This document shows positions 1-48,025 of a DNA stretch of 48,025 nucleotides, one piece after another; position 1 is the first letter of the stretch; each line of letters begins with the position of its first letter. Origin of the DNA: Acidobacterium sp. (lineage in GTDB: Bacteria; Acidobacteriota; Terriglobia; Terriglobales; Acidobacteriaceae). The notes under the pieces were generated by a model. It made no database searches. It saw only the letters and a program-made list of their open reading frames with translations, and was not told the DNA's origin. Both the position numbers and the translations under genes were made by a program. The stretch spans positions 1 through 48,025 of the forward strand of contig DAHUYD010000098.1 of assembly GCA_027315385.1 (NCBI GenBank). Reading direction: 5' to 3'.

Positions 1-55
1 CCTCGTAGGCCTCCAGAAACTTCCTGCGCAAATCGTCCGAATAGGGTCGCGCCAT
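1..55 (-). CDS. IS630-family transposase, N-terminal fragment cut by window edge
   Basis: The minus strand opens with ATG at 55 and reads MARPYSDDLRRKFLEAYE before leaving the window. This is the typical opening of IS630/Tc1-mariner-type transposases, whose N-terminal helix-turn-helix binds the element ends. Only 18 residues are visible, so whether the element is intact or a relic cannot be judged. The element end should lie between 56 and about 150; IS630 elements insert at TA dinucleotides and several TAs are present there, but I could not identify the terminal inverted repeat without the other end. The match rests on a short but distinctive string. Confidence 0.7.
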   Translation of the reverse strand, partial: MARPYSDDLRRKFLEAYE

Positions 56-360
56 CTTTCATCAACGCGGAGAGTCGCCAACTAAACTCTGTACCTCTTT
101 CGCCTATCGGTCTATAGCTATCTTGGTTCTGCTCTAGCGCCCGGTATTGACTTTCCCGGAATATCGCGAGTCTTCGAGCGACCAGTGAGTAAGAAGTGGA
201 AAATTTGGCCCCGCCCTGGGTTGCGGCGCAAAGCTGCCCACCCGTCTGGACGTTGAACGTGATCCCCGCGATGTGAGAATGTATCGATGCGGCCCGGAAG
301 CAGGGCTACGGGGTGTCTCCCGTGGCCACCGGTAATCAGCAGATATCGTGAGGTACATAC
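56..360. other. Intergenic, IS630 flank and upstream region of the next gene
   Basis: These 305 bases separate the transposase start from the glycine-zipper gene. I see no convincing coding frame. The right end carries a ribosome-binding site (GAGG around 351) for the gene at 361. The left part probably includes the element's terminal repeat. No clear sigma-70 promoter was recognised. Confidence 0.5.
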
Positions 361-1353
361 ATGACAAAGTCGGTGTGGTTGTCGCTCGCGTTATGCCTTC
401 TTTCCGCTTCGCTGGCACATGCGGATTTCGTCATTCTTCGGGATGGCCGGAGCTACTCCGGAACGTTTACGGGCGCGCCTGGCGGTAAACTCGGTTTTCA
501 GGACAACGCCGGCATCCAATACACGTTTCCGCTGAACGATGTGCAGACGGTGGTTTTTTCGAATGTGAGCGATCACATTGCTCTGCGGGATGGGCACTCC
601 TACACGGGCCATCTAACCGCCGTCACACGGATTTCGTTTGCCGGGGCGAACGGCATATCCTACGTCTTCCCGCTGAAGGATGTGTCATCGCTGGTGCTCA
701 CCGGAGGTTCCGCAGGGAATGTGCCGGCCGGAGGTTCCGCAGGGCATGTGCCGGCTCCGGCGAGTGCTGCGACCGGGGGGCAACCCAGCCTGGCGGAGCG
801 TCCTGCCGCGCCCTCAGGCAAGTCCTCCGTTGCTGCGATTGTGATTCCTTCAGGCACAACCATCAGCGTTCGCACGGATGAGACGATTGACACGACGAAG
901 GACGCGCCGGGTCACTTGTACGCGGCCAACATTCAGCACGATGTCGTCGACAGCACGAGCAACATCGCGATTCCAGCGGGGACGCGGGCCAGGCTGCGAG
1001 TGGTCAACCTGAATGGGCAAGCCACCAGCCAGGGCAGCGATTTCGCCCTGGATCTCTATTCGATCAAGCTGAACGGAAAGCAGTATCGAGTGGACACGTC
1101 GTCAGTGACCGAAAAGGGCGCGGCGGACTTCGGGGCGAACAAGCGAACGGCAATTTATTCGGGCGGCGGAGCTGCGTTGGGAGCTCTGCTGGGCGCGGTG
1201 TTTGGCGGCGGCAGGGGTGCGGGGATCGGAACCCTGGCGGGCGCAGGAGCAGGGGCGGTGACGCAGTACGCGACCCGCGGCAAGGTGGTGAAGGTACCGG
1301 CGGAATCCCAGCTGCAATTCAATCTGCAGCACGCCCTGGTGCTGCACCCCTGA
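361..1353 (+). CDS. Secreted protein with twin N-terminal repeats and glycine zipper
   Basis: The 330-residue product starts at ATG 361 behind a GAGG ribosome-binding site and has a signal peptide (MTKSVWLSLALCLLSASLAHA, cleavage near residue 21). Residues about 23-65 and 70-115 are two copies of a module built around LRDG(R/H)SY, a hydrophobic stretch and FPL(N/K)DV. A short Gly/Pro linker made by a 27-bp tandem duplication follows. The C-terminal half contains a beta-rich domain and then a glycine zipper near residues 265-300 (GGGAALGALLGAVFGGG), which usually marks membrane or outer-membrane insertion. I do not recognise a function; an envelope-associated role is inferred. It converges on rimM with a gap of about 50 bases. 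Confidence 0.85.
   Translation: MTKSVWLSLALCLLSASLAHADFVILRDGRSYSGTFTGAPGGKLGFQDNAGIQYTFPLNDVQTVVFSNVSDHIALRDGHSYTGHLTAVTRISFAGANGISYVFPLKDVSSLVLTGGSAGNVPAGGSAGHVPAPASAATGGQPSLAERPAAPSGKSSVAAIVIPSGTTISVRTDETIDTTKDAPGHLYAANIQHDVVDSTSNIAIPAGTRARLRVVNLNGQATSQGSDFALDLYSIKLNGKQYRVDTSSVTEKGAADFGANKRTAIYSGGGAALGALLGAVFGGGRGAGIGTLAGAGAGAVTQYATRGKVVKVPAESQLQFNLQHALVLHP
701..754 (+). repeat. 27-bp tandem duplication inside the glycine-zipper gene
   Basis: Positions 701-727 and 728-754 are the same 27-bp unit (beginning CCGGAGGTTCCGCAGGG) with one visible mismatch. The unit is in frame and encodes GGSAGNVPA followed by GGSAGHVPA in the linker between the N-terminal modules and the C-terminal domain. 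Length variation by slipped-strand mispairing would alter only linker length. Confidence 0.85.
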
Positions 1354-1406
1354 GACGGCCACAAGGGGGCTGGCGGAGGATCGACCGGGCCGCCTGCGAG
1401 AACAGT

Positions 1407-2078
1407 TCAGCCGCGGCTGCCCGTTTCGCGTTTCTCTCCTTCGGTGAGGGGAGCGTTGATGTCGAGGAGGCCCTGGGGGAGGCGCATCTCGACGCGGCGA
1501 GCGGCGATGTCAATGAGGACGAGATAGTCTCGGACGAAGGGGATGAGGGCCTCGGCGGCGGGCATGCGCAGACCGGGGCGGCGGAGCACAAGCAACTCGG
1601 AGCTGGAGGACCAGCGATCGACGTCGGTAATCTGGCCGATTTCCACGCCCCCCTGGTTTAGATCGAAGACCGAGCAGCCGACGAGGTCGCCGACGTAGAC
1701 CGCGCCATAGTCGAGCGGTGCGCGTTCGGCGTGGGGAATCGCGACAGTGTAGCCGCGCAGCGGCTCGGCATCGTTGATGGAATCGATGCCCTGAAATCTG
1801 AGGATGATCCGGCTGCGCAGGAACCAGAAATTCTCCAAACGCACTTCCCTGGGGCGGGTACCGACGCGCTCCGGAGGAATAAGGAAGACGCGCTTCCGCT
1901 GGTGAAAGCGCTCAGGGAAATCGGTCAACAGCTCGGCAACCAGCTCGCCTTTGCGCCCATGAGGGCGGATGAGGTGGGCGAGCAGGGTCCAGGCGGGCGG
2001 CCTGGGGGTCGGTTCATAGTTCCCGGAACCGCCGGAACTGGAATCATCCGTCGAGCCAGAAGGAAGTGCGGCAATCAC
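1407..2078 (-). CDS. rimM: Ribosome maturation factor RimM
   Basis: RimM binds ribosomal protein S19 and helps the 3' domain of 16S rRNA mature during 30S assembly. The 223-residue product has an N-terminal RimM beta-barrel (LLAHLIRPHGRKGELVAE from about residue 32, the family opening with its HG-x-x-GE core) and a C-terminal PRC-barrel. Near the end, RLPQGLLDIN is the usual family terminus. The first 28 or so residues are Ser/Gly/Pro-rich and absent from most RimM proteins, so a later start is possible. It follows khpA with a gap of 60 bases in the rpsP-khpA-rimM order. The expected next genes trmD and rplS are missing; the next gene downstream is convergent. Confidence 0.93.
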   Translation of the reverse strand: MIAALPSGSTDDSSSGGSGNYEPTPRPPAWTLLAHLIRPHGRKGELVAELLTDFPERFHQRKRVFLIPPERVGTRPREVRLENFWFLRSRIILRFQGIDSINDAEPLRGYTVAIPHAERAPLDYGAVYVGDLVGCSVFDLNQGGVEIGQITDVDRWSSSSELLVLRRPGLRMPAAEALIPFVRDYLVLIDIAARRVEMRLPQGLLDINAPLTEGEKRETGSRG

Positions 2079-2138
2079 GAGTATCTCCCACGGCAGGCGC
2101 GAGATGGAAGGGAGAAATGCATGCCTTCCGGCAAAACG

Positions 2139-2432
2139 CTACTCTGCGCTGGAACCCGCTCCGTGGTGATCCTCTTCGAGGATGTCCAGCGTGTAACGGT
2201 GATGGTGCTTCATGCTCACTGCGCCGAGAATCGTTCTGACGGATCGGGCCGTGCGTCCCTGTTTCCCGATCACTTTACCCACATCGGTGGGGGCAACCCG
2301 GAGCCGCAGCACAGTGCTTTCTTCCCGTTCGACCGCTTCGACTTCAACGGCTTCGGGAACATCTACTAACGCGCGCGCGATCTGGTTCACTAATTCCCGC
2401 ATGTCATCGGGTCTTTCTGTCGTCTGCTTCAT
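2139..2432 (-). CDS. khpA: KH-domain RNA-binding protein KhpA
   Basis: A 97-residue single type-II KH domain protein. The RNA-contact GxxG loop appears as GKQG in DVGKVIGKQGRTARSVR, followed by the helix that includes RTIL. KhpA proteins bind many RNAs, often as partner of KhpB, and the gene characteristically sits between rpsP and rimM as it does here. The frame extends upstream to 2456, but ATG 2432 (MKQTTERPDDMRE) gives the usual family length. The C-terminus is His/Glu-rich (EEDHHGAGSSAE). rpsP ends 185 bases upstream, a longer gap than usual for this pair. Confidence 0.92.
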   Translation of the reverse strand: MKQTTERPDDMRELVNQIARALVDVPEAVEVEAVEREESTVLRLRVAPTDVGKVIGKQGRTARSVRTILGAVSMKHHHRYTLDILEEDHHGAGSSAE

Positions 2433-2617
2433 CTCGCCCCCCAACCTGGAAGACACAAAACGTCAATCAGCTTCCGGGGCTAGGCGGATGGTACTCCAAG
2501 GCTGCACAGGAAAAAAGAGCAATTCGCAGACTTTTACCCCGGAGGTGGTCAAAAGTAACGTCTTTGGGAGGTATCTGGAGCAGGGGAACGGGCGACCCCT
2601 CCGTCAAGCACTTGGGT

Positions 2618-2917
2618 TCAGGCCGCTGCTGAAGCGTCCGAATCCCCTTCCGGCCCTGTTGCAGGAGCCGGTTGCTGGCCGGCCACGGAGCCGGAACGGA
2701 GCAACCTGGCAACGCGGTCCGAAAGCTGCGCACCCTTACCTCTCCAGTAGTCGATGCGATCCATCTTGAGATTGAGCGAAGTGGGGCTGGTTCGGGGATT
2801 GTACGTACCGACCACCTCCACGGAACGCCCGTTGCGAGCGCGGTCCTTCTCAATCACCACCACGCGATAATAGGGCTGCTTACGCGCACCAGTGCGCGCC
2901 AGGCGAATCATCAACAC
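2618..2917 (-). CDS. rpsP: 30S ribosomal protein S16
   Basis: The 99-residue product opens MLMIRLARTGARKQPYYRVV and includes the NPRT turn and the KMDRIDYWRGKGAQ segment, all diagnostic for S16. The GTG at 2917 is preferred over the ATG at 2911 because it reproduces the family pattern M-x-x-IRLAR. The C-terminal 20 residues are an Ala/Pro/Gly-rich tail, common in GC-rich phyla. It leads the rpsP-khpA-rimM group. Confidence 0.96.
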   Translation of the reverse strand: MLMIRLARTGARKQPYYRVVVIEKDRARNGRSVEVVGTYNPRTSPTSLNLKMDRIDYWRGKGAQLSDRVARLLRSGSVAGQQPAPATGPEGDSDASAAA

Positions 2918-3077
2918 AAGTCAGCTGTCCTTTCCATCTGTCTTCTCGTGGGGCGCGGGAATTTCCACGCGCACCACTTCTCAGTTTCCTAATATATCAG
3001 GGATTTACGCCGAGACCTACGGATTCCGCAGCAAAGCGCGGCACGGGGGATGACGGCCGCGGCAGGCGCCTGGCCGC

Positions 3078-4100
3078 TCAGTCGGTCGCGGCTTCCGGAC
3101 GGGTGAGGCTGGCCGGCAGCGCGGTACCTTCCACGGGGCGGGCAAGCTCTCCGCGGTCGACACACTGGCGGAAATACGGAAGCGAGAGTTCCAGTCCCTG
3201 GTTCAGGTGGATCTTGGGCTCCCAGCCCAGCAACCGGCGGGCGCGGGTAATGTCGGGGCGGCGCTGCACGGGGTCATCGACGGGCAGCGGCTCAAAGCGG
3301 ATTTTGCTGGAGGATTGCGTCGCGGCGAGCACCTGCTGCGCGCATTCGAGGATCGTCCATTCCTCGGGATTGCCGATGTTGACGGGCCAGTGCTCGCCGG
3401 AGCGCGCCAGGCGGAGGATGCCGTCTACTTCGTCGGAGACGTAGCAGAAGCTGCGGGTCTGGGTGCCATCGCCGTAAATCGTGAGATCCTCGCCGCGGAG
3501 GGCCTGGGTCATGAGGTTGGAGATGACGCGGCCGTCGCGGCTCTGGAGACGCGGCCCATAGGTGTTGAAGATGCGGACAATGCGCGTATCGACCTTGCGA
3601 TAGCGGTGATACGCCATGGTCAGCGCTTCGGAAAAGCGCTTTGCCTCGTCGTAAACGGACCGCGGGCCAACGGGATTGACATTGCCCCAGTAGTCTTCCG
3701 GCTGCGGATGGACTTTGGGGTCGCCGTAGCACTCGGAGGTGGAGGCCTGGAGGAAAGCGGCGCCATATTGGAGGGCGACATCGAGAGCGTTGCGAGTTCC
3801 GTCGGAGCCGACGCGCAGAGTTTCGAGTCCGAGGTCCATGTAGTCGACGGGGCTGGCGGGCGATGCAAAGTTGAAGACGTAATCCACGGGACCCGGATCG
3901 AAGTGCTGGCAGATGTCCTGCTGCATGAGCTCGAATCGGGGCTCGCCCGCCAGGTGGCGCAGGTTAACCGCCTTGCCAGTACAAAGATTGTCGACGCCGA
4001 TGACGCTGCAGCCTTCAGCGAGCAGGGCGTCACAGAGGTGGGATCCGAGAAAGCCCGCGGCGCCGGTCACCAGCACGCGCGCAGAGGCTGACAGTTTCAT
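3078..4100 (-). CDS. UDP-glucuronate decarboxylase (UDP-xylose synthase)
   Basis: A 340-residue extended short-chain dehydrogenase/reductase. The N-terminal Rossmann motif is GAAGFLGSH (about residues 13-21). The active site shows STSECYGDP and the YxxxK pair in SVYDEAKR, and [11 protein letters not shown] and [14 protein letters not shown] are characteristic of UXS enzymes. UXS makes UDP-xylose from UDP-glucuronate with bound NAD+, supplying sugar donor for polysaccharides. ATG 4100 ([13 protein letters not shown]) is chosen over an upstream TTG at 4106. It is transcribed away from the adjacent glycosyltransferase, so it likely serves the exopolysaccharide cluster from its own promoter. A UDP-glucose 4,6-dehydratase-like activity is less likely given the motif set. 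Confidence 0.88.
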
Positions 4101-4177
4101 TTGCAAGACAGGAATCTCTCCCGGTTCGGCAATGGTGGAGGCGCCCGGGACAAGGGGCGCGGGGCGCGAGGAGCTGA

Positions 4178-4206
4178 TTGTTGGCCCGTGAAGCCGATGT
4201 TAGCAT
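4178..4206 (+). promoter_or_regulatory. Candidate sigma-70 promoter for the glycosyltransferase genes
   Basis: TTGTTG (4178-4183) and TAGCAT (4201-4206) are separated by exactly 17 bases. Transcription would start near 4213, about 28 bases before ATG 4241. This argues against the in-frame TTG at 4178 as the start of the glycosyltransferase, since it lies within the -35 box. Confidence 0.4.
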
Positions 4207-4240
4207 AAGGGCAATCCCTCGGCCGCCCACGGCAGATCGT

Positions 4241-5527
4241 ATGAATCAGGCGTCAAGCTCAGTCTCCCCCGAATACCGAACCTGTGCCTTCGGACCCGGC
4301 AGGCGGCTCCGTCTCGCGTATTTCGAAAGCCATCCGATTCAGTATCGGGCGCCGCTGCTGCGGCGAATCGCCGAGGAGCCGGATATCGATCTGACGACAT
4401 TCTATTCGAGCGATTTCTCGGTGCGAGGGTACGACGACCCGGGGTTCGGGACGCGCGTGGAATGGGATATTCCTTTGCTGGAAGGCTATCGGTACGAATT
4501 CCTGCCGAAGATTGGCGACAACGGCACAATCGGGATCGCGAGGCCGCTGAACTGGGGCATATACCGCCGCCTGCGGCGGGGCAATTTCGATGCGGTCTGG
4601 GTGATGGGGTATAACCGTCTGGCCTGCATTCAGGCGATCGCGGCGGCGCGTCTGCTGGGAATCAGAGTAATTCTTCGGGCCGAATCGCATCTGTCGGACC
4701 GGCCGCGTTCATCCGCTACGGAGGCTCTGAAGAAAATGCTGGCGCCGATGCTGCGGTCCGCGGTGAGCTGTGTCACGCCCATTGGGCAGGCGAACCGGGA
4801 ATACTGGATCGAGTACCTGGGCTCGGATTTTCCGATGGCGCCGATGCCGTATGCGGTCGACAACGAATTTTTCCGGCGCAGGGCCGTCGAGGCGGCTCCT
4901 CGACGGGAAGAGCTACGCCGCGAGCTTGGGCTGGAGCCCGGCCGGGCGATCGTGCTGTACGCGTCGAAGCTGCAGACCAGGAAGCGCTGCATCGATCTGG
5001 TGGAGGCGTGGATCCGCCTCGCGCCCGCGCCGGGTGTGGACCCGCCGGCGTACCTGCTGGTGGCCGGCGACGGCGAGGAACGAGCAGCTCTGGAGGAGCG
5101 GGTTCGCGAGTCGGGCCTGTCCAGCATCCGTTTTCTCGGCTTCAGGAACCAGACGGAGTTGCCCCGCTATTTCGATCTCTGCGACGTCTTCGTGCTGCCG
5201 TCGATTCACGAGCCGTGGGGGCTGATCGTGAACGAGGTGATGAATGCCGGCCGGCCAGTTGTGGTGTCAGACCATGTGGGATGCCGGAGGGAGCTGGTAC
5301 ATCACGGCTTAAATGGGTTTGTTTACCCGGCCGGGGATGCCGCGGCGCTTTCCGACTGCCTGCGCCGGCTGATTGGCGATCCCGCGCTGCGCGCATCCAT
5401 GGGCGAGAACAGCCTGCGGATTATCGCAGGGCAGAGCTTTGAGGAGGATGTGGCGGGACTGCGCAGCGCGCTGGCGATAACAGTGCCGGGCTTCCCGGAG
5501 GTTGAATGTCCGACGGCACCTCAGTGA
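4241..5527 (+). CDS. Glycosyltransferase family 4 (GT-B fold)
   Basis: A 428-residue retaining-type GT-B glycosyltransferase, predicted cytoplasmic. The N-terminal domain opens RLAYFESHPIQYRAPLLRRIA, seen in exopolysaccharide GT4 enzymes. The C-terminal nucleotide-sugar domain has VLYASKLQTRKR, the phosphate/sugar-contact region FLGFRNQTELPRYF, and the E-x7-E signature in EPWGLIVNE followed by MNAGRPVVVSD. It would transfer a sugar from a nucleotide or lipid donor during repeat-unit assembly; the sugar cannot be read from sequence. Its end overlaps the next gene by 22 bases, implying translational coupling. The start codon is uncertain: there is no strong ribosome-binding site before ATG 4241, and the frame is open back to TTG 4178. 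Confidence 0.85.
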   Translation: MNQASSSVSPEYRTCAFGPGRRLRLAYFESHPIQYRAPLLRRIAEEPDIDLTTFYSSDFSVRGYDDPGFGTRVEWDIPLLEGYRYEFLPKIGDNGTIGIARPLNWGIYRRLRRGNFDAVWVMGYNRLACIQAIAAARLLGIRVILRAESHLSDRPRSSATEALKKMLAPMLRSAVSCVTPIGQANREYWIEYLGSDFPMAPMPYAVDNEFFRRRAVEAAPRREELRRELGLEPGRAIVLYASKLQTRKRCIDLVEAWIRLAPAPGVDPPAYLLVAGDGEERAALEERVRESGLSSIRFLGFRNQTELPRYFDLCDVFVLPSIHEPWGLIVNEVMNAGRPVVVSDHVGCRRELVHHGLNGFVYPAGDAAALSDCLRRLIGDPALRASMGENSLRIIAGQSFEEDVAGLRSALAITVPGFPEVECPTAPQ

Positions 5528-6564
5528 GGGAGGTTCCCCGGCGCCAAATTCTCTATGTGGCTGACCCGGCCCCCGGAACGACCTCTGCCCATCGCCTGGC
5601 GAGCCTTCGACGTCTCGGCCAAACCGTTACGGTCTTCAATACCAGTCTGTACGCGTCTCGCCAGCCCCTGTTCGCTGCAATCCGGTCCCGCCTTCCTGTG
5701 GAGCCGCTGGTCCGTCGCATCAACCGCGACCTGGTTCGCGCGGTTCGGGAGCACAAGCCTGACGTGGTTTGGTTCGAGAAGCCAACTGCTTTCACCCCCG
5801 CAACGGTCGAAACTATCAATCAATCGGGTTCCGTGACCGTCTGTTACAACCTCGACAATCCCTTTGGGCCGCGCAATGACGGGTGCTGGTACCAGTTCAA
5901 AAAGGCGTTCCGCCACTTCCAGCTGCATTGCGTGCCACGCACGGCGGACGTCGCCCGGTATCGGGGCTGGGGCCTTCCTTACGTTAAGATTCTGCTCAGT
6001 TACGAACCGTGCATGCATTTTGCGCCCGCCGACACCTGGTCGGACGCCGACCGCGACCGCGAGATTTCCTACATCGGCCACCCGTATGAAGAGCGGCCTC
6101 GTTTTCTGATGTCGCTTGCGGAGGATCACCACCTGCCGATCTCTCTCTCCGGGAACGTGTGGCGGAAGGTCCTGCCGGCCCAGCAGTTCACCCGGTACGT
6201 CGTGTCGGGCTTTTTGGCGGATGACGCCTACCGCGGAGGCATCTGGAGATCGAAAATCAATCTCAGCTTCATCACCCGGCTGAACGAGGAAGACATTGCG
6301 CACAAGGCGGTGGAGATCGCCGCCTGCCAGGGATTCCTGCTGGCCATTCGCACGCCGGGCCACCAGGAGATTTTCGAGGAAGACCGGGAAGCGGTGTTCT
6401 TTTCGTCGGTGGAGGAGTGCGCCGACAAGTGCCGCTTTTACCTTCCCCGCCCCGATCTGCGCGAGGCGATTGCCCGCCGGGGACGCGAGCGCGCTGCGCG
6501 CTCCGGCTACGACAACGACACGCAGCTTCGGCTGGTTCTCGACCGCCTGGACGGGCGGGGGTAA
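5506..6564 (+). CDS. CgeB-like glycosyltransferase
   Basis: A 352-residue protein whose second half resembles the CgeB/glycosyltransferase group 1 C-terminal domain: ISYIGHPYEERPRFL, then SKINLSFITRLNEEDIAHKAVEIAACQGF and EIFEEDREAVFFSS. The first half has a GT-B N-domain style (ILYVADPAPGTTSAHRLASLRRLG) and KPDVVWFEKP. CgeB-type proteins modify glycans or cell-surface polymers; substrate unknown. It starts inside the end of the preceding GT4 gene (22-base overlap, different frame), so both are probably translated from one message. It lacks an obvious E-x7-E motif, which weakens a firm GT4 assignment. Confidence 0.72.
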   Translation: MSDGTSVREVPRRQILYVADPAPGTTSAHRLASLRRLGQTVTVFNTSLYASRQPLFAAIRSRLPVEPLVRRINRDLVRAVREHKPDVVWFEKPTAFTPATVETINQSGSVTVCYNLDNPFGPRNDGCWYQFKKAFRHFQLHCVPRTADVARYRGWGLPYVKILLSYEPCMHFAPADTWSDADRDREISYIGHPYEERPRFLMSLAEDHHLPISLSGNVWRKVLPAQQFTRYVVSGFLADDAYRGGIWRSKINLSFITRLNEEDIAHKAVEIAACQGFLLAIRTPGHQEIFEEDREAVFFSSVEECADKCRFYLPRPDLREAIARRGRERAARSGYDNDTQLRLVLDRLDGRG

Positions 6565-6690
6565 GGAGACGATGCCGCTGTATGGGGCGTGGGCGATGCG
6601 GCGCGATACCGGTGTGGTAAGGTGAATGGACGCATCGGCGCCAGAGACGCCCAGCGAACTTCTCGGGCCTCAGGGCGATGCGCAACTGGA

Positions 6691-7434
6691 ATGAGCGACT
6701 GGAAATCCACTTTATATCAGGCCTATGTTTCCAGTGGCCAGGCTGGCCTTCTCGGCGGCTCCGCCAGCGAGCAGTTTCGCGCACGCAGCGGATATTTGAG
6801 GCACCTGATCCGAAGGCACTTTCCCGCAAGCCGCACCTCTCGAATTCTGGACATCGGCTGCGGGCACGGGGCTCTCCTCTACTTCCTGCGTGAAATGGGA
6901 TACAGCAACGCGCGCGGCGTGGACGGTTCGGCGGAACAGGTCCAGCTGGCAGAACAGCTTGGGGTTTCCGGCGTGGAATTGGGAGACGGCATGGCGTTCC
7001 TGCGAAGCTGCGAGTCCGCGAGCGCGGACGCGATTTCCATCTTCGACGTTCTCGAACACCTGACGCGGCAGGAGGCTTTTCACTTTGTTACGGAAATTCG
7101 ACGGGTCTTGTTGCCGGGCGGACTGTGCATCGGGCATGTGCCGAATGCGGAGGGCATTTTCGGCTCGCGGATACGATATGCCGACGTGACGCACGAGCAG
7201 GCGTTTACCCCTGGCTCAATCAGCCAGATGTTCCGGGCCCTGCATTTCGACGACGTCCGCTGCTTCGAAGAGAAGCCTGTAGTGCACGGCGGGAAAAGCG
7301 CCCTCCGCAGGCTGCTTTGGGATGCAGGAACCCTCCCGTTCCGTATTCTTCTGATTGCGGAGACCGGCGGACGCGGGCAGGTGCTGTCGCAGAATTTGCT
7401 CTTTACCGCGCATCGGCCTGAAGTTGTGGGGTAA
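6691..7434 (+). CDS. Class I SAM-dependent methyltransferase
   Basis: A 247-residue protein (from ATG 6691) with the SAM-binding motif I ILDIGCGHGALLYFL near residues 50-65, an acidic residue after beta-2 (GVDGSAEQV), and motif-like ISIFDVLEHLTRQE followed by LLPGGLCIGHVPNAEG. This is the Methyltransf_11/23 type, often found in glycan clusters where it methylates sugars. The frame is open back to 6589, but the extra residues look non-coding and ATG 6691 (MSDWKSTLYQAY) opens the domain naturally. It is third in the plus-strand group after the two glycosyltransferases and converges on another methyltransferase 41 bases away. Confidence 0.85.
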   Translation: MSDWKSTLYQAYVSSGQAGLLGGSASEQFRARSGYLRHLIRRHFPASRTSRILDIGCGHGALLYFLREMGYSNARGVDGSAEQVQLAEQLGVSGVELGDGMAFLRSCESASADAISIFDVLEHLTRQEAFHFVTEIRRVLLPGGLCIGHVPNAEGIFGSRIRYADVTHEQAFTPGSISQMFRALHFDDVRCFEEKPVVHGGKSALRRLLWDAGTLPFRILLIAETGGRGQVLSQNLLFTAHRPEVVG

Positions 7435-7475
7435 CTGTACTACGCCTGCCTGTCGGCAACGTTGCAGACGGCGGC

Positions 7476-8189
7476 TCAGTTTTGAGCCACAAAAATGAGG
7501 GTAATGCGAAACCCCTCCAACAGAGGAGTCAAGTTCACCAGACGCTCATAAGCCATCATGGGCCAGAACAGCGCGGTACGCCCACCCGTATAAGCGGGCT
7601 CAGGCTCGATCATGCGGAAATCGACGCCGGAAAATCCCGCCTTTCCGCAAAAGCGCTTCACCGCGCCGCGAGTATTGCCGCGATAGAAAGTGGGCCACGG
7701 ATCGTGCGTGTCCGGCGTGCTTTGCCGCATACGGCGCGCCACCCTGACATGCAGAGCGCGCGGCACGCATTTGCTTCCGAGCGGCATATAGTGCATGAGG
7801 TTAATGGTGCGGCAGCAATAAATGCCGCCGGGCCGGAGCACGCGCCTGATTTCGACCAGGTGGTCCAGCGGATGTTCGACGTGTTCCATCACGTGGTTGG
7901 ATACGGCCGCATCGAACGAGCCGTCGGCGAACGGCAGGTGTATGCCATCGTAAATCTCGGCGCGGGAAAGACTGGAGTTGCCGAGAACTTCGGTGGAGAC
8001 ATCGACTCCCGTAACAGGCCCGATAGCGGCGAAGAATTCCGAGCAGGCGTTGGATGGCCCGGAACCGATCTCCAGAATGGAGGCGCCGGCCGGGATTTTC
8101 TCGCGGCACAGGTTGAGAAAAGGGAGCGTTCCGCCCTGCCAGCCGGGACGGGAATAGTAATACTTCCGATAGAAGCGATCGATTGCCAT
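7476..8189 (-). CDS. Class I SAM-dependent methyltransferase
   Basis: A 237-residue methyltransferase with motif I ILEIGSGPSNACSEFF, GVDVS after beta-2, and FDAAVSNHVMEHVEHP, then VLRPGGIYCCRTIN. The C-terminal part after residue about 150 is hydrophobic and Arg-rich (VPRALHVRVARRMRQS) and ends with a possible membrane-associating stretch (FRITLIFVAQN). ATG 8189 (MAIDRFYRKYY) is preferred over upstream in-frame codons lying inside the neighbouring gene. It lies 14 bases after the Wzy-like gene and is probably co-transcribed with it, supporting a role in modifying the same polysaccharide. Substrate unknown. Confidence 0.83.
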   Translation of the reverse strand: MAIDRFYRKYYYSRPGWQGGTLPFLNLCREKIPAGASILEIGSGPSNACSEFFAAIGPVTGVDVSTEVLGNSSLSRAEIYDGIHLPFADGSFDAAVSNHVMEHVEHPLDHLVEIRRVLRPGGIYCCRTINLMHYMPLGSKCVPRALHVRVARRMRQSTPDTHDPWPTFYRGNTRGAVKRFCGKAGFSGVDFRMIEPEPAYTGGRTALFWPMMAYERLVNLTPLLEGFRITLIFVAQN

Positions 8190-8203
8190 GCGAGTCTGCC
8201 CCG

Positions 8204-9709
8204 TCAATCTCCGGCAATGCTGCGAATTCTCTCCTGCGAAAACAGCGGGACGCCCTTGCGGCGCGGGTTGTCTCCGGTCATGGAAATGGATCGGACGATC
8301 CATCCAGTGAACCAGGAAACCAGCAGGATCGAGATGGGTGTGAACAGGAGAAAGCCGATGGCGAGCGCACCGACACTGGTGACGGCGATTCCCATTGCGC
8401 TGGTAACCGTAACGACGGTGCCCCAGGGGCGAGTCATATCGAACATGCTGTCGTAGACGATAAAGGCCAGCGGAAGGAGCAGCAGCGGCACGGCGATCAC
8501 GCCGGCCCAGCCGAAACCGCCCCATGCGTCGGCAATCGTGCTGGTTGTGACATAGCTCGTGGGCTGATAGCTGGACTGGAGGCCGCCGACTGAGGCGCGA
8601 TACCAGGTGCCATCGCGATCGGGCTTTTTGGGCATCAGGAAGTGCGGAATGGAGTTCGCCACGTCGATTTCGACGGTGGCCGGACCCCAGTGGTAATGCG
8701 AGCAGGCGGCGATCACGGCTCCGTCATCCGGGATCAGGGTCAGGCGATTGAGAGTATAGGTACCGGGTTTGCGGAAATAATCTCCCGCACGGGCATGAGA
8801 CGTCTGCATGGAGGCGCCGATACTTTCGGTGGCCTGCTCCCAGTGCTGGGGCGCGGCAGCCGCCAGTCTGGACATGGTTGCAATTTCCCGCCAGAGGTTT
8901 GGCTGATCTCTGAAGCCGCGAGTCCACAGGTACCAGGGAGAGACAAAGAGAAACAGCACCGCGGTCATTGCGGCAGCGACCGCGTAGTGCCGCAGCCTGA
9001 ATCTGAACCCCCTGAAATACGCTGTGACGAAGATGATGAACGGGGGCAGGACATATCCCGTTCTGGAACCCGCCGCGAAGCCGAAAAGCTGAATGGCGGC
9101 GGCCGGCCAGAAGGCCGCCCATCCGAAACAGTACCGTCCCTCCGTCCTGCGAATGCGGGCATCCACGGCGATCACAAGAGAAAGCGGCAGCAGAGCGGAG
9201 AATGCCCTGGCGACACCGTGTCCCAGCGAGGTAGCCATGTCCGGGTGAGCCAGCGAGAAGTTGACCATGTATGTTGTTCCCGCCAACCCCAGGACCAACG
9301 AAACGGCATACATGACTTCGGAATGGGTTTCGGTGGAGGGTTCCAGCGGCTTCGGCAAATCGAGGCGTATCCAGGCAAAGAGAAAAACGCCGACCATGAG
9401 GGACAGGAAGAAAACGGCATAGACGGCGATGGTGAGCTGGGGCGCGCGCAGGTTGAGGTCGGCCGCTTCGAATATGAACACCTTGGCGAACTGCGAGAGG
9501 ACGAGGGTGTACACGGCAAACGCCGCGAACAGGATACCGCCGATGGTGCCAAGGCCCCCGAGCATGTTGTAGGTGACGCAGATGGCGAGCATGGCGACGG
9601 ACATCGTCGCCACAAAGGGAAGGGCGGTGCCGGACGCGACTTCGCCGACGGCGAGAAAGAGGATCAGGCCGATGATGGTGAGTGGCGAAAGCAGGAGGCG
9701 TCTGGACAT
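8204..9709 (-). CDS. Multispanning membrane protein, Wzy-like polysaccharide polymerase candidate
   Basis: A 501-residue protein with roughly ten or more hydrophobic segments, beginning MSRRLLLSPLTIIGLILFLAVGE. Two clusters of helices flank a large hydrophilic loop (about residues 265-400) that should face the periplasm. This is the layout of O-antigen/repeat-unit polymerases (Wzy/EpsG type). Those families are too divergent for motif assignment by eye, so the call leans on topology and on position between wza/wzc and a methyltransferase. Arg-rich RIRRTEGR and FRGFRFRLRHY segments fit cytoplasmic or active-site arginines. An O-antigen ligase is the main alternative. Confidence 0.6.
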   Translation of the reverse strand: MSRRLLLSPLTIIGLILFLAVGEVASGTALPFVATMSVAMLAICVTYNMLGGLGTIGGILFAAFAVYTLVLSQFAKVFIFEAADLNLRAPQLTIAVYAVFFLSLMVGVFLFAWIRLDLPKPLEPSTETHSEVMYAVSLVLGLAGTTYMVNFSLAHPDMATSLGHGVARAFSALLPLSLVIAVDARIRRTEGRYCFGWAAFWPAAAIQLFGFAAGSRTGYVLPPFIIFVTAYFRGFRFRLRHYAVAAAMTAVLFLFVSPWYLWTRGFRDQPNLWREIATMSRLAAAAPQHWEQATESIGASMQTSHARAGDYFRKPGTYTLNRLTLIPDDGAVIAACSHYHWGPATVEIDVANSIPHFLMPKKPDRDGTWYRASVGGLQSSYQPTSYVTTSTIADAWGGFGWAGVIAVPLLLLPLAFIVYDSMFDMTRPWGTVVTVTSAMGIAVTSVGALAIGFLLFTPISILLVSWFTGWIVRSISMTGDNPRRKGVPLFSQERIRSIAGD

Positions 9710-9757
9710 TTACATTGATCTCGCAGTGTCGCCGCTCTTCGGCTCCGCGACTTTGAG

Positions 9758-10750
9758 TTACGGCAGCAGATAACCAAGGCCCACTGCAGCTTCGACCGCG
9801 GTCTGAGGCCCGGTCCCGCTGGCTATGGCCGCCTTAAAGCCGTTGGTCGGGATATAGAGAATGTCGTTCGACCTTAGCGCGATATCTTTCTCCTTCCCCT
9901 TCATCACCTTTTTCAGGTCGAAGAGGATCTCCACCCGCTTCCGGTCCGCGGTGGTACGGATGATCATGGCTTTGGAAAGGGCGGCGCCGTATTGAAGGCC
10001 GCCTGATATGGAGATGGCCCCAACCACCGTAATGGGCGCATTGTCGGAGAGAGGCAGGGCCTGCGGTTTCATGACCTCGCCGACCACATAGGCGTTTCCA
10101 ACGCGTGGCACCACGACCGTGTCGCCCGCCACGAGCGGGATGTTAGTTTCGTCGCTGGTTTTCGGGTCCACACCGAGAGTGACGGTAATGGGCTGCGGGT
10201 CGCCACGCCGATGCACGGTGATGGTATGGCTGGCGAATTGTGTAAAGCCTCCGCAGGCTGAGATCACATCCAGCAGCCGCAGTTGCCCAAACACGGGGAC
10301 AGGAGCGGGCCGCGTTACCTCCCCCACTACGGTGATGGACTGGGAGGCTGAACTGGCAATGGACACGGTGACCTGCGGATCGACGAGGATGCCGTCCGCC
10401 TTCAGCCGGCTTTCCAGGTACTTCGAAGCCTGGGCCGGGGTCATTCCGGCAAGCTTCACGGTTCCGAGATAAGGCAGAATGACCGTACCGTCGTTGTTGA
10501 CGCGGAGGCCGCCGGATTCCCCGCCGAGGGTGGTGGTCGTCAGTTCGGGCACACCATAGGTGGCAAGCGCGAGCGTGTCGCCGGGCAGGATGGTCGTTTT
10601 TCCCTGCGCGATGTGCAGCGCGGAGGCGGGAGCGCTCGGTTGGGACGATATGGTGGTAATCGACGGGCCGGTATACTGCCCCATGGCCGCAGCCCCGCCG
10701 CAGATCAGCGCGAGACCCGCTGCCGCAATCGTGCGCATCCTGTTTTTCAC
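9758..10750 (-). CDS. Polysaccharide export protein, Wza family (Poly_export/SLBB)
   Basis: A 330-residue periplasmic/outer-membrane protein. It has a signal peptide (residues about 5-28, hydrophobic to AAAMGQ), the Poly_export domain (ILPGDTLALATYGVPEL through VNNDGTVILPYLGTVKLAGMTPAQA), and two SLBB domains (ITVVGEVTRPAPVPVFGQLRL and AYVVGEVMKPQALPL). Wza-type proteins form the channel that passes capsule or exopolysaccharide out of the cell with Wzc. GTG 10750 is chosen because GGAGG lies five bases upstream; ATG 10738 is an alternative. There is no clear lipobox cysteine, unlike E. coli Wza. It directly follows wzc (29-base gap). Confidence 0.9.
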   Translation of the reverse strand: MKNRMRTIAAAGLALICGGAAAMGQYTGPSITTISSQPSAPASALHIAQGKTTILPGDTLALATYGVPELTTTTLGGESGGLRVNNDGTVILPYLGTVKLAGMTPAQASKYLESRLKADGILVDPQVTVSIASSASQSITVVGEVTRPAPVPVFGQLRLLDVISACGGFTQFASHTITVHRRGDPQPITVTLGVDPKTSDETNIPLVAGDTVVVPRVGNAYVVGEVMKPQALPLSDNAPITVVGAISISGGLQYGAALSKAMIIRTTADRKRVEILFDLKKVMKGKEKDIALRSNDILYIPTNGFKAAIASGTGPQTAVEAAVGLGYLLP

Positions 10751-10779
10751 CTCAACCTCCAAACCACTCCCAGCCGCGG

Positions 10780-12942
10780 CTACTTGCCGTATTCATAGGT
10801 GTAATAGCCAAGATAGCCGTAGTATTCGGGCATCGTGGCATCCACGCCGTTAAAGACAAATCCATAAACTTTCACGTCGAGATCCCGCAGGATCTCGGCG
10901 GCCCGCGAGAGCATGCGGCGGGTGCAGTATCCCTGGCGGATGACCATGACGAGGCCGTCGGACTGCGCCGCGACAATGGCGGGATCGGTCACCGAGAGAA
11001 CAGGCGGCGTGTCGAAGAGCACGTAATCGTATCGTTCCCGGAGCTGGCGGACCAATTCGACCATCTGGTCGGAAGCGAGCAGGTCGGCAGGCAGGGGCGG
11101 GACTGTTCCGGATGGAATGATGTCGAGCGTTTTCAGCGTTTGGTGGGTGTGGATGACTTCATCGAGGGTGAAGTAGCCGGTGAGCACCTCGGAGAGGCCT
11201 TTGCCGCCTTCCATACCCAGGCGCTTGTAGACCGAAGGCCGGCGCATATCGGTGTCGACCAGCACGACCCGCTTACCGCCCTGCGCGAGCACGGCCGCCA
11301 TATTGACGGCAACGGTGGATTTGCCCTCTCCCGGCTGGCAACTGGTGACGGCAATGACTTTGGATTCGCGGGAGGTTGAGGAGAGGCGCATGGAGGTGCG
11401 GAGGGCGCGGAACGCTTCCGCGAAGGGTGAACGCGGATCACGCAGCAGCTCCGGTCCCGCAGCGAGTTCGGCTTCCGACTCCCGGCTTTTCCAGTGGCTT
11501 TGGGGAATGACGGCGAGCGAGGGCAGCCCCAGCATCTCCTGAATTTCATGCGCGTCGCGCAGGCGGGTGTCGACTTTGTCGATGAAGAGAGCCAGCCCTA
11601 CTCCGCCCAGCGCGCCGAAGAGAAAGCCGACGATGCCCAGCATTTCCGGGGAATGGCTGGAGGGCCCCAGGGGCGCGTACGCCAGATCGACCACGCTGAC
11701 CGTGGCGGCATTCAGACCGGCGTCGATGGCGGCCTCGCGGAGCCGGCCGATCAGACTTTCATACATCAGGCGGTTCGACTCATAGTCTTCCGACAACAGC
11801 ATGTATTTCCCGACGTCGCTGCTCTCCCCGTACATTTGCTGCACTTTTCCGGTAAACATGCTCTTCGCCTGGTTTTCGGCAGCTTCGGCGGCGCTGTAGG
11901 AGTCCTTTGCCTGATTGAGGACTCGCTGCTCCTGCTGGGTTAGCTGCCGGTCAAGGGTCGCAACCTGGGCTTTGAGCTGCTTGACCTGGGGATAATTGGG
12001 GCCGTACACGGGGCGCAGCTTCGCCAGTTCCCCGAGGGCGGTATCCCTCTGCAGGCGAAGCTGACTCAGCAGGTCGGAGTCGACGCCGAGCGGAGTGAGC
12101 CCGCTGTCCTGAATCTGATCGAGGGGCATGGACTGGAGCGTCCGATATCTCGCCTCCGCCAGAACTCGCTGTTCCGTGGAGTCGGCGACCTGCTTCTCCA
12201 GATCGGTGAGTTCGGCAACCATCAGACTGTTGTGCTCCGGATCGAGAGAGTTGAGGCCGAGATTCTTCTGCAGGCCGAGCATCTGATCCTGCTCGGTCTG
12301 GACGCGTTTGCGCAGGTCGTCCAGCTGCCCCGTGAGCCAATCGCTGGCCTGCGAAGCTGTGCCGTACTGCATGTTGAAGTTCTTTTTGATGAACTCGTTG
12401 ACGACGGCATTGGCCACGTCGGCCGACAGCGCCGGCGAGCGGCTCTCGTAAGAGACCGTGATCATCTGCGACCGGGGCACCGCTTCGACGACTAAGTTCT
12501 TTCGCAGGATGCCGACCATGGCGGCCTGCACCACCGGATTATCGAGGTTGCCGTGGAGCAGGGGCGATTTCGGACTCCCGAGAAATATCGGATTGTTCTG
12601 GAGGTTCAGCGTGCCGGCCACGGCGAGCAGCAGACTCCTGCTGTTCATGATCAGCGTGTCGCTCTGAATGACCGTGTCCAGATCGCCCGAGCCCCCGCCG
12701 ACGGCCGCGGAGAGGGCTGACTTGAGATCGGCGGTTGCGTTCGGCTGAATCTGCAGCTCGCCGGTCGCCGTATAGCGCTTTCCATGGAGGATTCCGCCCG
12801 CCGCGAACACCGCCGCACAACCCAGAGCAAAGATGGCCAGCAACACACGCCGCTTACGGATCACCAGCCACAGCTCGGAGAGGGAGATATCTCTGGATTC
12901 AGCCCCAGGAGAGACAATTTTGCCGCGCAGTGAGTGTTGCAC
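10780..12942 (-). CDS. Polysaccharide co-polymerase and tyrosine autokinase, Wzc family (BY-kinase)
   Basis: A 720-residue inner-membrane protein. The N-terminal Wzz domain has its first membrane helix at about 33-53 and a long periplasmic coiled-coil region rich in Gln/Glu/Leu (about 210-390); the second helix lies near 430-455. The cytoplasmic BY-kinase has Walker A CQPGEGKST (about residue 535), Walker A' VLVDTDMRRPS (about 560) and Walker B VLFDTPPVL (about 645). The last 15 residues hold seven tyrosines (EYYGYLGYYTYEYGK), the autophosphorylation cluster. These kinases set chain length and drive export by cycling phosphorylation with a phosphatase, and no phosphatase gene is seen here. 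GTG 12942 is preferred over TTG 12945 because of AGAGG spacing. Confidence 0.93.
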   Translation of the reverse strand: MQHSLRGKIVSPGAESRDISLSELWLVIRKRRVLLAIFALGCAAVFAAGGILHGKRYTATGELQIQPNATADLKSALSAAVGGGSGDLDTVIQSDTLIMNSRSLLLAVAGTLNLQNNPIFLGSPKSPLLHGNLDNPVVQAAMVGILRKNLVVEAVPRSQMITVSYESRSPALSADVANAVVNEFIKKNFNMQYGTASQASDWLTGQLDDLRKRVQTEQDQMLGLQKNLGLNSLDPEHNSLMVAELTDLEKQVADSTEQRVLAEARYRTLQSMPLDQIQDSGLTPLGVDSDLLSQLRLQRDTALGELAKLRPVYGPNYPQVKQLKAQVATLDRQLTQQEQRVLNQAKDSYSAAEAAENQAKSMFTGKVQQMYGESSDVGKYMLLSEDYESNRLMYESLIGRLREAAIDAGLNAATVSVVDLAYAPLGPSSHSPEMLGIVGFLFGALGGVGLALFIDKVDTRLRDAHEIQEMLGLPSLAVIPQSHWKSRESEAELAAGPELLRDPRSPFAEAFRALRTSMRLSSTSRESKVIAVTSCQPGEGKSTVAVNMAAVLAQGGKRVVLVDTDMRRPSVYKRLGMEGGKGLSEVLTGYFTLDEVIHTHQTLKTLDIIPSGTVPPLPADLLASDQMVELVRQLRERYDYVLFDTPPVLSVTDPAIVAAQSDGLVMVIRQGYCTRRMLSRAAEILRDLDVKVYGFVFNGVDATMPEYYGYLGYYTYEYGK

Positions 12943-13162
12943 CAAACCTCTCAGTGTTCAGGGAATTCGGGCGGAACTCCGGATCGATATGCTTCCAGAC
13001 AACAGCGGGGCGGCATCGTGGTTCCGGCGACCGGTTGATACAGCAGTGTTGCTCCCGGGGCAGCCACCGGCCCAGATTCGGCGCACGCACTCTGGCGCAC
13101 CGTCTCTGCTCTCGCTCCGTTGCGAATCGTGGCTCAAGTGTACCGCCCTGTTTCTTTCCGGG

Positions 13163-15706
13163 TCAATACAGGATTTTGGAGGAAATCCGGTCGTTTGCGT
13201 GGCTCTCGGACAGAATGTCGACTGTTTCCGCAGTCTGGCGCAGCCATTCCACCGGTCCCGAGCGCAGCAGGGCAGGAATGGCGTCAGCCGGCTGAGGCCG
13301 AGCAAACAAATACCCCTGGAGGATGTCGCAGTTCATTTTTCTGAGGGCCTGCGCCTGCTCCTCGCGCTCCACGCCTTCGGCCACCACCTGCAATCCCAGG
13401 CTATGCGCCAGCGACAGGATCGCCTCGACCAGCGCGCTGGTTCCTTCGGGCTCGCACACCCGCTCGACAAACGAGCGGTCGATTTTCAGCGTGTGAATGG
13501 GCAACTGGTGGAGGTGCTGGAGCGAGGAGTAGCCTGTACCGAAATCGTCAATGGCAAAGTGCACGCCCAGGTCCGCCAGATCGTGCATTTGCCGCGCGAC
13601 ATCTTCCAAATTGCGCATGACGGCTGTCTCGGTGACCTCGATCTGCAGATTGCCGGGTGAAGCTCCCAGATCCGCCAGCGCTTCCCTCACCTGCACGGAA
13701 AAATCCACGCGCATGAACTGGAGAGGAGAGACATTGATCGCAATCCGGGGCACGGTCAGCCCCTGCCGCTTCCACTCCTCGCATTGCCGGCAGACTTCCC
13801 GAACGACCCAGTATCCCACGGGAACAATCAGTCCGCTCTCTTCGGCAATAGGGATGAACCTGTCGGGGCCGACCAGGCCGTAGCGGGGATGGTGCAGACG
13901 CAGCAGCGCCTCCAGCCCCCACAGACGGCCGTCAGCCGTGTACTCGGGCTGGTAGTACACCTCGAATCCGCCATCTTTGACGGCCCTGCGCATGAACATT
14001 TCCAGCTCGTTCGCTTCCGTGGTCGAGCGGCTGATCTCCTGGGAAACCAGAACGAAATCGTTGCCGCCGGACCATTTCACCCGGTACATGGCGGCGTCCG
14101 CGCTGCGCCACAGCTCGGGAGCGTCGGTTCCGTGGTCCGGATAAATGGCGACGCCGAAGCTGGCGCTCAGGTCAATTGGGTACTGGTCGACGACCAGAGG
14201 CTTGCGGAGCGCGGCGAGAAGATCGGCCGCGATCGTTTCCGCGTCGGCGACAGTCGCAAGATCGCCGACAACAACGGCAAACTCTTCGCCACCGGAGCGG
14301 GCCACGGTATCCGACGCGCGAATGCGGCTCCGCAGGCGTTCAGCCACCTGCTTCAGGCATAGATCCCCGATCGCGTGGCCGTAGGTGTCGTTGATCTGCT
14401 TGAAGCGGTCCAGATCGAGGCAGATGAGGGCGGCCTTTCTGGCTTTGCGTTCGGCTATGGCCAGCGTCTGCTCCATGCGGTCCAGCAGGAGCAGACGGTT
14501 GGGCAGGCCGGTAAGCATGTCGTGATGTGCCTGGTAGAGCAGGCGGTGGTGGAGATGCTGGCGTTCCGTGACGTCCTGAACGAGCGAGAATCGCGCTTTC
14601 CTGCCCCGGAAACGGATGCTGTGCGAGGAAACCTCCACCTGAATGCGGCGCCCGTCGCGGAGGATGTGGGTCCATGGCCCTGAGACAACGGTGCGCTCGT
14701 CGCCGGCCAGGCTGACGACGGTCTGCTCCATGGCCTCCACTTCCTCCGGCGGGCGGATATCCCGGAGGGTCATATTCTGGAATTCCTGTTCCGTATAGCC
14801 GTACCGCTGGGCCGCCACATCGTTCACAGTGAGAAAGTGCAGCGTCTCCGTGTCGAAAATCCACATGGGGTGCGGATTGTTCTCGAACATCAGGCGGTAT
14901 TCCTGGAAGCGATCGTCGGCGTCGCGTTTCTGCTCTTCCAGCAGCGTAAGGATCATGCCAAACGCGACGAAGTATTCGGGGAGATTCCAGAGTTCGCGGG
15001 AGACATAAAGGTGGGGAGCCAGCCAGCCCAGCAAGAGCGCCGAAGGAAAGATTGCACCCCACGCGGCAAGGCCCACTACCGCGCTAAGGATCCCCGCAGT
15101 GGCTCTCGGAAACTCTTCCCAGTAAAGGACCGCATTGAGCAGAAATATCTCGCAGGCAATGGCATGGACGGCCAGTTCAGGGCGGCTCGCTCGCATGATC
15201 GCAACGCCCATCCACACCGACGCGCCGCCCAGGATGGCCGCGCCCCAGCGTCTGGCATGGCGAGCCTGACGCGCGGTTTGGGAATCCTGGGCGTGACGTC
15301 CCAGCCGAATCGTGACCGTCGCAAAGGCCGCCTGGACGGTGATGGCGAGGCCGAGCATCAGCCATCGCGATGGCGATGCCAGGGCTGCGACGGCCACATA
15401 TACGATAGCGGGCAAAGCCAGCAGAGCCGCCGGAACAGCCTGCCTCCACCGGGTTTCCCGCGTTAGTTTCGAGGCGAGAGCAAAGGACGTGCCACAAAGG
15501 AACAGGCCGCTCATGGCTCCCCAGGCGAGCCAGTTCGCCGCGACGGCACCAGCGGCGTGATGCAGCTGGAATCCGAAGTGGACCAGCGCGAAGAGCCAGC
15601 CAATCAGCCAGTAACGGGTCCGGACCGTCGGGTTTCCCCGGTGGATCGATCCAAAGAGCACCACGAGCAGTCCAATAATGAGCAGATCGAGGAGGCTCTT
15701 ATGCAT
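13163..15706 (-). CDS. Membrane PAS-GGDEF-EAL protein (c-di-GMP synthesis and degradation)
   Basis: An 847-residue protein starting at ATG 15706 behind AAGGGA. Residues about 1-260 hold eight or so membrane helices of a putative sensor. A PAS domain follows (MFENNPHPMWIFDTE onward, about 290-400), then a GGDEF domain with active site GGEEF and an intact inhibitory site RASD five residues before it. The EAL domain shows EALLR, INVSP, EVTET, AIDDFGTGYSSL, KIDRSF and QGYLFARP, so metal- and substrate-binding residues look complete. Both activities may therefore be present, with PAS and membrane input deciding direction. It is encoded just upstream of wzc on the same strand (220-base gap), which suggests c-di-GMP control of polysaccharide production. 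Confidence 0.93.
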   Translation of the reverse strand: MHKSLLDLLIIGLLVVLFGSIHRGNPTVRTRYWLIGWLFALVHFGFQLHHAAGAVAANWLAWGAMSGLFLCGTSFALASKLTRETRWRQAVPAALLALPAIVYVAVAALASPSRWLMLGLAITVQAAFATVTIRLGRHAQDSQTARQARHARRWGAAILGGASVWMGVAIMRASRPELAVHAIACEIFLLNAVLYWEEFPRATAGILSAVVGLAAWGAIFPSALLLGWLAPHLYVSRELWNLPEYFVAFGMILTLLEEQKRDADDRFQEYRLMFENNPHPMWIFDTETLHFLTVNDVAAQRYGYTEQEFQNMTLRDIRPPEEVEAMEQTVVSLAGDERTVVSGPWTHILRDGRRIQVEVSSHSIRFRGRKARFSLVQDVTERQHLHHRLLYQAHHDMLTGLPNRLLLLDRMEQTLAIAERKARKAALICLDLDRFKQINDTYGHAIGDLCLKQVAERLRSRIRASDTVARSGGEEFAVVVGDLATVADAETIAADLLAALRKPLVVDQYPIDLSASFGVAIYPDHGTDAPELWRSADAAMYRVKWSGGNDFVLVSQEISRSTTEANELEMFMRRAVKDGGFEVYYQPEYTADGRLWGLEALLRLHHPRYGLVGPDRFIPIAEESGLIVPVGYWVVREVCRQCEEWKRQGLTVPRIAINVSPLQFMRVDFSVQVREALADLGASPGNLQIEVTETAVMRNLEDVARQMHDLADLGVHFAIDDFGTGYSSLQHLHQLPIHTLKIDRSFVERVCEPEGTSALVEAILSLAHSLGLQVVAEGVEREEQAQALRKMNCDILQGYLFARPQPADAIPALLRSGPVEWLRQTAETVDILSESHANDRISSKILY

Positions 15707-15805
15707 GAAGGTTCCCTTCAGCGCCGCAAACCGCGACCCCGGGAAATTGTCAATGGACCGTGCCCTGAGACTATCGCGAGAGATACCTCTGAGGCCAGTG
15801 TTTTC

Positions 15806-15840
15806 CCCCAAAGTACCCCTTTTGGGGAATGCGAATCGCA
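15806..15840. promoter_or_regulatory. Inverted repeats upstream of the GGDEF-EAL gene
   Basis: CCCCAAA (15806-15812) and TTTGGGG (15821-15827) form a perfect 7-bp inverted repeat with an 8-base spacer. Next to it, TGCGA-A-TCGCA (15830-15840) is a second short palindrome. They lie 100-135 bases upstream of the GGDEF-EAL start and about 130 bases upstream of tmk. No T-tract follows on either strand, so a protein-binding site is more likely than a terminator. The regulator is unknown. Confidence 0.4.
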
Positions 15841-15969
15841 ACGTCCGGGCGCGTCGAGTTCCCCGCTGGTTCGCCCGCTGCCCAATTTCTGATCTCGTAC
15901 CTGGGAGCCGCGACCTTGCAGAGGCACTGGACGGTCATGGCAGTCGAGGATATGCCGTAAACTCCTGGC

Positions 15970-16659
15970 ATGTCGGCAGGCACATCCCAAGCGTTATCCC
16001 GCGGCTTTTTTCTCACCTTCGAAGGGCCGGACGGCTCCGGCAAATCGACGCAACTGCGCAAGCTGAGCGCCTGGCTTGAGAGAGAGGGCCAGTCGGTTGT
16101 GGTGACGCGGCAGCCTGGGGGCACGCCGCTCGGGGATCGAATCCGTGCCCTTATCCTTGACTCCCGGACCGGGAATCTTGCTCCCATGGCGGAGCTGGGG
16201 CTGATGTTTTCCGACCGGGCCCAGGCTATAGCGGAAGTGATTCGTCCGGCGCTGGAGCAGGGGCGGATGGTGCTCTGCGACCGCTTTACCGATTCAACCG
16301 AGGCCTACCAGGGAGGAGGGCGCCAGCTAGGCAGCGAGATCGTGCTGCGGACGCATAAGGTGATGTGCGGCGGCCTGAACCCGGACCTGACGATTCTTTT
16401 GCTGGCGGACTTCGACCGTTCGCTGGCGCGCGCCCGCCGACGGAATGATCGGACAGCCGCGTCCGGGCAAAATGAGGGGCGGTTCGAGAGCGAGGACGTG
16501 GAGTTCCATCGGCGCGTGTACCTAAAGTATCGGGAGATTGCAGATCGAGAGCCAGGGCGGGTGGTGAGCATCGAGGGCGACCAGCCGATCGAGGCCATTC
16601 ACCGGCGGATCGTTGCGGTGGTGGACGAGCGGCTGCGGTCGATGGCTGGGCCCTGCTGA
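15970..16659 (+). CDS. tmk: Thymidylate kinase
   Basis: Phosphorylates dTMP to dTDP using ATP in the cytoplasm. The 229-residue product has the P-loop FEGPDGSGKST (about residues 17-27), the dTMP-binding DR motif in VLCDRFTDST, and TRQPGG with the Arg that contacts phosphate. The LID region RARRRNDRTA carries several arginines. Length is close to the family norm (205-215) with a short N-terminal extension; ATG 15970 is the first usable start. It stands alone between the c-di-GMP gene (divergent) and the efflux locus. Confidence 0.95.
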   Translation: MSAGTSQALSRGFFLTFEGPDGSGKSTQLRKLSAWLEREGQSVVVTRQPGGTPLGDRIRALILDSRTGNLAPMAELGLMFSDRAQAIAEVIRPALEQGRMVLCDRFTDSTEAYQGGGRQLGSEIVLRTHKVMCGGLNPDLTILLLADFDRSLARARRRNDRTAASGQNEGRFESEDVEFHRRVYLKYREIADREPGRVVSIEGDQPIEAIHRRIVAVVDERLRSMAGPC

Positions 16660-16725
16660 CCGGTTCGTTACTGAAGAGAGCTTCGCAGACAGGAGATTAT
16701 CTGACGGCGCCCGCGAGCATCCTGC

Positions 16726-16741
16726 TGTCCGTTTCCGGACA
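16726..16741. promoter_or_regulatory. Perfect palindrome, candidate enhancer site for the sigma-54 activator
   Basis: TGTCCG-TTTC-CGGACA is a perfect 6+6 inverted repeat with a 4-base spacer. Its centre lies about 128 bases before the predicted sigma-54 start point, the usual distance for enhancer-binding proteins. The locus encodes one such protein (21718-23118). Binding by that protein is inferred. Confidence 0.45.
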
Positions 16742-16835
16742 CCCATTTCCGAATCCGGCCACTTTGGGTTGCCGGTTCGAGCGCAACGTTCGATGTAATA
16801 CGAAGCGGATCATGGACTTAGCTTCAGAATCTAAA

Positions 16836-16851
16836 TGGCGCTGGACATGCA
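16836..16851 (+). promoter_or_regulatory. Candidate sigma-54 (-24/-12) promoter of the efflux operon
   Basis: TGGCGCTGGACATGCA places GG at 16837-16838 and GC at 16849-16850, exactly the 12-base step of sigma-54 promoters (TGGCAC-N5-TTGCA pattern). The predicted start point is about 16862, only four bases before the adaptor's ATG at 16866. No Shine-Dalgarno sequence is visible before that ATG, which fits a nearly leaderless message. Confidence 0.5.
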
Positions 16852-16865
16852 ATTAGTCTGAATCA

Positions 16866-18131
16866 ATGGATATCGCACGGCCAGACATTCGCAAGAAGAA
16901 GCGCCGCCGCCAGATCGTGATCGGGTGCATCGCCGCGGCGATTCTCGGGGGCGCGGCGTGGGGCGTGATGCGCCTGAAGCCAGCCATCCCCACCGTGGAC
17001 GCCGGCACGATCTACCCGGGCACCGTGAAACGCGGCGACATGGTGGTGCAGGTTCGAGGCCTTGGCACGCTGGTTCCCCGGGAAGAGAGCATTCGGCTGA
17101 TTCCAGCGCAGACGGATGCGACGGTGGTCAGCATCCGGGTACTACCCGGTGCCATGGTAAAGCCGGACACCGTGGTGATGGTACTGTCGGATCCCCAACT
17201 CCAGCAGCAACTGCTGAACGCGCAACTGGCGGTGAAGGGGGCGGAGGCCGATTACCGGAACATGCAGGCGCAGCTGCAGAACACACTGATGGGCACAAAG
17301 TCGACCGCTGCGGCAGTGGACGCGCAGTTCAGCCAGGCAAAGCTTACGGCGGATACGGATGAGCAGCTGTACAAGCTGGGGGTCATCAGCGGCGAGCAGA
17401 ACTACCAGGCGAAAAGCACAGCAGAGCAGCTGACCACGCAGCACCAGCTGAGCCAGGAGCAGCTGAAAGTGCAGCAACAGTCGATTGAGGTGCAGCTTGC
17501 GTCGCAGCAAACCAAGGTCGACCAGGCGAAGGCGCAGCTGGCCCTTTATGAGAAGCAGGAAGAGGCGCTGAACGTGACGCCTGGGATCTCCGGGGTGCTC
17601 GCGTCGCTGGCCAGTCCCGTGTCTGTGGGCCAGCACATCACGGCGGGAACGTCGGTTGCGGAAGTGATCATTCCCAATCAGCTGAAGGCGTCGCTACAGA
17701 TCGCGGAAACGCAGGCGAACAATATCCAGCTGGGGCAGCCGGCGGAAATCGACACTCATAACGGGATCGTTCCCGGCCACGTTACGCGAATCGATCCTTC
17801 GGTATTGAACGGAACGCGCACGGTTGACGTAACACTCGATGGGCCCCTGCCGTCCGGGGCGGTTCCGGACCTGAGCGTGGACGGCACGATCGATCTGGCG
17901 CAGCTCCACGACGTGCTGCACGTGGAGCGTCCTGCATTCGGCAACGCGGACAGCACGATCAGCCTGTTCCGCATAAACCCGGACGGCAAGACGGCGACTC
18001 GGGTGCAGGTAAAGGTGGGGCAGGCGTCGGTAACAGAGATCCAGGTTCTGAGTGGACTGCACGAGGGAGATCGTGTGATTCTTTCGGACATGTCCCGGTA
18101 CGACAACACGGACGAGGTTCGTCTGGACTAA
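16866..18131 (+). CDS. Periplasmic adaptor subunit, HlyD/MacA-type membrane fusion protein
   Basis: A 421-residue membrane fusion protein. A basic start (KKKRRR) is followed by one membrane helix (about 18-35), then the lipoyl/barrel-sandwich half (GDMVVQVRGLGTLVPREE), a long Gln/Ala-rich coiled-coil hairpin (about 110-230), the return lipoyl half (VTPGISGVLASLASPVSVGQHI) and a beta-barrel plus membrane-proximal domain (RIDPSVLNGTRTVDVTLDG). Such adaptors bridge an inner-membrane transporter to a TolC channel. It is first in the run adaptor-ATPase-ATPase-TolC. There is no ribosome-binding site before ATG 16866, and a sigma-54 promoter candidate ends just upstream. Confidence 0.9.
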   Translation: MDIARPDIRKKKRRRQIVIGCIAAAILGGAAWGVMRLKPAIPTVDAGTIYPGTVKRGDMVVQVRGLGTLVPREESIRLIPAQTDATVVSIRVLPGAMVKPDTVVMVLSDPQLQQQLLNAQLAVKGAEADYRNMQAQLQNTLMGTKSTAAAVDAQFSQAKLTADTDEQLYKLGVISGEQNYQAKSTAEQLTTQHQLSQEQLKVQQQSIEVQLASQQTKVDQAKAQLALYEKQEEALNVTPGISGVLASLASPVSVGQHITAGTSVAEVIIPNQLKASLQIAETQANNIQLGQPAEIDTHNGIVPGHVTRIDPSVLNGTRTVDVTLDGPLPSGAVPDLSVDGTIDLAQLHDVLHVERPAFGNADSTISLFRINPDGKTATRVQVKVGQASVTEIQVLSGLHEGDRVILSDMSRYDNTDEVRLD

Positions 18132-18160
18132 GGCAAAAATCTCATCGAGTGGAGAGCAGG

Positions 18161-18880
<720 letters not shown>

Positions 18881-19000
18881 GCACCGCGTCGCCTGCCGGC
18901 GCATCGGCGGGGAGTTGCGGCTCTCGCGTTCTTCGTCTGCCAACTTGCTGACTCGCTAACCCGCTGGCTCGCTGCCGAGCGCTGCCCGCTGAAAGACGTC

Positions 19001-19705
19001 ATGATCAGCCTGAAACACATCGAACGCAGTTACAAGACGGGACCCACGCAGACGTGGGTCCTGCGCCGCGTGGGCCTTGAGATTCGCGAGGGAGAATTCG
19101 TCACCGTCATGGGGCCGTCGGGGGCCGGGAAATCGTCGCTGCTGAACATTCTTGCGCTGCTCGACGATCAGTGGGTCGGCGAGTACTGGTTCAAGGACCA
19201 GCCGGTGCACTCGCTCAATCGCCGCCAGCGCGCCGACCTCGCGCGACGCCACACGGGCATGGTGTTCCAGAGCTATCACCTCCTCGACGACCTTACCGTC
19301 CAGGAGAACATCGACCTGCCCCTCTCCTACAAGGACATCCCCCGCGCAAAGCGCCAGAGTCTCGTCGGCGACACTCTGGATCGCTTCAACATCGTCGGCA
19401 AGAAGGATCTTTTCCCGTCACAGTTATCGGGCGGCCAGCAGCAACTGGTCGGCATTGCCCGAGCCGTGATTCACTCGCCGGACCTGCTGCTGGCCGACGA
19501 GCCCACCGGCAATCTCCATTCCACGCAGGCAAAGGAAATCATGGAGCTGTTCCGCGATCTGAATCAGCAGGGCGTCACGATTGTGCAGGTAACGCATTCG
19601 GAGGCCAACGCCGCGTTCGGCTCGCGCGTAATCGAACTGCGCGACGGGTGGCTGGTCGCCGACACTGCCAACCCCGGCATCTCGGCGGAGGTGGGCGCAT
19701 CGTGA
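19001..19705 (+). CDS. ABC transporter ATP-binding protein, MacB/LolD type (second, variant motifs)
   Basis: A 234-residue nucleotide-binding domain. Walker A (GPSGAGKSS), the Q-loop (GMVFQSYHLL), the signature LSGGQQQ, Walker B (LLLADEPTGNL) and the switch His (VTHSE) are present. Three positions differ from its neighbour: Leu replaces Arg just after the signature (QQQLVGIAR), His replaces Asp in the D-loop (NLHS for NLDS), and VTHSEAN replaces VTHDP. The two ATPases are clearly not recent duplicates. A 120-base gap separates it from the first ATPase, and its stop overlaps the TolC gene's GTG by four bases (GTGA), indicating coupling. A heterodimer with the first ATPase is plausible. Confidence 0.9.
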   Translation: MISLKHIERSYKTGPTQTWVLRRVGLEIREGEFVTVMGPSGAGKSSLLNILALLDDQWVGEYWFKDQPVHSLNRRQRADLARRHTGMVFQSYHLLDDLTVQENIDLPLSYKDIPRAKRQSLVGDTLDRFNIVGKKDLFPSQLSGGQQQLVGIARAVIHSPDLLLADEPTGNLHSTQAKEIMELFRDLNQQGVTIVQVTHSEANAAFGSRVIELRDGWLVADTANPGISAEVGAS

Positions 19706-21675
19706 TCACTGAACGCTGTACGCCGATTGCAGCTCGCCTGCTCGCCCTGTGCGCTCTCAGCTCTGCACTCAGCTTCGCGCAGGCGCAGGATCCGGCCGCG
19801 CCCAGCGCGCCCGCGCCGGCGACGCCCCCGCAACCGAGCATCGCTCAACAGGCAAACCAGGCGCAGCGGCAGCCGCTGGCAGGTGCAGCGCCCTTCCGCG
19901 TCACGGTGCCCCACTCTCGCAATCCATTGGCGGCGTACCGGCCGTCGACCGCACCACCGGTGAATCTGAAAAACTCGCCGCGGCTGTACGACCTGATGCG
20001 CGATGGCAGGCTTTATATTTCCCTGCGCGACGCCATCGCCCTCGCGATTGAGAACAACCTTGACCTTGCGTACTTCCGCTACAACTTCCCGATCGCCAAA
20101 ACCGATCTGGCCCGCACCCAGGCCGGCGGCATCGCCAACGGAGTGGACACCAACATCGTCCAGTCCACGCAGGGAGGATTCGGATCGTCCGCGGGGGGTT
20201 CCAGTTCATCCGCGGGGCTTTCCGCGGCCGGAGCGGGTGGCATTGTCACCTCGGCTCTGGGCGCCGGCGCAGCGCTGCCGCCGAACGGCTTCGATCCTTA
20301 TCTGACCTTCCAGGGCGGTGTGGACCACACTCGCATGCAGCAGGCCAACGTCTTCCAGACGGGCGTACCCATCCTCGAAACCAACACCATCGAGGCCTCC
20401 GGCAGCTTCAGTCAGTCGTACCCGCTCGGAACGCAACTTCTGATCCAGTACCTGGGCGATCGCCAGACGATCAACAGCCCCTACGAGGTCGTGAATCCCC
20501 AGCTTTACGCGCAGTTCAAGGCGCAGGTCACGCAGCCTCTGCTGGCCGGATTCGGGCTGGCCAGCAACGAGCGCTACATTCACATCGCCCGCCGCAACCT
20601 CGACATCACCAACTGGGCGTTCCAGGCTCAGGTGATCGCCACAGTCACGCAGGTCGAGGATATCTATTGGGATCTGGTCGGCGCTTATCAGGACGCGCAG
20701 GTTCGCGAGCGATCGCTCAGGTTCGCCAGGCAGACGCTTTCCGACGACCAGAAGCAGCTCCAGCTCCACGCCATTCCCGCCCTCCAGGTGATGCAGGACG
20801 AGACGGCGGTCGCCACCAGCGAAGGCGATCTGACGATCGCGCGGGCGAACCTCCGCCTGTACGAGCTGCAGTTGAAGAACGCTCTTACCAAAACGGACGA
20901 CTCCACCATCGACGAAATGCCCGTCGTTCCGCTCGAACTCACCGGCGCTCCCGACCCCAACGCGAACAAGCCGATCGCGCAGCTGATCTCCGAAGCCGAA
21001 AAGAACCGCCCTGAGGTTCATGTTTACCAGGAGCAGGCACAGATCCAGCAGGCCAATCTTAAAGGCGTGAACAGCGAACTGCTTCCCCAGCTCAACATGT
21101 ACGGCTTCTACCTGGGCGCGGGGCTGGGAGGTCCGAGGAATCCATATTGCAGCCTGGGGACTGCTTTGTGCGCCGAAAGCCTGCCTGAGGGCTTCGGCGG
21201 GATGTTCCAGAACACCTTCAACTATTCGTCGCCGGAATATCAGGTTGGCATGACGCTGAACATCAATCTGCGCAATCGCGTGGTAAAGGCCGATCAGTTC
21301 CGCGCGGAGCTCCAGTACCGCCAGAGCCAGATCACCTACGAGGAGAACACGAAGAGCATCCGCTTCGACGTGCGCAACTCGCAGTTCGCGCTGGAGCAGG
21401 CGAAAGCCCGGGTGCAGGCGGCGCAACAGGCTCGCGATCTTGCCCAGCGCACCTTCGACATTACCAAACAGGAACAGCAGCTCGGCGCGAAATCCAGCTA
21501 CGATGTGCTTTCCGCGGAGAACCTGCTTGCGCAGGCGGAATCCACCTGGGACGACGCCGAGACGGCCTTCGAGAAAGCCAAGGTGGACATCGATCGCGCC
21601 ACCGGCGAGACGCTCCTGATGACGGGCGTCTCCATCGACGACGCCAAATCCGGCGTGGCCACCCACATGCCGTAG
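19702..21675 (+). CDS. TolC-family outer-membrane channel
   Basis: A 657-residue protein beginning at GTG 19702, overlapping the upstream stop by four bases. It has a signal peptide (ITERCTPIAARLLALCALSSALSFAQAQ) and a Pro/Ala/Gln-rich linker, then the outer-membrane efflux domain starting near SLRDAIALAIENNLDL, typical of TolC helix 1. The second OEP repeat begins around EAEKNRPEVHVYQEQAQIQQANLKG and ends with the long helix carrying KAKVDIDRATGETL. A Gly/Ser-rich insertion (about residues 155-195) is unusual. The length exceeds E. coli TolC (about 470 mature residues), mainly through the N-terminal linker and inserts. It should form the exit duct for the adaptor encoded upstream. Confidence 0.9.
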   Translation: MITERCTPIAARLLALCALSSALSFAQAQDPAAPSAPAPATPPQPSIAQQANQAQRQPLAGAAPFRVTVPHSRNPLAAYRPSTAPPVNLKNSPRLYDLMRDGRLYISLRDAIALAIENNLDLAYFRYNFPIAKTDLARTQAGGIANGVDTNIVQSTQGGFGSSAGGSSSSAGLSAAGAGGIVTSALGAGAALPPNGFDPYLTFQGGVDHTRMQQANVFQTGVPILETNTIEASGSFSQSYPLGTQLLIQYLGDRQTINSPYEVVNPQLYAQFKAQVTQPLLAGFGLASNERYIHIARRNLDITNWAFQAQVIATVTQVEDIYWDLVGAYQDAQVRERSLRFARQTLSDDQKQLQLHAIPALQVMQDETAVATSEGDLTIARANLRLYELQLKNALTKTDDSTIDEMPVVPLELTGAPDPNANKPIAQLISEAEKNRPEVHVYQEQAQIQQANLKGVNSELLPQLNMYGFYLGAGLGGPRNPYCSLGTALCAESLPEGFGGMFQNTFNYSSPEYQVGMTLNINLRNRVVKADQFRAELQYRQSQITYEENTKSIRFDVRNSQFALEQAKARVQAAQQARDLAQRTFDITKQEQQLGAKSSYDVLSAENLLAQAESTWDDAETAFEKAKVDIDRATGETLLMTGVSIDDAKSGVATHMP

Positions 21676-21717
21676 CTATCATGGAGGAATCCGGCAGCCG
21701 GTAATCAGCAGCCAGCC

Positions 21718-23118
21718 ATGTCCACCGCCACCCAACCCGCCATCGAGAGCCGCCGTGAACGAGCCGCTCCCTGCGTGCTGATCGCCGACGATCAGTCTCA
21801 CATTCTGACCGCGCTGGAGCTGCTGCTCGAACCGGAAGGCTACCGTGTTGAAAAAGCAGCTTCACCGGGAATGCTTCTCGACGCGCTTGTATCCGGCGCG
21901 TTCGACGCGGTGCTGCTGGACCTAAACTACACGCGCGACACGACGTCGGGACGCGAAGGGCTGGACGTGCTGACGCATATCCGCTCGCACGAGTCGCAGC
22001 TTCCGGTGATCGTGATGACAGCGTGGGCAAACGTGGAACTGGCGGTTGAGGCCATGCGGCGCGGCGCGTCCGACTTTATCCAGAAACCCTGGGACAACAC
22101 GCGGCTGCTCACGGTCCTGCGCACGCAGATCGACCTGTATCACGCGGTTCGCCGCGCCCAGCGTCTGGAAGCGGAAAACCGCCTGCTGCGCGCCGAGGGA
22201 TTGCCGGAGATGATTGCCACCGCCCCCGCGATGCAGCCGGTGCTGGCGACCATCGCGCGCATCGGCCCCTCGGACGCCACCGTTCTGATCACCGGCGAGC
22301 ATGGAACGGGCAAAGAAGTCGTTGCGCAGACGCTCCATGCCCTGTCGCCGCGAGCCTCGCGCTCCATGGTCGCCGTGAATACGGGCGCGCTGCCCGAGGG
22401 GACCTTCGAATCCGAGCTCTTCGGCCACGTGAAAGGCGCGTTCACCGACGCGCGCACGGAGCGCATCGGGCGCTTCGAGCTGGCGGAGGGCGGCACGCTG
22501 TTCCTGGACGAGATCGCCAACGTGCCGGCGCGCCAGCAGGCGAAACTGCTGCGCGTCCTCGAAGCCGGCGAGATGGAGCGCGTCGGCTCCTCGAAAACAA
22601 AGCGCGTGAATGTCCGCGTCCTCTCCGCCACGAACGCCGATCTGCAGAAGGAAGTCGAGGAGGGCCGCTTCCGCGCTGACCTTCTCTTCCGTCTCAATAC
22701 CGTCGAGATTCACCTGCCTCCGCTGCGCGACCGCCGCGAAGACATCCCGTCCCTCGCCGCGCATTTCCTCGCCCGCTACGCGCAGCGCTATCGCAAACAG
22801 GTGCAGGGCATCGAGCCCGGCGCTCTCCAGCTGATGTTGCAGTACTCCTGGCCCGGGAACGTGCGCGAGCTCGACCACACCATCGAGCGCGCGCTCCTCA
22901 TGGCCCGTTCCGCGTTCATCGAAACGGCGGATCTCGGTCTGTCCTCCGCCGCGCGTCCCACTGCGCAGGGACTCGAAGAGATGTCCCTCGAATCCGTCGA
23001 GAGCATCCTGATCCGCAAAGCACTTTCGCGCACCGGAGGCAACGTCAGCCAGGCCGCGGAAGCGCTCGGCCTCAGCCGCGGTGCGCTGTACCGGCGCATG
23101 GAGAAATACGGGATCTAG
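21718..23118 (+). CDS. Sigma-54-dependent response regulator, NtrC family
   Basis: A 466-residue activator. The receiver domain (about 18-135) has the acidic pair Asp24-Asp25, phosphoacceptor Asp68 (VLLDLN), Thr101 and Lys123. The AAA+ domain has Walker A GEHGTGKE (193-200), the sigma-54 contact loop GAFTDA (240-245) in place of the usual GAFTGA, Walker B GGTLFLDEIANV and the arginine-finger region RFRADLLFRLN. The C-terminal Fis-type helix-turn-helix is GGNVSQAAEALGLSRGALYRRM. It would open sigma-54 promoters after phosphorylation by the kinase encoded next. The obvious target is the promoter candidate at 16836. It follows tolC by 42 bases. Confidence 0.95.
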   Translation: MSTATQPAIESRRERAAPCVLIADDQSHILTALELLLEPEGYRVEKAASPGMLLDALVSGAFDAVLLDLNYTRDTTSGREGLDVLTHIRSHESQLPVIVMTAWANVELAVEAMRRGASDFIQKPWDNTRLLTVLRTQIDLYHAVRRAQRLEAENRLLRAEGLPEMIATAPAMQPVLATIARIGPSDATVLITGEHGTGKEVVAQTLHALSPRASRSMVAVNTGALPEGTFESELFGHVKGAFTDARTERIGRFELAEGGTLFLDEIANVPARQQAKLLRVLEAGEMERVGSSKTKRVNVRVLSATNADLQKEVEEGRFRADLLFRLNTVEIHLPPLRDRREDIPSLAAHFLARYAQRYRKQVQGIEPGALQLMLQYSWPGNVRELDHTIERALLMARSAFIETADLGLSSAARPTAQGLEEMSLESVESILIRKALSRTGGNVSQAAEALGLSRGALYRRMEKYGI

Positions 23119-23213
23119 CGCGATCTCCACGATGCTGAGTTTTCTGTTTTGCAGGCGTCTCGCCGATGCCTGCGGAACGCGGTACGCTGTGCTCTGTGCT
23201 CTGATCGCTGGCC

Positions 23214-24740
23214 ATGCGCCGCTCCCGCCCATCCCGGCCACCTCTCAGCTTTGAGGCGCGGCTTCGCGTGTTCTCGACGCTGACGGCCATCGCCGTCCTC
23301 GGGCTCGCCGCCGCGGTTCTCGCGCTGCTGCATATCTCGACAGGGCCGCTGCTCGTCACGCTCGGCATTCTGCTTATCGCTCTGGTCCTTATCTTCGCCA
23401 CGTTCATTGAGGACGCGATCCGTCCGGTGCAGACGCTGGCCAACGTGGTTGCCGCGCTGCGCGAGGAGGATTATTCCTTCCGAGCCCGCAACGCCGGGCG
23501 CGATGACTCGCTGGGCCAGCTGGCGCTTGAAATCAATGCGCTCGCGGATACGCTGCAGACGCAACGCGTGGGCGCGCTGGAAGCCGTGGCGCTGCTGCGC
23601 CGCGTGATCGCGGAGATGGACGCGCCGGTGCTCGCCTTCGACCAGGAATCGCGGCTGCGCCTGCTGAACCCGGCGGCGGAACGGGTGTTCGGCCTGTTGC
23701 CGGCGCGCGATCTGGGCCGCTCGGCGACCGATCTGAAACTGCAGCCGCTTCTCGATCGGCCCACGGAGACGGTTCTGTCCGCCGACTTGCCGCTGGCCGG
23801 GGCATCCGATAAATCTCCGCGGTGGCTGATTCGCCGCGGCAGCTTCCGCCAGCGCGGCGTACCGCACACCCTCATCGTCCTCTCCGACGTGAGCGCGGCG
23901 CTGCGGGAGGAGGAGCGGCTGGCCTGGCGGCGGCTGATCCGGGTGATCGGCCACGAGATCTCGAACTCGCTGACGCCGATTAAGTCCATCGCGGGCAGCC
24001 TGCGCTCGCGTCTGCTGCCGCGATCCAATGGAGATGAAAGCCCTCCATCGGCCGCGTCTCAGGACCAAAGCCCCGTTTGGACGGTCAGTCCCGGCATGCT
24101 GGGCAGGGACCTCAACCGCGGCCTCTCCGTCATTGAGAACCGCGCCGACTCCCTCAACCGATTCGTCCAGGCTTATCGCCAGCTCGCGCAGCTTCCCGCG
24201 CCTGTTCTGAAGCATGTGCCGCTGGTGCCGCTCCTCGAACGCGTGGTTTCGCTTGAAATTCGCCTCGACGTCCGCGTCCTTGCCGCTCCCGACGTCGATC
24301 TCCTCGCCGATCCCGACCAGATCGAACAGCTCCTCATCAACCTCGTCCGCAACGCGGTCGAAGCCGCGACGCTCGGAATGGAGGAGACATCCAGCGGCGC
24401 AGAGGAGGACGCACCCTCCCTCTTTGCGGCGGAATCAGAGGCCGCTCCGGCGGTCGCCGTTCAGGCCGCTCCTCAGCGCATGCCCCAGGTCACTCTCCGC
24501 GCGGTGCTCGACGGCGAACTCGCCGCGATTCAGATCGAGGACAACGGCCCCGGCCTCGCGAACCCTGACAACTTATTCGTCCCGCTGTACACCACGAAGA
24601 AGTCCGGCTCCGGCGTTGGCCTCGCTCTGGCCCGGCAGATTGTCGAAGCCCACGGCGGCGCCATCACCCTCCGCAACCGCGCCGACGGCCCCGGCTGCCT
24701 CGCTGAAGTAAGGATCCCCATCGCGCAGGCGATGCCCTAG
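23214..24740 (+). CDS. Sensor histidine kinase, NtrY-like
   Basis: A 508-residue kinase. Two membrane helices (about 25-45 and 48-68) are separated by only a few residues, so there is no periplasmic sensing domain. A HAMP-like linker (PVQTLANVVAALREEDYSFRAR) and a PAS domain (about 135-230, VIAEMDAPVLAFDQESRLRLLNPAAERVFG) precede the H-box VIGHEISNSLTPIKS, with His247 as the phosphorylation site. The ATPase domain has the N-box LINLVRNAVEAA, G1 IEDNGPGL and G2 GSGVGLALARQI. It pairs with the preceding sigma-54 regulator (95-base gap), a standard NtrY/NtrX-like arrangement. An Ala/Glu-rich insert lies in the ATPase domain near 385-420. Confidence 0.93.
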   Translation: MRRSRPSRPPLSFEARLRVFSTLTAIAVLGLAAAVLALLHISTGPLLVTLGILLIALVLIFATFIEDAIRPVQTLANVVAALREEDYSFRARNAGRDDSLGQLALEINALADTLQTQRVGALEAVALLRRVIAEMDAPVLAFDQESRLRLLNPAAERVFGLLPARDLGRSATDLKLQPLLDRPTETVLSADLPLAGASDKSPRWLIRRGSFRQRGVPHTLIVLSDVSAALREEERLAWRRLIRVIGHEISNSLTPIKSIAGSLRSRLLPRSNGDESPPSAASQDQSPVWTVSPGMLGRDLNRGLSVIENRADSLNRFVQAYRQLAQLPAPVLKHVPLVPLLERVVSLEIRLDVRVLAAPDVDLLADPDQIEQLLINLVRNAVEAATLGMEETSSGAEEDAPSLFAAESEAAPAVAVQAAPQRMPQVTLRAVLDGELAAIQIEDNGPGLANPDNLFVPLYTTKKSGSGVGLALARQIVEAHGGAITLRNRADGPGCLAEVRIPIAQAMP

Positions 24741-25177
24741 ATGATTGTCGGGTGCTCCCCGGCACCTCTGCTACAATAGAGCCACGCTCAGTTGTTTGGT
24801 TGTGAGCCGTTCTCGCCTCATCCGCCAGATCGCCCTCCCGTAAATTTCCAGGCCCCTCAGCGTAATGGCCCCATTTGCATCGTGTGTGCGCAAAGTTGCG
24901 TACCGGGCCAGGCTGCAAGCGCTGCTTCGATTTACGCAAAGGCGCATCCCAGCCGAAAACGTGAGTGTGGGACAAAGTCGAATCGGCGCGTCGTAAGCGC
25001 TCCCCGAATTTCCCTGCATAGAGACTTAAGATCCCGGGCGCAGCTCTGCACACAGCCGAGTCCCGACCGGGAACACAGCAACTCCGGCCGCCGTGCCCGC
25101 ATTCCGGGTGCGTTCCATGGATGAAGGAGGACGATTCCTCCTGGTGGATCTCCGGCGCGCCGCAGCACAGGAACACC
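24741..25177. other. Long non-coding leader region upstream of the helicase gene
   Basis: About 440 bases separate the kinase stop from the favoured helicase start. I see no convincing coding frame. GGTGC/GCACC near 24750-24766 could form a weak 5-bp hairpin. GGAGGA-CGAT-TCCTCC (25127-25142) is a perfect 6-bp inverted repeat that hides a Shine-Dalgarno-like sequence. RNA helicase genes often have long regulated 5' leaders, but nothing here proves one. Confidence 0.4.
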
Positions 25178-26311
25178 TTGAAACTTTTCTCTGAATTACA
25201 CCTTTCGCCGGCCCTGCAGAAGCAGATCTCCGACGCCAATTTCATCACCCCCACGCCGGTTCAGGCCGGAGCCATTCCGCCGGCCCTCGAAGGCCGCGAC
25301 GTGCTGGCCACCGCGCAGACCGGCACCGGCAAAACCCTCGGCTTCCTCATTCCGCTCATCGAGCGGATGCCGAAAGGCTCCAAAGGCGCATCGGCGCTGG
25401 TGCTGCTGCCCACGCGCGAACTGGCCATGCAGGTTCTTGAAGCCTACCGGCAGCTCACCCGCAGCCAGGGCACGGCGGCGCTGGTTTGCGGCGGCCTGGC
25501 GGAAGGCCCGCAGCTCGACGCCATTCGCCGGGGCGCGCGCCTCATTGTCGCCACGCCGGGACGCCTGGAAGATTACCTCCAGCGCAAACTGGTCAACCTG
25601 AGCGGCATCAAAATCCTGGTCCTCGACGAAGTGGACCGCATGCTGGACATGGGCTTTAAGCCCTCCATCCGCCGCATTGCGGCTGCCCTGCCCACGGATC
25701 GGCAGACACTCTGCTACTCGGCGACACTGAGCGCGGAGATTCGCGAAGTGGCGAACGACTACCTGAAGAACCCGGTCCGGGTCGAGATCGGTTCGGTGCT
25801 GAAGCCTTCGCCCAACGTCGAGCTGCGCAGCTTCGAAGTCCCCACGGACAAGAAGCAGGAGCTGCTCGAGCATCTGCTGGGCGCGAACGACGGCAGCTTC
25901 CTGGTCTTCGTCCGCACCAAACACGGAGCCGACCGCGTAGCGCGCCGCCTGGTGCGCTCCGGCCATTCGGCCACGCCCATCCACGGCGACCGCTCGCAGT
26001 CGCAGCGCAATGCGGCCCTGCGCAGCTTTGCCCAGGGCCACCATCGCGTGCTGGTCGCCACCGACGTGGCGGCGCGCGGCATCGATGTGGCCGACGTGGC
26101 GCACGTGGTCAACTTCGACATGCCGAAGGAAGCCGAGGACTTTGTGCACCGCGTGGGCCGGACCGGGCGCGCCTCCAGCCGCGGCATCGCTTCCACCTTC
26201 GCCGCTCCGGACGAGGTGCGCGATCTGCGCAAAATGGAGCGCAAGCTGGCCATCGTCACGAAGAAGTTCCGGGTGCGGCTCGCGCCCCAGGCTCAGGCCA
26301 AGACGGCCTGA
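25178..26311 (+). CDS. DEAD-box-type ATP-dependent RNA helicase, RhlE-like
   Basis: Unwinds structured RNA, with roles in ribosome assembly or RNA decay. From TTG 25178 the product is 377 residues and opens KLFSELHLSPALQKQ, the standard start of RhlE-type proteins. ATG 25121 would add 19 residues with no homology and has no ribosome-binding site. Visible motifs are the Q motif (PTPVQ), I (AQTGTGKT), Ia (PTRELA), II (LDEVD, not DEAD), III (SAT), IV-V (VLVATDVAARGID) and VI (HRVGRTGR). The C-terminus is short and lacks the long basic tail of many RhlE proteins. A strong bidirectional terminator follows. Confidence 0.93.
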   Translation: MKLFSELHLSPALQKQISDANFITPTPVQAGAIPPALEGRDVLATAQTGTGKTLGFLIPLIERMPKGSKGASALVLLPTRELAMQVLEAYRQLTRSQGTAALVCGGLAEGPQLDAIRRGARLIVATPGRLEDYLQRKLVNLSGIKILVLDEVDRMLDMGFKPSIRRIAAALPTDRQTLCYSATLSAEIREVANDYLKNPVRVEIGSVLKPSPNVELRSFEVPTDKKQELLEHLLGANDGSFLVFVRTKHGADRVARRLVRSGHSATPIHGDRSQSQRNAALRSFAQGHHRVLVATDVAARGIDVADVAHVVNFDMPKEAEDFVHRVGRTGRASSRGIASTFAAPDEVRDLRKMERKLAIVTKKFRVRLAPQAQAKTA

Positions 26312-26331
26312 TTGCCCAGGCTGCAGCGGAG

Positions 26332-26357
26332 AAAGGGCGCGTCAGCCGCGCCCTTTT
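26332..26357. terminator. Bidirectional intrinsic terminator
   Basis: AAAGGGCGCG (26332-26341) pairs perfectly with CGCGCCCTTT (26347-26356) around a 5-base loop. The A-run and T-run let it act on both strands. It lies between the convergent helicase gene and the beta-barrel gene, ending 15 bases before the latter's stop. Confidence 0.85.
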
Positions 26358-26372
26358 GCCAAAGTTCCCTCT

Positions 26373-27203
26373 TCAGAATGCGTAGGAAAGACCCACCGAC
26401 AGGATGGGATAGAAGCGCGCCGGGCTCGCGTCGCTCTCGAGCTTCTGCTGCTGCGCGGCGATGTTGGCCTGCACCGTGGGATCCGATGCAATCGTCCGGC
26501 AATTTGCACCCGTCTGATCGCACACCGAGCCGGCCAGATTCAGTGCGACCTTCGGATCGCCGACATAGGCAAAGCCCAGCTCGAAAGGCACGCCAAGATG
26601 CCGTCCGCTTCGCGGCAGCATGTTGCCCCATCCGATGGTGACCAGTGGCGCGGCTTTGTTGAAGGTGAGGCTGCCGGTTCCGATTACGGGATCGGTCACG
26701 CTGCTGTCGTAGGTTACGTGGTTCAGTGTGAAGGTCTGGCCACCAGGCACGTCGGAGCTGCCCGTGATCTGGTTACCGTTGTAGACCAGCGCGCCTCCGC
26801 TGATGTGAAATCCTTTCGCCCACGGGAACCAGTCGAGGCTGACCTGGCCGGAGAGGAAGCGCAGCGTTGCATTGTAGTTGATGCCGTCGCTGGCGAAGTT
26901 GTCGCTATAGCTGAAGTAGTTGGCTCCGCCGCGCAGGTTGAACTTCCGGGAAAGCGGCGTGGCGGCCTCTATGCCGGGGCCGAGCGTTCCCACCTTTACG
27001 CCGATGGCAAAGCCGGTGAAGGGGGCGGAATAAGCGGAGACTGTTTGCCCTGCTTGTCCGCCGCCTCCGCCCGCGGCAGGCGGCGCAGCGAAACTGGATG
27101 AGCTGAACGCGGATGAGCTGAACCCAGGGGCGGCGGGCTGCTGCGCCCATGCGCCGACCACGGGCAGAAGCAAAAGTGCCAAAAACAGTCTGACGAAGCG
27201 CAC
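26373..27203 (-). CDS. Secreted outer-membrane beta-barrel-like protein
   Basis: A 276-residue protein. GTG 27203 is chosen because AAGGAG (27210-27215) lies six bases upstream and the product then begins with a clean signal peptide (MRFVRLFLALLLLPVVGAWAQ). Residues 25-55 are a Ser/Phe/Gly-rich linker. The rest alternates hydrophobic and polar residues with aromatic girdles (FTGFAIGVKVGTLGPGIEAATPL, FNLRGGANYFSYSDNF) and ends in a terminal aromatic (GLSYAF), as outer-membrane barrels do. A Cys pair (VCDQTGANCRT) lies in a loop. Function unknown; similar proteins are common in acidobacteria. Confidence 0.8.
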   Translation of the reverse strand: MRFVRLFLALLLLPVVGAWAQQPAAPGFSSSAFSSSSFAAPPAAGGGGGQAGQTVSAYSAPFTGFAIGVKVGTLGPGIEAATPLSRKFNLRGGANYFSYSDNFASDGINYNATLRFLSGQVSLDWFPWAKGFHISGGALVYNGNQITGSSDVPGGQTFTLNHVTYDSSVTDPVIGTGSLTFNKAAPLVTIGWGNMLPRSGRHLGVPFELGFAYVGDPKVALNLAGSVCDQTGANCRTIASDPTVQANIAAQQQKLESDASPARFYPILSVGLSYAF

Positions 27204-27350
27204 AAGAGTCTCCTTGGGGGGAAACACCTCTGGGCGAAGTGCTTTCCCGATCCGTTTCCGAAAATGCCAGTTGCACAAGATTTGGTGACGATTGTACGTG
27301 GCTCGGTTGCCTGGTCAATGACACCTTAGAGTGCCCTCAGCGTGCCTTGG

Positions 27351-29015
27351 TCAGTGTCCCAGCAGGCCGCCGAGGAAACCGCCCTTCTTCTTTTGCTGCG
27401 GCGGGCCTTTCTGGCCGGTGAACATCCCCATGACGTTGGCGCGGATCACCGGGGCCGAACTGGTTCCGGTAATGGAGATGGGCACGCCATTGCTGGAGGC
27501 TTTGTGCAGGAAGCCTCCGGCGAGGCTGCCGAGCGCGCCAGCCGCGGCGTTGACCGCGCCGCCTATAGCGCCGGTGGAGCTGAGCTTCGCGTTGAGCTGA
27601 AAGTTGAGCGCTCCGCCAGCGGTTACGGTTCCCTGCCCCGTCGCCGTGCCGATCGCCGGAACGTCGGCATAAATGTTACTGAGATCCGTCTCCGGCACCG
27701 TGGACTTCACCTGAGCCCGCAGCGTCTGGATCTGGGTGTCGCCGCCGAGGTTGCGCAGGGCCTTCAGCCCCATGATCTTCTGCGAGAGATCGAAGCCGGT
27801 GAGCTTCGTGTTGTCGATCTCCACCGGCCCCGCGATCACCGGATTCGTCGATGTCCCCGTAACCCCAAGGGTCGCGCTTAGCGTGCCGCCCTGCAGCCGC
27901 GAACCCTTCGGCAGCACGATGCCCATGGAGGGCAGCAGCGTCTCCATCTGATCGATGGACAGATTCGGCGCATTCAGGTGCAGGTTCAGAGTTGCCGCCT
28001 GGGCCGCCAGATCCGCTGTGCCGTTAATGTGAGCCGCGGCCTGGCCCGTTTGCACCGCGATATCGCTCACCTGCGCGGTTTTCGCTTTAAGGTCCTCGCT
28101 GACCTGGTAGGTCATGTTTACGGGCTGGGGCGCGGGCGTGCCGTCCTTCGACAGCACCAGTTGCGAAGCCTGCACGCTCCCCTGGCTGGTCATGGTTTTG
28201 CCGTCGGAGTTCAGCTTCGCGTTCACATCCGCCAACATGGAGATGCCCTCGCTCGCGGGGAGCACACCCGCCGCCACGGGACTGAAGTGCTTCACCACGA
28301 GGCTGGCCTGCACAGGGGTTGCGGAGGTGTCCTGCTGGTTGACGGGGCCGGCGGTGCCTGTCAGGCTAACCGTGCCTTCGCCGGGCAGTTTCGCGGTCAG
28401 GTTAAACGGCATGGCATGGGTTGCGGAGAGGTTCTTCACCGTAAAGTTCACATCGCTGTAGATGAAGGGCGGCTGGCTGCTGCCCTGCTGCGATACGGAC
28501 ACTTTGCCGTTGCGAATCTCGGCCTCGCCAACCAGCAGATTCGGGACGCTGTCGGTTTGGGAGCCCGAGGTGGACGACGACCCGCCGCTGCCCAGGGACG
28601 AGTAATTCCACGTCCCGTTTGGGCCGGAAATCAGGTTCACCTGGGGGGACTCCGCTACGAATTTATGGATCGTGAGCGCGTGATGGAAGATCAGGCCGCC
28701 GATATCGGCGCCGATGCGAAGCGACTGCACCTGAAAGAAGGGAGCGCTGCTGAACTTCGGATCGTCCGCGATGGAGACGTTCTTCGCGACCAGGCCGCCA
28801 GAGAAAATTGAGAAGCTCATATGCCCGATGGCGACCTTGCGGCCCAGGGCGGTGGAGAGTTCGCTCTCGATTATCGGGCGAAAGGTATCCGCGTTGACAA
28901 AGAATGGCGTGACGACGATCGCCAGGATAATGAGCGCCAGCACCACACTCACGACTTTCAGCCAGCGATGCCGCCCTGCGCCAGCGTGCTCCGAACCGAC
29001 TTTGCTCGCTTCCAT
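27351..29015 (-). CDS. AsmA-family protein
   Basis: A 554-residue protein with a single N-terminal membrane helix (about 18-40, WLKVVSVVLALIILAIVVTPFFV) followed by the AsmA opening: NADTFRPIIESELSTALGRKVAIGHMSFSIFSGGLVAKNVSIADDP in family pattern. The long periplasmic remainder is a repetitive beta-rich groove typical of AsmA/TamB-like lipid-transfer proteins, with a C-terminal AsmA_2-like region (GFDLSQKIMGLKALRNLGGDTQIQTLRA). Family members affect outer-membrane lipid supply and porin assembly. It ends in a Gly/Lys-rich tail (QQKKKGGFLGGLLGH). It is divergent from the homoserine dehydrogenase gene and probably monocistronic. Confidence 0.88.
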   Translation of the reverse strand: MEASKVGSEHAGAGRHRWLKVVSVVLALIILAIVVTPFFVNADTFRPIIESELSTALGRKVAIGHMSFSIFSGGLVAKNVSIADDPKFSSAPFFQVQSLRIGADIGGLIFHHALTIHKFVAESPQVNLISGPNGTWNYSSLGSGGSSSTSGSQTDSVPNLLVGEAEIRNGKVSVSQQGSSQPPFIYSDVNFTVKNLSATHAMPFNLTAKLPGEGTVSLTGTAGPVNQQDTSATPVQASLVVKHFSPVAAGVLPASEGISMLADVNAKLNSDGKTMTSQGSVQASQLVLSKDGTPAPQPVNMTYQVSEDLKAKTAQVSDIAVQTGQAAAHINGTADLAAQAATLNLHLNAPNLSIDQMETLLPSMGIVLPKGSRLQGGTLSATLGVTGTSTNPVIAGPVEIDNTKLTGFDLSQKIMGLKALRNLGGDTQIQTLRAQVKSTVPETDLSNIYADVPAIGTATGQGTVTAGGALNFQLNAKLSSTGAIGGAVNAAAGALGSLAGGFLHKASSNGVPISITGTSSAPVIRANVMGMFTGQKGPPQQKKKGGFLGGLLGH

Positions 29016-29109
29016 AATCAGCCCCCGTTGATAAGCCGTTTCATAGGATGCACTTCGTGCACGACAGCCAGTCTATCCCTTGTCACCTAAACCCGATACC
29101 CTAGGTCTC

Positions 29110-30342
29110 ATGAACGTCGCCATTCTTGGATTCGGCACTGTGGGCAGCTCTGTCGCCCGCATCCTCTGCGATCTCAAACCTGACGACATCCGGCTCACAC
29201 ACGTCTTCAATCGCGGCGTTGCCCGCAAGCGGGTGGACTGGACGCGGAAGGATGTGGTGTGGACCGAGGACTTCGAGCAGGTCCTGCGCTCGGACGCCGA
29301 TGTGATTGTGGAACTTGTCGGGGGACTCGATCCCGCCGAAACCTGGGTGCGTCACATTCTCGAGGCCGGCAAATCCGTTGTCACCGGCAACAAAAAGCTC
29401 ATCGCGGCCCGCGGCATCGAACTCGACCAGGTTGCGCACTCCCATGGCGCGCATCTGCTCTACGGCGCTGCCGTAGCCGGGGGAATCCCGGTGATCCCGG
29501 GGCTGCGGCAGGGACTCGCCGGAGACCGCATCACGCGGATCGAAGGCATTCTGAACGGGACGTGCAACTTCATCCTGAGCCAGATGGAATCCGGAGTCGC
29601 GTTCGCTCAGGTTCTGAAAGAGGCGCAGCGGCTGGGGTACGCCGAGGCGGATCCCAGCGAGGACGTAGACGGCTTCGACGCGCGCGCGAAGCTGGTGATT
29701 TTGTCGCGTATCGCGCTGCGCGCCGGGCTGAAAATGGACGCTGTGGCCTGCCGTTCGATTACGCAGGTGGATGCCGTGGATTTCGGCTACGCACGCGACC
29801 TCGGCTGCACGATTCGCCAGATCGCCAAGGCGGAGGCGCGGCAGGACGGCCACTTCGCAATGGTGGGACCGATGCTGGTGCCGCAGCGGTCGCCGCTGGC
29901 CTGGTCACGAGGCACCGAGAACATGGTGCTGGTGACCGGGGAGTATGGAGGCGATGTGGTCTTCTCGGGACACGGCGCGGGGGGGCATCCCACGGCGGTT
30001 GCTGTGGTCTCGGATCTGATCGCGCTGGCTCACGGATCGCGCCCGGTCGATCTGCCGAGCCGCGCGGTCGCCATCAGCGGGGAGTTCGAGTTGCGCCATT
30101 ACATACGATTTGTGGTGAAGGACACGCCGGGAATCGTGGCGGAAATCGCCGGCGCGCTGGCGTCAGAACGGATCAACATCGATGCGCTGTTTCAGCGCCC
30201 CGGCTATAAAAAAGACAGCCTGCCCTTCGTGGTGACGGTGGAATCCTGCGCGGCATCGGCGCTGCGACGGGCCCTCGACCGCATCGCTCACTCCGGATGG
30301 CTGGCGCAGGCACCGCTGGATTTACCCATGCTGGGCGAGTAG
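29110..30342 (+). CDS. hom: Homoserine dehydrogenase
   Basis: Reduces aspartate semialdehyde to homoserine with NAD(P)H in the threonine/methionine branch of the aspartate pathway. The 410-residue protein starts at ATG 29110 (MNVAILGFGTVGSSVARIL; earlier in-frame codons from 29080 add nothing). The nucleotide-binding motif is GFGTVG. The catalytic domain has VVTGNKKLIA, GILNGTCNFILSQM and DVDGFDARAKLVILSRIA. The C-terminal ACT domain (residues about 335-410, YIRFVVKDTPGIVAEIAGALASERINIDAL pattern) is the usual allosteric site for threonine. It stands alone. Confidence 0.94.
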   Translation: MNVAILGFGTVGSSVARILCDLKPDDIRLTHVFNRGVARKRVDWTRKDVVWTEDFEQVLRSDADVIVELVGGLDPAETWVRHILEAGKSVVTGNKKLIAARGIELDQVAHSHGAHLLYGAAVAGGIPVIPGLRQGLAGDRITRIEGILNGTCNFILSQMESGVAFAQVLKEAQRLGYAEADPSEDVDGFDARAKLVILSRIALRAGLKMDAVACRSITQVDAVDFGYARDLGCTIRQIAKAEARQDGHFAMVGPMLVPQRSPLAWSRGTENMVLVTGEYGGDVVFSGHGAGGHPTAVAVVSDLIALAHGSRPVDLPSRAVAISGEFELRHYIRFVVKDTPGIVAEIAGALASERINIDALFQRPGYKKDSLPFVVTVESCAASALRRALDRIAHSGWLAQAPLDLPMLGE

Positions 30343-30750
30343 TCAGGCGGCAAGCGCAAATCGGCTGACGATTTCCAGCAGCGCCTCCGGTTCCTGGCCG
30401 GAGCGCACGATACAGTCGAAAAGCGTTCGCTCGAAGCCAACCGGGCGCGGGCTGTCGAGCACCAGCCGGCTGTGGCGGCTGTAGCGCCGCACGCTTCACG
30501 CGAGATATACGAGGCGCGATATTTCAATGCTGCCGCAGAATATCCGGAGTCGCGGCTTATCCGAGCGGGCACAGCTTTCAGCCTGCTCCGTGGTCATGGA
30601 ACGGATGGACAACTCCGAGTGTTCGCGGATGACCCGCTCCCGCTGCTTCAGCAGCGCGGCCGACGGAAATGATATCGAGTGGCGATGAACGAGCGCAGAT
30701 TCTGTCGGTGCGGCTCTGGGCGCGGGGAAGTTCGAGTGTATTCGTTCCAT
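30343..30750 (-). pseudogene. Possible gene remnant: two in-frame segments split by a stop
   Basis: On the minus strand one frame runs from ATG 30750 to TGA at 30496-30498, then continues in the same frame from GTG 30492 to TGA at 30343-30345. The distal 49 residues (including LVLDSPRPVGFERTLFDC and EPEALLEIVSRFALAA) have the composition of real coding sequence and end flush against the convergent hom stop. The proximal part looks less protein-like. I do not recognise the family. It could be a decayed gene, a short real gene starting at 30492, or chance. The remaining 30751-30961 shows no gene I can support. Confidence 0.25.
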
Positions 30751-30961
30751 TCATGGGGGGATGATCCTCTCAGGCAATCGATGGCCCTGGCTGCCGCGGT
30801 TCTGGCGCGTGGCCGCAATGGCGTGGTGCTCTTTTTCGAGGCTACGTCCAGAGGGACGGGCTCAGAAGCGCCAGATGATGCCAGCGCCGCGGAAATCCCA
30901 CGGGGGCAGCTTTCGCGCGGCGCGCCGCGTGATCCGCTCCAGCAGCTACACTCGACTTCAG

Positions 30962-32191
30962 ATGTTCGCGCTGATCATTGCGGCCATTACCACACTGCTC
31001 ACCGTTGCGGGAATCGGCTACTCCGCCGTTGCCCTGATGAGCGCGCGAGCATTCGTGCGGCGGCGGCGCTTCGACGCGGGATTCACTCCGCCGGTCACGA
31101 TCCTGAAGCCGCTGCGCGGGGTGGATGCGGGGATGGCCGAGGCCTTCGCCAGCCATTGCCGCCAGGAATACTCCGGCGAGTATGAAATCCTCTTTGGCGT
31201 CGCCAGCGCTGACGACCCCGCTGTGGCGCTGGTGCGGCAGATCCAGCGTGAGTTTCCCGAGCACGCGATCCGCCTGATTGTCTGCCCGGAAAACCTGGGC
31301 GCCAACGGAAAAGTGAGCTGCCTGGCGCAGCTTCTGCCGTACGCGCGGCACGATTACGTGATCGTGAACGACAGCGATATCCGCGTGGGACCACGCTATT
31401 TGGCACACGTGATGGCGCCGTTCGCGCCCTCGCAGCGCCAGCCGGCCATTGGGATGGTGACTGCTCTTTACCGGGGGCTGACGCATGGTCCCGCAGGGAG
31501 CCCGGAACGCGCGACTCTGAGCTCGAAGCTCGAAGCGCTGGGCATCTCCACGGATTTTGCTCCCGCGGTGCTCAGCTCGCGCTGGCTGGAGCGCGGCCTG
31601 CACTTCGGGCTGGGCTCAACGCTGGCGGTCAGCCGCGCGGCGCTAGATGCCATCGGCGGCGTTGCGCCGCTGGCGGACTACCTCGCCGACGACTACCAGC
31701 TGGGCGCGCGCATTCATGCAGCCGGGTTTCGCGTCGAGCTGGCGAATGAGATCGTCGAAACGTCCGTACCGGCCTGGAGCTTCGCGGGATTTCTTCAGCA
31801 CCAGCTGCGCTGGATGCGAACCATGCGCGAGTCGCGCCGCGCCGGATATGCGGGGATGGTGTTCTCGTACGGGCTGGCGTGGGCGTTTCTGAACCTGATC
31901 GCGACGGGGCTTAGCCTGCCCGCGCTGGCGCTGTTCAGCATCGCGTTGCTCCTGCGCGTCTCAATCGCACTGGGGACCGGCGTCGGCATCCTCGGCGATC
32001 GCCAGGTGCTGCGCGACTTGTGGCTGCTGCTGCCGCGCGATCTCGTTGCGCTTGCGCTGTGGGCGTGGAGTTATGCCTCCAACACGGTAGAGTGGCGCGG
32101 CGAACGAATGCTGATCCGGGACGGAAAGATTGTGCGGGCGGAGCCGGAGACGAGAACGGCCTCAACGGCCCCGGCCGCCGAAAAATCTTAG
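30962..32191 (+). CDS. hpnI: Family 2 glycosyltransferase, HpnI-like (hopanoid or ceramide glucosyltransferase type)
   Basis: A 409-residue membrane glycosyltransferase. An N-terminal helix (MFALIIAAITTLLTVAGIGYSA) is followed by the GT-A domain: PPVTILKPLRGVD at the start, DSDIRVGP as the metal-binding DxD, DYLADDYQLG as the catalytic Asp region, and the (Q/R)xxRW motif as QLRWMRT. Two or three C-terminal helices follow. This pattern matches HpnI, which adds N-acetylglucosamine to bacteriohopanetetrol, and the related GT21 ceramide glucosyltransferases. ATG 30962 is chosen; the frame is open further upstream to 30761 but that part is Arg/Trp-rich and unlike protein. Its stop overlaps the convergent yggX stop by four bases. 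No other hopanoid gene is nearby, so the substrate is inferred. Confidence 0.75.
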   Translation: MFALIIAAITTLLTVAGIGYSAVALMSARAFVRRRRFDAGFTPPVTILKPLRGVDAGMAEAFASHCRQEYSGEYEILFGVASADDPAVALVRQIQREFPEHAIRLIVCPENLGANGKVSCLAQLLPYARHDYVIVNDSDIRVGPRYLAHVMAPFAPSQRQPAIGMVTALYRGLTHGPAGSPERATLSSKLEALGISTDFAPAVLSSRWLERGLHFGLGSTLAVSRAALDAIGGVAPLADYLADDYQLGARIHAAGFRVELANEIVETSVPAWSFAGFLQHQLRWMRTMRESRRAGYAGMVFSYGLAWAFLNLIATGLSLPALALFSIALLLRVSIALGTGVGILGDRQVLRDLWLLLPRDLVALALWAWSYASNTVEWRGERMLIRDGKIVRAEPETRTASTAPAAEKS

Positions 32192-32460
32192 TGGCTGGGC
32201 GGAACGTACTCTTTGGGCAGCGCCGCGCCCTCGCCGAAGAAGAACTGATCCATCTGCTCGACCAGGAACTCCTGGGCCTGGGGCGTCCAGGGCTGCAGAC
32301 GGTACTCGTTCAGCAACATCTTCTGGCGCTCCAGCCATTCCTGCCACGCCCTTTTCGAGACGTTGTTGTAGACCTTATGGCCGAAGTCGCTGTCGAAGGG
32401 AGGCTCGTCCAGCCCCTCCATTTCCTGCTTATTGCGCGAGCAAAAAACCATGTGTGGCAT
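32188..32460 (-). CDS. yggX: Probable Fe(2+)-trafficking protein YggX
   Basis: A 90-residue cytoplasmic protein with the family hallmarks MVFCSRNKQEMEGL (the conserved Cys7 near the N-terminus), PPF, KAWQEWLERQKMLLNE-like helix (here RAWQEWLERQKMLLNEYRL) and a C-terminal FFFGEG. YggX helps protect iron-sulphur clusters from oxidative damage. Full length for the family (about 90). It is convergent with the HpnI-like gene with a 4-base overlap of stop codons. Confidence 0.93.
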   Translation of the reverse strand: MPHMVFCSRNKQEMEGLDEPPFDSDFGHKVYNNVSKRAWQEWLERQKMLLNEYRLQPWTPQAQEFLVEQMDQFFFGEGAALPKEYVPPSH

Positions 32461-32542
32461 CGTCGTCAGTCTCTTCCGCCATTGTACCTGGAACTGTCTT
32501 CCCCCAAGCCCCTGCTGCCGGGGCCGGGCGTAAAAGCTCGCC

Positions 32543-33070
32543 TCAACTCTTCTTCCCCCGCGCCACCGCCGCCCGGGCCTCCCGGTCCGCCTCCCGCCGG
32601 CGCTCTGTCTCGCGCTTATCCCAGTGCTGTTTGCCGCGGGCGACGGCCAGTTCGCACTTCACCCGGCCATTGCGGAAATAAAGGCGGGTGGGGATGAGCG
32701 TCAGGCCCTTCTGCTGCGTCTTTCCGGTGAGCTTTTGAATTTCCTCCTGATGCAGAAGCAGCTTCCGCGTGCGCAGAGCCTCGTGATTGTTGGAACTCCC
32801 GTGAGAATAAGCCCCGATATGCGCGTTCAGCAGGAAGGCCTCGCCGTTCTGGATGATGCCGTAGGCATCTTTCAGATTGGCCTTGCCCTCGCGAATGGAC
32901 TTGACCTCGGTGCCCCGCAGGGCCACGCCTGCCTCGTACTTTTCGAGGAGGAAGTAGTTGTGTCCGGCGGCGCGATTCTGGGCAGCATCCCGCGCGCCGG
33001 CGGCGAGTGGATCGCGCGGCCTGGCTTTGGACGGAGCGGGCTTCACGGGATGGGATGGAGCGCGAGTCAT
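32543..33070 (-). CDS. smpB: SsrA-binding protein SmpB
   Basis: Binds tmRNA and carries it to stalled ribosomes in trans-translation. The core runs from about residue 30: AGHNYFLLEKYEAGVALRGTEVKSIREGKANL, DAYGIIQNGEAFLLNAHI and the basic C-terminal tail with GKQHWDKRETERRREADRE, whose residues enter the mRNA channel. An N-terminal extension of about 30 Pro/Ala/Arg-rich residues makes it longer (175) than the usual 150-160. It is divergent from the secretin gene; 196 bases lie between. Confidence 0.95.
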   Translation of the reverse strand: MTRAPSHPVKPAPSKARPRDPLAAGARDAAQNRAAGHNYFLLEKYEAGVALRGTEVKSIREGKANLKDAYGIIQNGEAFLLNAHIGAYSHGSSNNHEALRTRKLLLHQEEIQKLTGKTQQKGLTLIPTRLYFRNGRVKCELAVARGKQHWDKRETERRREADREARAAVARGKKS

Positions 33071-33266
33071 AACCGTCTTTCATCCTATACGGTTGCCGAA
33101 ATCGGCGGAGAGGCCCCCGGGGCGAGGAGTTGCCGCCGGAATGCGACCAGCGGATGCGATACTATTCACGGCGCTGGCCGGGAACCGGCGAGCGATCCTC
33201 TGCATGCCGGGGACGAGCCTGGCTCCCCTCCGTGCAGCAGCATTTCCTTGCCCACGATGGAGTTAC

Positions 33267-35702
33267 ATGAAGCGTAGCCTCGCACTCTGGGCGCTCGTCG
33301 CCATCATCCTGGCCGGTATGCCGTCGGCTCACGCCGTGTCGGCGGGCAAGCTCTTTAAAAAGGGCCAGCGCGCCGAGGCCGCCGGTGACGTTCTCACCGC
33401 CTATCAGGATTTCAACCAGGCATACCACCGCAAGCCGACGGACGAGCGCTACCGCATCGCATGGGCGCGCACGCGGTTCCAGGCGGCGGCTCTCTGGGTT
33501 CACCGCGGCGAGCAGGTACGCGACCAGGGCAAATACACCGAGGCGCTCACCGACTTTCTGCGCGCCGTGAGCATCGACCCCAGCAACGAGCTGGCCAGCC
33601 AGGAGATCGGCGCGACGCGCGCCAAAATCAACGCGGAGACGCCCGCCGAGGCACCGCAGGCTGCCCGCACGGCGGGAGAGGCCTTTGCGGCGCTGGCCGC
33701 TCCTCCCCAGTTGAAGCCCATTTCCAACGAGCCGCTCACCGTGCACATGGTCGCGGATACGCGGGTGGTGTATCAGACCGTCGGCAAACTGGCGGGCATC
33801 AATGTGCTTTTCGACCCGAGTTATCAGTCCAAACGCATCGAGGTCGACCTGAATAATGTGACGCTGTACGACGCACTGCGCATTGTTGCAATGCAGTCGG
33901 ACACGTTCTGGCGGCCGGTCACCAACAATACGATCTTTGTCGCGGAAGACACCCGCGCCAAGCATACCGAGCTGGATCAGCAGGCGGTGGAGACGTTCTA
34001 TCTGCATAACGTCGCGCAACAGAACGATTTCACCGAGATCCAGACTGTTCTCCGCAACCTATTCCAGAACGCCCGCATCAACGGGGTCGCCAGCGAGAAC
34101 GCGATCGTGATGCGGGGCACGCCCGATGAGATAGTCCTGGCGCGTCACCTGATTGCGAATCTGGACAAGGCGCAGCCGGAAGTCGTGATCGACGTGGCGG
34201 TGCTGGAAGTGAGTCGCGATCTGCTGCGCAACATCGGGGTCCAGCTGCCGCAGACGGCCAGCATCAGCTTCCAGGCGTCGAATGCCAACCTGAACAATAC
34301 CAGCTCGACCACCAGCAGCACCACCGGGACGACAACGGGGACCGGCAGCCAGGCGAGCGGTCTGACGCTCAACAACCTGGCCCATCTGAACTCGACGAAT
34401 TTCGCAATCTCGATCGGCCAGGCCGCCGTCGACCTTCTGCTCACCGATTCTCGGTCGCACATCATCCAGAACCCGCAGGTCCGCTGCTCCAACGGCCAGC
34501 AATCCACCATGAAGATCGGCGAACGCATCCCCATCGCGACCGGCTCGTTCGCGGAACCGGGGCTGGCCGCGGGCGCGGCTATCGGATACGCGCAGACCCA
34601 GTTCCAGTACATCGATGTCGGCGTGGACATGACGATCACGCCTACGGTGCACTTCGATAACGACGTGACGCTGAAGAGCAAGATCGAGATCTCCGCCACC
34701 AACGGCTACAGCACCATCGAGGGCGTCCAGGAGCCGATCATCACCCAGCGCATCGTGGACCATACAGTGCGCCTGCGCGACGGCGAAGCCAGCCTGCTGG
34801 GGGGATTCCTGCAGCGCCAGACAACCTGGACCATCAGCGGCACTCCGGGGCTCGGCGAGCTTCCGCTCATCAAGTATCTGTTCAGCACGCAACAGAAGGA
34901 AGTAGCCACCGACGAGATCGTCTTCCTCATGATTCCGCACATCGTCAGCCAGGAGCAGATTTCGCCCGGGGATGTGCAGGAGATCGACACCGGGACCGGG
35001 AATGAGGTCGCGGTGCGGCAGATCCGGACTAAAGAGGAGCTGGCAGCCGACCTCAGCGGCCAGGCCGCGAGCCAGAACACGGGCGCGCCGGCGGGTGCGG
35101 GAGTGGCCGGAGCGGTCCAGACAGGGCAGGGTCAGTCGGGCGCTGTTCAACCCCCCGCGGCTCAAACCACGACGCCTCCGCCCGGCGCGTCCGGCAGCGC
35201 GCCATCCACAGTCACCGGCACGCAGGCTGCGCGGCAGGCTATTAACAAGCTGAAGCAGGATAATGCGGCCGGGCCGCCCGCCAGCCTGCAGTTGACGCCG
35301 ACGCAGTCGACCGTTAAGGCCGGTTCAACGTTGAAGATCGGCATTAATGTTTCCGGCGGCAACGATATCTTCGGGGTCCCGCTTGCGATTCATTACGACG
35401 CGGCGAGGCTAAGCCTGGTCAACGTAGACCTGCCCGATCCCAGCCGGCCGAATTTCCTCGGCCAGGATGGGCAGGCCATCACGCTGGTGCACCGCGACGA
35501 CGGACACGGCAATCTGGACGTTGCCCTTTCGCGGCCCCCGGGAGTCAAAGGAGTAAGCGGTTCGGGTCCGCTGTGCGTGCTGACATTCCAGGCCAAAGCG
35601 CCCGGAGTGGCCTCAGTCGCGATCGACGGGCCTGTGGTTCGCAACAGCCGGCAGCAGATCATGCCGGCGACGGGGTCTCAGGCGCTGGTGACTGTTCAAT
35701 AA
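33267..35702 (+). CDS. Secretin (GspD/PilQ type) with C-terminal cohesin-like domain
   Basis: An 811-residue secreted protein starting at ATG 33267 behind GGAG. A signal peptide (MKRSLALWALVAIILAGMPSAHA) leads into a TPR-like helical region (about 25-110), then a STN/N0 domain (LTVHMVADTRVVYQTVGKLAG), an N1-type domain (VETFYLHNVAQQNDFTEI), and a Ser/Thr/Gly-rich insert. The secretin barrel includes SRSHIIQNPQ, VDMTITPTVH, VRLRDGEASLLGG and GTPGLGELPLIKYLFS. After a low-complexity Ala/Gly/Gln/Pro linker, residues about 669-811 (LQLTPTQSTVKAGSTLKIGINVSG pattern, then PLAIHYDAARLSLVNV and VLTFQAKAPGVASVAI) form a cohesin-like beta-sandwich. It leads an operon with two pseudopilins. No GspE, GspF or peptidase is nearby. 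Confidence 0.9.
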   Translation: MKRSLALWALVAIILAGMPSAHAVSAGKLFKKGQRAEAAGDVLTAYQDFNQAYHRKPTDERYRIAWARTRFQAAALWVHRGEQVRDQGKYTEALTDFLRAVSIDPSNELASQEIGATRAKINAETPAEAPQAARTAGEAFAALAAPPQLKPISNEPLTVHMVADTRVVYQTVGKLAGINVLFDPSYQSKRIEVDLNNVTLYDALRIVAMQSDTFWRPVTNNTIFVAEDTRAKHTELDQQAVETFYLHNVAQQNDFTEIQTVLRNLFQNARINGVASENAIVMRGTPDEIVLARHLIANLDKAQPEVVIDVAVLEVSRDLLRNIGVQLPQTASISFQASNANLNNTSSTTSSTTGTTTGTGSQASGLTLNNLAHLNSTNFAISIGQAAVDLLLTDSRSHIIQNPQVRCSNGQQSTMKIGERIPIATGSFAEPGLAAGAAIGYAQTQFQYIDVGVDMTITPTVHFDNDVTLKSKIEISATNGYSTIEGVQEPIITQRIVDHTVRLRDGEASLLGGFLQRQTTWTISGTPGLGELPLIKYLFSTQQKEVATDEIVFLMIPHIVSQEQISPGDVQEIDTGTGNEVAVRQIRTKEELAADLSGQAASQNTGAPAGAGVAGAVQTGQGQSGAVQPPAAQTTTPPPGASGSAPSTVTGTQAARQAINKLKQDNAAGPPASLQLTPTQSTVKAGSTLKIGINVSGGNDIFGVPLAIHYDAARLSLVNVDLPDPSRPNFLGQDGQAITLVHRDDGHGNLDVALSRPPGVKGVSGSGPLCVLTFQAKAPGVASVAIDGPVVRNSRQQIMPATGSQALVTVQ

Positions 35703-35720
35703 GCCTGGAGCGGTATTTTT

Positions 35721-36188
35721 ATGCGGATGGTTCATACAACACGGCGCGGCGAGCGGGGCCTCACTCTGGTGGAGCTGATCGTCACCACCTTTATCCTGTC
35801 GATCCTCGCCACCGCGGCCATCCCGATCGTGCGCTTTCAGGTCAAGCGCCAGAAAGAAGAACTTCTGCGCTACGATCTGTGGAACATGCGCAAGGCGATC
35901 GACGCCTATCACGACGCGGCAATGAAGGGCGCATTCCAGACCAAGGTCGACAGCTACAACTATCCGCCGGATCTGCAAAAGCTGGTGGATGGCGTGGATG
36001 TGCAGGGCCACAAGGTGAAGTTCCTGCGCCGCATCCCCGTCGATCCCATGACCGGCGACGCCGAGTGGGGAATGCGGTCGATGCAGGACGACCCCAACAG
36101 CGACAGCTGGGGCGGCCAGAACGTCTTCGACGTCTACTCCAAGTCGCAGGGAACAGCCCTCGACGGCACCAAATACAACACCTGGTAA
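35721..36188 (+). CDS. Type II secretion pseudopilin, GspG-like (first)
   Basis: A 155-residue pseudopilin. The prepilin peptidase site is RGERG|LTLVEL with cleavage after Gly13 and the conserved Glu at mature position 5, followed by the hydrophobic helix (IVTTFILSILATAAIPIV). The globular part holds the GspG-like calcium-loop region (RRIPVDPMTGDAEWGMRS through SDSWGGQNVFDVYS). It ends in YNTW. The gene begins 18 bases after the secretin stop, so the two are co-transcribed. It probably builds a periplasmic pseudopilus with its neighbour. Confidence 0.92.
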   Translation: MRMVHTTRRGERGLTLVELIVTTFILSILATAAIPIVRFQVKRQKEELLRYDLWNMRKAIDAYHDAAMKGAFQTKVDSYNYPPDLQKLVDGVDVQGHKVKFLRRIPVDPMTGDAEWGMRSMQDDPNSDSWGGQNVFDVYSKSQGTALDGTKYNTW

Positions 36189-36194
36189 ACCCCT

Positions 36195-36605
36195 GTGCTG
36201 CGCAAACTCTCAACCCGGAAACGCGACGGCGGCTTCACCCTCATCGAGCTGATCGTGGTCATGTCGATCATCGCGGTTCTGGCGCTGGTGGCTGTGCCTG
36301 TTTTTACTTCAGATATCCGCGCCGCCAAAGAGGCCGCGCTGAAGGAAGACCTGCACGTGATGCGAACCGCGATTCAGGCCTATACCGAAGACAAGGACAA
36401 GGCGCCGCAATCGCTGGACGATCTGGTTCAGGCCGGCTATCTCGCCTCTATCCCCGTCGACCCCATGACGAACAGCAAGGACACCTGGCAGACGGACACG
36501 AACGACAGTTTTTCCGACCTCGATCAGACCGAGTCCGGCATCACCGACGTGCACAGCGGGTCGGACAAGACGGGGTCCGACGGCCAGGCTTACTCGACCT
36601 GGTGA
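36195..36605 (+). CDS. Type II secretion pseudopilin, GspG-like (second)
   Basis: A 136-residue pseudopilin starting at GTG 36195, six bases after the previous stop. The cleavage site is KRDGG|FTLIEL with Glu at mature position 5 and a hydrophobic helix (IVVMSIIAVLALVAVPVF). The rest follows the GspG pattern (DLHVMRTAIQAYTEDK, ASIPVDPMTN) and ends in YSTW like its neighbour. Shared architecture and ending suggest an old tandem duplication. A short non-coding stretch (36606-36860) follows, in which I see no gene and no clear terminator. Confidence 0.9.
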   Translation: MLRKLSTRKRDGGFTLIELIVVMSIIAVLALVAVPVFTSDIRAAKEAALKEDLHVMRTAIQAYTEDKDKAPQSLDDLVQAGYLASIPVDPMTNSKDTWQTDTNDSFSDLDQTESGITDVHSGSDKTGSDGQAYSTW

Positions 36606-36860
36606 CTCCGCCGGGTGCGCCGCTCCTGCGCGGGGTTCGCAGATGCGGGCCAATCATGGCCGAAACTTCCCAATTGCCGGCGTTTGCGTCCAGGAGCGGG
36701 TCGATAAGTGGTTTGGCCTGTTTGCAACAGTTGAGAGCAAGCTAGCGGCTGAACAACCCCGCAGTTCAGGCGCAAGGTCAAAGGATCGATCTCGGAAGGA
36801 TCCCCCGACGCAACTGACGCCCGTTTTGAGGGAGCATCCGAGTTCGGCCCCCCTCGCTCA

Positions 36861-38378
36861 TCACCAGGAATACACGTCCAACTCGCGGATCGCTATCGGC
36901 TGCTGATCGAACGAGAGGTCGGCTGTTCCGTGGGGCAGAATGAGACCAATCGAGCCAGTTTCCGATCTGACCGTTGGCGCGAGAGCGAGACCGGTGAACA
37001 GACCTGATGTGCTTTTGACCCGGACCACGACAACGTGACCAGAGGTGTTTGCATATTGGAGTTGTGCAAAGGTCGGACCGCGTGTCGCCTTCATCCCGCG
37101 GATGCTGTCGCGATTCGCCAAATACTTTTCCGGTGCTTTGTCCTCACCGTCCGCGACCATCAATGCAAGATCATGCGCCGGAACGGAGACCGTGACGTTC
37201 GCTGCTTCGACATTCTGTCCGTTCCAGACGTCGCGCAGTGATTTTGGACCGCCTTTGAACCCCAGCTTGTCCCAAGGAATCGTGACTTGCGTTGAAGCGT
37301 CCGTGCGATTCAGTATCCCGATCGCACGCCGTCCGGCGATCGCCATCGGCTTTACCCAGATCTGGATCCCAGGACTGGGCTCATCGACTTTGATAGGTTG
37401 CAATCCATAAGGATCATTGTGAATTGCGAGTGCTTCGCGATTGGTCAGCAGCGACAAGATAGCGGGAGATAGACGTGTCAGGTCTGAGCCAACCATCAGA
37501 GGCGCGCTCGAAATTGCCCACAGCCCCATGTGGATGCGATCGAGCGATTTGGTCATACCGCGCATGCCCATGACCATCATGTCGAGGTCGTTGTAATAGC
37601 CGGTATGCTGCGCTTCCGGATGCAACCCTGCGTCGAAAGAATGTAGGACATTGTCGACGGTGATGACGCGCTTTTCGTGTGCGGGATCATGCAGGCTCTC
37701 CACGACGGGGGGAATGATGTCGTCACCGGTGCGCCAGATGGTGCTTTCGATTCCTCCAACGCCCGGACCCCAGAACCAGGGATTCTGGCTGCCCCACTCG
37801 CAAATAGAAAAATATAATTTCCGTCCAGTAATTCTTTCAGCGTTCTGAATGGCGTGGGCAATCTGCGCATACTGGACCGCGCCAGAGAGCCTCTCCTTGT
37901 CGCCTCCACACCAGTCCACCTTGACGTAATCGAAGCCCCACTTCGAAAACTGCAGGAAGTCCTGATCATAGTGACCCTCGCTGCCAGTATTCAGAAGCTT
38001 TGGTCCGGAGTCAGGGTACATGCTGCACCCGTCCCGACCTGCGTCGGTGTAGATGCCGGCCTTCAGTCCCAGGCTGTGAATGTATGCCGCAATGTTGGAC
38101 ATGTCGCCATCTTTCTGGCCGGGCTGAATGGCAGGCCACTGTTTGGGATTGACGGCAATGTTGCCAGCGGCATCGCGTTGACCCAGCCACCATCCTTCGT
38201 CGATGACAACGTACTCGTAGCCAGCCTCTTTCATGCCATTCGAGGCCAAAGCTTTAGCCTGCTGCTGAACTATTTGGGAATTCACAGTGTTGGCGAAGCT
38301 ATTCCAGGAATTCCATCCCATTGGCGCAGCGCCGAAGCACGCGGTTGCGGATACGAGAAGTAGCCAGGAAAATTTCAT
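36861..38378 (-). CDS. Alpha-galactosidase-like glycoside hydrolase, family GH27
   Basis: A 505-residue exported hydrolase. A short signal peptide (MKFSWLLLVSATACFGA) precedes the catalytic barrel that opens GWNSWNSFA, typical of GH27. The retaining nucleophile is Asp155 in YVKVDWCGGD; the acid/base Asp is in IWRTGDD (219 or 220). NDLDMMVMGM and the antiparallel C-terminal domain follow. The last 120 residues form an additional beta-rich region that may bind carbohydrate. GH27 releases terminal alpha-galactose, and some members act on N-acetylgalactosamine or beta-arabinopyranose. The gene follows the DUF2961 gene by 69 bases in the same direction. Sampled lines show lower GC (about 50-60%) than flanking genes. 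Confidence 0.9.
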   Translation of the reverse strand: MKFSWLLLVSATACFGAAPMGWNSWNSFANTVNSQIVQQQAKALASNGMKEAGYEYVVIDEGWWLGQRDAAGNIAVNPKQWPAIQPGQKDGDMSNIAAYIHSLGLKAGIYTDAGRDGCSMYPDSGPKLLNTGSEGHYDQDFLQFSKWGFDYVKVDWCGGDKERLSGAVQYAQIAHAIQNAERITGRKLYFSICEWGSQNPWFWGPGVGGIESTIWRTGDDIIPPVVESLHDPAHEKRVITVDNVLHSFDAGLHPEAQHTGYYNDLDMMVMGMRGMTKSLDRIHMGLWAISSAPLMVGSDLTRLSPAILSLLTNREALAIHNDPYGLQPIKVDEPSPGIQIWVKPMAIAGRRAIGILNRTDASTQVTIPWDKLGFKGGPKSLRDVWNGQNVEAANVTVSVPAHDLALMVADGEDKAPEKYLANRDSIRGMKATRGPTFAQLQYANTSGHVVVVRVKSTSGLFTGLALAPTVRSETGSIGLILPHGTADLSFDQQPIAIRELDVYSW

Positions 38379-38447
38379 GGAAACAACATATCACCTGTAT
38401 TGCTTTAAGCTGGTCGGCACGCAGCCTCCCATGATGTCTTGATTAGT

Positions 38448-39461
38448 TCAGACGGCTCCCGAAAGTTCGTAGACCCAGGAGTACCTCGTGTATTTCGTCG
38501 GCTGTGGATGACCTGTTGTCCCGAACGTTTTTTCGCCGCGCCGTTCCCCGCAACGGCAAGTCAGGCGAAAGCCATCGCGGAAAACGACAGGATCTTCATC
38601 GTGGTAGCGATACGCCGAAAAGGAACTCGTCGCTTCGTCCTTGTGGGTCAACCCGGCCTGGGGAAGATGGTAGAGACCACGATTGAAGTAATAGGTTCCG
38701 AGAAAGTAGTCCTCCAGACCTGAGGAAAGGAACTGTGGCTTCGTGTCGCGCCTCGTTTTTGGGCCAAAGTGTGCCCGCATCTGTCCTTCCAAAAACTCGA
38801 AGTTGCTGCTCTGGGCCGCCATAGTCACCTGAAACAGGAGTCCAGCGCCAGCTACTTTCGCAAGGTCGAATTCTTCCAGCGGCTGAACTTCCCGATCGAT
38901 GACCTTGTGCAGCTTCAGCCGCGCAGTTTGGGGCAACGGAAAACCGCATACTTGTAGCTGCCCATTCTCCAGCCCGCGAATGATCCACCACAAGAACGTG
39001 TCGCGCGGAACGCCAGGAGGTAATTCGGCGGTCACTCGAATGCTCCTCGAATATGGAATTCGATGGTTGAAGTAGATCCCGCTAGGCTCGCCTGTCACAC
39101 CTACGAAACGATTTCCCCACGGAGCGGCGGGATCCTGGAAGCCGACGCCTACGCCCAGACCGAGGTCCATGTCGATCGAGGGAACTATCTCTCCGTCCGC
39201 ATACACCCGGATCCGGAGTCGCTTGTAGTCTTTGAAAGCCCCTCCAAACCACATGTGGTCCAGATAGCCCGCCCCCGTATGCCAGGCCAGTTGCGCCTCT
39301 GTGGCTTTGAGAAAGGGCTGCTCTTCCTTCCCGGTGCTGGTGAAGGTGCATAGGCCGTGCGGAAACGGAGGCTCAGTGCCTTTAACTGGAGGTTGGCCCA
39401 TAAGAGCAGCCGAGGTAAGCGGCAATCCGAGAACAGTTCTAGTAAAAGCTCGCCGATCCAT
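38448..39461 (-). CDS. DUF2961 / GH172-family protein, exported
   Basis: A 337-residue protein with a Tat-like or Sec signal (MDRRAFTRTVLGLPLTSAALMG) and the DUF2961 core: YLDHMWFGG, the acidic pair in VPSIDMDLG, and SSGLEDYFLGTYYFNRG, whose Glu-Asp pattern is the family signature. DUF2961 is now glycoside hydrolase family 172, with characterised members cleaving alpha-fructofuranosides or arabinofuranosides. The ATG at 39461 has AAGGGA upstream. It is first in an operon with the GH27 gene, so the pair probably degrades one plant or microbial glycan. The C-terminus contains a Cys pair (LTCRCGERR). Confidence 0.82.
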   Translation of the reverse strand: MDRRAFTRTVLGLPLTSAALMGQPPVKGTEPPFPHGLCTFTSTGKEEQPFLKATEAQLAWHTGAGYLDHMWFGGAFKDYKRLRIRVYADGEIVPSIDMDLGLGVGVGFQDPAAPWGNRFVGVTGEPSGIYFNHRIPYSRSIRVTAELPPGVPRDTFLWWIIRGLENGQLQVCGFPLPQTARLKLHKVIDREVQPLEEFDLAKVAGAGLLFQVTMAAQSSNFEFLEGQMRAHFGPKTRRDTKPQFLSSGLEDYFLGTYYFNRGLYHLPQAGLTHKDEATSSFSAYRYHDEDPVVFRDGFRLTCRCGERRGEKTFGTTGHPQPTKYTRYSWVYELSGAV

Positions 39462-39482
39462 TGCATCCCTTTCGTGACTCTA

Positions 39483-39508
39483 TGAGTGCATTATCGCCAA
39501 TGCGCTCA
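39483..39508 (-). promoter_or_regulatory. Operator-like palindrome over the glycosidase promoter
   Basis: TGAGTGCATT and AATGCGCTCA are 10-bp arms matching at 9 of 10 positions around a 6-base spacer. On the minus strand GATAAT (complement of 39490-39495), a good -10 box, lies inside it, 28 bases before ATG 39461. A repressor bound here would block the GH172-GH27 operon. The -35 box is weak. Confidence 0.55.
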
Positions 39509-39575
39509 CCGAGATCTGTCGCGTAATTGGTGTACGACCGGCAACCGGGAACATTCGAGATCCGGACCCATGGCT

Positions 39576-40142
39576 TCACGTCTTCTGCGCCGCCCTCCCC
39601 TGCCCTCCAGGGTTCTCCAGCCCGAACTGCTCCGCGTACTCCGCGCATAGCCGCTGCCAACCTTCCCCTCCGGCGGCCGTGCGCCCGATGGGCGCTCCGC
39701 TCAGCAGGCGATCGAGAACGTCGAAGCAGATATGCCAGCCCGCCGCGCCCCATGCGACAAAGCGGCGATCGATCCGGTGCCAGAGACGCAGACGCGTGCC
39801 GCCGCCCGATCCCAGGTCGCCTTGCGTAAGTGGAATCGGCTCCAGTTCCCAGCGCATGTCGCCGACCTCCAGCACCCTGGGAGCCTCGGCTCGAGTCACT
39901 CTCGCTTCCGAACTTCGTCCCGTCCCCATCCACGTAAGCCGCACCGCCCCAGGCTCATCCAGATTCCCATCGGCATCGAAGGGCGCCCACTCGCGCAGAT
40001 GCGCCGGGTCAGTGATCGCGCGCCACACCTTTTCCGGCGGATGGCGGAGTTGCCTTTCCAGGATCAGCGTCCATTGCTCTCCGTCCCTTTCCACCTGCGC
40101 CCCGCGCGCCGGCCCCGGCAGGTATTGCTCGTCCGCAGCCAT
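39576..40142 (-). CDS. SRPBCC/AHSA1-family protein
   Basis: A 188-residue cytoplasmic protein with the START/Bet v1-like fold. Recognisable are LERQLRHPPEKVWRAITDPAHLREWAPFDAD (about residues 29-57) and LRLWHRID, then WHICFDVLDRLLSG, as in activator of Hsp90 homologue-like proteins. They usually bind small hydrophobic ligands. Its ATG at 40142 comes one base after the VOC gene's stop, so it is translationally coupled as third gene of the ArsR operon. The combination ArsR-VOC-SRPBCC is common in soil bacteria and of unknown function. Confidence 0.87.
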   Translation of the reverse strand: MAADEQYLPGPARGAQVERDGEQWTLILERQLRHPPEKVWRAITDPAHLREWAPFDADGNLDEPGAVRLTWMGTGRSSEARVTRAEAPRVLEVGDMRWELEPIPLTQGDLGSGGGTRLRLWHRIDRRFVAWGAAGWHICFDVLDRLLSGAPIGRTAAGGEGWQRLCAEYAEQFGLENPGGQGRAAQKT

Positions 40143-40143
40143 T

Positions 40144-40539
40144 TCAGCCGTTCCATTTGAGTTGCGCGATCTGGATCAGATTGCCGCAGGTGTCGTTCAC
40201 CATCGCGATTTTCGATGCGGTCACGTCCGTGGGCGGCATCGTGAACGCGGCGCCCCGGGCCTTCATCCGCTCGTAATCGGCATCCACATCTTCGGTGAAG
40301 AACATGGCTGCCGGCTGCTTCTGCTCGAATCTCGCCTGCTGATACGCTTTCGCCGCCGGATTGTTGTTGAGCGCCAGTTGCAGCTCCGTGCCGTTGGGGT
40401 CCTCGGCCGATGCCACGGTGAGCCAGCGAAACGGCCCCTGGCTGAAGTCGGCTTTCTTCACGAATCCCAGCACTTCCGTATAGAAGCGCAGAGCATTGTC
40501 CTGATCGTCCACATACACGCTGGTCAGTTTAATTTTCAT
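40144..40539 (-). CDS. VOC-superfamily (glyoxalase/bleomycin-resistance-type) protein
   Basis: A 131-residue protein with paired beta-alpha-beta-beta-beta modules. It opens MKIKLTSVYVDDQDNALRFYTEVLGF, standard for the family, and has ELQLALNN and DVDADYERMKARGAAFTMPP with a closing IQIAQLKW. VOC proteins are metal-dependent enzymes or binding proteins; the activity cannot be told from sequence. Its ATG overlaps the ArsR stop by four bases (ATGA). A much longer in-frame extension upstream lies within the arsR gene and is not real. Confidence 0.9.
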   Translation of the reverse strand: MKIKLTSVYVDDQDNALRFYTEVLGFVKKADFSQGPFRWLTVASAEDPNGTELQLALNNNPAAKAYQQARFEQKQPAAMFFTEDVDADYERMKARGAAFTMPPTDVTASKIAMVNDTCGNLIQIAQLKWNG

Positions 40540-40901
40540 CGTTTCCCTCGCCTGTTTGAATTCACCTTCACTCTTGCGGGTTTCGCGTCCGGCGGCGATC
40601 CCATGCGGTCCAGATGGCGCTCCAGAGCGTCCATATGAACCGACCAGAAGCGGCGGAACTGAGCGAGCCACGCATCCACGCCTTCCAGTGGTCCGGGGTT
40701 CAGCCGATAGAGACGGCGCTGGGCGTCCACCGCGGACTCGACGAATCCGGCTTCCCGCAGCACGCGGAGGTGCTTGGAAACCGTGGGCTGCGGCATGCCG
40801 AGCCGGCGCTCGATTTCTCCGACGGAGCATTCCGACGAAGCGAGGAGGCTGAGGATGGCGCGGCGGTTGGGTTCGGCGAGAACGGCAAACGCGGATTGCA
40901 C
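40536..40901 (-). CDS. ArsR-family transcriptional regulator
   Basis: A 121-residue winged-helix repressor starting at GTG 40901: VQSAFAVLAEPNRRAILSLL, then CSVGEIERRLGMPQPTVSKHLRVLREAGFV as the helix-turn-helix and wing. It lacks the Cys metal-site motif of ArsR/SmtB (ELCVCDL), so it likely senses a small molecule or nothing. The in-frame TTG at 40937 was rejected because it forms part of the -35 box. With the promoter immediately upstream and no ribosome-binding site, the message is probably leaderless. It likely controls its own operon. Confidence 0.88.
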   Translation of the reverse strand: MQSAFAVLAEPNRRAILSLLASSECSVGEIERRLGMPQPTVSKHLRVLREAGFVESAVDAQRRLYRLNPGPLEGVDAWLAQFRRFWSVHMDALERHLDRMGSPPDAKPARVKVNSNRRGKR

Positions 40902-40907
40902 GCCTTG

Positions 40908-40937
40908 TATATACCTATCTTGGCATATACCTGTCAA
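40908..40937 (-). promoter_or_regulatory. Promoter and putative operator of the ArsR operon
   Basis: On the minus strand TTGACA (40937-40932) is followed after 18 bases by TATATA (40913-40908), or after 17 by GTATAT. AGGTATAT occurs twice, at 40932-40925 and 40916-40909, spaced 16 bases apart. Transcription would begin at about the GTG start codon 40901. The direct repeats are good candidates for ArsR binding. Confidence 0.65.
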
Positions 40938-41049
40938 GACATACTTACCTGATCAGGGACGGCCGATGGAAGTCATCCGATGGAAGTAATCTGTTGCGCC
41001 CAAAGGGGAGGCAGTAGAATGCCCGGTTCGGGACAGGGGCAAAAACACT

Positions 41050-42327
41050 ATGGTAACCACGACGCTGCCGGAGCCTTCGCGAACATCGGGTCCGGAGCGC
41101 AGGCCGCGCTCACTGGACGATCTGGACGTCCGGCAATCGGTTCTCGACGATATCGCACTGAAGGTGCTGTGCCTGTCCGGCCCCATGACGACGCGGGATT
41201 TGGCGCAGCACATCAAGCTGGGGCTGGAGGCCACGAACGAGCTGTTTACGCGGATGCGCGTGGATCTTCTGTGCCAGGTGACCGGGATGGACGGCAATTT
41301 CCCGCAGATCGCCATCACTTCGCAGGGCAGATCTCGGGCGCTGGACCTGCTGGCCCAAAACCAATACGCGGCCGCCGCGCCGGTCTCGCTCGAAAGCTAC
41401 GTTGGCCAGGTACGCCGGCAGAGTACCCGGCGGACCGGAGTGCACGAGCCCGAGATTCAGAAAGCCTTCTCGCATCTGGTGCTGGATCCCGGAGTGCTCG
41501 ATCAGATCGGCACCGCGGTGAACTCGGGCGCGGCGATTTTTCTGCACGGGCCTTCCGGGGTGGGCAAGACAGCGATTGCCGAAACGATTTCGCAGGTACT
41601 GGCAAGCGAGGACGTCTGGATTCCCCATGCGGTGGAAATCGACGGCCAGATCATCGCGGTATTCGATCCCATGGTCCACCAGGCGGCCGATGAGCCGCCC
41701 AGCGAGACCTATGACGAGCGCTGGGTGCTGTGCCGCCGGCCCTCGGTGATGGTGGGCGGAGAGCTCTCAGTAGAGATGCTGGATCTGCAGCTGAATGCGG
41801 GTTCCAGGTTCTACGTCGCCCCCGTCCAGATGAAGGCGAACAACGGGGTGCTGATCATCGATGACTTCGGGAGGCAGCGATCGCGGCCCGCGGAACTGCT
41901 GAACCGGTGGATTGTTCCTCTGGATCGCCGCATAGATTTTCTGACGCTTGCCGGCGGCAAGAAGGTCGAAATACCCTTTGAAACGCTGGTTGTTTTTGCA
42001 ACCAACATGAAGCCGGGCGATCTGGTGGACACCGCCTTTCTGCGCAGGATCCAGACCAAGATCAGGATCGGAGCCGCCACCGCCGAGCAATTCGGCGAAA
42101 TATTCCGGAGGGTCGCCCTGGAGCAGCGGCTGGCGGTCGATCCGGCGGTGCTCGACGAACTGATCCAGTACATTCGGGTCAAGCTGCATCAGGAACTCAG
42201 CGGCTGTCAGCCTCGCGACCTGATCAACCAGGTGTGCTGGACGGCGGGATACAGGCAGCAGCAGCCGCGGCTGGACCGCGCATCGCTCAGGAAAGCCGTG
42301 GATGCGTATTTCATGCCGACGGCGTGA
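41050..42327 (+). CDS. AAA+ ATPase with N-terminal winged-helix-like domain, uncharacterised
   Basis: A 425-residue protein. The N-terminal 100 residues (LDDIALKVLCLSGPMTTRDL then HIKLGLEATNELFTRMRVDLL) look like a winged-helix domain. The AAA+ module has Walker A HGPSGVGKTAIAE (about residue 165), Walker B NNGVLIIDDFGRQ, sensor-1 VVFATNMKPGD and an arginine-rich LRRIQTKIRI that may carry the arginine finger. A small helical lid (QPRDLINQVCWTAGY) ends the protein. Homologues are frequent in acidobacteria and usually called predicted ATPase; I do not know a function. It is divergent from the ArsR operon and convergent with the ADOP permease. MoxR-like or DNA-binding remodelling roles are guesses. 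Confidence 0.85.
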   Translation: MVTTTLPEPSRTSGPERRPRSLDDLDVRQSVLDDIALKVLCLSGPMTTRDLAQHIKLGLEATNELFTRMRVDLLCQVTGMDGNFPQIAITSQGRSRALDLLAQNQYAAAAPVSLESYVGQVRRQSTRRTGVHEPEIQKAFSHLVLDPGVLDQIGTAVNSGAAIFLHGPSGVGKTAIAETISQVLASEDVWIPHAVEIDGQIIAVFDPMVHQAADEPPSETYDERWVLCRRPSVMVGGELSVEMLDLQLNAGSRFYVAPVQMKANNGVLIIDDFGRQRSRPAELLNRWIVPLDRRIDFLTLAGGKKVEIPFETLVVFATNMKPGDLVDTAFLRRIQTKIRIGAATAEQFGEIFRRVALEQRLAVDPAVLDELIQYIRVKLHQELSGCQPRDLINQVCWTAGYRQQQPRLDRASLRKAVDAYFMPTA

Positions 42328-42363
42328 GCGCGGCGCGCTGAGCCCGGCCTTCCGCGGCCCGAG

Positions 42364-44907
42364 TCATTCCACGCGCAACGCGCGCATGGGCTGAACGCTC
42401 GCGGCGCGCCGCGCCGGAACCACGGCGGCCACAAATGCGGCGGCGGACAGCACGCCCGCGGTTGCGACCAGCACGACCGGATCCCAGGGGCGAACCCCGT
42501 AGAGCTGGCTGGCCATAAAGTGCCCCGCGATCACCGCGCCTGGAATGCCGATCGCCAGCCCGATTCCCGCCTGCAGAAACGCGCTGCGCAGCACCATCTG
42601 CACGATGCCGCCCCGGTCCGCGCCCAGCGCCATCCGGATGCCGATCTCGCTCGTCCGCTGCGCCACTGAATACGACGTCACCCCATAGAGCCCGATCGCC
42701 GCCAGCGCCAGCGCCAGCAGCCCGAAGACCGACGTCAGCTTCACCATCAGCTCCGTCTGCCGAAACTGATCCTCCACCTGCCCATGAAACGTCTCGAAAT
42801 TCAGCATCGACAGGTTGGGGTTGATCTGCATCAGCGCCCGCCGCACCTGCGCCTCCAGCCCCGGCACCGCGCCCGCCGTCCGGATCTCCACCGCGCTCAT
42901 CTCCAGATGCGAGACGTTCTCCTCCATTTGCATGGTCGGGTCCGGATAGTGCATCCACTGGGTTCCTGACACGAAAAACATGGGCCTGAGCTTGCTGTCG
43001 GGGTCCCAGTACTGCGTGTTCTCCGTAATGCCGACAATCGTGTAGGTTCCCGCGAATTTCTGCTCGAACATGCCGAAGTGCTGCCCCAGTGCGTCGCCAT
43101 TCTTAAAGAACCGCTTCGCGAACATCTGGTTGACCACCGCGGCGAGGGGAGCGGTCGCGTTGTCCTGCTCCGTAATGCCGCGGCCAGCGACAATTTTCGT
43201 GCCGATATTCCTGAAATAGCCCGCGCTCGCGCGGACCCAGGACGCGTTGTTGAAATCGCTGCCCGGCGTCGGCGGCGCTTTGCCCTCGATATACACGCCG
43301 GTTCCCCAGTTGTCGCCCTCCATTGGCGTGTAGGTCGAGCAGGTCACTTCTTTCACCCCGGGAATCGACTCCAGCGTCAGCTTCACCTGCCGGAAGAACT
43401 GTTCTGACTGGGTAGCCTTGTAGCCGGCCATCTGCGGGTCGATGTGGACGATGTACCGGTTCTGCGTCTCGAACCCGAAGTGCTGGTGCTGCAGATTGGT
43501 CAGCGACCGGATCAGCAGCCCTGCGGCGCACAGCAGCGAGAGCGAAATGGCCGCCTGTGCCACCACCAGAATCTTCTGCGTCCATAAGCCGCTGTGGCGT
43601 GTCGAGCGGTTCGCCCCGCGCAGGGCGTCAATGGGATCGGCATGCGCAGTCATCCACGCGGGAGCCGCGCCGAACAGCATGCCGGTCAGCAACGAGACTC
43701 CAAACGCGAACGCCAGCACCTGAGGCGAGGGCGTCGCCTGGATTGGCAGATAGCTCTTCCCTGCCGCGGCATCCACCAACAGCCGGGCACCGGCATAGGC
43801 AACCGCCAGGCCAGCCGCGCCACCCACCACGGCCAGCACCACGCTCTCCGTCAGCGCCTGCACCACCAGCCGCCTCCGCGGCGCGCCCAGCGCCGACCGT
43901 ACTGACGTGAGCCCCCTGCGCGCGGTCGCCCGCACCAGCATCAGATTCGCCAGATTCGCGCACGCGATCAGCAACACGAACGCCGAAATCCACATCAGCA
44001 ATTCCAGTTCCGATTTGTATTGCACCTGCATCTGCTGCACGCCGCCGCCACCGTAGCTCAGGTGCAGCGTCTGTTTGGGAATTAGCCCTTTCTCTGCCGG
44101 ATCTACCTGAGCTATCGGGCTGCGCAGAAAATCCCGCAGCTCCACCTGGAGCTGCGCCTCCATCTGCTTCTGGTTCGCGCCGGGGGTGATCCTCCCAATC
44201 AGATTCAGCCAATCCAGCTGCGGCTCGTCCAGCACGTTGAAGCTGCCGGTCTGCACCAGCGGCGACGCGCTCAGCGGCAGCCACAGCGCTGGTGGATCGC
44301 TGGTCAGCTTCTCGCCGAAAAATCCAGGGGGCGCAATGCCCACGATGGTGAAGGCGACGCTGTTGATGAGGAAGGTGGATCCCACCACCGAGGGATCCTG
44401 CCCGAATTTCTGCCGCCAGGCGCGGTAGCTCATCACGGCGACGGGAGCGGCGCCCTTGTTATCGTCGCTGGTCTGGAGCAGCCTTCCCTGCCAGGCGTGC
44501 AGCCCAAACGTCGAGAACGCATTGCCGGAGACGAACTCCGCAGGCAGCGCCTGAGCCGCGCGATTGTCGCCCGCGCGCCGCACGCCCACCTCAGTGCGCC
44601 CGGACTGGAACGCAGCGAGGCTCTCGAATCCCGGGGTATGGTCGCGAAACTCGCGATATTGCTCAGTGGAAAACAGAGACCAGTTGTCCTGCATTCCGCC
44701 GTTGATGCAGCAGCTTTCGTTATCGCCAATGCGGACCAGATGGCTCGGCTTCGTCACCGGCAGCGACTTCAGCAACACCGCATGCACCAAGGTAAAGATG
44801 GCCGTTGTCGCCCCGATCCCCAGCGCCAGCGTCAGAATGGCCGTGATCGTGAATCCTGGCGTCCGCAAAAACTGCCGCAGCGCATAGCGAATGTCGTCGA
44901 GGAGCAT
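42364..44907 (-). CDS. MacB/FtsX-type ABC permease, acidobacterial duplicated orphan permease (ADOP)
   Basis: An 847-residue permease from ATG 44907. It opens LLDDIRYALRQFLRTPGFTI and LTLALGIGATTAIFTLV, the signature of the acidobacterial ADOP group. Layout: helix 1 with a MacB periplasmic core, an FtsX module (SAFVLLIACANLANLMLVRATAR), a second core domain, and a terminal FtsX module (TSEIGIRMALGADRGGIVQMVL), giving eight helices in two halves. ADOP permeases lack their own ATPase and are usually encoded alone, as here. They are believed to work with ATPases encoded elsewhere. The permease-less ATPase pair at 18161-19705 is a candidate partner. The frame extends to 45003 but the upstream part is not conserved. 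Confidence 0.92.
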   Translation of the reverse strand: MLLDDIRYALRQFLRTPGFTITAILTLALGIGATTAIFTLVHAVLLKSLPVTKPSHLVRIGDNESCCINGGMQDNWSLFSTEQYREFRDHTPGFESLAAFQSGRTEVGVRRAGDNRAAQALPAEFVSGNAFSTFGLHAWQGRLLQTSDDNKGAAPVAVMSYRAWRQKFGQDPSVVGSTFLINSVAFTIVGIAPPGFFGEKLTSDPPALWLPLSASPLVQTGSFNVLDEPQLDWLNLIGRITPGANQKQMEAQLQVELRDFLRSPIAQVDPAEKGLIPKQTLHLSYGGGGVQQMQVQYKSELELLMWISAFVLLIACANLANLMLVRATARRGLTSVRSALGAPRRRLVVQALTESVVLAVVGGAAGLAVAYAGARLLVDAAAGKSYLPIQATPSPQVLAFAFGVSLLTGMLFGAAPAWMTAHADPIDALRGANRSTRHSGLWTQKILVVAQAAISLSLLCAAGLLIRSLTNLQHQHFGFETQNRYIVHIDPQMAGYKATQSEQFFRQVKLTLESIPGVKEVTCSTYTPMEGDNWGTGVYIEGKAPPTPGSDFNNASWVRASAGYFRNIGTKIVAGRGITEQDNATAPLAAVVNQMFAKRFFKNGDALGQHFGMFEQKFAGTYTIVGITENTQYWDPDSKLRPMFFVSGTQWMHYPDPTMQMEENVSHLEMSAVEIRTAGAVPGLEAQVRRALMQINPNLSMLNFETFHGQVEDQFRQTELMVKLTSVFGLLALALAAIGLYGVTSYSVAQRTSEIGIRMALGADRGGIVQMVLRSAFLQAGIGLAIGIPGAVIAGHFMASQLYGVRPWDPVVLVATAGVLSAAAFVAAVVPARRAASVQPMRALRVE

Positions 44908-44966
44908 GAGGACAGCAACGCCTCCGTTGCTGACATAATACGGTCCCGCATGCTCGCCGGTTCCAC

Positions 44967-44984
44967 GTCTCGGGCTTACGAGAC
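44967..44984. promoter_or_regulatory. Palindrome upstream of the ADOP permease gene
   Basis: GTCTCG-GGCTTA-CGAGAC is a perfect 6+6 inverted repeat with a 6-base spacer, 60-77 bases before ATG 44907. No T-tract follows. It may be an operator or an RNA hairpin in the leader. No clear sigma-70 promoter was found beside it. Confidence 0.3.
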
Positions 44985-45072
44985 ACTGGGAATGCGCTTC
45001 CACCTGTCCCAGTTCATGAGATACACGGCGGGGCGCCCGGTATTATGGGCCTATCGGCCGCGTCTCGTCCCT

Positions 45073-46470
45073 TCAGGCTGCGTTTGGCTGATGCGGTTTG
45101 GGCTGGATGATGCGGTATCCCCTCAGGCCGTAGTAGGTGATGTAGGTATAGCAAAGTACGGGAAGGATGAACGCGTGGTGGATACCGATGTGGTCGGCCA
45201 ACACGCCCTGAATCTCAGGAATGACCGCGCCGCCGACGATGGCGATCACCAGCAGGCCGGAGGCTTCGCCGGTGAGTGGGCCCATCTCGGCGATGCCCAG
45301 AGTAAAGATGCTGGGGAACATGATGGAGTTGAAGAGGCCGACCGCGAGAATGCTCCACAGAGGCCATGAATGCGGAATGAGCAATGTGCCGTGCCAATCG
45401 AATAAATGCAGCGGCAGAGAGGTGATGACACCCGAAGTGAAGGACGTGCTCATGCTGACCAATGTCAACGCCATCGCCGCGACCGCGCAAATCGCGACCA
45501 GGGAGTGAGTCTTCATCCTCTGCAGCAGTCCCGATCCGATAAACCGACCCACCATCGCGCCGCCCCAGTAGAAGGGCACGAGGTTCGCCGCGGCCAGGGC
45601 CGCGATTCCCGCGACGTACGACTGCCCGAAGTAATTGATGAGGAAGCTGCCGATCGAGACCTCAGCACCGACATAGACAAAAATCGCCACCGCGCCCAGC
45701 ACCACATGCCGGTAGTTCCAGATGCTGCGATGCCCGCGATCTTCCTTCATGGGGCGAAAGTCCTTCGTCGCGTCGATGCGGGGGAACTTGTACCACGCAA
45801 TCGCCAGCCCCACCAGCACCAGTACCAAAGTGAAAACCATGTACGGCATTTTTACCGTGGCCGCCTGCTGGAGCCGATAGGCGTGCAGAGCCGGGGGGGG
45901 CATAGTTGTTACGTTTTCAACCAGTTTCTCCGCACCCTTGAGGATGAGAAAGCCACCCAGGGGAGGGCCTACCGTGGTGCCCAGGGAATTGAAAGCCTGC
46001 GCCAGGTTCAGCCGGCTGGACGCGGTCTGCGCCGGGCCGAGCACCGTGACATAGGGATTCGCCGAAACCTGCAGCGCGGTCATTCCCGCGGCCAGAACGA
46101 TGAGTGCGCCGAGAAACAGGGGGTAGGAAGGCAGGTCCGCCGCCGGGATAAACAGAATCGCTCCCAAGGCCATCGTGAACAAGCCGACGACCATCGTGCG
46201 CTGGTAGCCGATCCACTCCACGACTTTCCCGGAGGGATACCCGAAGATCGCATACGAAGTGAAGAACGCGAACTGGACCAGCATCACTTCGGCGTAGTTC
46301 AGGTCGAAGATCGACTTGAGGTGCGGGATCAGGATGTCATTGAGAGAAGTGAGAAACCCCCAGATAAAGAAGAGGGTGGTGACCATGGTGAGAGCGCCGC
46401 GATAGCTGGTGGGACCCGCGCCGGGCGCGACCCTGACGGATTCGGAACTGGCGCCGCCGGAAATTGCCAT
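45073..46470 (-). CDS. MFS sugar transporter, FucP/GluP type
   Basis: A 465-residue transporter from ATG 46470, with about 12 membrane helices. It has the FucP-family features: FFIWGFLTSLNDILIPHLK in helix 1, YPSGKVVEWIGYQRTMV (motif A-like), NPYVTVLGP with the Asn-Pro pair, and QAFNSLGTTVGPPLGG. FucP-type carriers import fucose, glucose or galactose with protons. A GTG at 46542 gives an unconserved 24-residue extension. It is divergent from the DUF5666 gene. It may take up sugars released by glycosidases, but it is not linked to the GH27 operon. Confidence 0.9.
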   Translation of the reverse strand: MAISGGASSESVRVAPGAGPTSYRGALTMVTTLFFIWGFLTSLNDILIPHLKSIFDLNYAEVMLVQFAFFTSYAIFGYPSGKVVEWIGYQRTMVVGLFTMALGAILFIPAADLPSYPLFLGALIVLAAGMTALQVSANPYVTVLGPAQTASSRLNLAQAFNSLGTTVGPPLGGFLILKGAEKLVENVTTMPPPALHAYRLQQAATVKMPYMVFTLVLVLVGLAIAWYKFPRIDATKDFRPMKEDRGHRSIWNYRHVVLGAVAIFVYVGAEVSIGSFLINYFGQSYVAGIAALAAANLVPFYWGGAMVGRFIGSGLLQRMKTHSLVAICAVAAMALTLVSMSTSFTSGVITSLPLHLFDWHGTLLIPHSWPLWSILAVGLFNSIMFPSIFTLGIAEMGPLTGEASGLLVIAIVGGAVIPEIQGVLADHIGIHHAFILPVLCYTYITYYGLRGYRIIQPKPHQPNAA

Positions 46471-46686
46471 TGGGATTTCGTAAGCCTCGTGGTGTCCGGA
46501 TGCGGACACGAACTTTCGCGGCGGCTGTGCAGAGACCGCCACTGAGGATCATACCTTGTCGGACGGCGTGCGGGGCGCCGGCGCATTTCGCCGCCTGTGC
46601 CGCAAAGTACCGCGGTTTATGAAACTTTCCAATGAACACCTCGTCAGATAAGCAGGGCTTCTCCAGAGCGACGCAAGGGGACAGGA

Positions 46687-47910
46687 ATGTCTGGAGTACA
46701 ACGCAGGATTTTCGCAGTGGGCGGAGTGGCCGCGCTGCTGGTGTGGTCGGCATGGGCGGGCGCACAGGCGGCGCCCGCAAACCGGATTCTCGGCACGGTC
46801 GTCTCGGTTACGGGCGACACGCTGGCTGTTAAGACAGACGCAGGGACCACGGTGGATGTCACCGTGCCCGGAACAGCAAAGATTCTGAAGACCGTACCGG
46901 GGCAGAAGACGCTTGCCGGGGCGACGACGCTGGTTGTGACGGACATCCAGCCGGGCGACCGCGTGCTGATGCTGGCTCGTGGGACTCCGCCGTCCGCCAC
47001 CGTGATTATTGTGAATACCAGCGCGGACGTTGCGGCTCTGCAGCAGAAGCAGCGGGAGGAATGGCAACTGCACGGCGTCGGCGGCATTGTGAAATCCGTG
47101 GACGCGGCGGGCGGCAGCGTTACGATTCTCTCCGGCGCGAAGCCGGTTGCGATTCACAGCACTCCCTCGACGATCATACGCCGGTATGCGCCGGATTCCG
47201 TGAGGTTCAGCGATGCGCAGCCCTCCACGCTGGCGGCGATTCATCCGGGCGACCAGTTGCAGGCTCGGGGAGAGAAGAATGCAGCGGGCACCGAGCTGAC
47301 AGCAGATGAGATCGTCACAGGATCCTTCAGGAACATCGCGGGACTGATTACCGGGACCGACGCCTCGAAGGGGACGTTCACCGTGAAGGACTGGATGACG
47401 AAGAAGGCGGTGACGATTCACGTCACGGCTGATTCCGATCTGCGCAGGCTGGATGCGACAACGGCGGAGACGATCGCCGCGCGGCTGCGTGCGGCCGGGG
47501 GCGGGCAGGCGGGCGAAGGCGGCGGCCACGGGAGCGCGTGGAGCAACCAGCAGGGGCGGACGGAAAGCGGCGGCGGTACAGGACAGGGGCATTCGCATGG
47601 GCAGTCACCTGAAGGATCGGGCGCGCATGCGAACCCGAACGGCGGCGGCAACGACCTGGCGCGAATTCTGGCGCAGTCGCCGGCAATTCACCTCGCCGAT
47701 TTGCACAAGGGCGATGCGGTAGTGGTGGTGGCTACGTCGGGCAGCGCGGATTCGGCCACCGCGATTCGAGTGGTGAGCGGGGTGCGGCCCATGCTTGAGG
47801 CCTCGGCCAGGGGCAGCCAGAACATGTTCTCCTCCGCGTGGAGCCTCGGCGGCGGCTCGTCTTCAGACAGCGGCGCTGGGGGAGATATGGGCGGAGGAGG
47901 AACTCCATAA
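46687..47910 (+). CDS. DUF5666-type exported protein
   Basis: A 407-residue protein with a signal peptide (MSGVQRRIFAVGGVAALLVWSAWAGAQA). It then carries repeated small beta-barrel DUF5666 modules, each with a VxxVxGDTLAVKTDAG or GSVTILSG strand and a (V/L)xPGD turn (DIQPGDRV, IHPGDQL and LHKGDAVVV). The modules cover about 30-105, 125-205 and 225-375. A His/Gly/Ser-rich insert and a Gly-rich tail (DMGGGGTP) follow. DUF5666 proteins are frequent in acidobacteria; no function is known to me. A metal-binding role is conceivable from the His-rich HSHG region but unproven. Confidence 0.8.
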   Translation: MSGVQRRIFAVGGVAALLVWSAWAGAQAAPANRILGTVVSVTGDTLAVKTDAGTTVDVTVPGTAKILKTVPGQKTLAGATTLVVTDIQPGDRVLMLARGTPPSATVIIVNTSADVAALQQKQREEWQLHGVGGIVKSVDAAGGSVTILSGAKPVAIHSTPSTIIRRYAPDSVRFSDAQPSTLAAIHPGDQLQARGEKNAAGTELTADEIVTGSFRNIAGLITGTDASKGTFTVKDWMTKKAVTIHVTADSDLRRLDATTAETIAARLRAAGGGQAGEGGGHGSAWSNQQGRTESGGGTGQGHSHGQSPEGSGAHANPNGGGNDLARILAQSPAIHLADLHKGDAVVVVATSGSADSATAIRVVSGVRPMLEASARGSQNMFSSAWSLGGGSSSDSGAGGDMGGGGTP

Positions 47911-48025
47911 GCGAGGCCCCCGCATGCGCGGAGGGCCACCCGTCAACTCCTGCCTGAATCTGTAAAGGCCGAAGACGGCCGAGAACGGGGACAGCCAGGA
48001 CCAGGAAAACATTTTCACCATTCAT
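47911..48025. other. Intergenic end with two hairpins
   Basis: GGCCG-AAGA-CGGCC (47967-47980) is a perfect 5-bp inverted repeat with 4-base loop; on the minus strand it is followed by TTTACA, so it might end a minus-strand gene beyond the window. A second imperfect hairpin lies around 47914-47937 just after the DUF5666 stop and may terminate that gene. No gene could be supported here. Confidence 0.4.

Follow-up and report, generated by a model that had tools for sequence, protein, structure and literature searches.

A secretin that carries a cohesin domain at its C-terminus is encoded directly upstream of two prepilin-like proteins in a metagenome-assembled genome of Acidobacterium sp., and together they may form the outer-membrane half of an atypical type II-secretion-like machine. 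The cohesin would act as a periplasmic docking domain for a partner other than a dockerin, a reading to which a probability of about 0.55 is assigned. The window, i.e. the whole stretch of DNA that was analysed, spans 48,025 nucleotides of contig DAHUYD010000098.1 (C70) in assembly GCA_027315385.1 (91% complete, 194 contigs).

Organization of the secretin locus

The secretin gene is separated from the first prepilin-like gene (PP1) by 18 bp, and PP1 from the second (PP2) by 6 bp.

33267-35702, + strand: secretin-cohesin fusion gene, 811 aa (ORF from ATG 33267, Pfam, full-length AlphaFold model, Foldseek)
33342-33635, + strand: TPR-like helical region, residues 26-123 (helices, AlphaFold pLDDT ~95)
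33735-34163, + strand: secretin N-domains, residues 157-299 (Secretin_N at 253-304; strands alternating with helices in the model)
34440-34946, + strand: secretin core, residues 392-560 (PF00263, 118.2 bits)
35055-35267, + strand: disordered linker, residues 597-667 (pLDDT <50 almost throughout)
35280-35699, + strand: cohesin domain, residues 672-811 (Pfam, homologue profile, AlphaFold, Foldseek, VIA)
35457-35567, + strand: most conserved cohesin stretch, strands 5-6 and flanking loops, residues 731-767 (mean information, chosen post hoc)
35721-36188, + strand: PP1, GspG-like prepilin-like protein, 155 aa (N_methyl over cut-off)
36195-36605, + strand: PP2, GspG/ComGC-like prepilin-like protein, 136 aa (N_methyl over cut-off)

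From N- to C-terminus, the fusion protein consists of a signal peptide, a TPR-like region, N-domains, the secretin core, a linker and the cohesin. Core and N-domain both exceed their Pfam cut-offs in the 811-aa protein (Secretin PF00263, cut-off 27.5; Secretin_N PF03958, 30.1 bits versus 28.2), which assigns it to the secretins, and four Pfam TPR models match, each below its cut-off. The full-length AlphaFold model has a mean pLDDT of 72.5 and a pTM of 0.35, at which the relative placement of domains is not interpretable; as a Foldseek query it retrieves secretins in the first 40 rows and cohesins in rows 41-50. The first-pass annotation had described a secretin with a TPR region at one end and, after a linker, a cohesin-like domain at the other. 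Pfam and AlphaFold bear this out, the TPR models remaining below cut-off. The two pseudopilins that it placed after the secretin are likewise recovered, with N_methyl scores of 29.3 and 36.8 bits in the two small proteins (cut-off 21.2). PP1 scores 29.4 bits with the GspG model TIGR01710 (cut-off 88.85), and PP2 scores 45.7 bits with ComGC and 38.5 bits with GspG, all below cut-off.

The C-terminal domain is predicted to be a cohesin

Cohesins are familiar from cellulosomes, where they hold enzymes. In the whole protein, the Pfam cohesin model PF00963 matches residues 675-780 just over its cut-off (25.1 bits versus 24.1), and the C-terminal domain scanned alone reaches 26.4 bits. This marginal score is not due to chance, since searches with homologues, profile and structure agree. 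All 78 domains of alignment A2 match PF00963 at E<=0.01; the alignment holds the window domain and those of 77 loci, with L097 and L116 omitted as too short and L160 lacking a cohesin match. A profile of these 78 domains yields 27 PDB matches at E<=1, of which 26 are cohesin or scaffoldin chains; four of the 26 reach E<=0.001 (lowest E 1.3e-6). Cohesins came only with the profile: the window domain as a single-sequence PDB query retrieved none, with a best E of 0.12. Two of the 26 chains were labelled 'Endoglucanase' by their depositors, and their titles show cohesin chains.

The AlphaFold model of the domain (pLDDT 94.4, pTM 0.87) was also compared with known structures. Cohesins account for all of the best 50 of 91 Foldseek matches at E<=0.001, led by 6kgc (E 3e-10, TM 0.77/0.81), and for 49 of the 50 matches listed by VIA, led by 2vo8 (Z 17.1, rmsd 2.1, 129 residues aligned); the fiftieth VIA row is a CLIPPER domain. 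The title of one of these 49 structures, 2o4e, reads simply 'protein-protein interaction module'. On these models the domain is predicted to be a true cohesin fold and not a generic Ig domain, and structure prediction thus upholds the cohesin-like assignment made from the sequence. The plain Ig alternative was rejected on the structure matches of both programs. We class it by its fold, as a cohesin-fold domain, and do not call it a dockerin receptor.

Conservation of the fusion

Conservation was followed in the close loci, the best 80 of 560 confirmed loci, where PP1 identity is 61-82%. A cohesin match lies directly before PP1 in 79 of the 80, and in 75 of these 79 a single ORF spans both the match and recognised secretin sequence. 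Three loci (L097, L116 and L171) have an ORF truncated at a contig end, L135 has secretin and cohesin on separate ORFs, and in L160 the secretin is broken and the cohesin match absent. Genomes of the same family with a cohesin match number 44. A further 156 genomes have none; the 20 listed, ordered by kinship, all belong to other families, and it is hence taken that no family genome lacks the match.

Mean identity to 73 relatives is 52.5% in the core, 45.3% in the cohesin and 22.1% in the linker (residues 591-668), and the aligned tail 565-668 ranges from 42 to 167 aa among relatives. These identities suggest that the cohesin is under selection and the tether is not. Within the cohesin, residues 731-767 have a mean information of 3.15 bits versus 2.57 for the remainder, in a stretch picked after the data were seen; conservation extends over both alternating faces of strand 5, again post hoc. 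The front sheet does not significantly exceed the back sheet in conservation (p 0.12). Alignment A3 comprised the window protein and 37 relatives, every second of the 73 full-length ones. The family motifs of the strand 5-6 stretch, H-R-D-D and S-R-P-P-G, are mostly altered outside the family, where, by eye, only the strand 6 Arg and a G-V-x-G-x-G loop are widely retained.

The motor half and homologous operons

As the first-pass annotation had stated, no GspE, GspF or prepilin peptidase lies nearby: PF00437, PF00482 and PF01478 have no match on contig C70. Its further claim of a system without an assembly ATPase is misleading in the light of the rest of the genome. Contig C129 carries gspF-gspE-pilM/N/O/P-like genes and a further prepilin-like gene, and a prepilin peptidase is found on C6. 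T2SSE matches over cut-off occur in the genome only on C129 and C95. The C95 set, putatively a Tad locus with CpaF and TadB/C, was not favoured as partner motor, because a secretin, an ATPase, two platform genes and a peptidase already occur together on that contig. An N_methyl search of the genome found only PP1, PP2 and a prepilin on C162, with no GspH-K set recognised.

A complementary half with GspF and GspE, and with no secretin or PP1 label, is present in all 10 family genomes that were chosen by the authors among 50; in G036 the two halves lie on one contig, ~458 kb apart. No gspE or gspF label occurs in the 80 close loci, whose flanks reach at most 10 kb and often end at contig ends. 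Twenty loci were also fetched from other Acidobacteriota families, picked by their cohesin match and thus giving no frequency. Sixteen are secretin loci, all with the cohesin at the secretin C-terminus, and 13 have GspE in the same run of genes; PP1 is labelled in only 8 of the 16 and PP2 in only 9. In a tree that includes just two outside references, both long-branched, the genome's GspE falls inside a group of 32 operon ATPases with support of 100/100. The missing ATPase at the locus probably reflects a split of the operon in this lineage, since the two halves adjoin in other families and the genome's GspE belongs to their ATPase clade. An orphan secretin without motor was rejected on the presence of GspE and GspF on C129, their co-location with the secretin in other families and the shared clade.

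Related operons extend to Pseudomonadota, where plasmids and chromids carry them in Burkholderiales and Rhodobacterales, Eleftheria terrae and Janthinobacterium lividum being examples. PP1 identity to the plasmid records is 35.8-43.0% (among the 20 records listed, out of 26). Seven loci were fetched of the 26 plasmid records, six secretins being scanned with Pfam and that of L185 with our own profiles only. As in Acidobacterium, secretin, GspE, GspF and PP1 are present (7/7, by annotation or blastp), PP2 follows in 6/7 at 34-45% identity, and the ATPases fall in the same clade as the genome's GspE. Unlike here, the motor genes are part of the secretin cluster; in J. lividum they follow the prepilins. 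The cohesin exceeds the cut-off in 4 of 6 secretins by Pfam and in 4 of 7 by our profile, and is marginal, replaced or missing in 3 of the 7 loci; NCBI annotates the secretins of E. terrae and J. lividum as 'cohesin domain-containing protein'. The operon of Cupriavidus metallidurans (L185), in which PP2 and a third prepilin were not seen, encodes a secretin with only a Pro-rich tail in place of the cohesin, which is therefore dispensable in at least one lineage. In Paraburkholderia, the operon's gspG is preceded, at a distance of 72 bp, by a gene for a GH2/F5-8/Ig protein, an indirect hint of folded exoprotein secretion.

A proposed docking ring and its alternatives

In the proposed model, the secretin, PP1 and PP2 would constitute the outer-membrane half of an atypical T2SS-like machine of the type IV filament family. 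Homology, synteny and the tree point to a split gene cluster, with GspE, GspF, the PilM/N/O/P-like parts and the further prepilin-like gene on another contig and the peptidase elsewhere. The cohesin, on its disordered tether, would sit at the end where classical GspD has its S-domain. The S-domain binds a pilotin, and T2SS secretins have 15 copies per pore, according to PMC6532946. With many copies per pore, the tethered cohesins would make up a flexible docking ring beneath the outer membrane, in the periplasm, and this ring may capture either a helper of pore assembly or anchoring, or exoproteins that the pseudopilus then expels. Its ligand would not be a classical dockerin and may bind near the conserved strand 5-6 region, as this forms part of the dockerin-binding 8-3-6-5 sheet described for cohesins (PMC8063739, PMC5141474). 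Docking of partners had been thought conceivable at the surface or in the periplasm. Since studied secretins are described as periplasmic save for a small rim (PMC6532946), periplasmic docking is the likelier of the two; a non-dockerin partner is possible, and TMEM132, an animal cohesin reported with no detectable dockerins, provides a precedent (PMC6030884). Counting against the model are the lack of a significant front-over-back contrast in conservation, the post hoc choice of the strand 5-6 stretch and its altered motifs in other families, the C. metallidurans secretin, the patchy labelling of PP1 and PP2 outside the family, the incomplete and fragmented assembly and the sparse outside references in the tree.

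Classical docking of hydrolases on the pore, as in cellulosomes, would agree with the true cohesin fold and with the dockerin matches (E<=0.01) seen across the phylum, in 160 genomes out of 396. Against it, no dockerin (PF00404) exceeds the cut-off in this 91% complete genome, the best E being 4.2, and within the family, dockerin matches at E<=0.01 are confined to 6 of the 44 cohesin-positive genomes. The cohesin-dockerin pairing raised in the first-pass annotation is thus unsupported, and this very improbable reading was rejected as the main one. A ligand of another kind would be a glycan (peptidoglycan, LPS core or exopolysaccharide), by which the domain would fasten the pore to the envelope. 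Carbohydrate binders occur among related jelly-roll folds, and 2 of the 78 domain members match the Lectin_like Pfam model (best E 0.0037); this seems improbable, as none of the 50 matches listed by Foldseek or VIA is a carbohydrate-binding module, although a missing row excludes nothing.

Two further explanations, both rather unlikely, concern the architecture. The cohesin could be a structural add-on, an S-domain substitute packed against the ring of its own secretin or against a neighbouring subunit, with no separate partner. Its position at the GspD S-domain end fits such a role, the S-domain helix of ExeD being described as contacting the adjacent monomer (PMC6532946), and it accompanies the secretin across families. 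However, a tether predicted to be disordered and so variable in length would make a poor rigid clamp, the domain is missing in C. metallidurans, and conservation of both faces of strand 5, noted post hoc, also speaks against it. Alternatively, the machine may be a type IV or competence pilus whose cohesin docks a pilus-related periplasmic protein. PilN exceeds its cut-off, separate PilM/N/O/P-like genes replace a GspL fusion, and three of 10 relatives have, upstream of gspF, a pilin-like gene that has a homologue on C162 here; the ATPase also scores higher with the PilB model than with that of GspE, both scores being below cut-off. Type IVa pilus models stay below cut-off (PilQ 114.6/284.35, PilB 547.4/675.65), as do the canonical T2SS equivalogs (GspD 137.5/351.35, GspE 531.1/630.25, GspF 288.9/424, GspG 29.4 and 38.5/88.85). 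With all of these curated subunit models below cut-off, 'secretion' rather than 'pilus' is itself inferred. Several observations argue against a pilus: no PilT was seen in this 91% complete genome, with its two T2SSE contigs; the near-complete genomes G431 and G321 (98% and 99%) have one T2SSE match in all; the family's other PilB-type ATPases (PilB by score, with PilT-sized neighbours) form a separate clade; and PP1 and PP2 match GspG models, if weakly.

The docking model can be extended, more tentatively, to an old type IV filament branch of Acidobacteriota and Burkholderiales that possibly uses a secretin cohesin ring to dock a non-dockerin ligand, either a pilotin-like helper or cargo.

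Significance

The two halves found in this genome are probably not orphans and belong together, which corrects the reading of the genome: the secretin locus and the C129 half are probably one machine. The machine is common in Acidobacteriota, and no functional study of it was found in the literature searched. Nor was a secretin-cohesin fusion described there, an earlier mention in Peer et al. 2009 (non-cellulosomal cohesins) being possible; the word 'cohesin' does not occur in the available text of PMC6668835. A cohesin conserved almost like the pore, in a family with few dockerins, implies a so far overlooked cohesin ligand, and the 140-residue domain offers a simple handle on the machine.

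Comparison with known systems

Cellulosomal and non-cellulosomal cohesins (6kgc, 2vo8, 2xdh, 1ohz) share their fold with the window domain over its whole length, with Z of 16-17 in the best rows. The window domain differs in its sequence, at 9-20% identity in the matches listed, and in its attachment to an outer-membrane pore in a genome where no dockerin was found. Among secretion systems, T2SS genes have been reported from an uncultured acidobacterium, with no cohesin in the available text (PMC8787282). The Geobacteraceae 'Pul'/OxpG system is described as an atypical T2SS distinct from Gsp, without which the multicopper oxidase OmpB is not secreted (PMC3543383). Its three pseudopilins, PulG, OxpG and TklG, parallel PP1, PP2 and the C129 prepilin-like protein by description only (PMC3543383). 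The canonical T2SS (Gsp) has in common with the Acidobacterium machine the secretin, GspE, GspF and GspG-like subunits. GspD has N-domains N0-N3, more than this secretin, whereas the TPR head and cohesin tail are extra here and PilM/N/O/P-like genes stand in place of GspL/M/C.

Domain architecture of the secretin-cohesin protein

The C-terminal domain of the secretin encoded in the window is a cohesin. The gene is closely followed by two genes for prepilin-like proteins, PP1 (GspG-like) and PP2 (GspG/ComGC-like), and the full-length AlphaFold model resolves the domains of its product.

Genes of the secretin-cohesin locus and regions of the full-length model
33267-35702, + strand: secretin-cohesin gene (ORF, 811 aa)
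35721-36188, + strand: PP1 gene, 18 bp after the secretin gene
36195-36605, + strand: PP2 gene, 6 bp after PP1
Residues 26-123: TPR-like helices (pLDDT about 95)
Residues 157-299: N-domains
Residues 305-561: secretin strands
Residues 597-667: disordered linker (pLDDT nearly all <50)
Residues 672-810: cohesin (pLDDT about 95)

With an overall pTM of 0.35, the relative placement of domains in this model carries no meaning. In Pfam, the protein scores 118.2 bits for Secretin, 30.1 for Secretin_N and 25.1 for Cohesin (cut-off 24.1), and TPR models match it with scores below their cut-offs. In the Foldseek list for the full-length model, ranks 1-40 are secretins and ranks 41-50 are cohesins. The cohesin domain modelled from an alignment of 78 sequences reached a pLDDT of 94.4 and a pTM of 0.87 (AlphaFold). 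Every one of the 50 matches that Foldseek lists for this model is a cohesin or a chain bearing one (top match 6kgc, E 3e-10). The same is true of 49 of the 50 rows listed by VIA (top row 2vo8, Z 17.1), a count that includes 2o4e, which bears only the title of an interaction module. When a sequence profile was searched against the PDB, cohesin or scaffoldin chains accounted for 26 of 27 matches at E<=1, with four at E<=0.001, and PF00963 is matched by all 78 members of the domain alignment. The window domain had looked marginal because, as a lone query without a profile, it finds no PDB cohesin. The cohesin-like C terminus proposed by the first-pass annotation is thus borne out; overall, its observation is confirmed and its interpretation partly supported.

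Two neighbouring genes (36861-38378 and 38448-39461) are convergent with the prepilin genes. The product of the former may be a secreted alpha-galactosidase, given its GH27-type start, and a homologue lies near the locus in only 1 of 80 related loci. Exopolysaccharide-type genes occupy 4178-15841, encoding two glycosyltransferases, Poly_export/SLBB, Wzz/GNVR/AAA and PAS-GGDEF-EAL proteins.

A probable single machine split over two loci

The first-pass annotation had found no assembly ATPase, GspF or prepilin peptidase nearby. This holds for the window contig, where no T2SSE, T2SSF or prepilin peptidase match occurs, and fails for the genome, in which contig C6 encodes a peptidase with both A24 domains and T2SSE matches over cut-off lie on contigs C129 (2787-3956) and C95 (22072-22908). 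Genes for a secretin, a peptidase and two T2SSF proteins accompany the match on C95, an arrangement from which we take this set to be a Tad locus. C129 carries GspF, GspE (542 aa), PilN (over cut-off) and then a prepilin-like protein; we call other C129 proteins PilM-, PilO- and PilP-like, given weak similarity together with their size and order.

L016:6880-8022 (contig C129): 380-aa prepilin-like protein belonging to the split machine; its tail is long, of low complexity and made of Gly/Ser/Thr

No family model matches this protein. Residue 5 is not Glu, either here or in its relatives, which have similar N-terminal starts; absence of this Glu is a GspK trait. The protein has matches among the third prepilin genes of the Pseudomonadota plasmid loci L179, L180 and L181. 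Contig C162 encodes a prepilin that shares 61-71% identity with one found upstream of gspF in three of ten relatives; it too probably belongs to the machine. A second TPR-secretin (L018:5994-8144, contig C110; 716 aa, Pfam Secretin 56.5 bits), with no recognised cohesin, is apparently solitary among unrelated genes.

Loci around cohesin matches were fetched from the own family, Acidobacteriaceae, and from other families of the phylum (20 each). All 20 own-family loci have secretin and cohesin, with PP1 labelled in 17 and PP2 in 18; gspE or gspF is labelled in none. In other families, 16 of 20 loci hold a secretin, with a cohesin at its end in 16/16 (own profile), and GspE (57-67% identity to C129 GspE) lies in the same gene run in 13 of these 16, frequently in the order GspF-GspE-PilM-PilN-two small genes-secretin; PP1 is labelled in only 8/16 and PP2 in only 9/16. 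The three secretin loci without GspE are L080, which has PilM/N/P-like genes where its contig stops, and both f2 loci, from the same class; the split is therefore not limited to that family. In ten hand-chosen family genomes, the complementary half contained GspF and GspE in 10/10, the further prepilin (by label) in 8/10 and a secretin or PP1 in 0/10. In one genome (G036), the cohesin-secretin and its GspE lie about 458 kb apart on a single contig.

In a tree of 42 ATPases, a branch with 100/100 support sets C129 GspE and 31 others (10 family, 14 other-family and 7 plasmid-locus ATPases) apart from the rest. Eight family ATPases taken for PilB separate with support of 100/99; the placement of E. 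coli GspE and HofB, both on long branches, is unsure. On sequence grounds, the secretin half in the window and the GspF/GspE half on C129 are predicted to be one machine in two pieces.

Spread and age of the fusion

The PP1 profile, run against named genomes, gave 560 confirmed stretches. The best 80 are all Acidobacteriota by title, bar one MAG labelled Rhodanobacteraceae (L133), which is probably mislabelled or mixed; its secretin-cohesin, PP1, PP2 and SmpB locus resembles the Acidobacteriota ones. A cohesin match precedes PP1 in 79 of these best 80: in 75 within a single ORF with secretin sequence, in three within ORFs cut at a contig end (L097, L116, L171), and in one as a separate ORF (L135). 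The sole locus of the 80 with no recognised cohesin match, L160, has its secretin broken into two ORFs (285 and 348 aa), which is a frameshift or sequencing error. Of 396 genomes of the phylum, 240 have a PF00963 match at E<=0.01 (209 over cut-off), and 44 of the 240 come from the own family. All 20 genomes listed as lacking a match belong to other families.

PP1 also matches 26 plasmid/chromid records of Burkholderiales and Aliiroseovarius. Each of seven loci fetched has secretin, GspE, GspF and PP1, and six have PP2. The cohesin is present in four of the seven; of the other three, L184 has a marginal match (E 0.0036), the L182 secretin bears a different tail sequence and that of L185 (Cupriavidus metallidurans) only a Pro-rich tail. 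The domain is therefore probably old in the system, yet losable; independent gains have some likelihood too.

Conservation and possible role of the cohesin

Mean identity to 73 relatives is 55.0% for the N-domains, 52.5% for the core, 45.3% for the cohesin, 43.9% for the TPR-like region and 22.1% for the linker; the difference between cohesin and linker argues that the former is selected for and the tether free. The most conserved part of the cohesin, a stretch picked after the data were seen, comprises residues 731-767 (strands 5-6 and loops; 3.15 vs 2.57 bits), and the family motifs in it are mostly altered in other families. The 8-3-6-5 face binds dockerin in cellulosomal cohesins, according to PMC8063739 and PMC5141474; a formal test of conservation between this front sheet and the back sheet was not significant (p 0.12).

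Dockerins, raised as conceivable docking partners by the first-pass annotation, were not found in a search of the own genome, and 6 of 44 own-family genomes have a match. Elsewhere in the phylum, ORFs of about 1170-1190 aa encode two cohesins and then directly a dockerin in the same frame (G323:C3:152977-153993; G331:C9:84313-85329, in L084). As described in PMC6532946, T2SS secretins are periplasmic apart from a small rim, and their C-terminal S-domain binds pilotin; by position, the cohesin would occupy the place of this S-domain. Because no dockerin was found, and given this position and the periplasmic location of secretins, the cohesins may form a docking ring in the periplasm for a ligand other than a dockerin, which could be either an assembly helper or a cargo.

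The gspG of the homologous operon on a Paraburkholderia chromid is preceded, 72 bp upstream, by the gene for a 1865-aa GH2/F5-8 type C/Ig protein (L206:8296-13893), a hint of a candidate cargo. On a Janthinobacterium plasmid (L183), the homologous operon lies between two stretches with FG-GAP and RHS genes (1-5638 and 16997-20474); one of the FG-GAP proteins has matches to SpvB and TcdB-middle domains.

Relation to known systems

Two NCBI records name a homologous secretin 'cohesin domain-containing protein', so the domain is already known in annotation. Literature searches found no description of a secretin-cohesin fusion, and term counts for PMC6668835, which surveys the type IV filament superfamily, show no 'cohesin'. 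Scores with all curated T2SS and T4P subunit models fall below cut-off, and the machine is therefore filed under neither. Its closest functional parallel by description is the 'Pul' T2SS of Geobacteraceae, whose pseudopilins are given as PulG, OxpG and TklG and its cargo as OmpB in PMC3543383.
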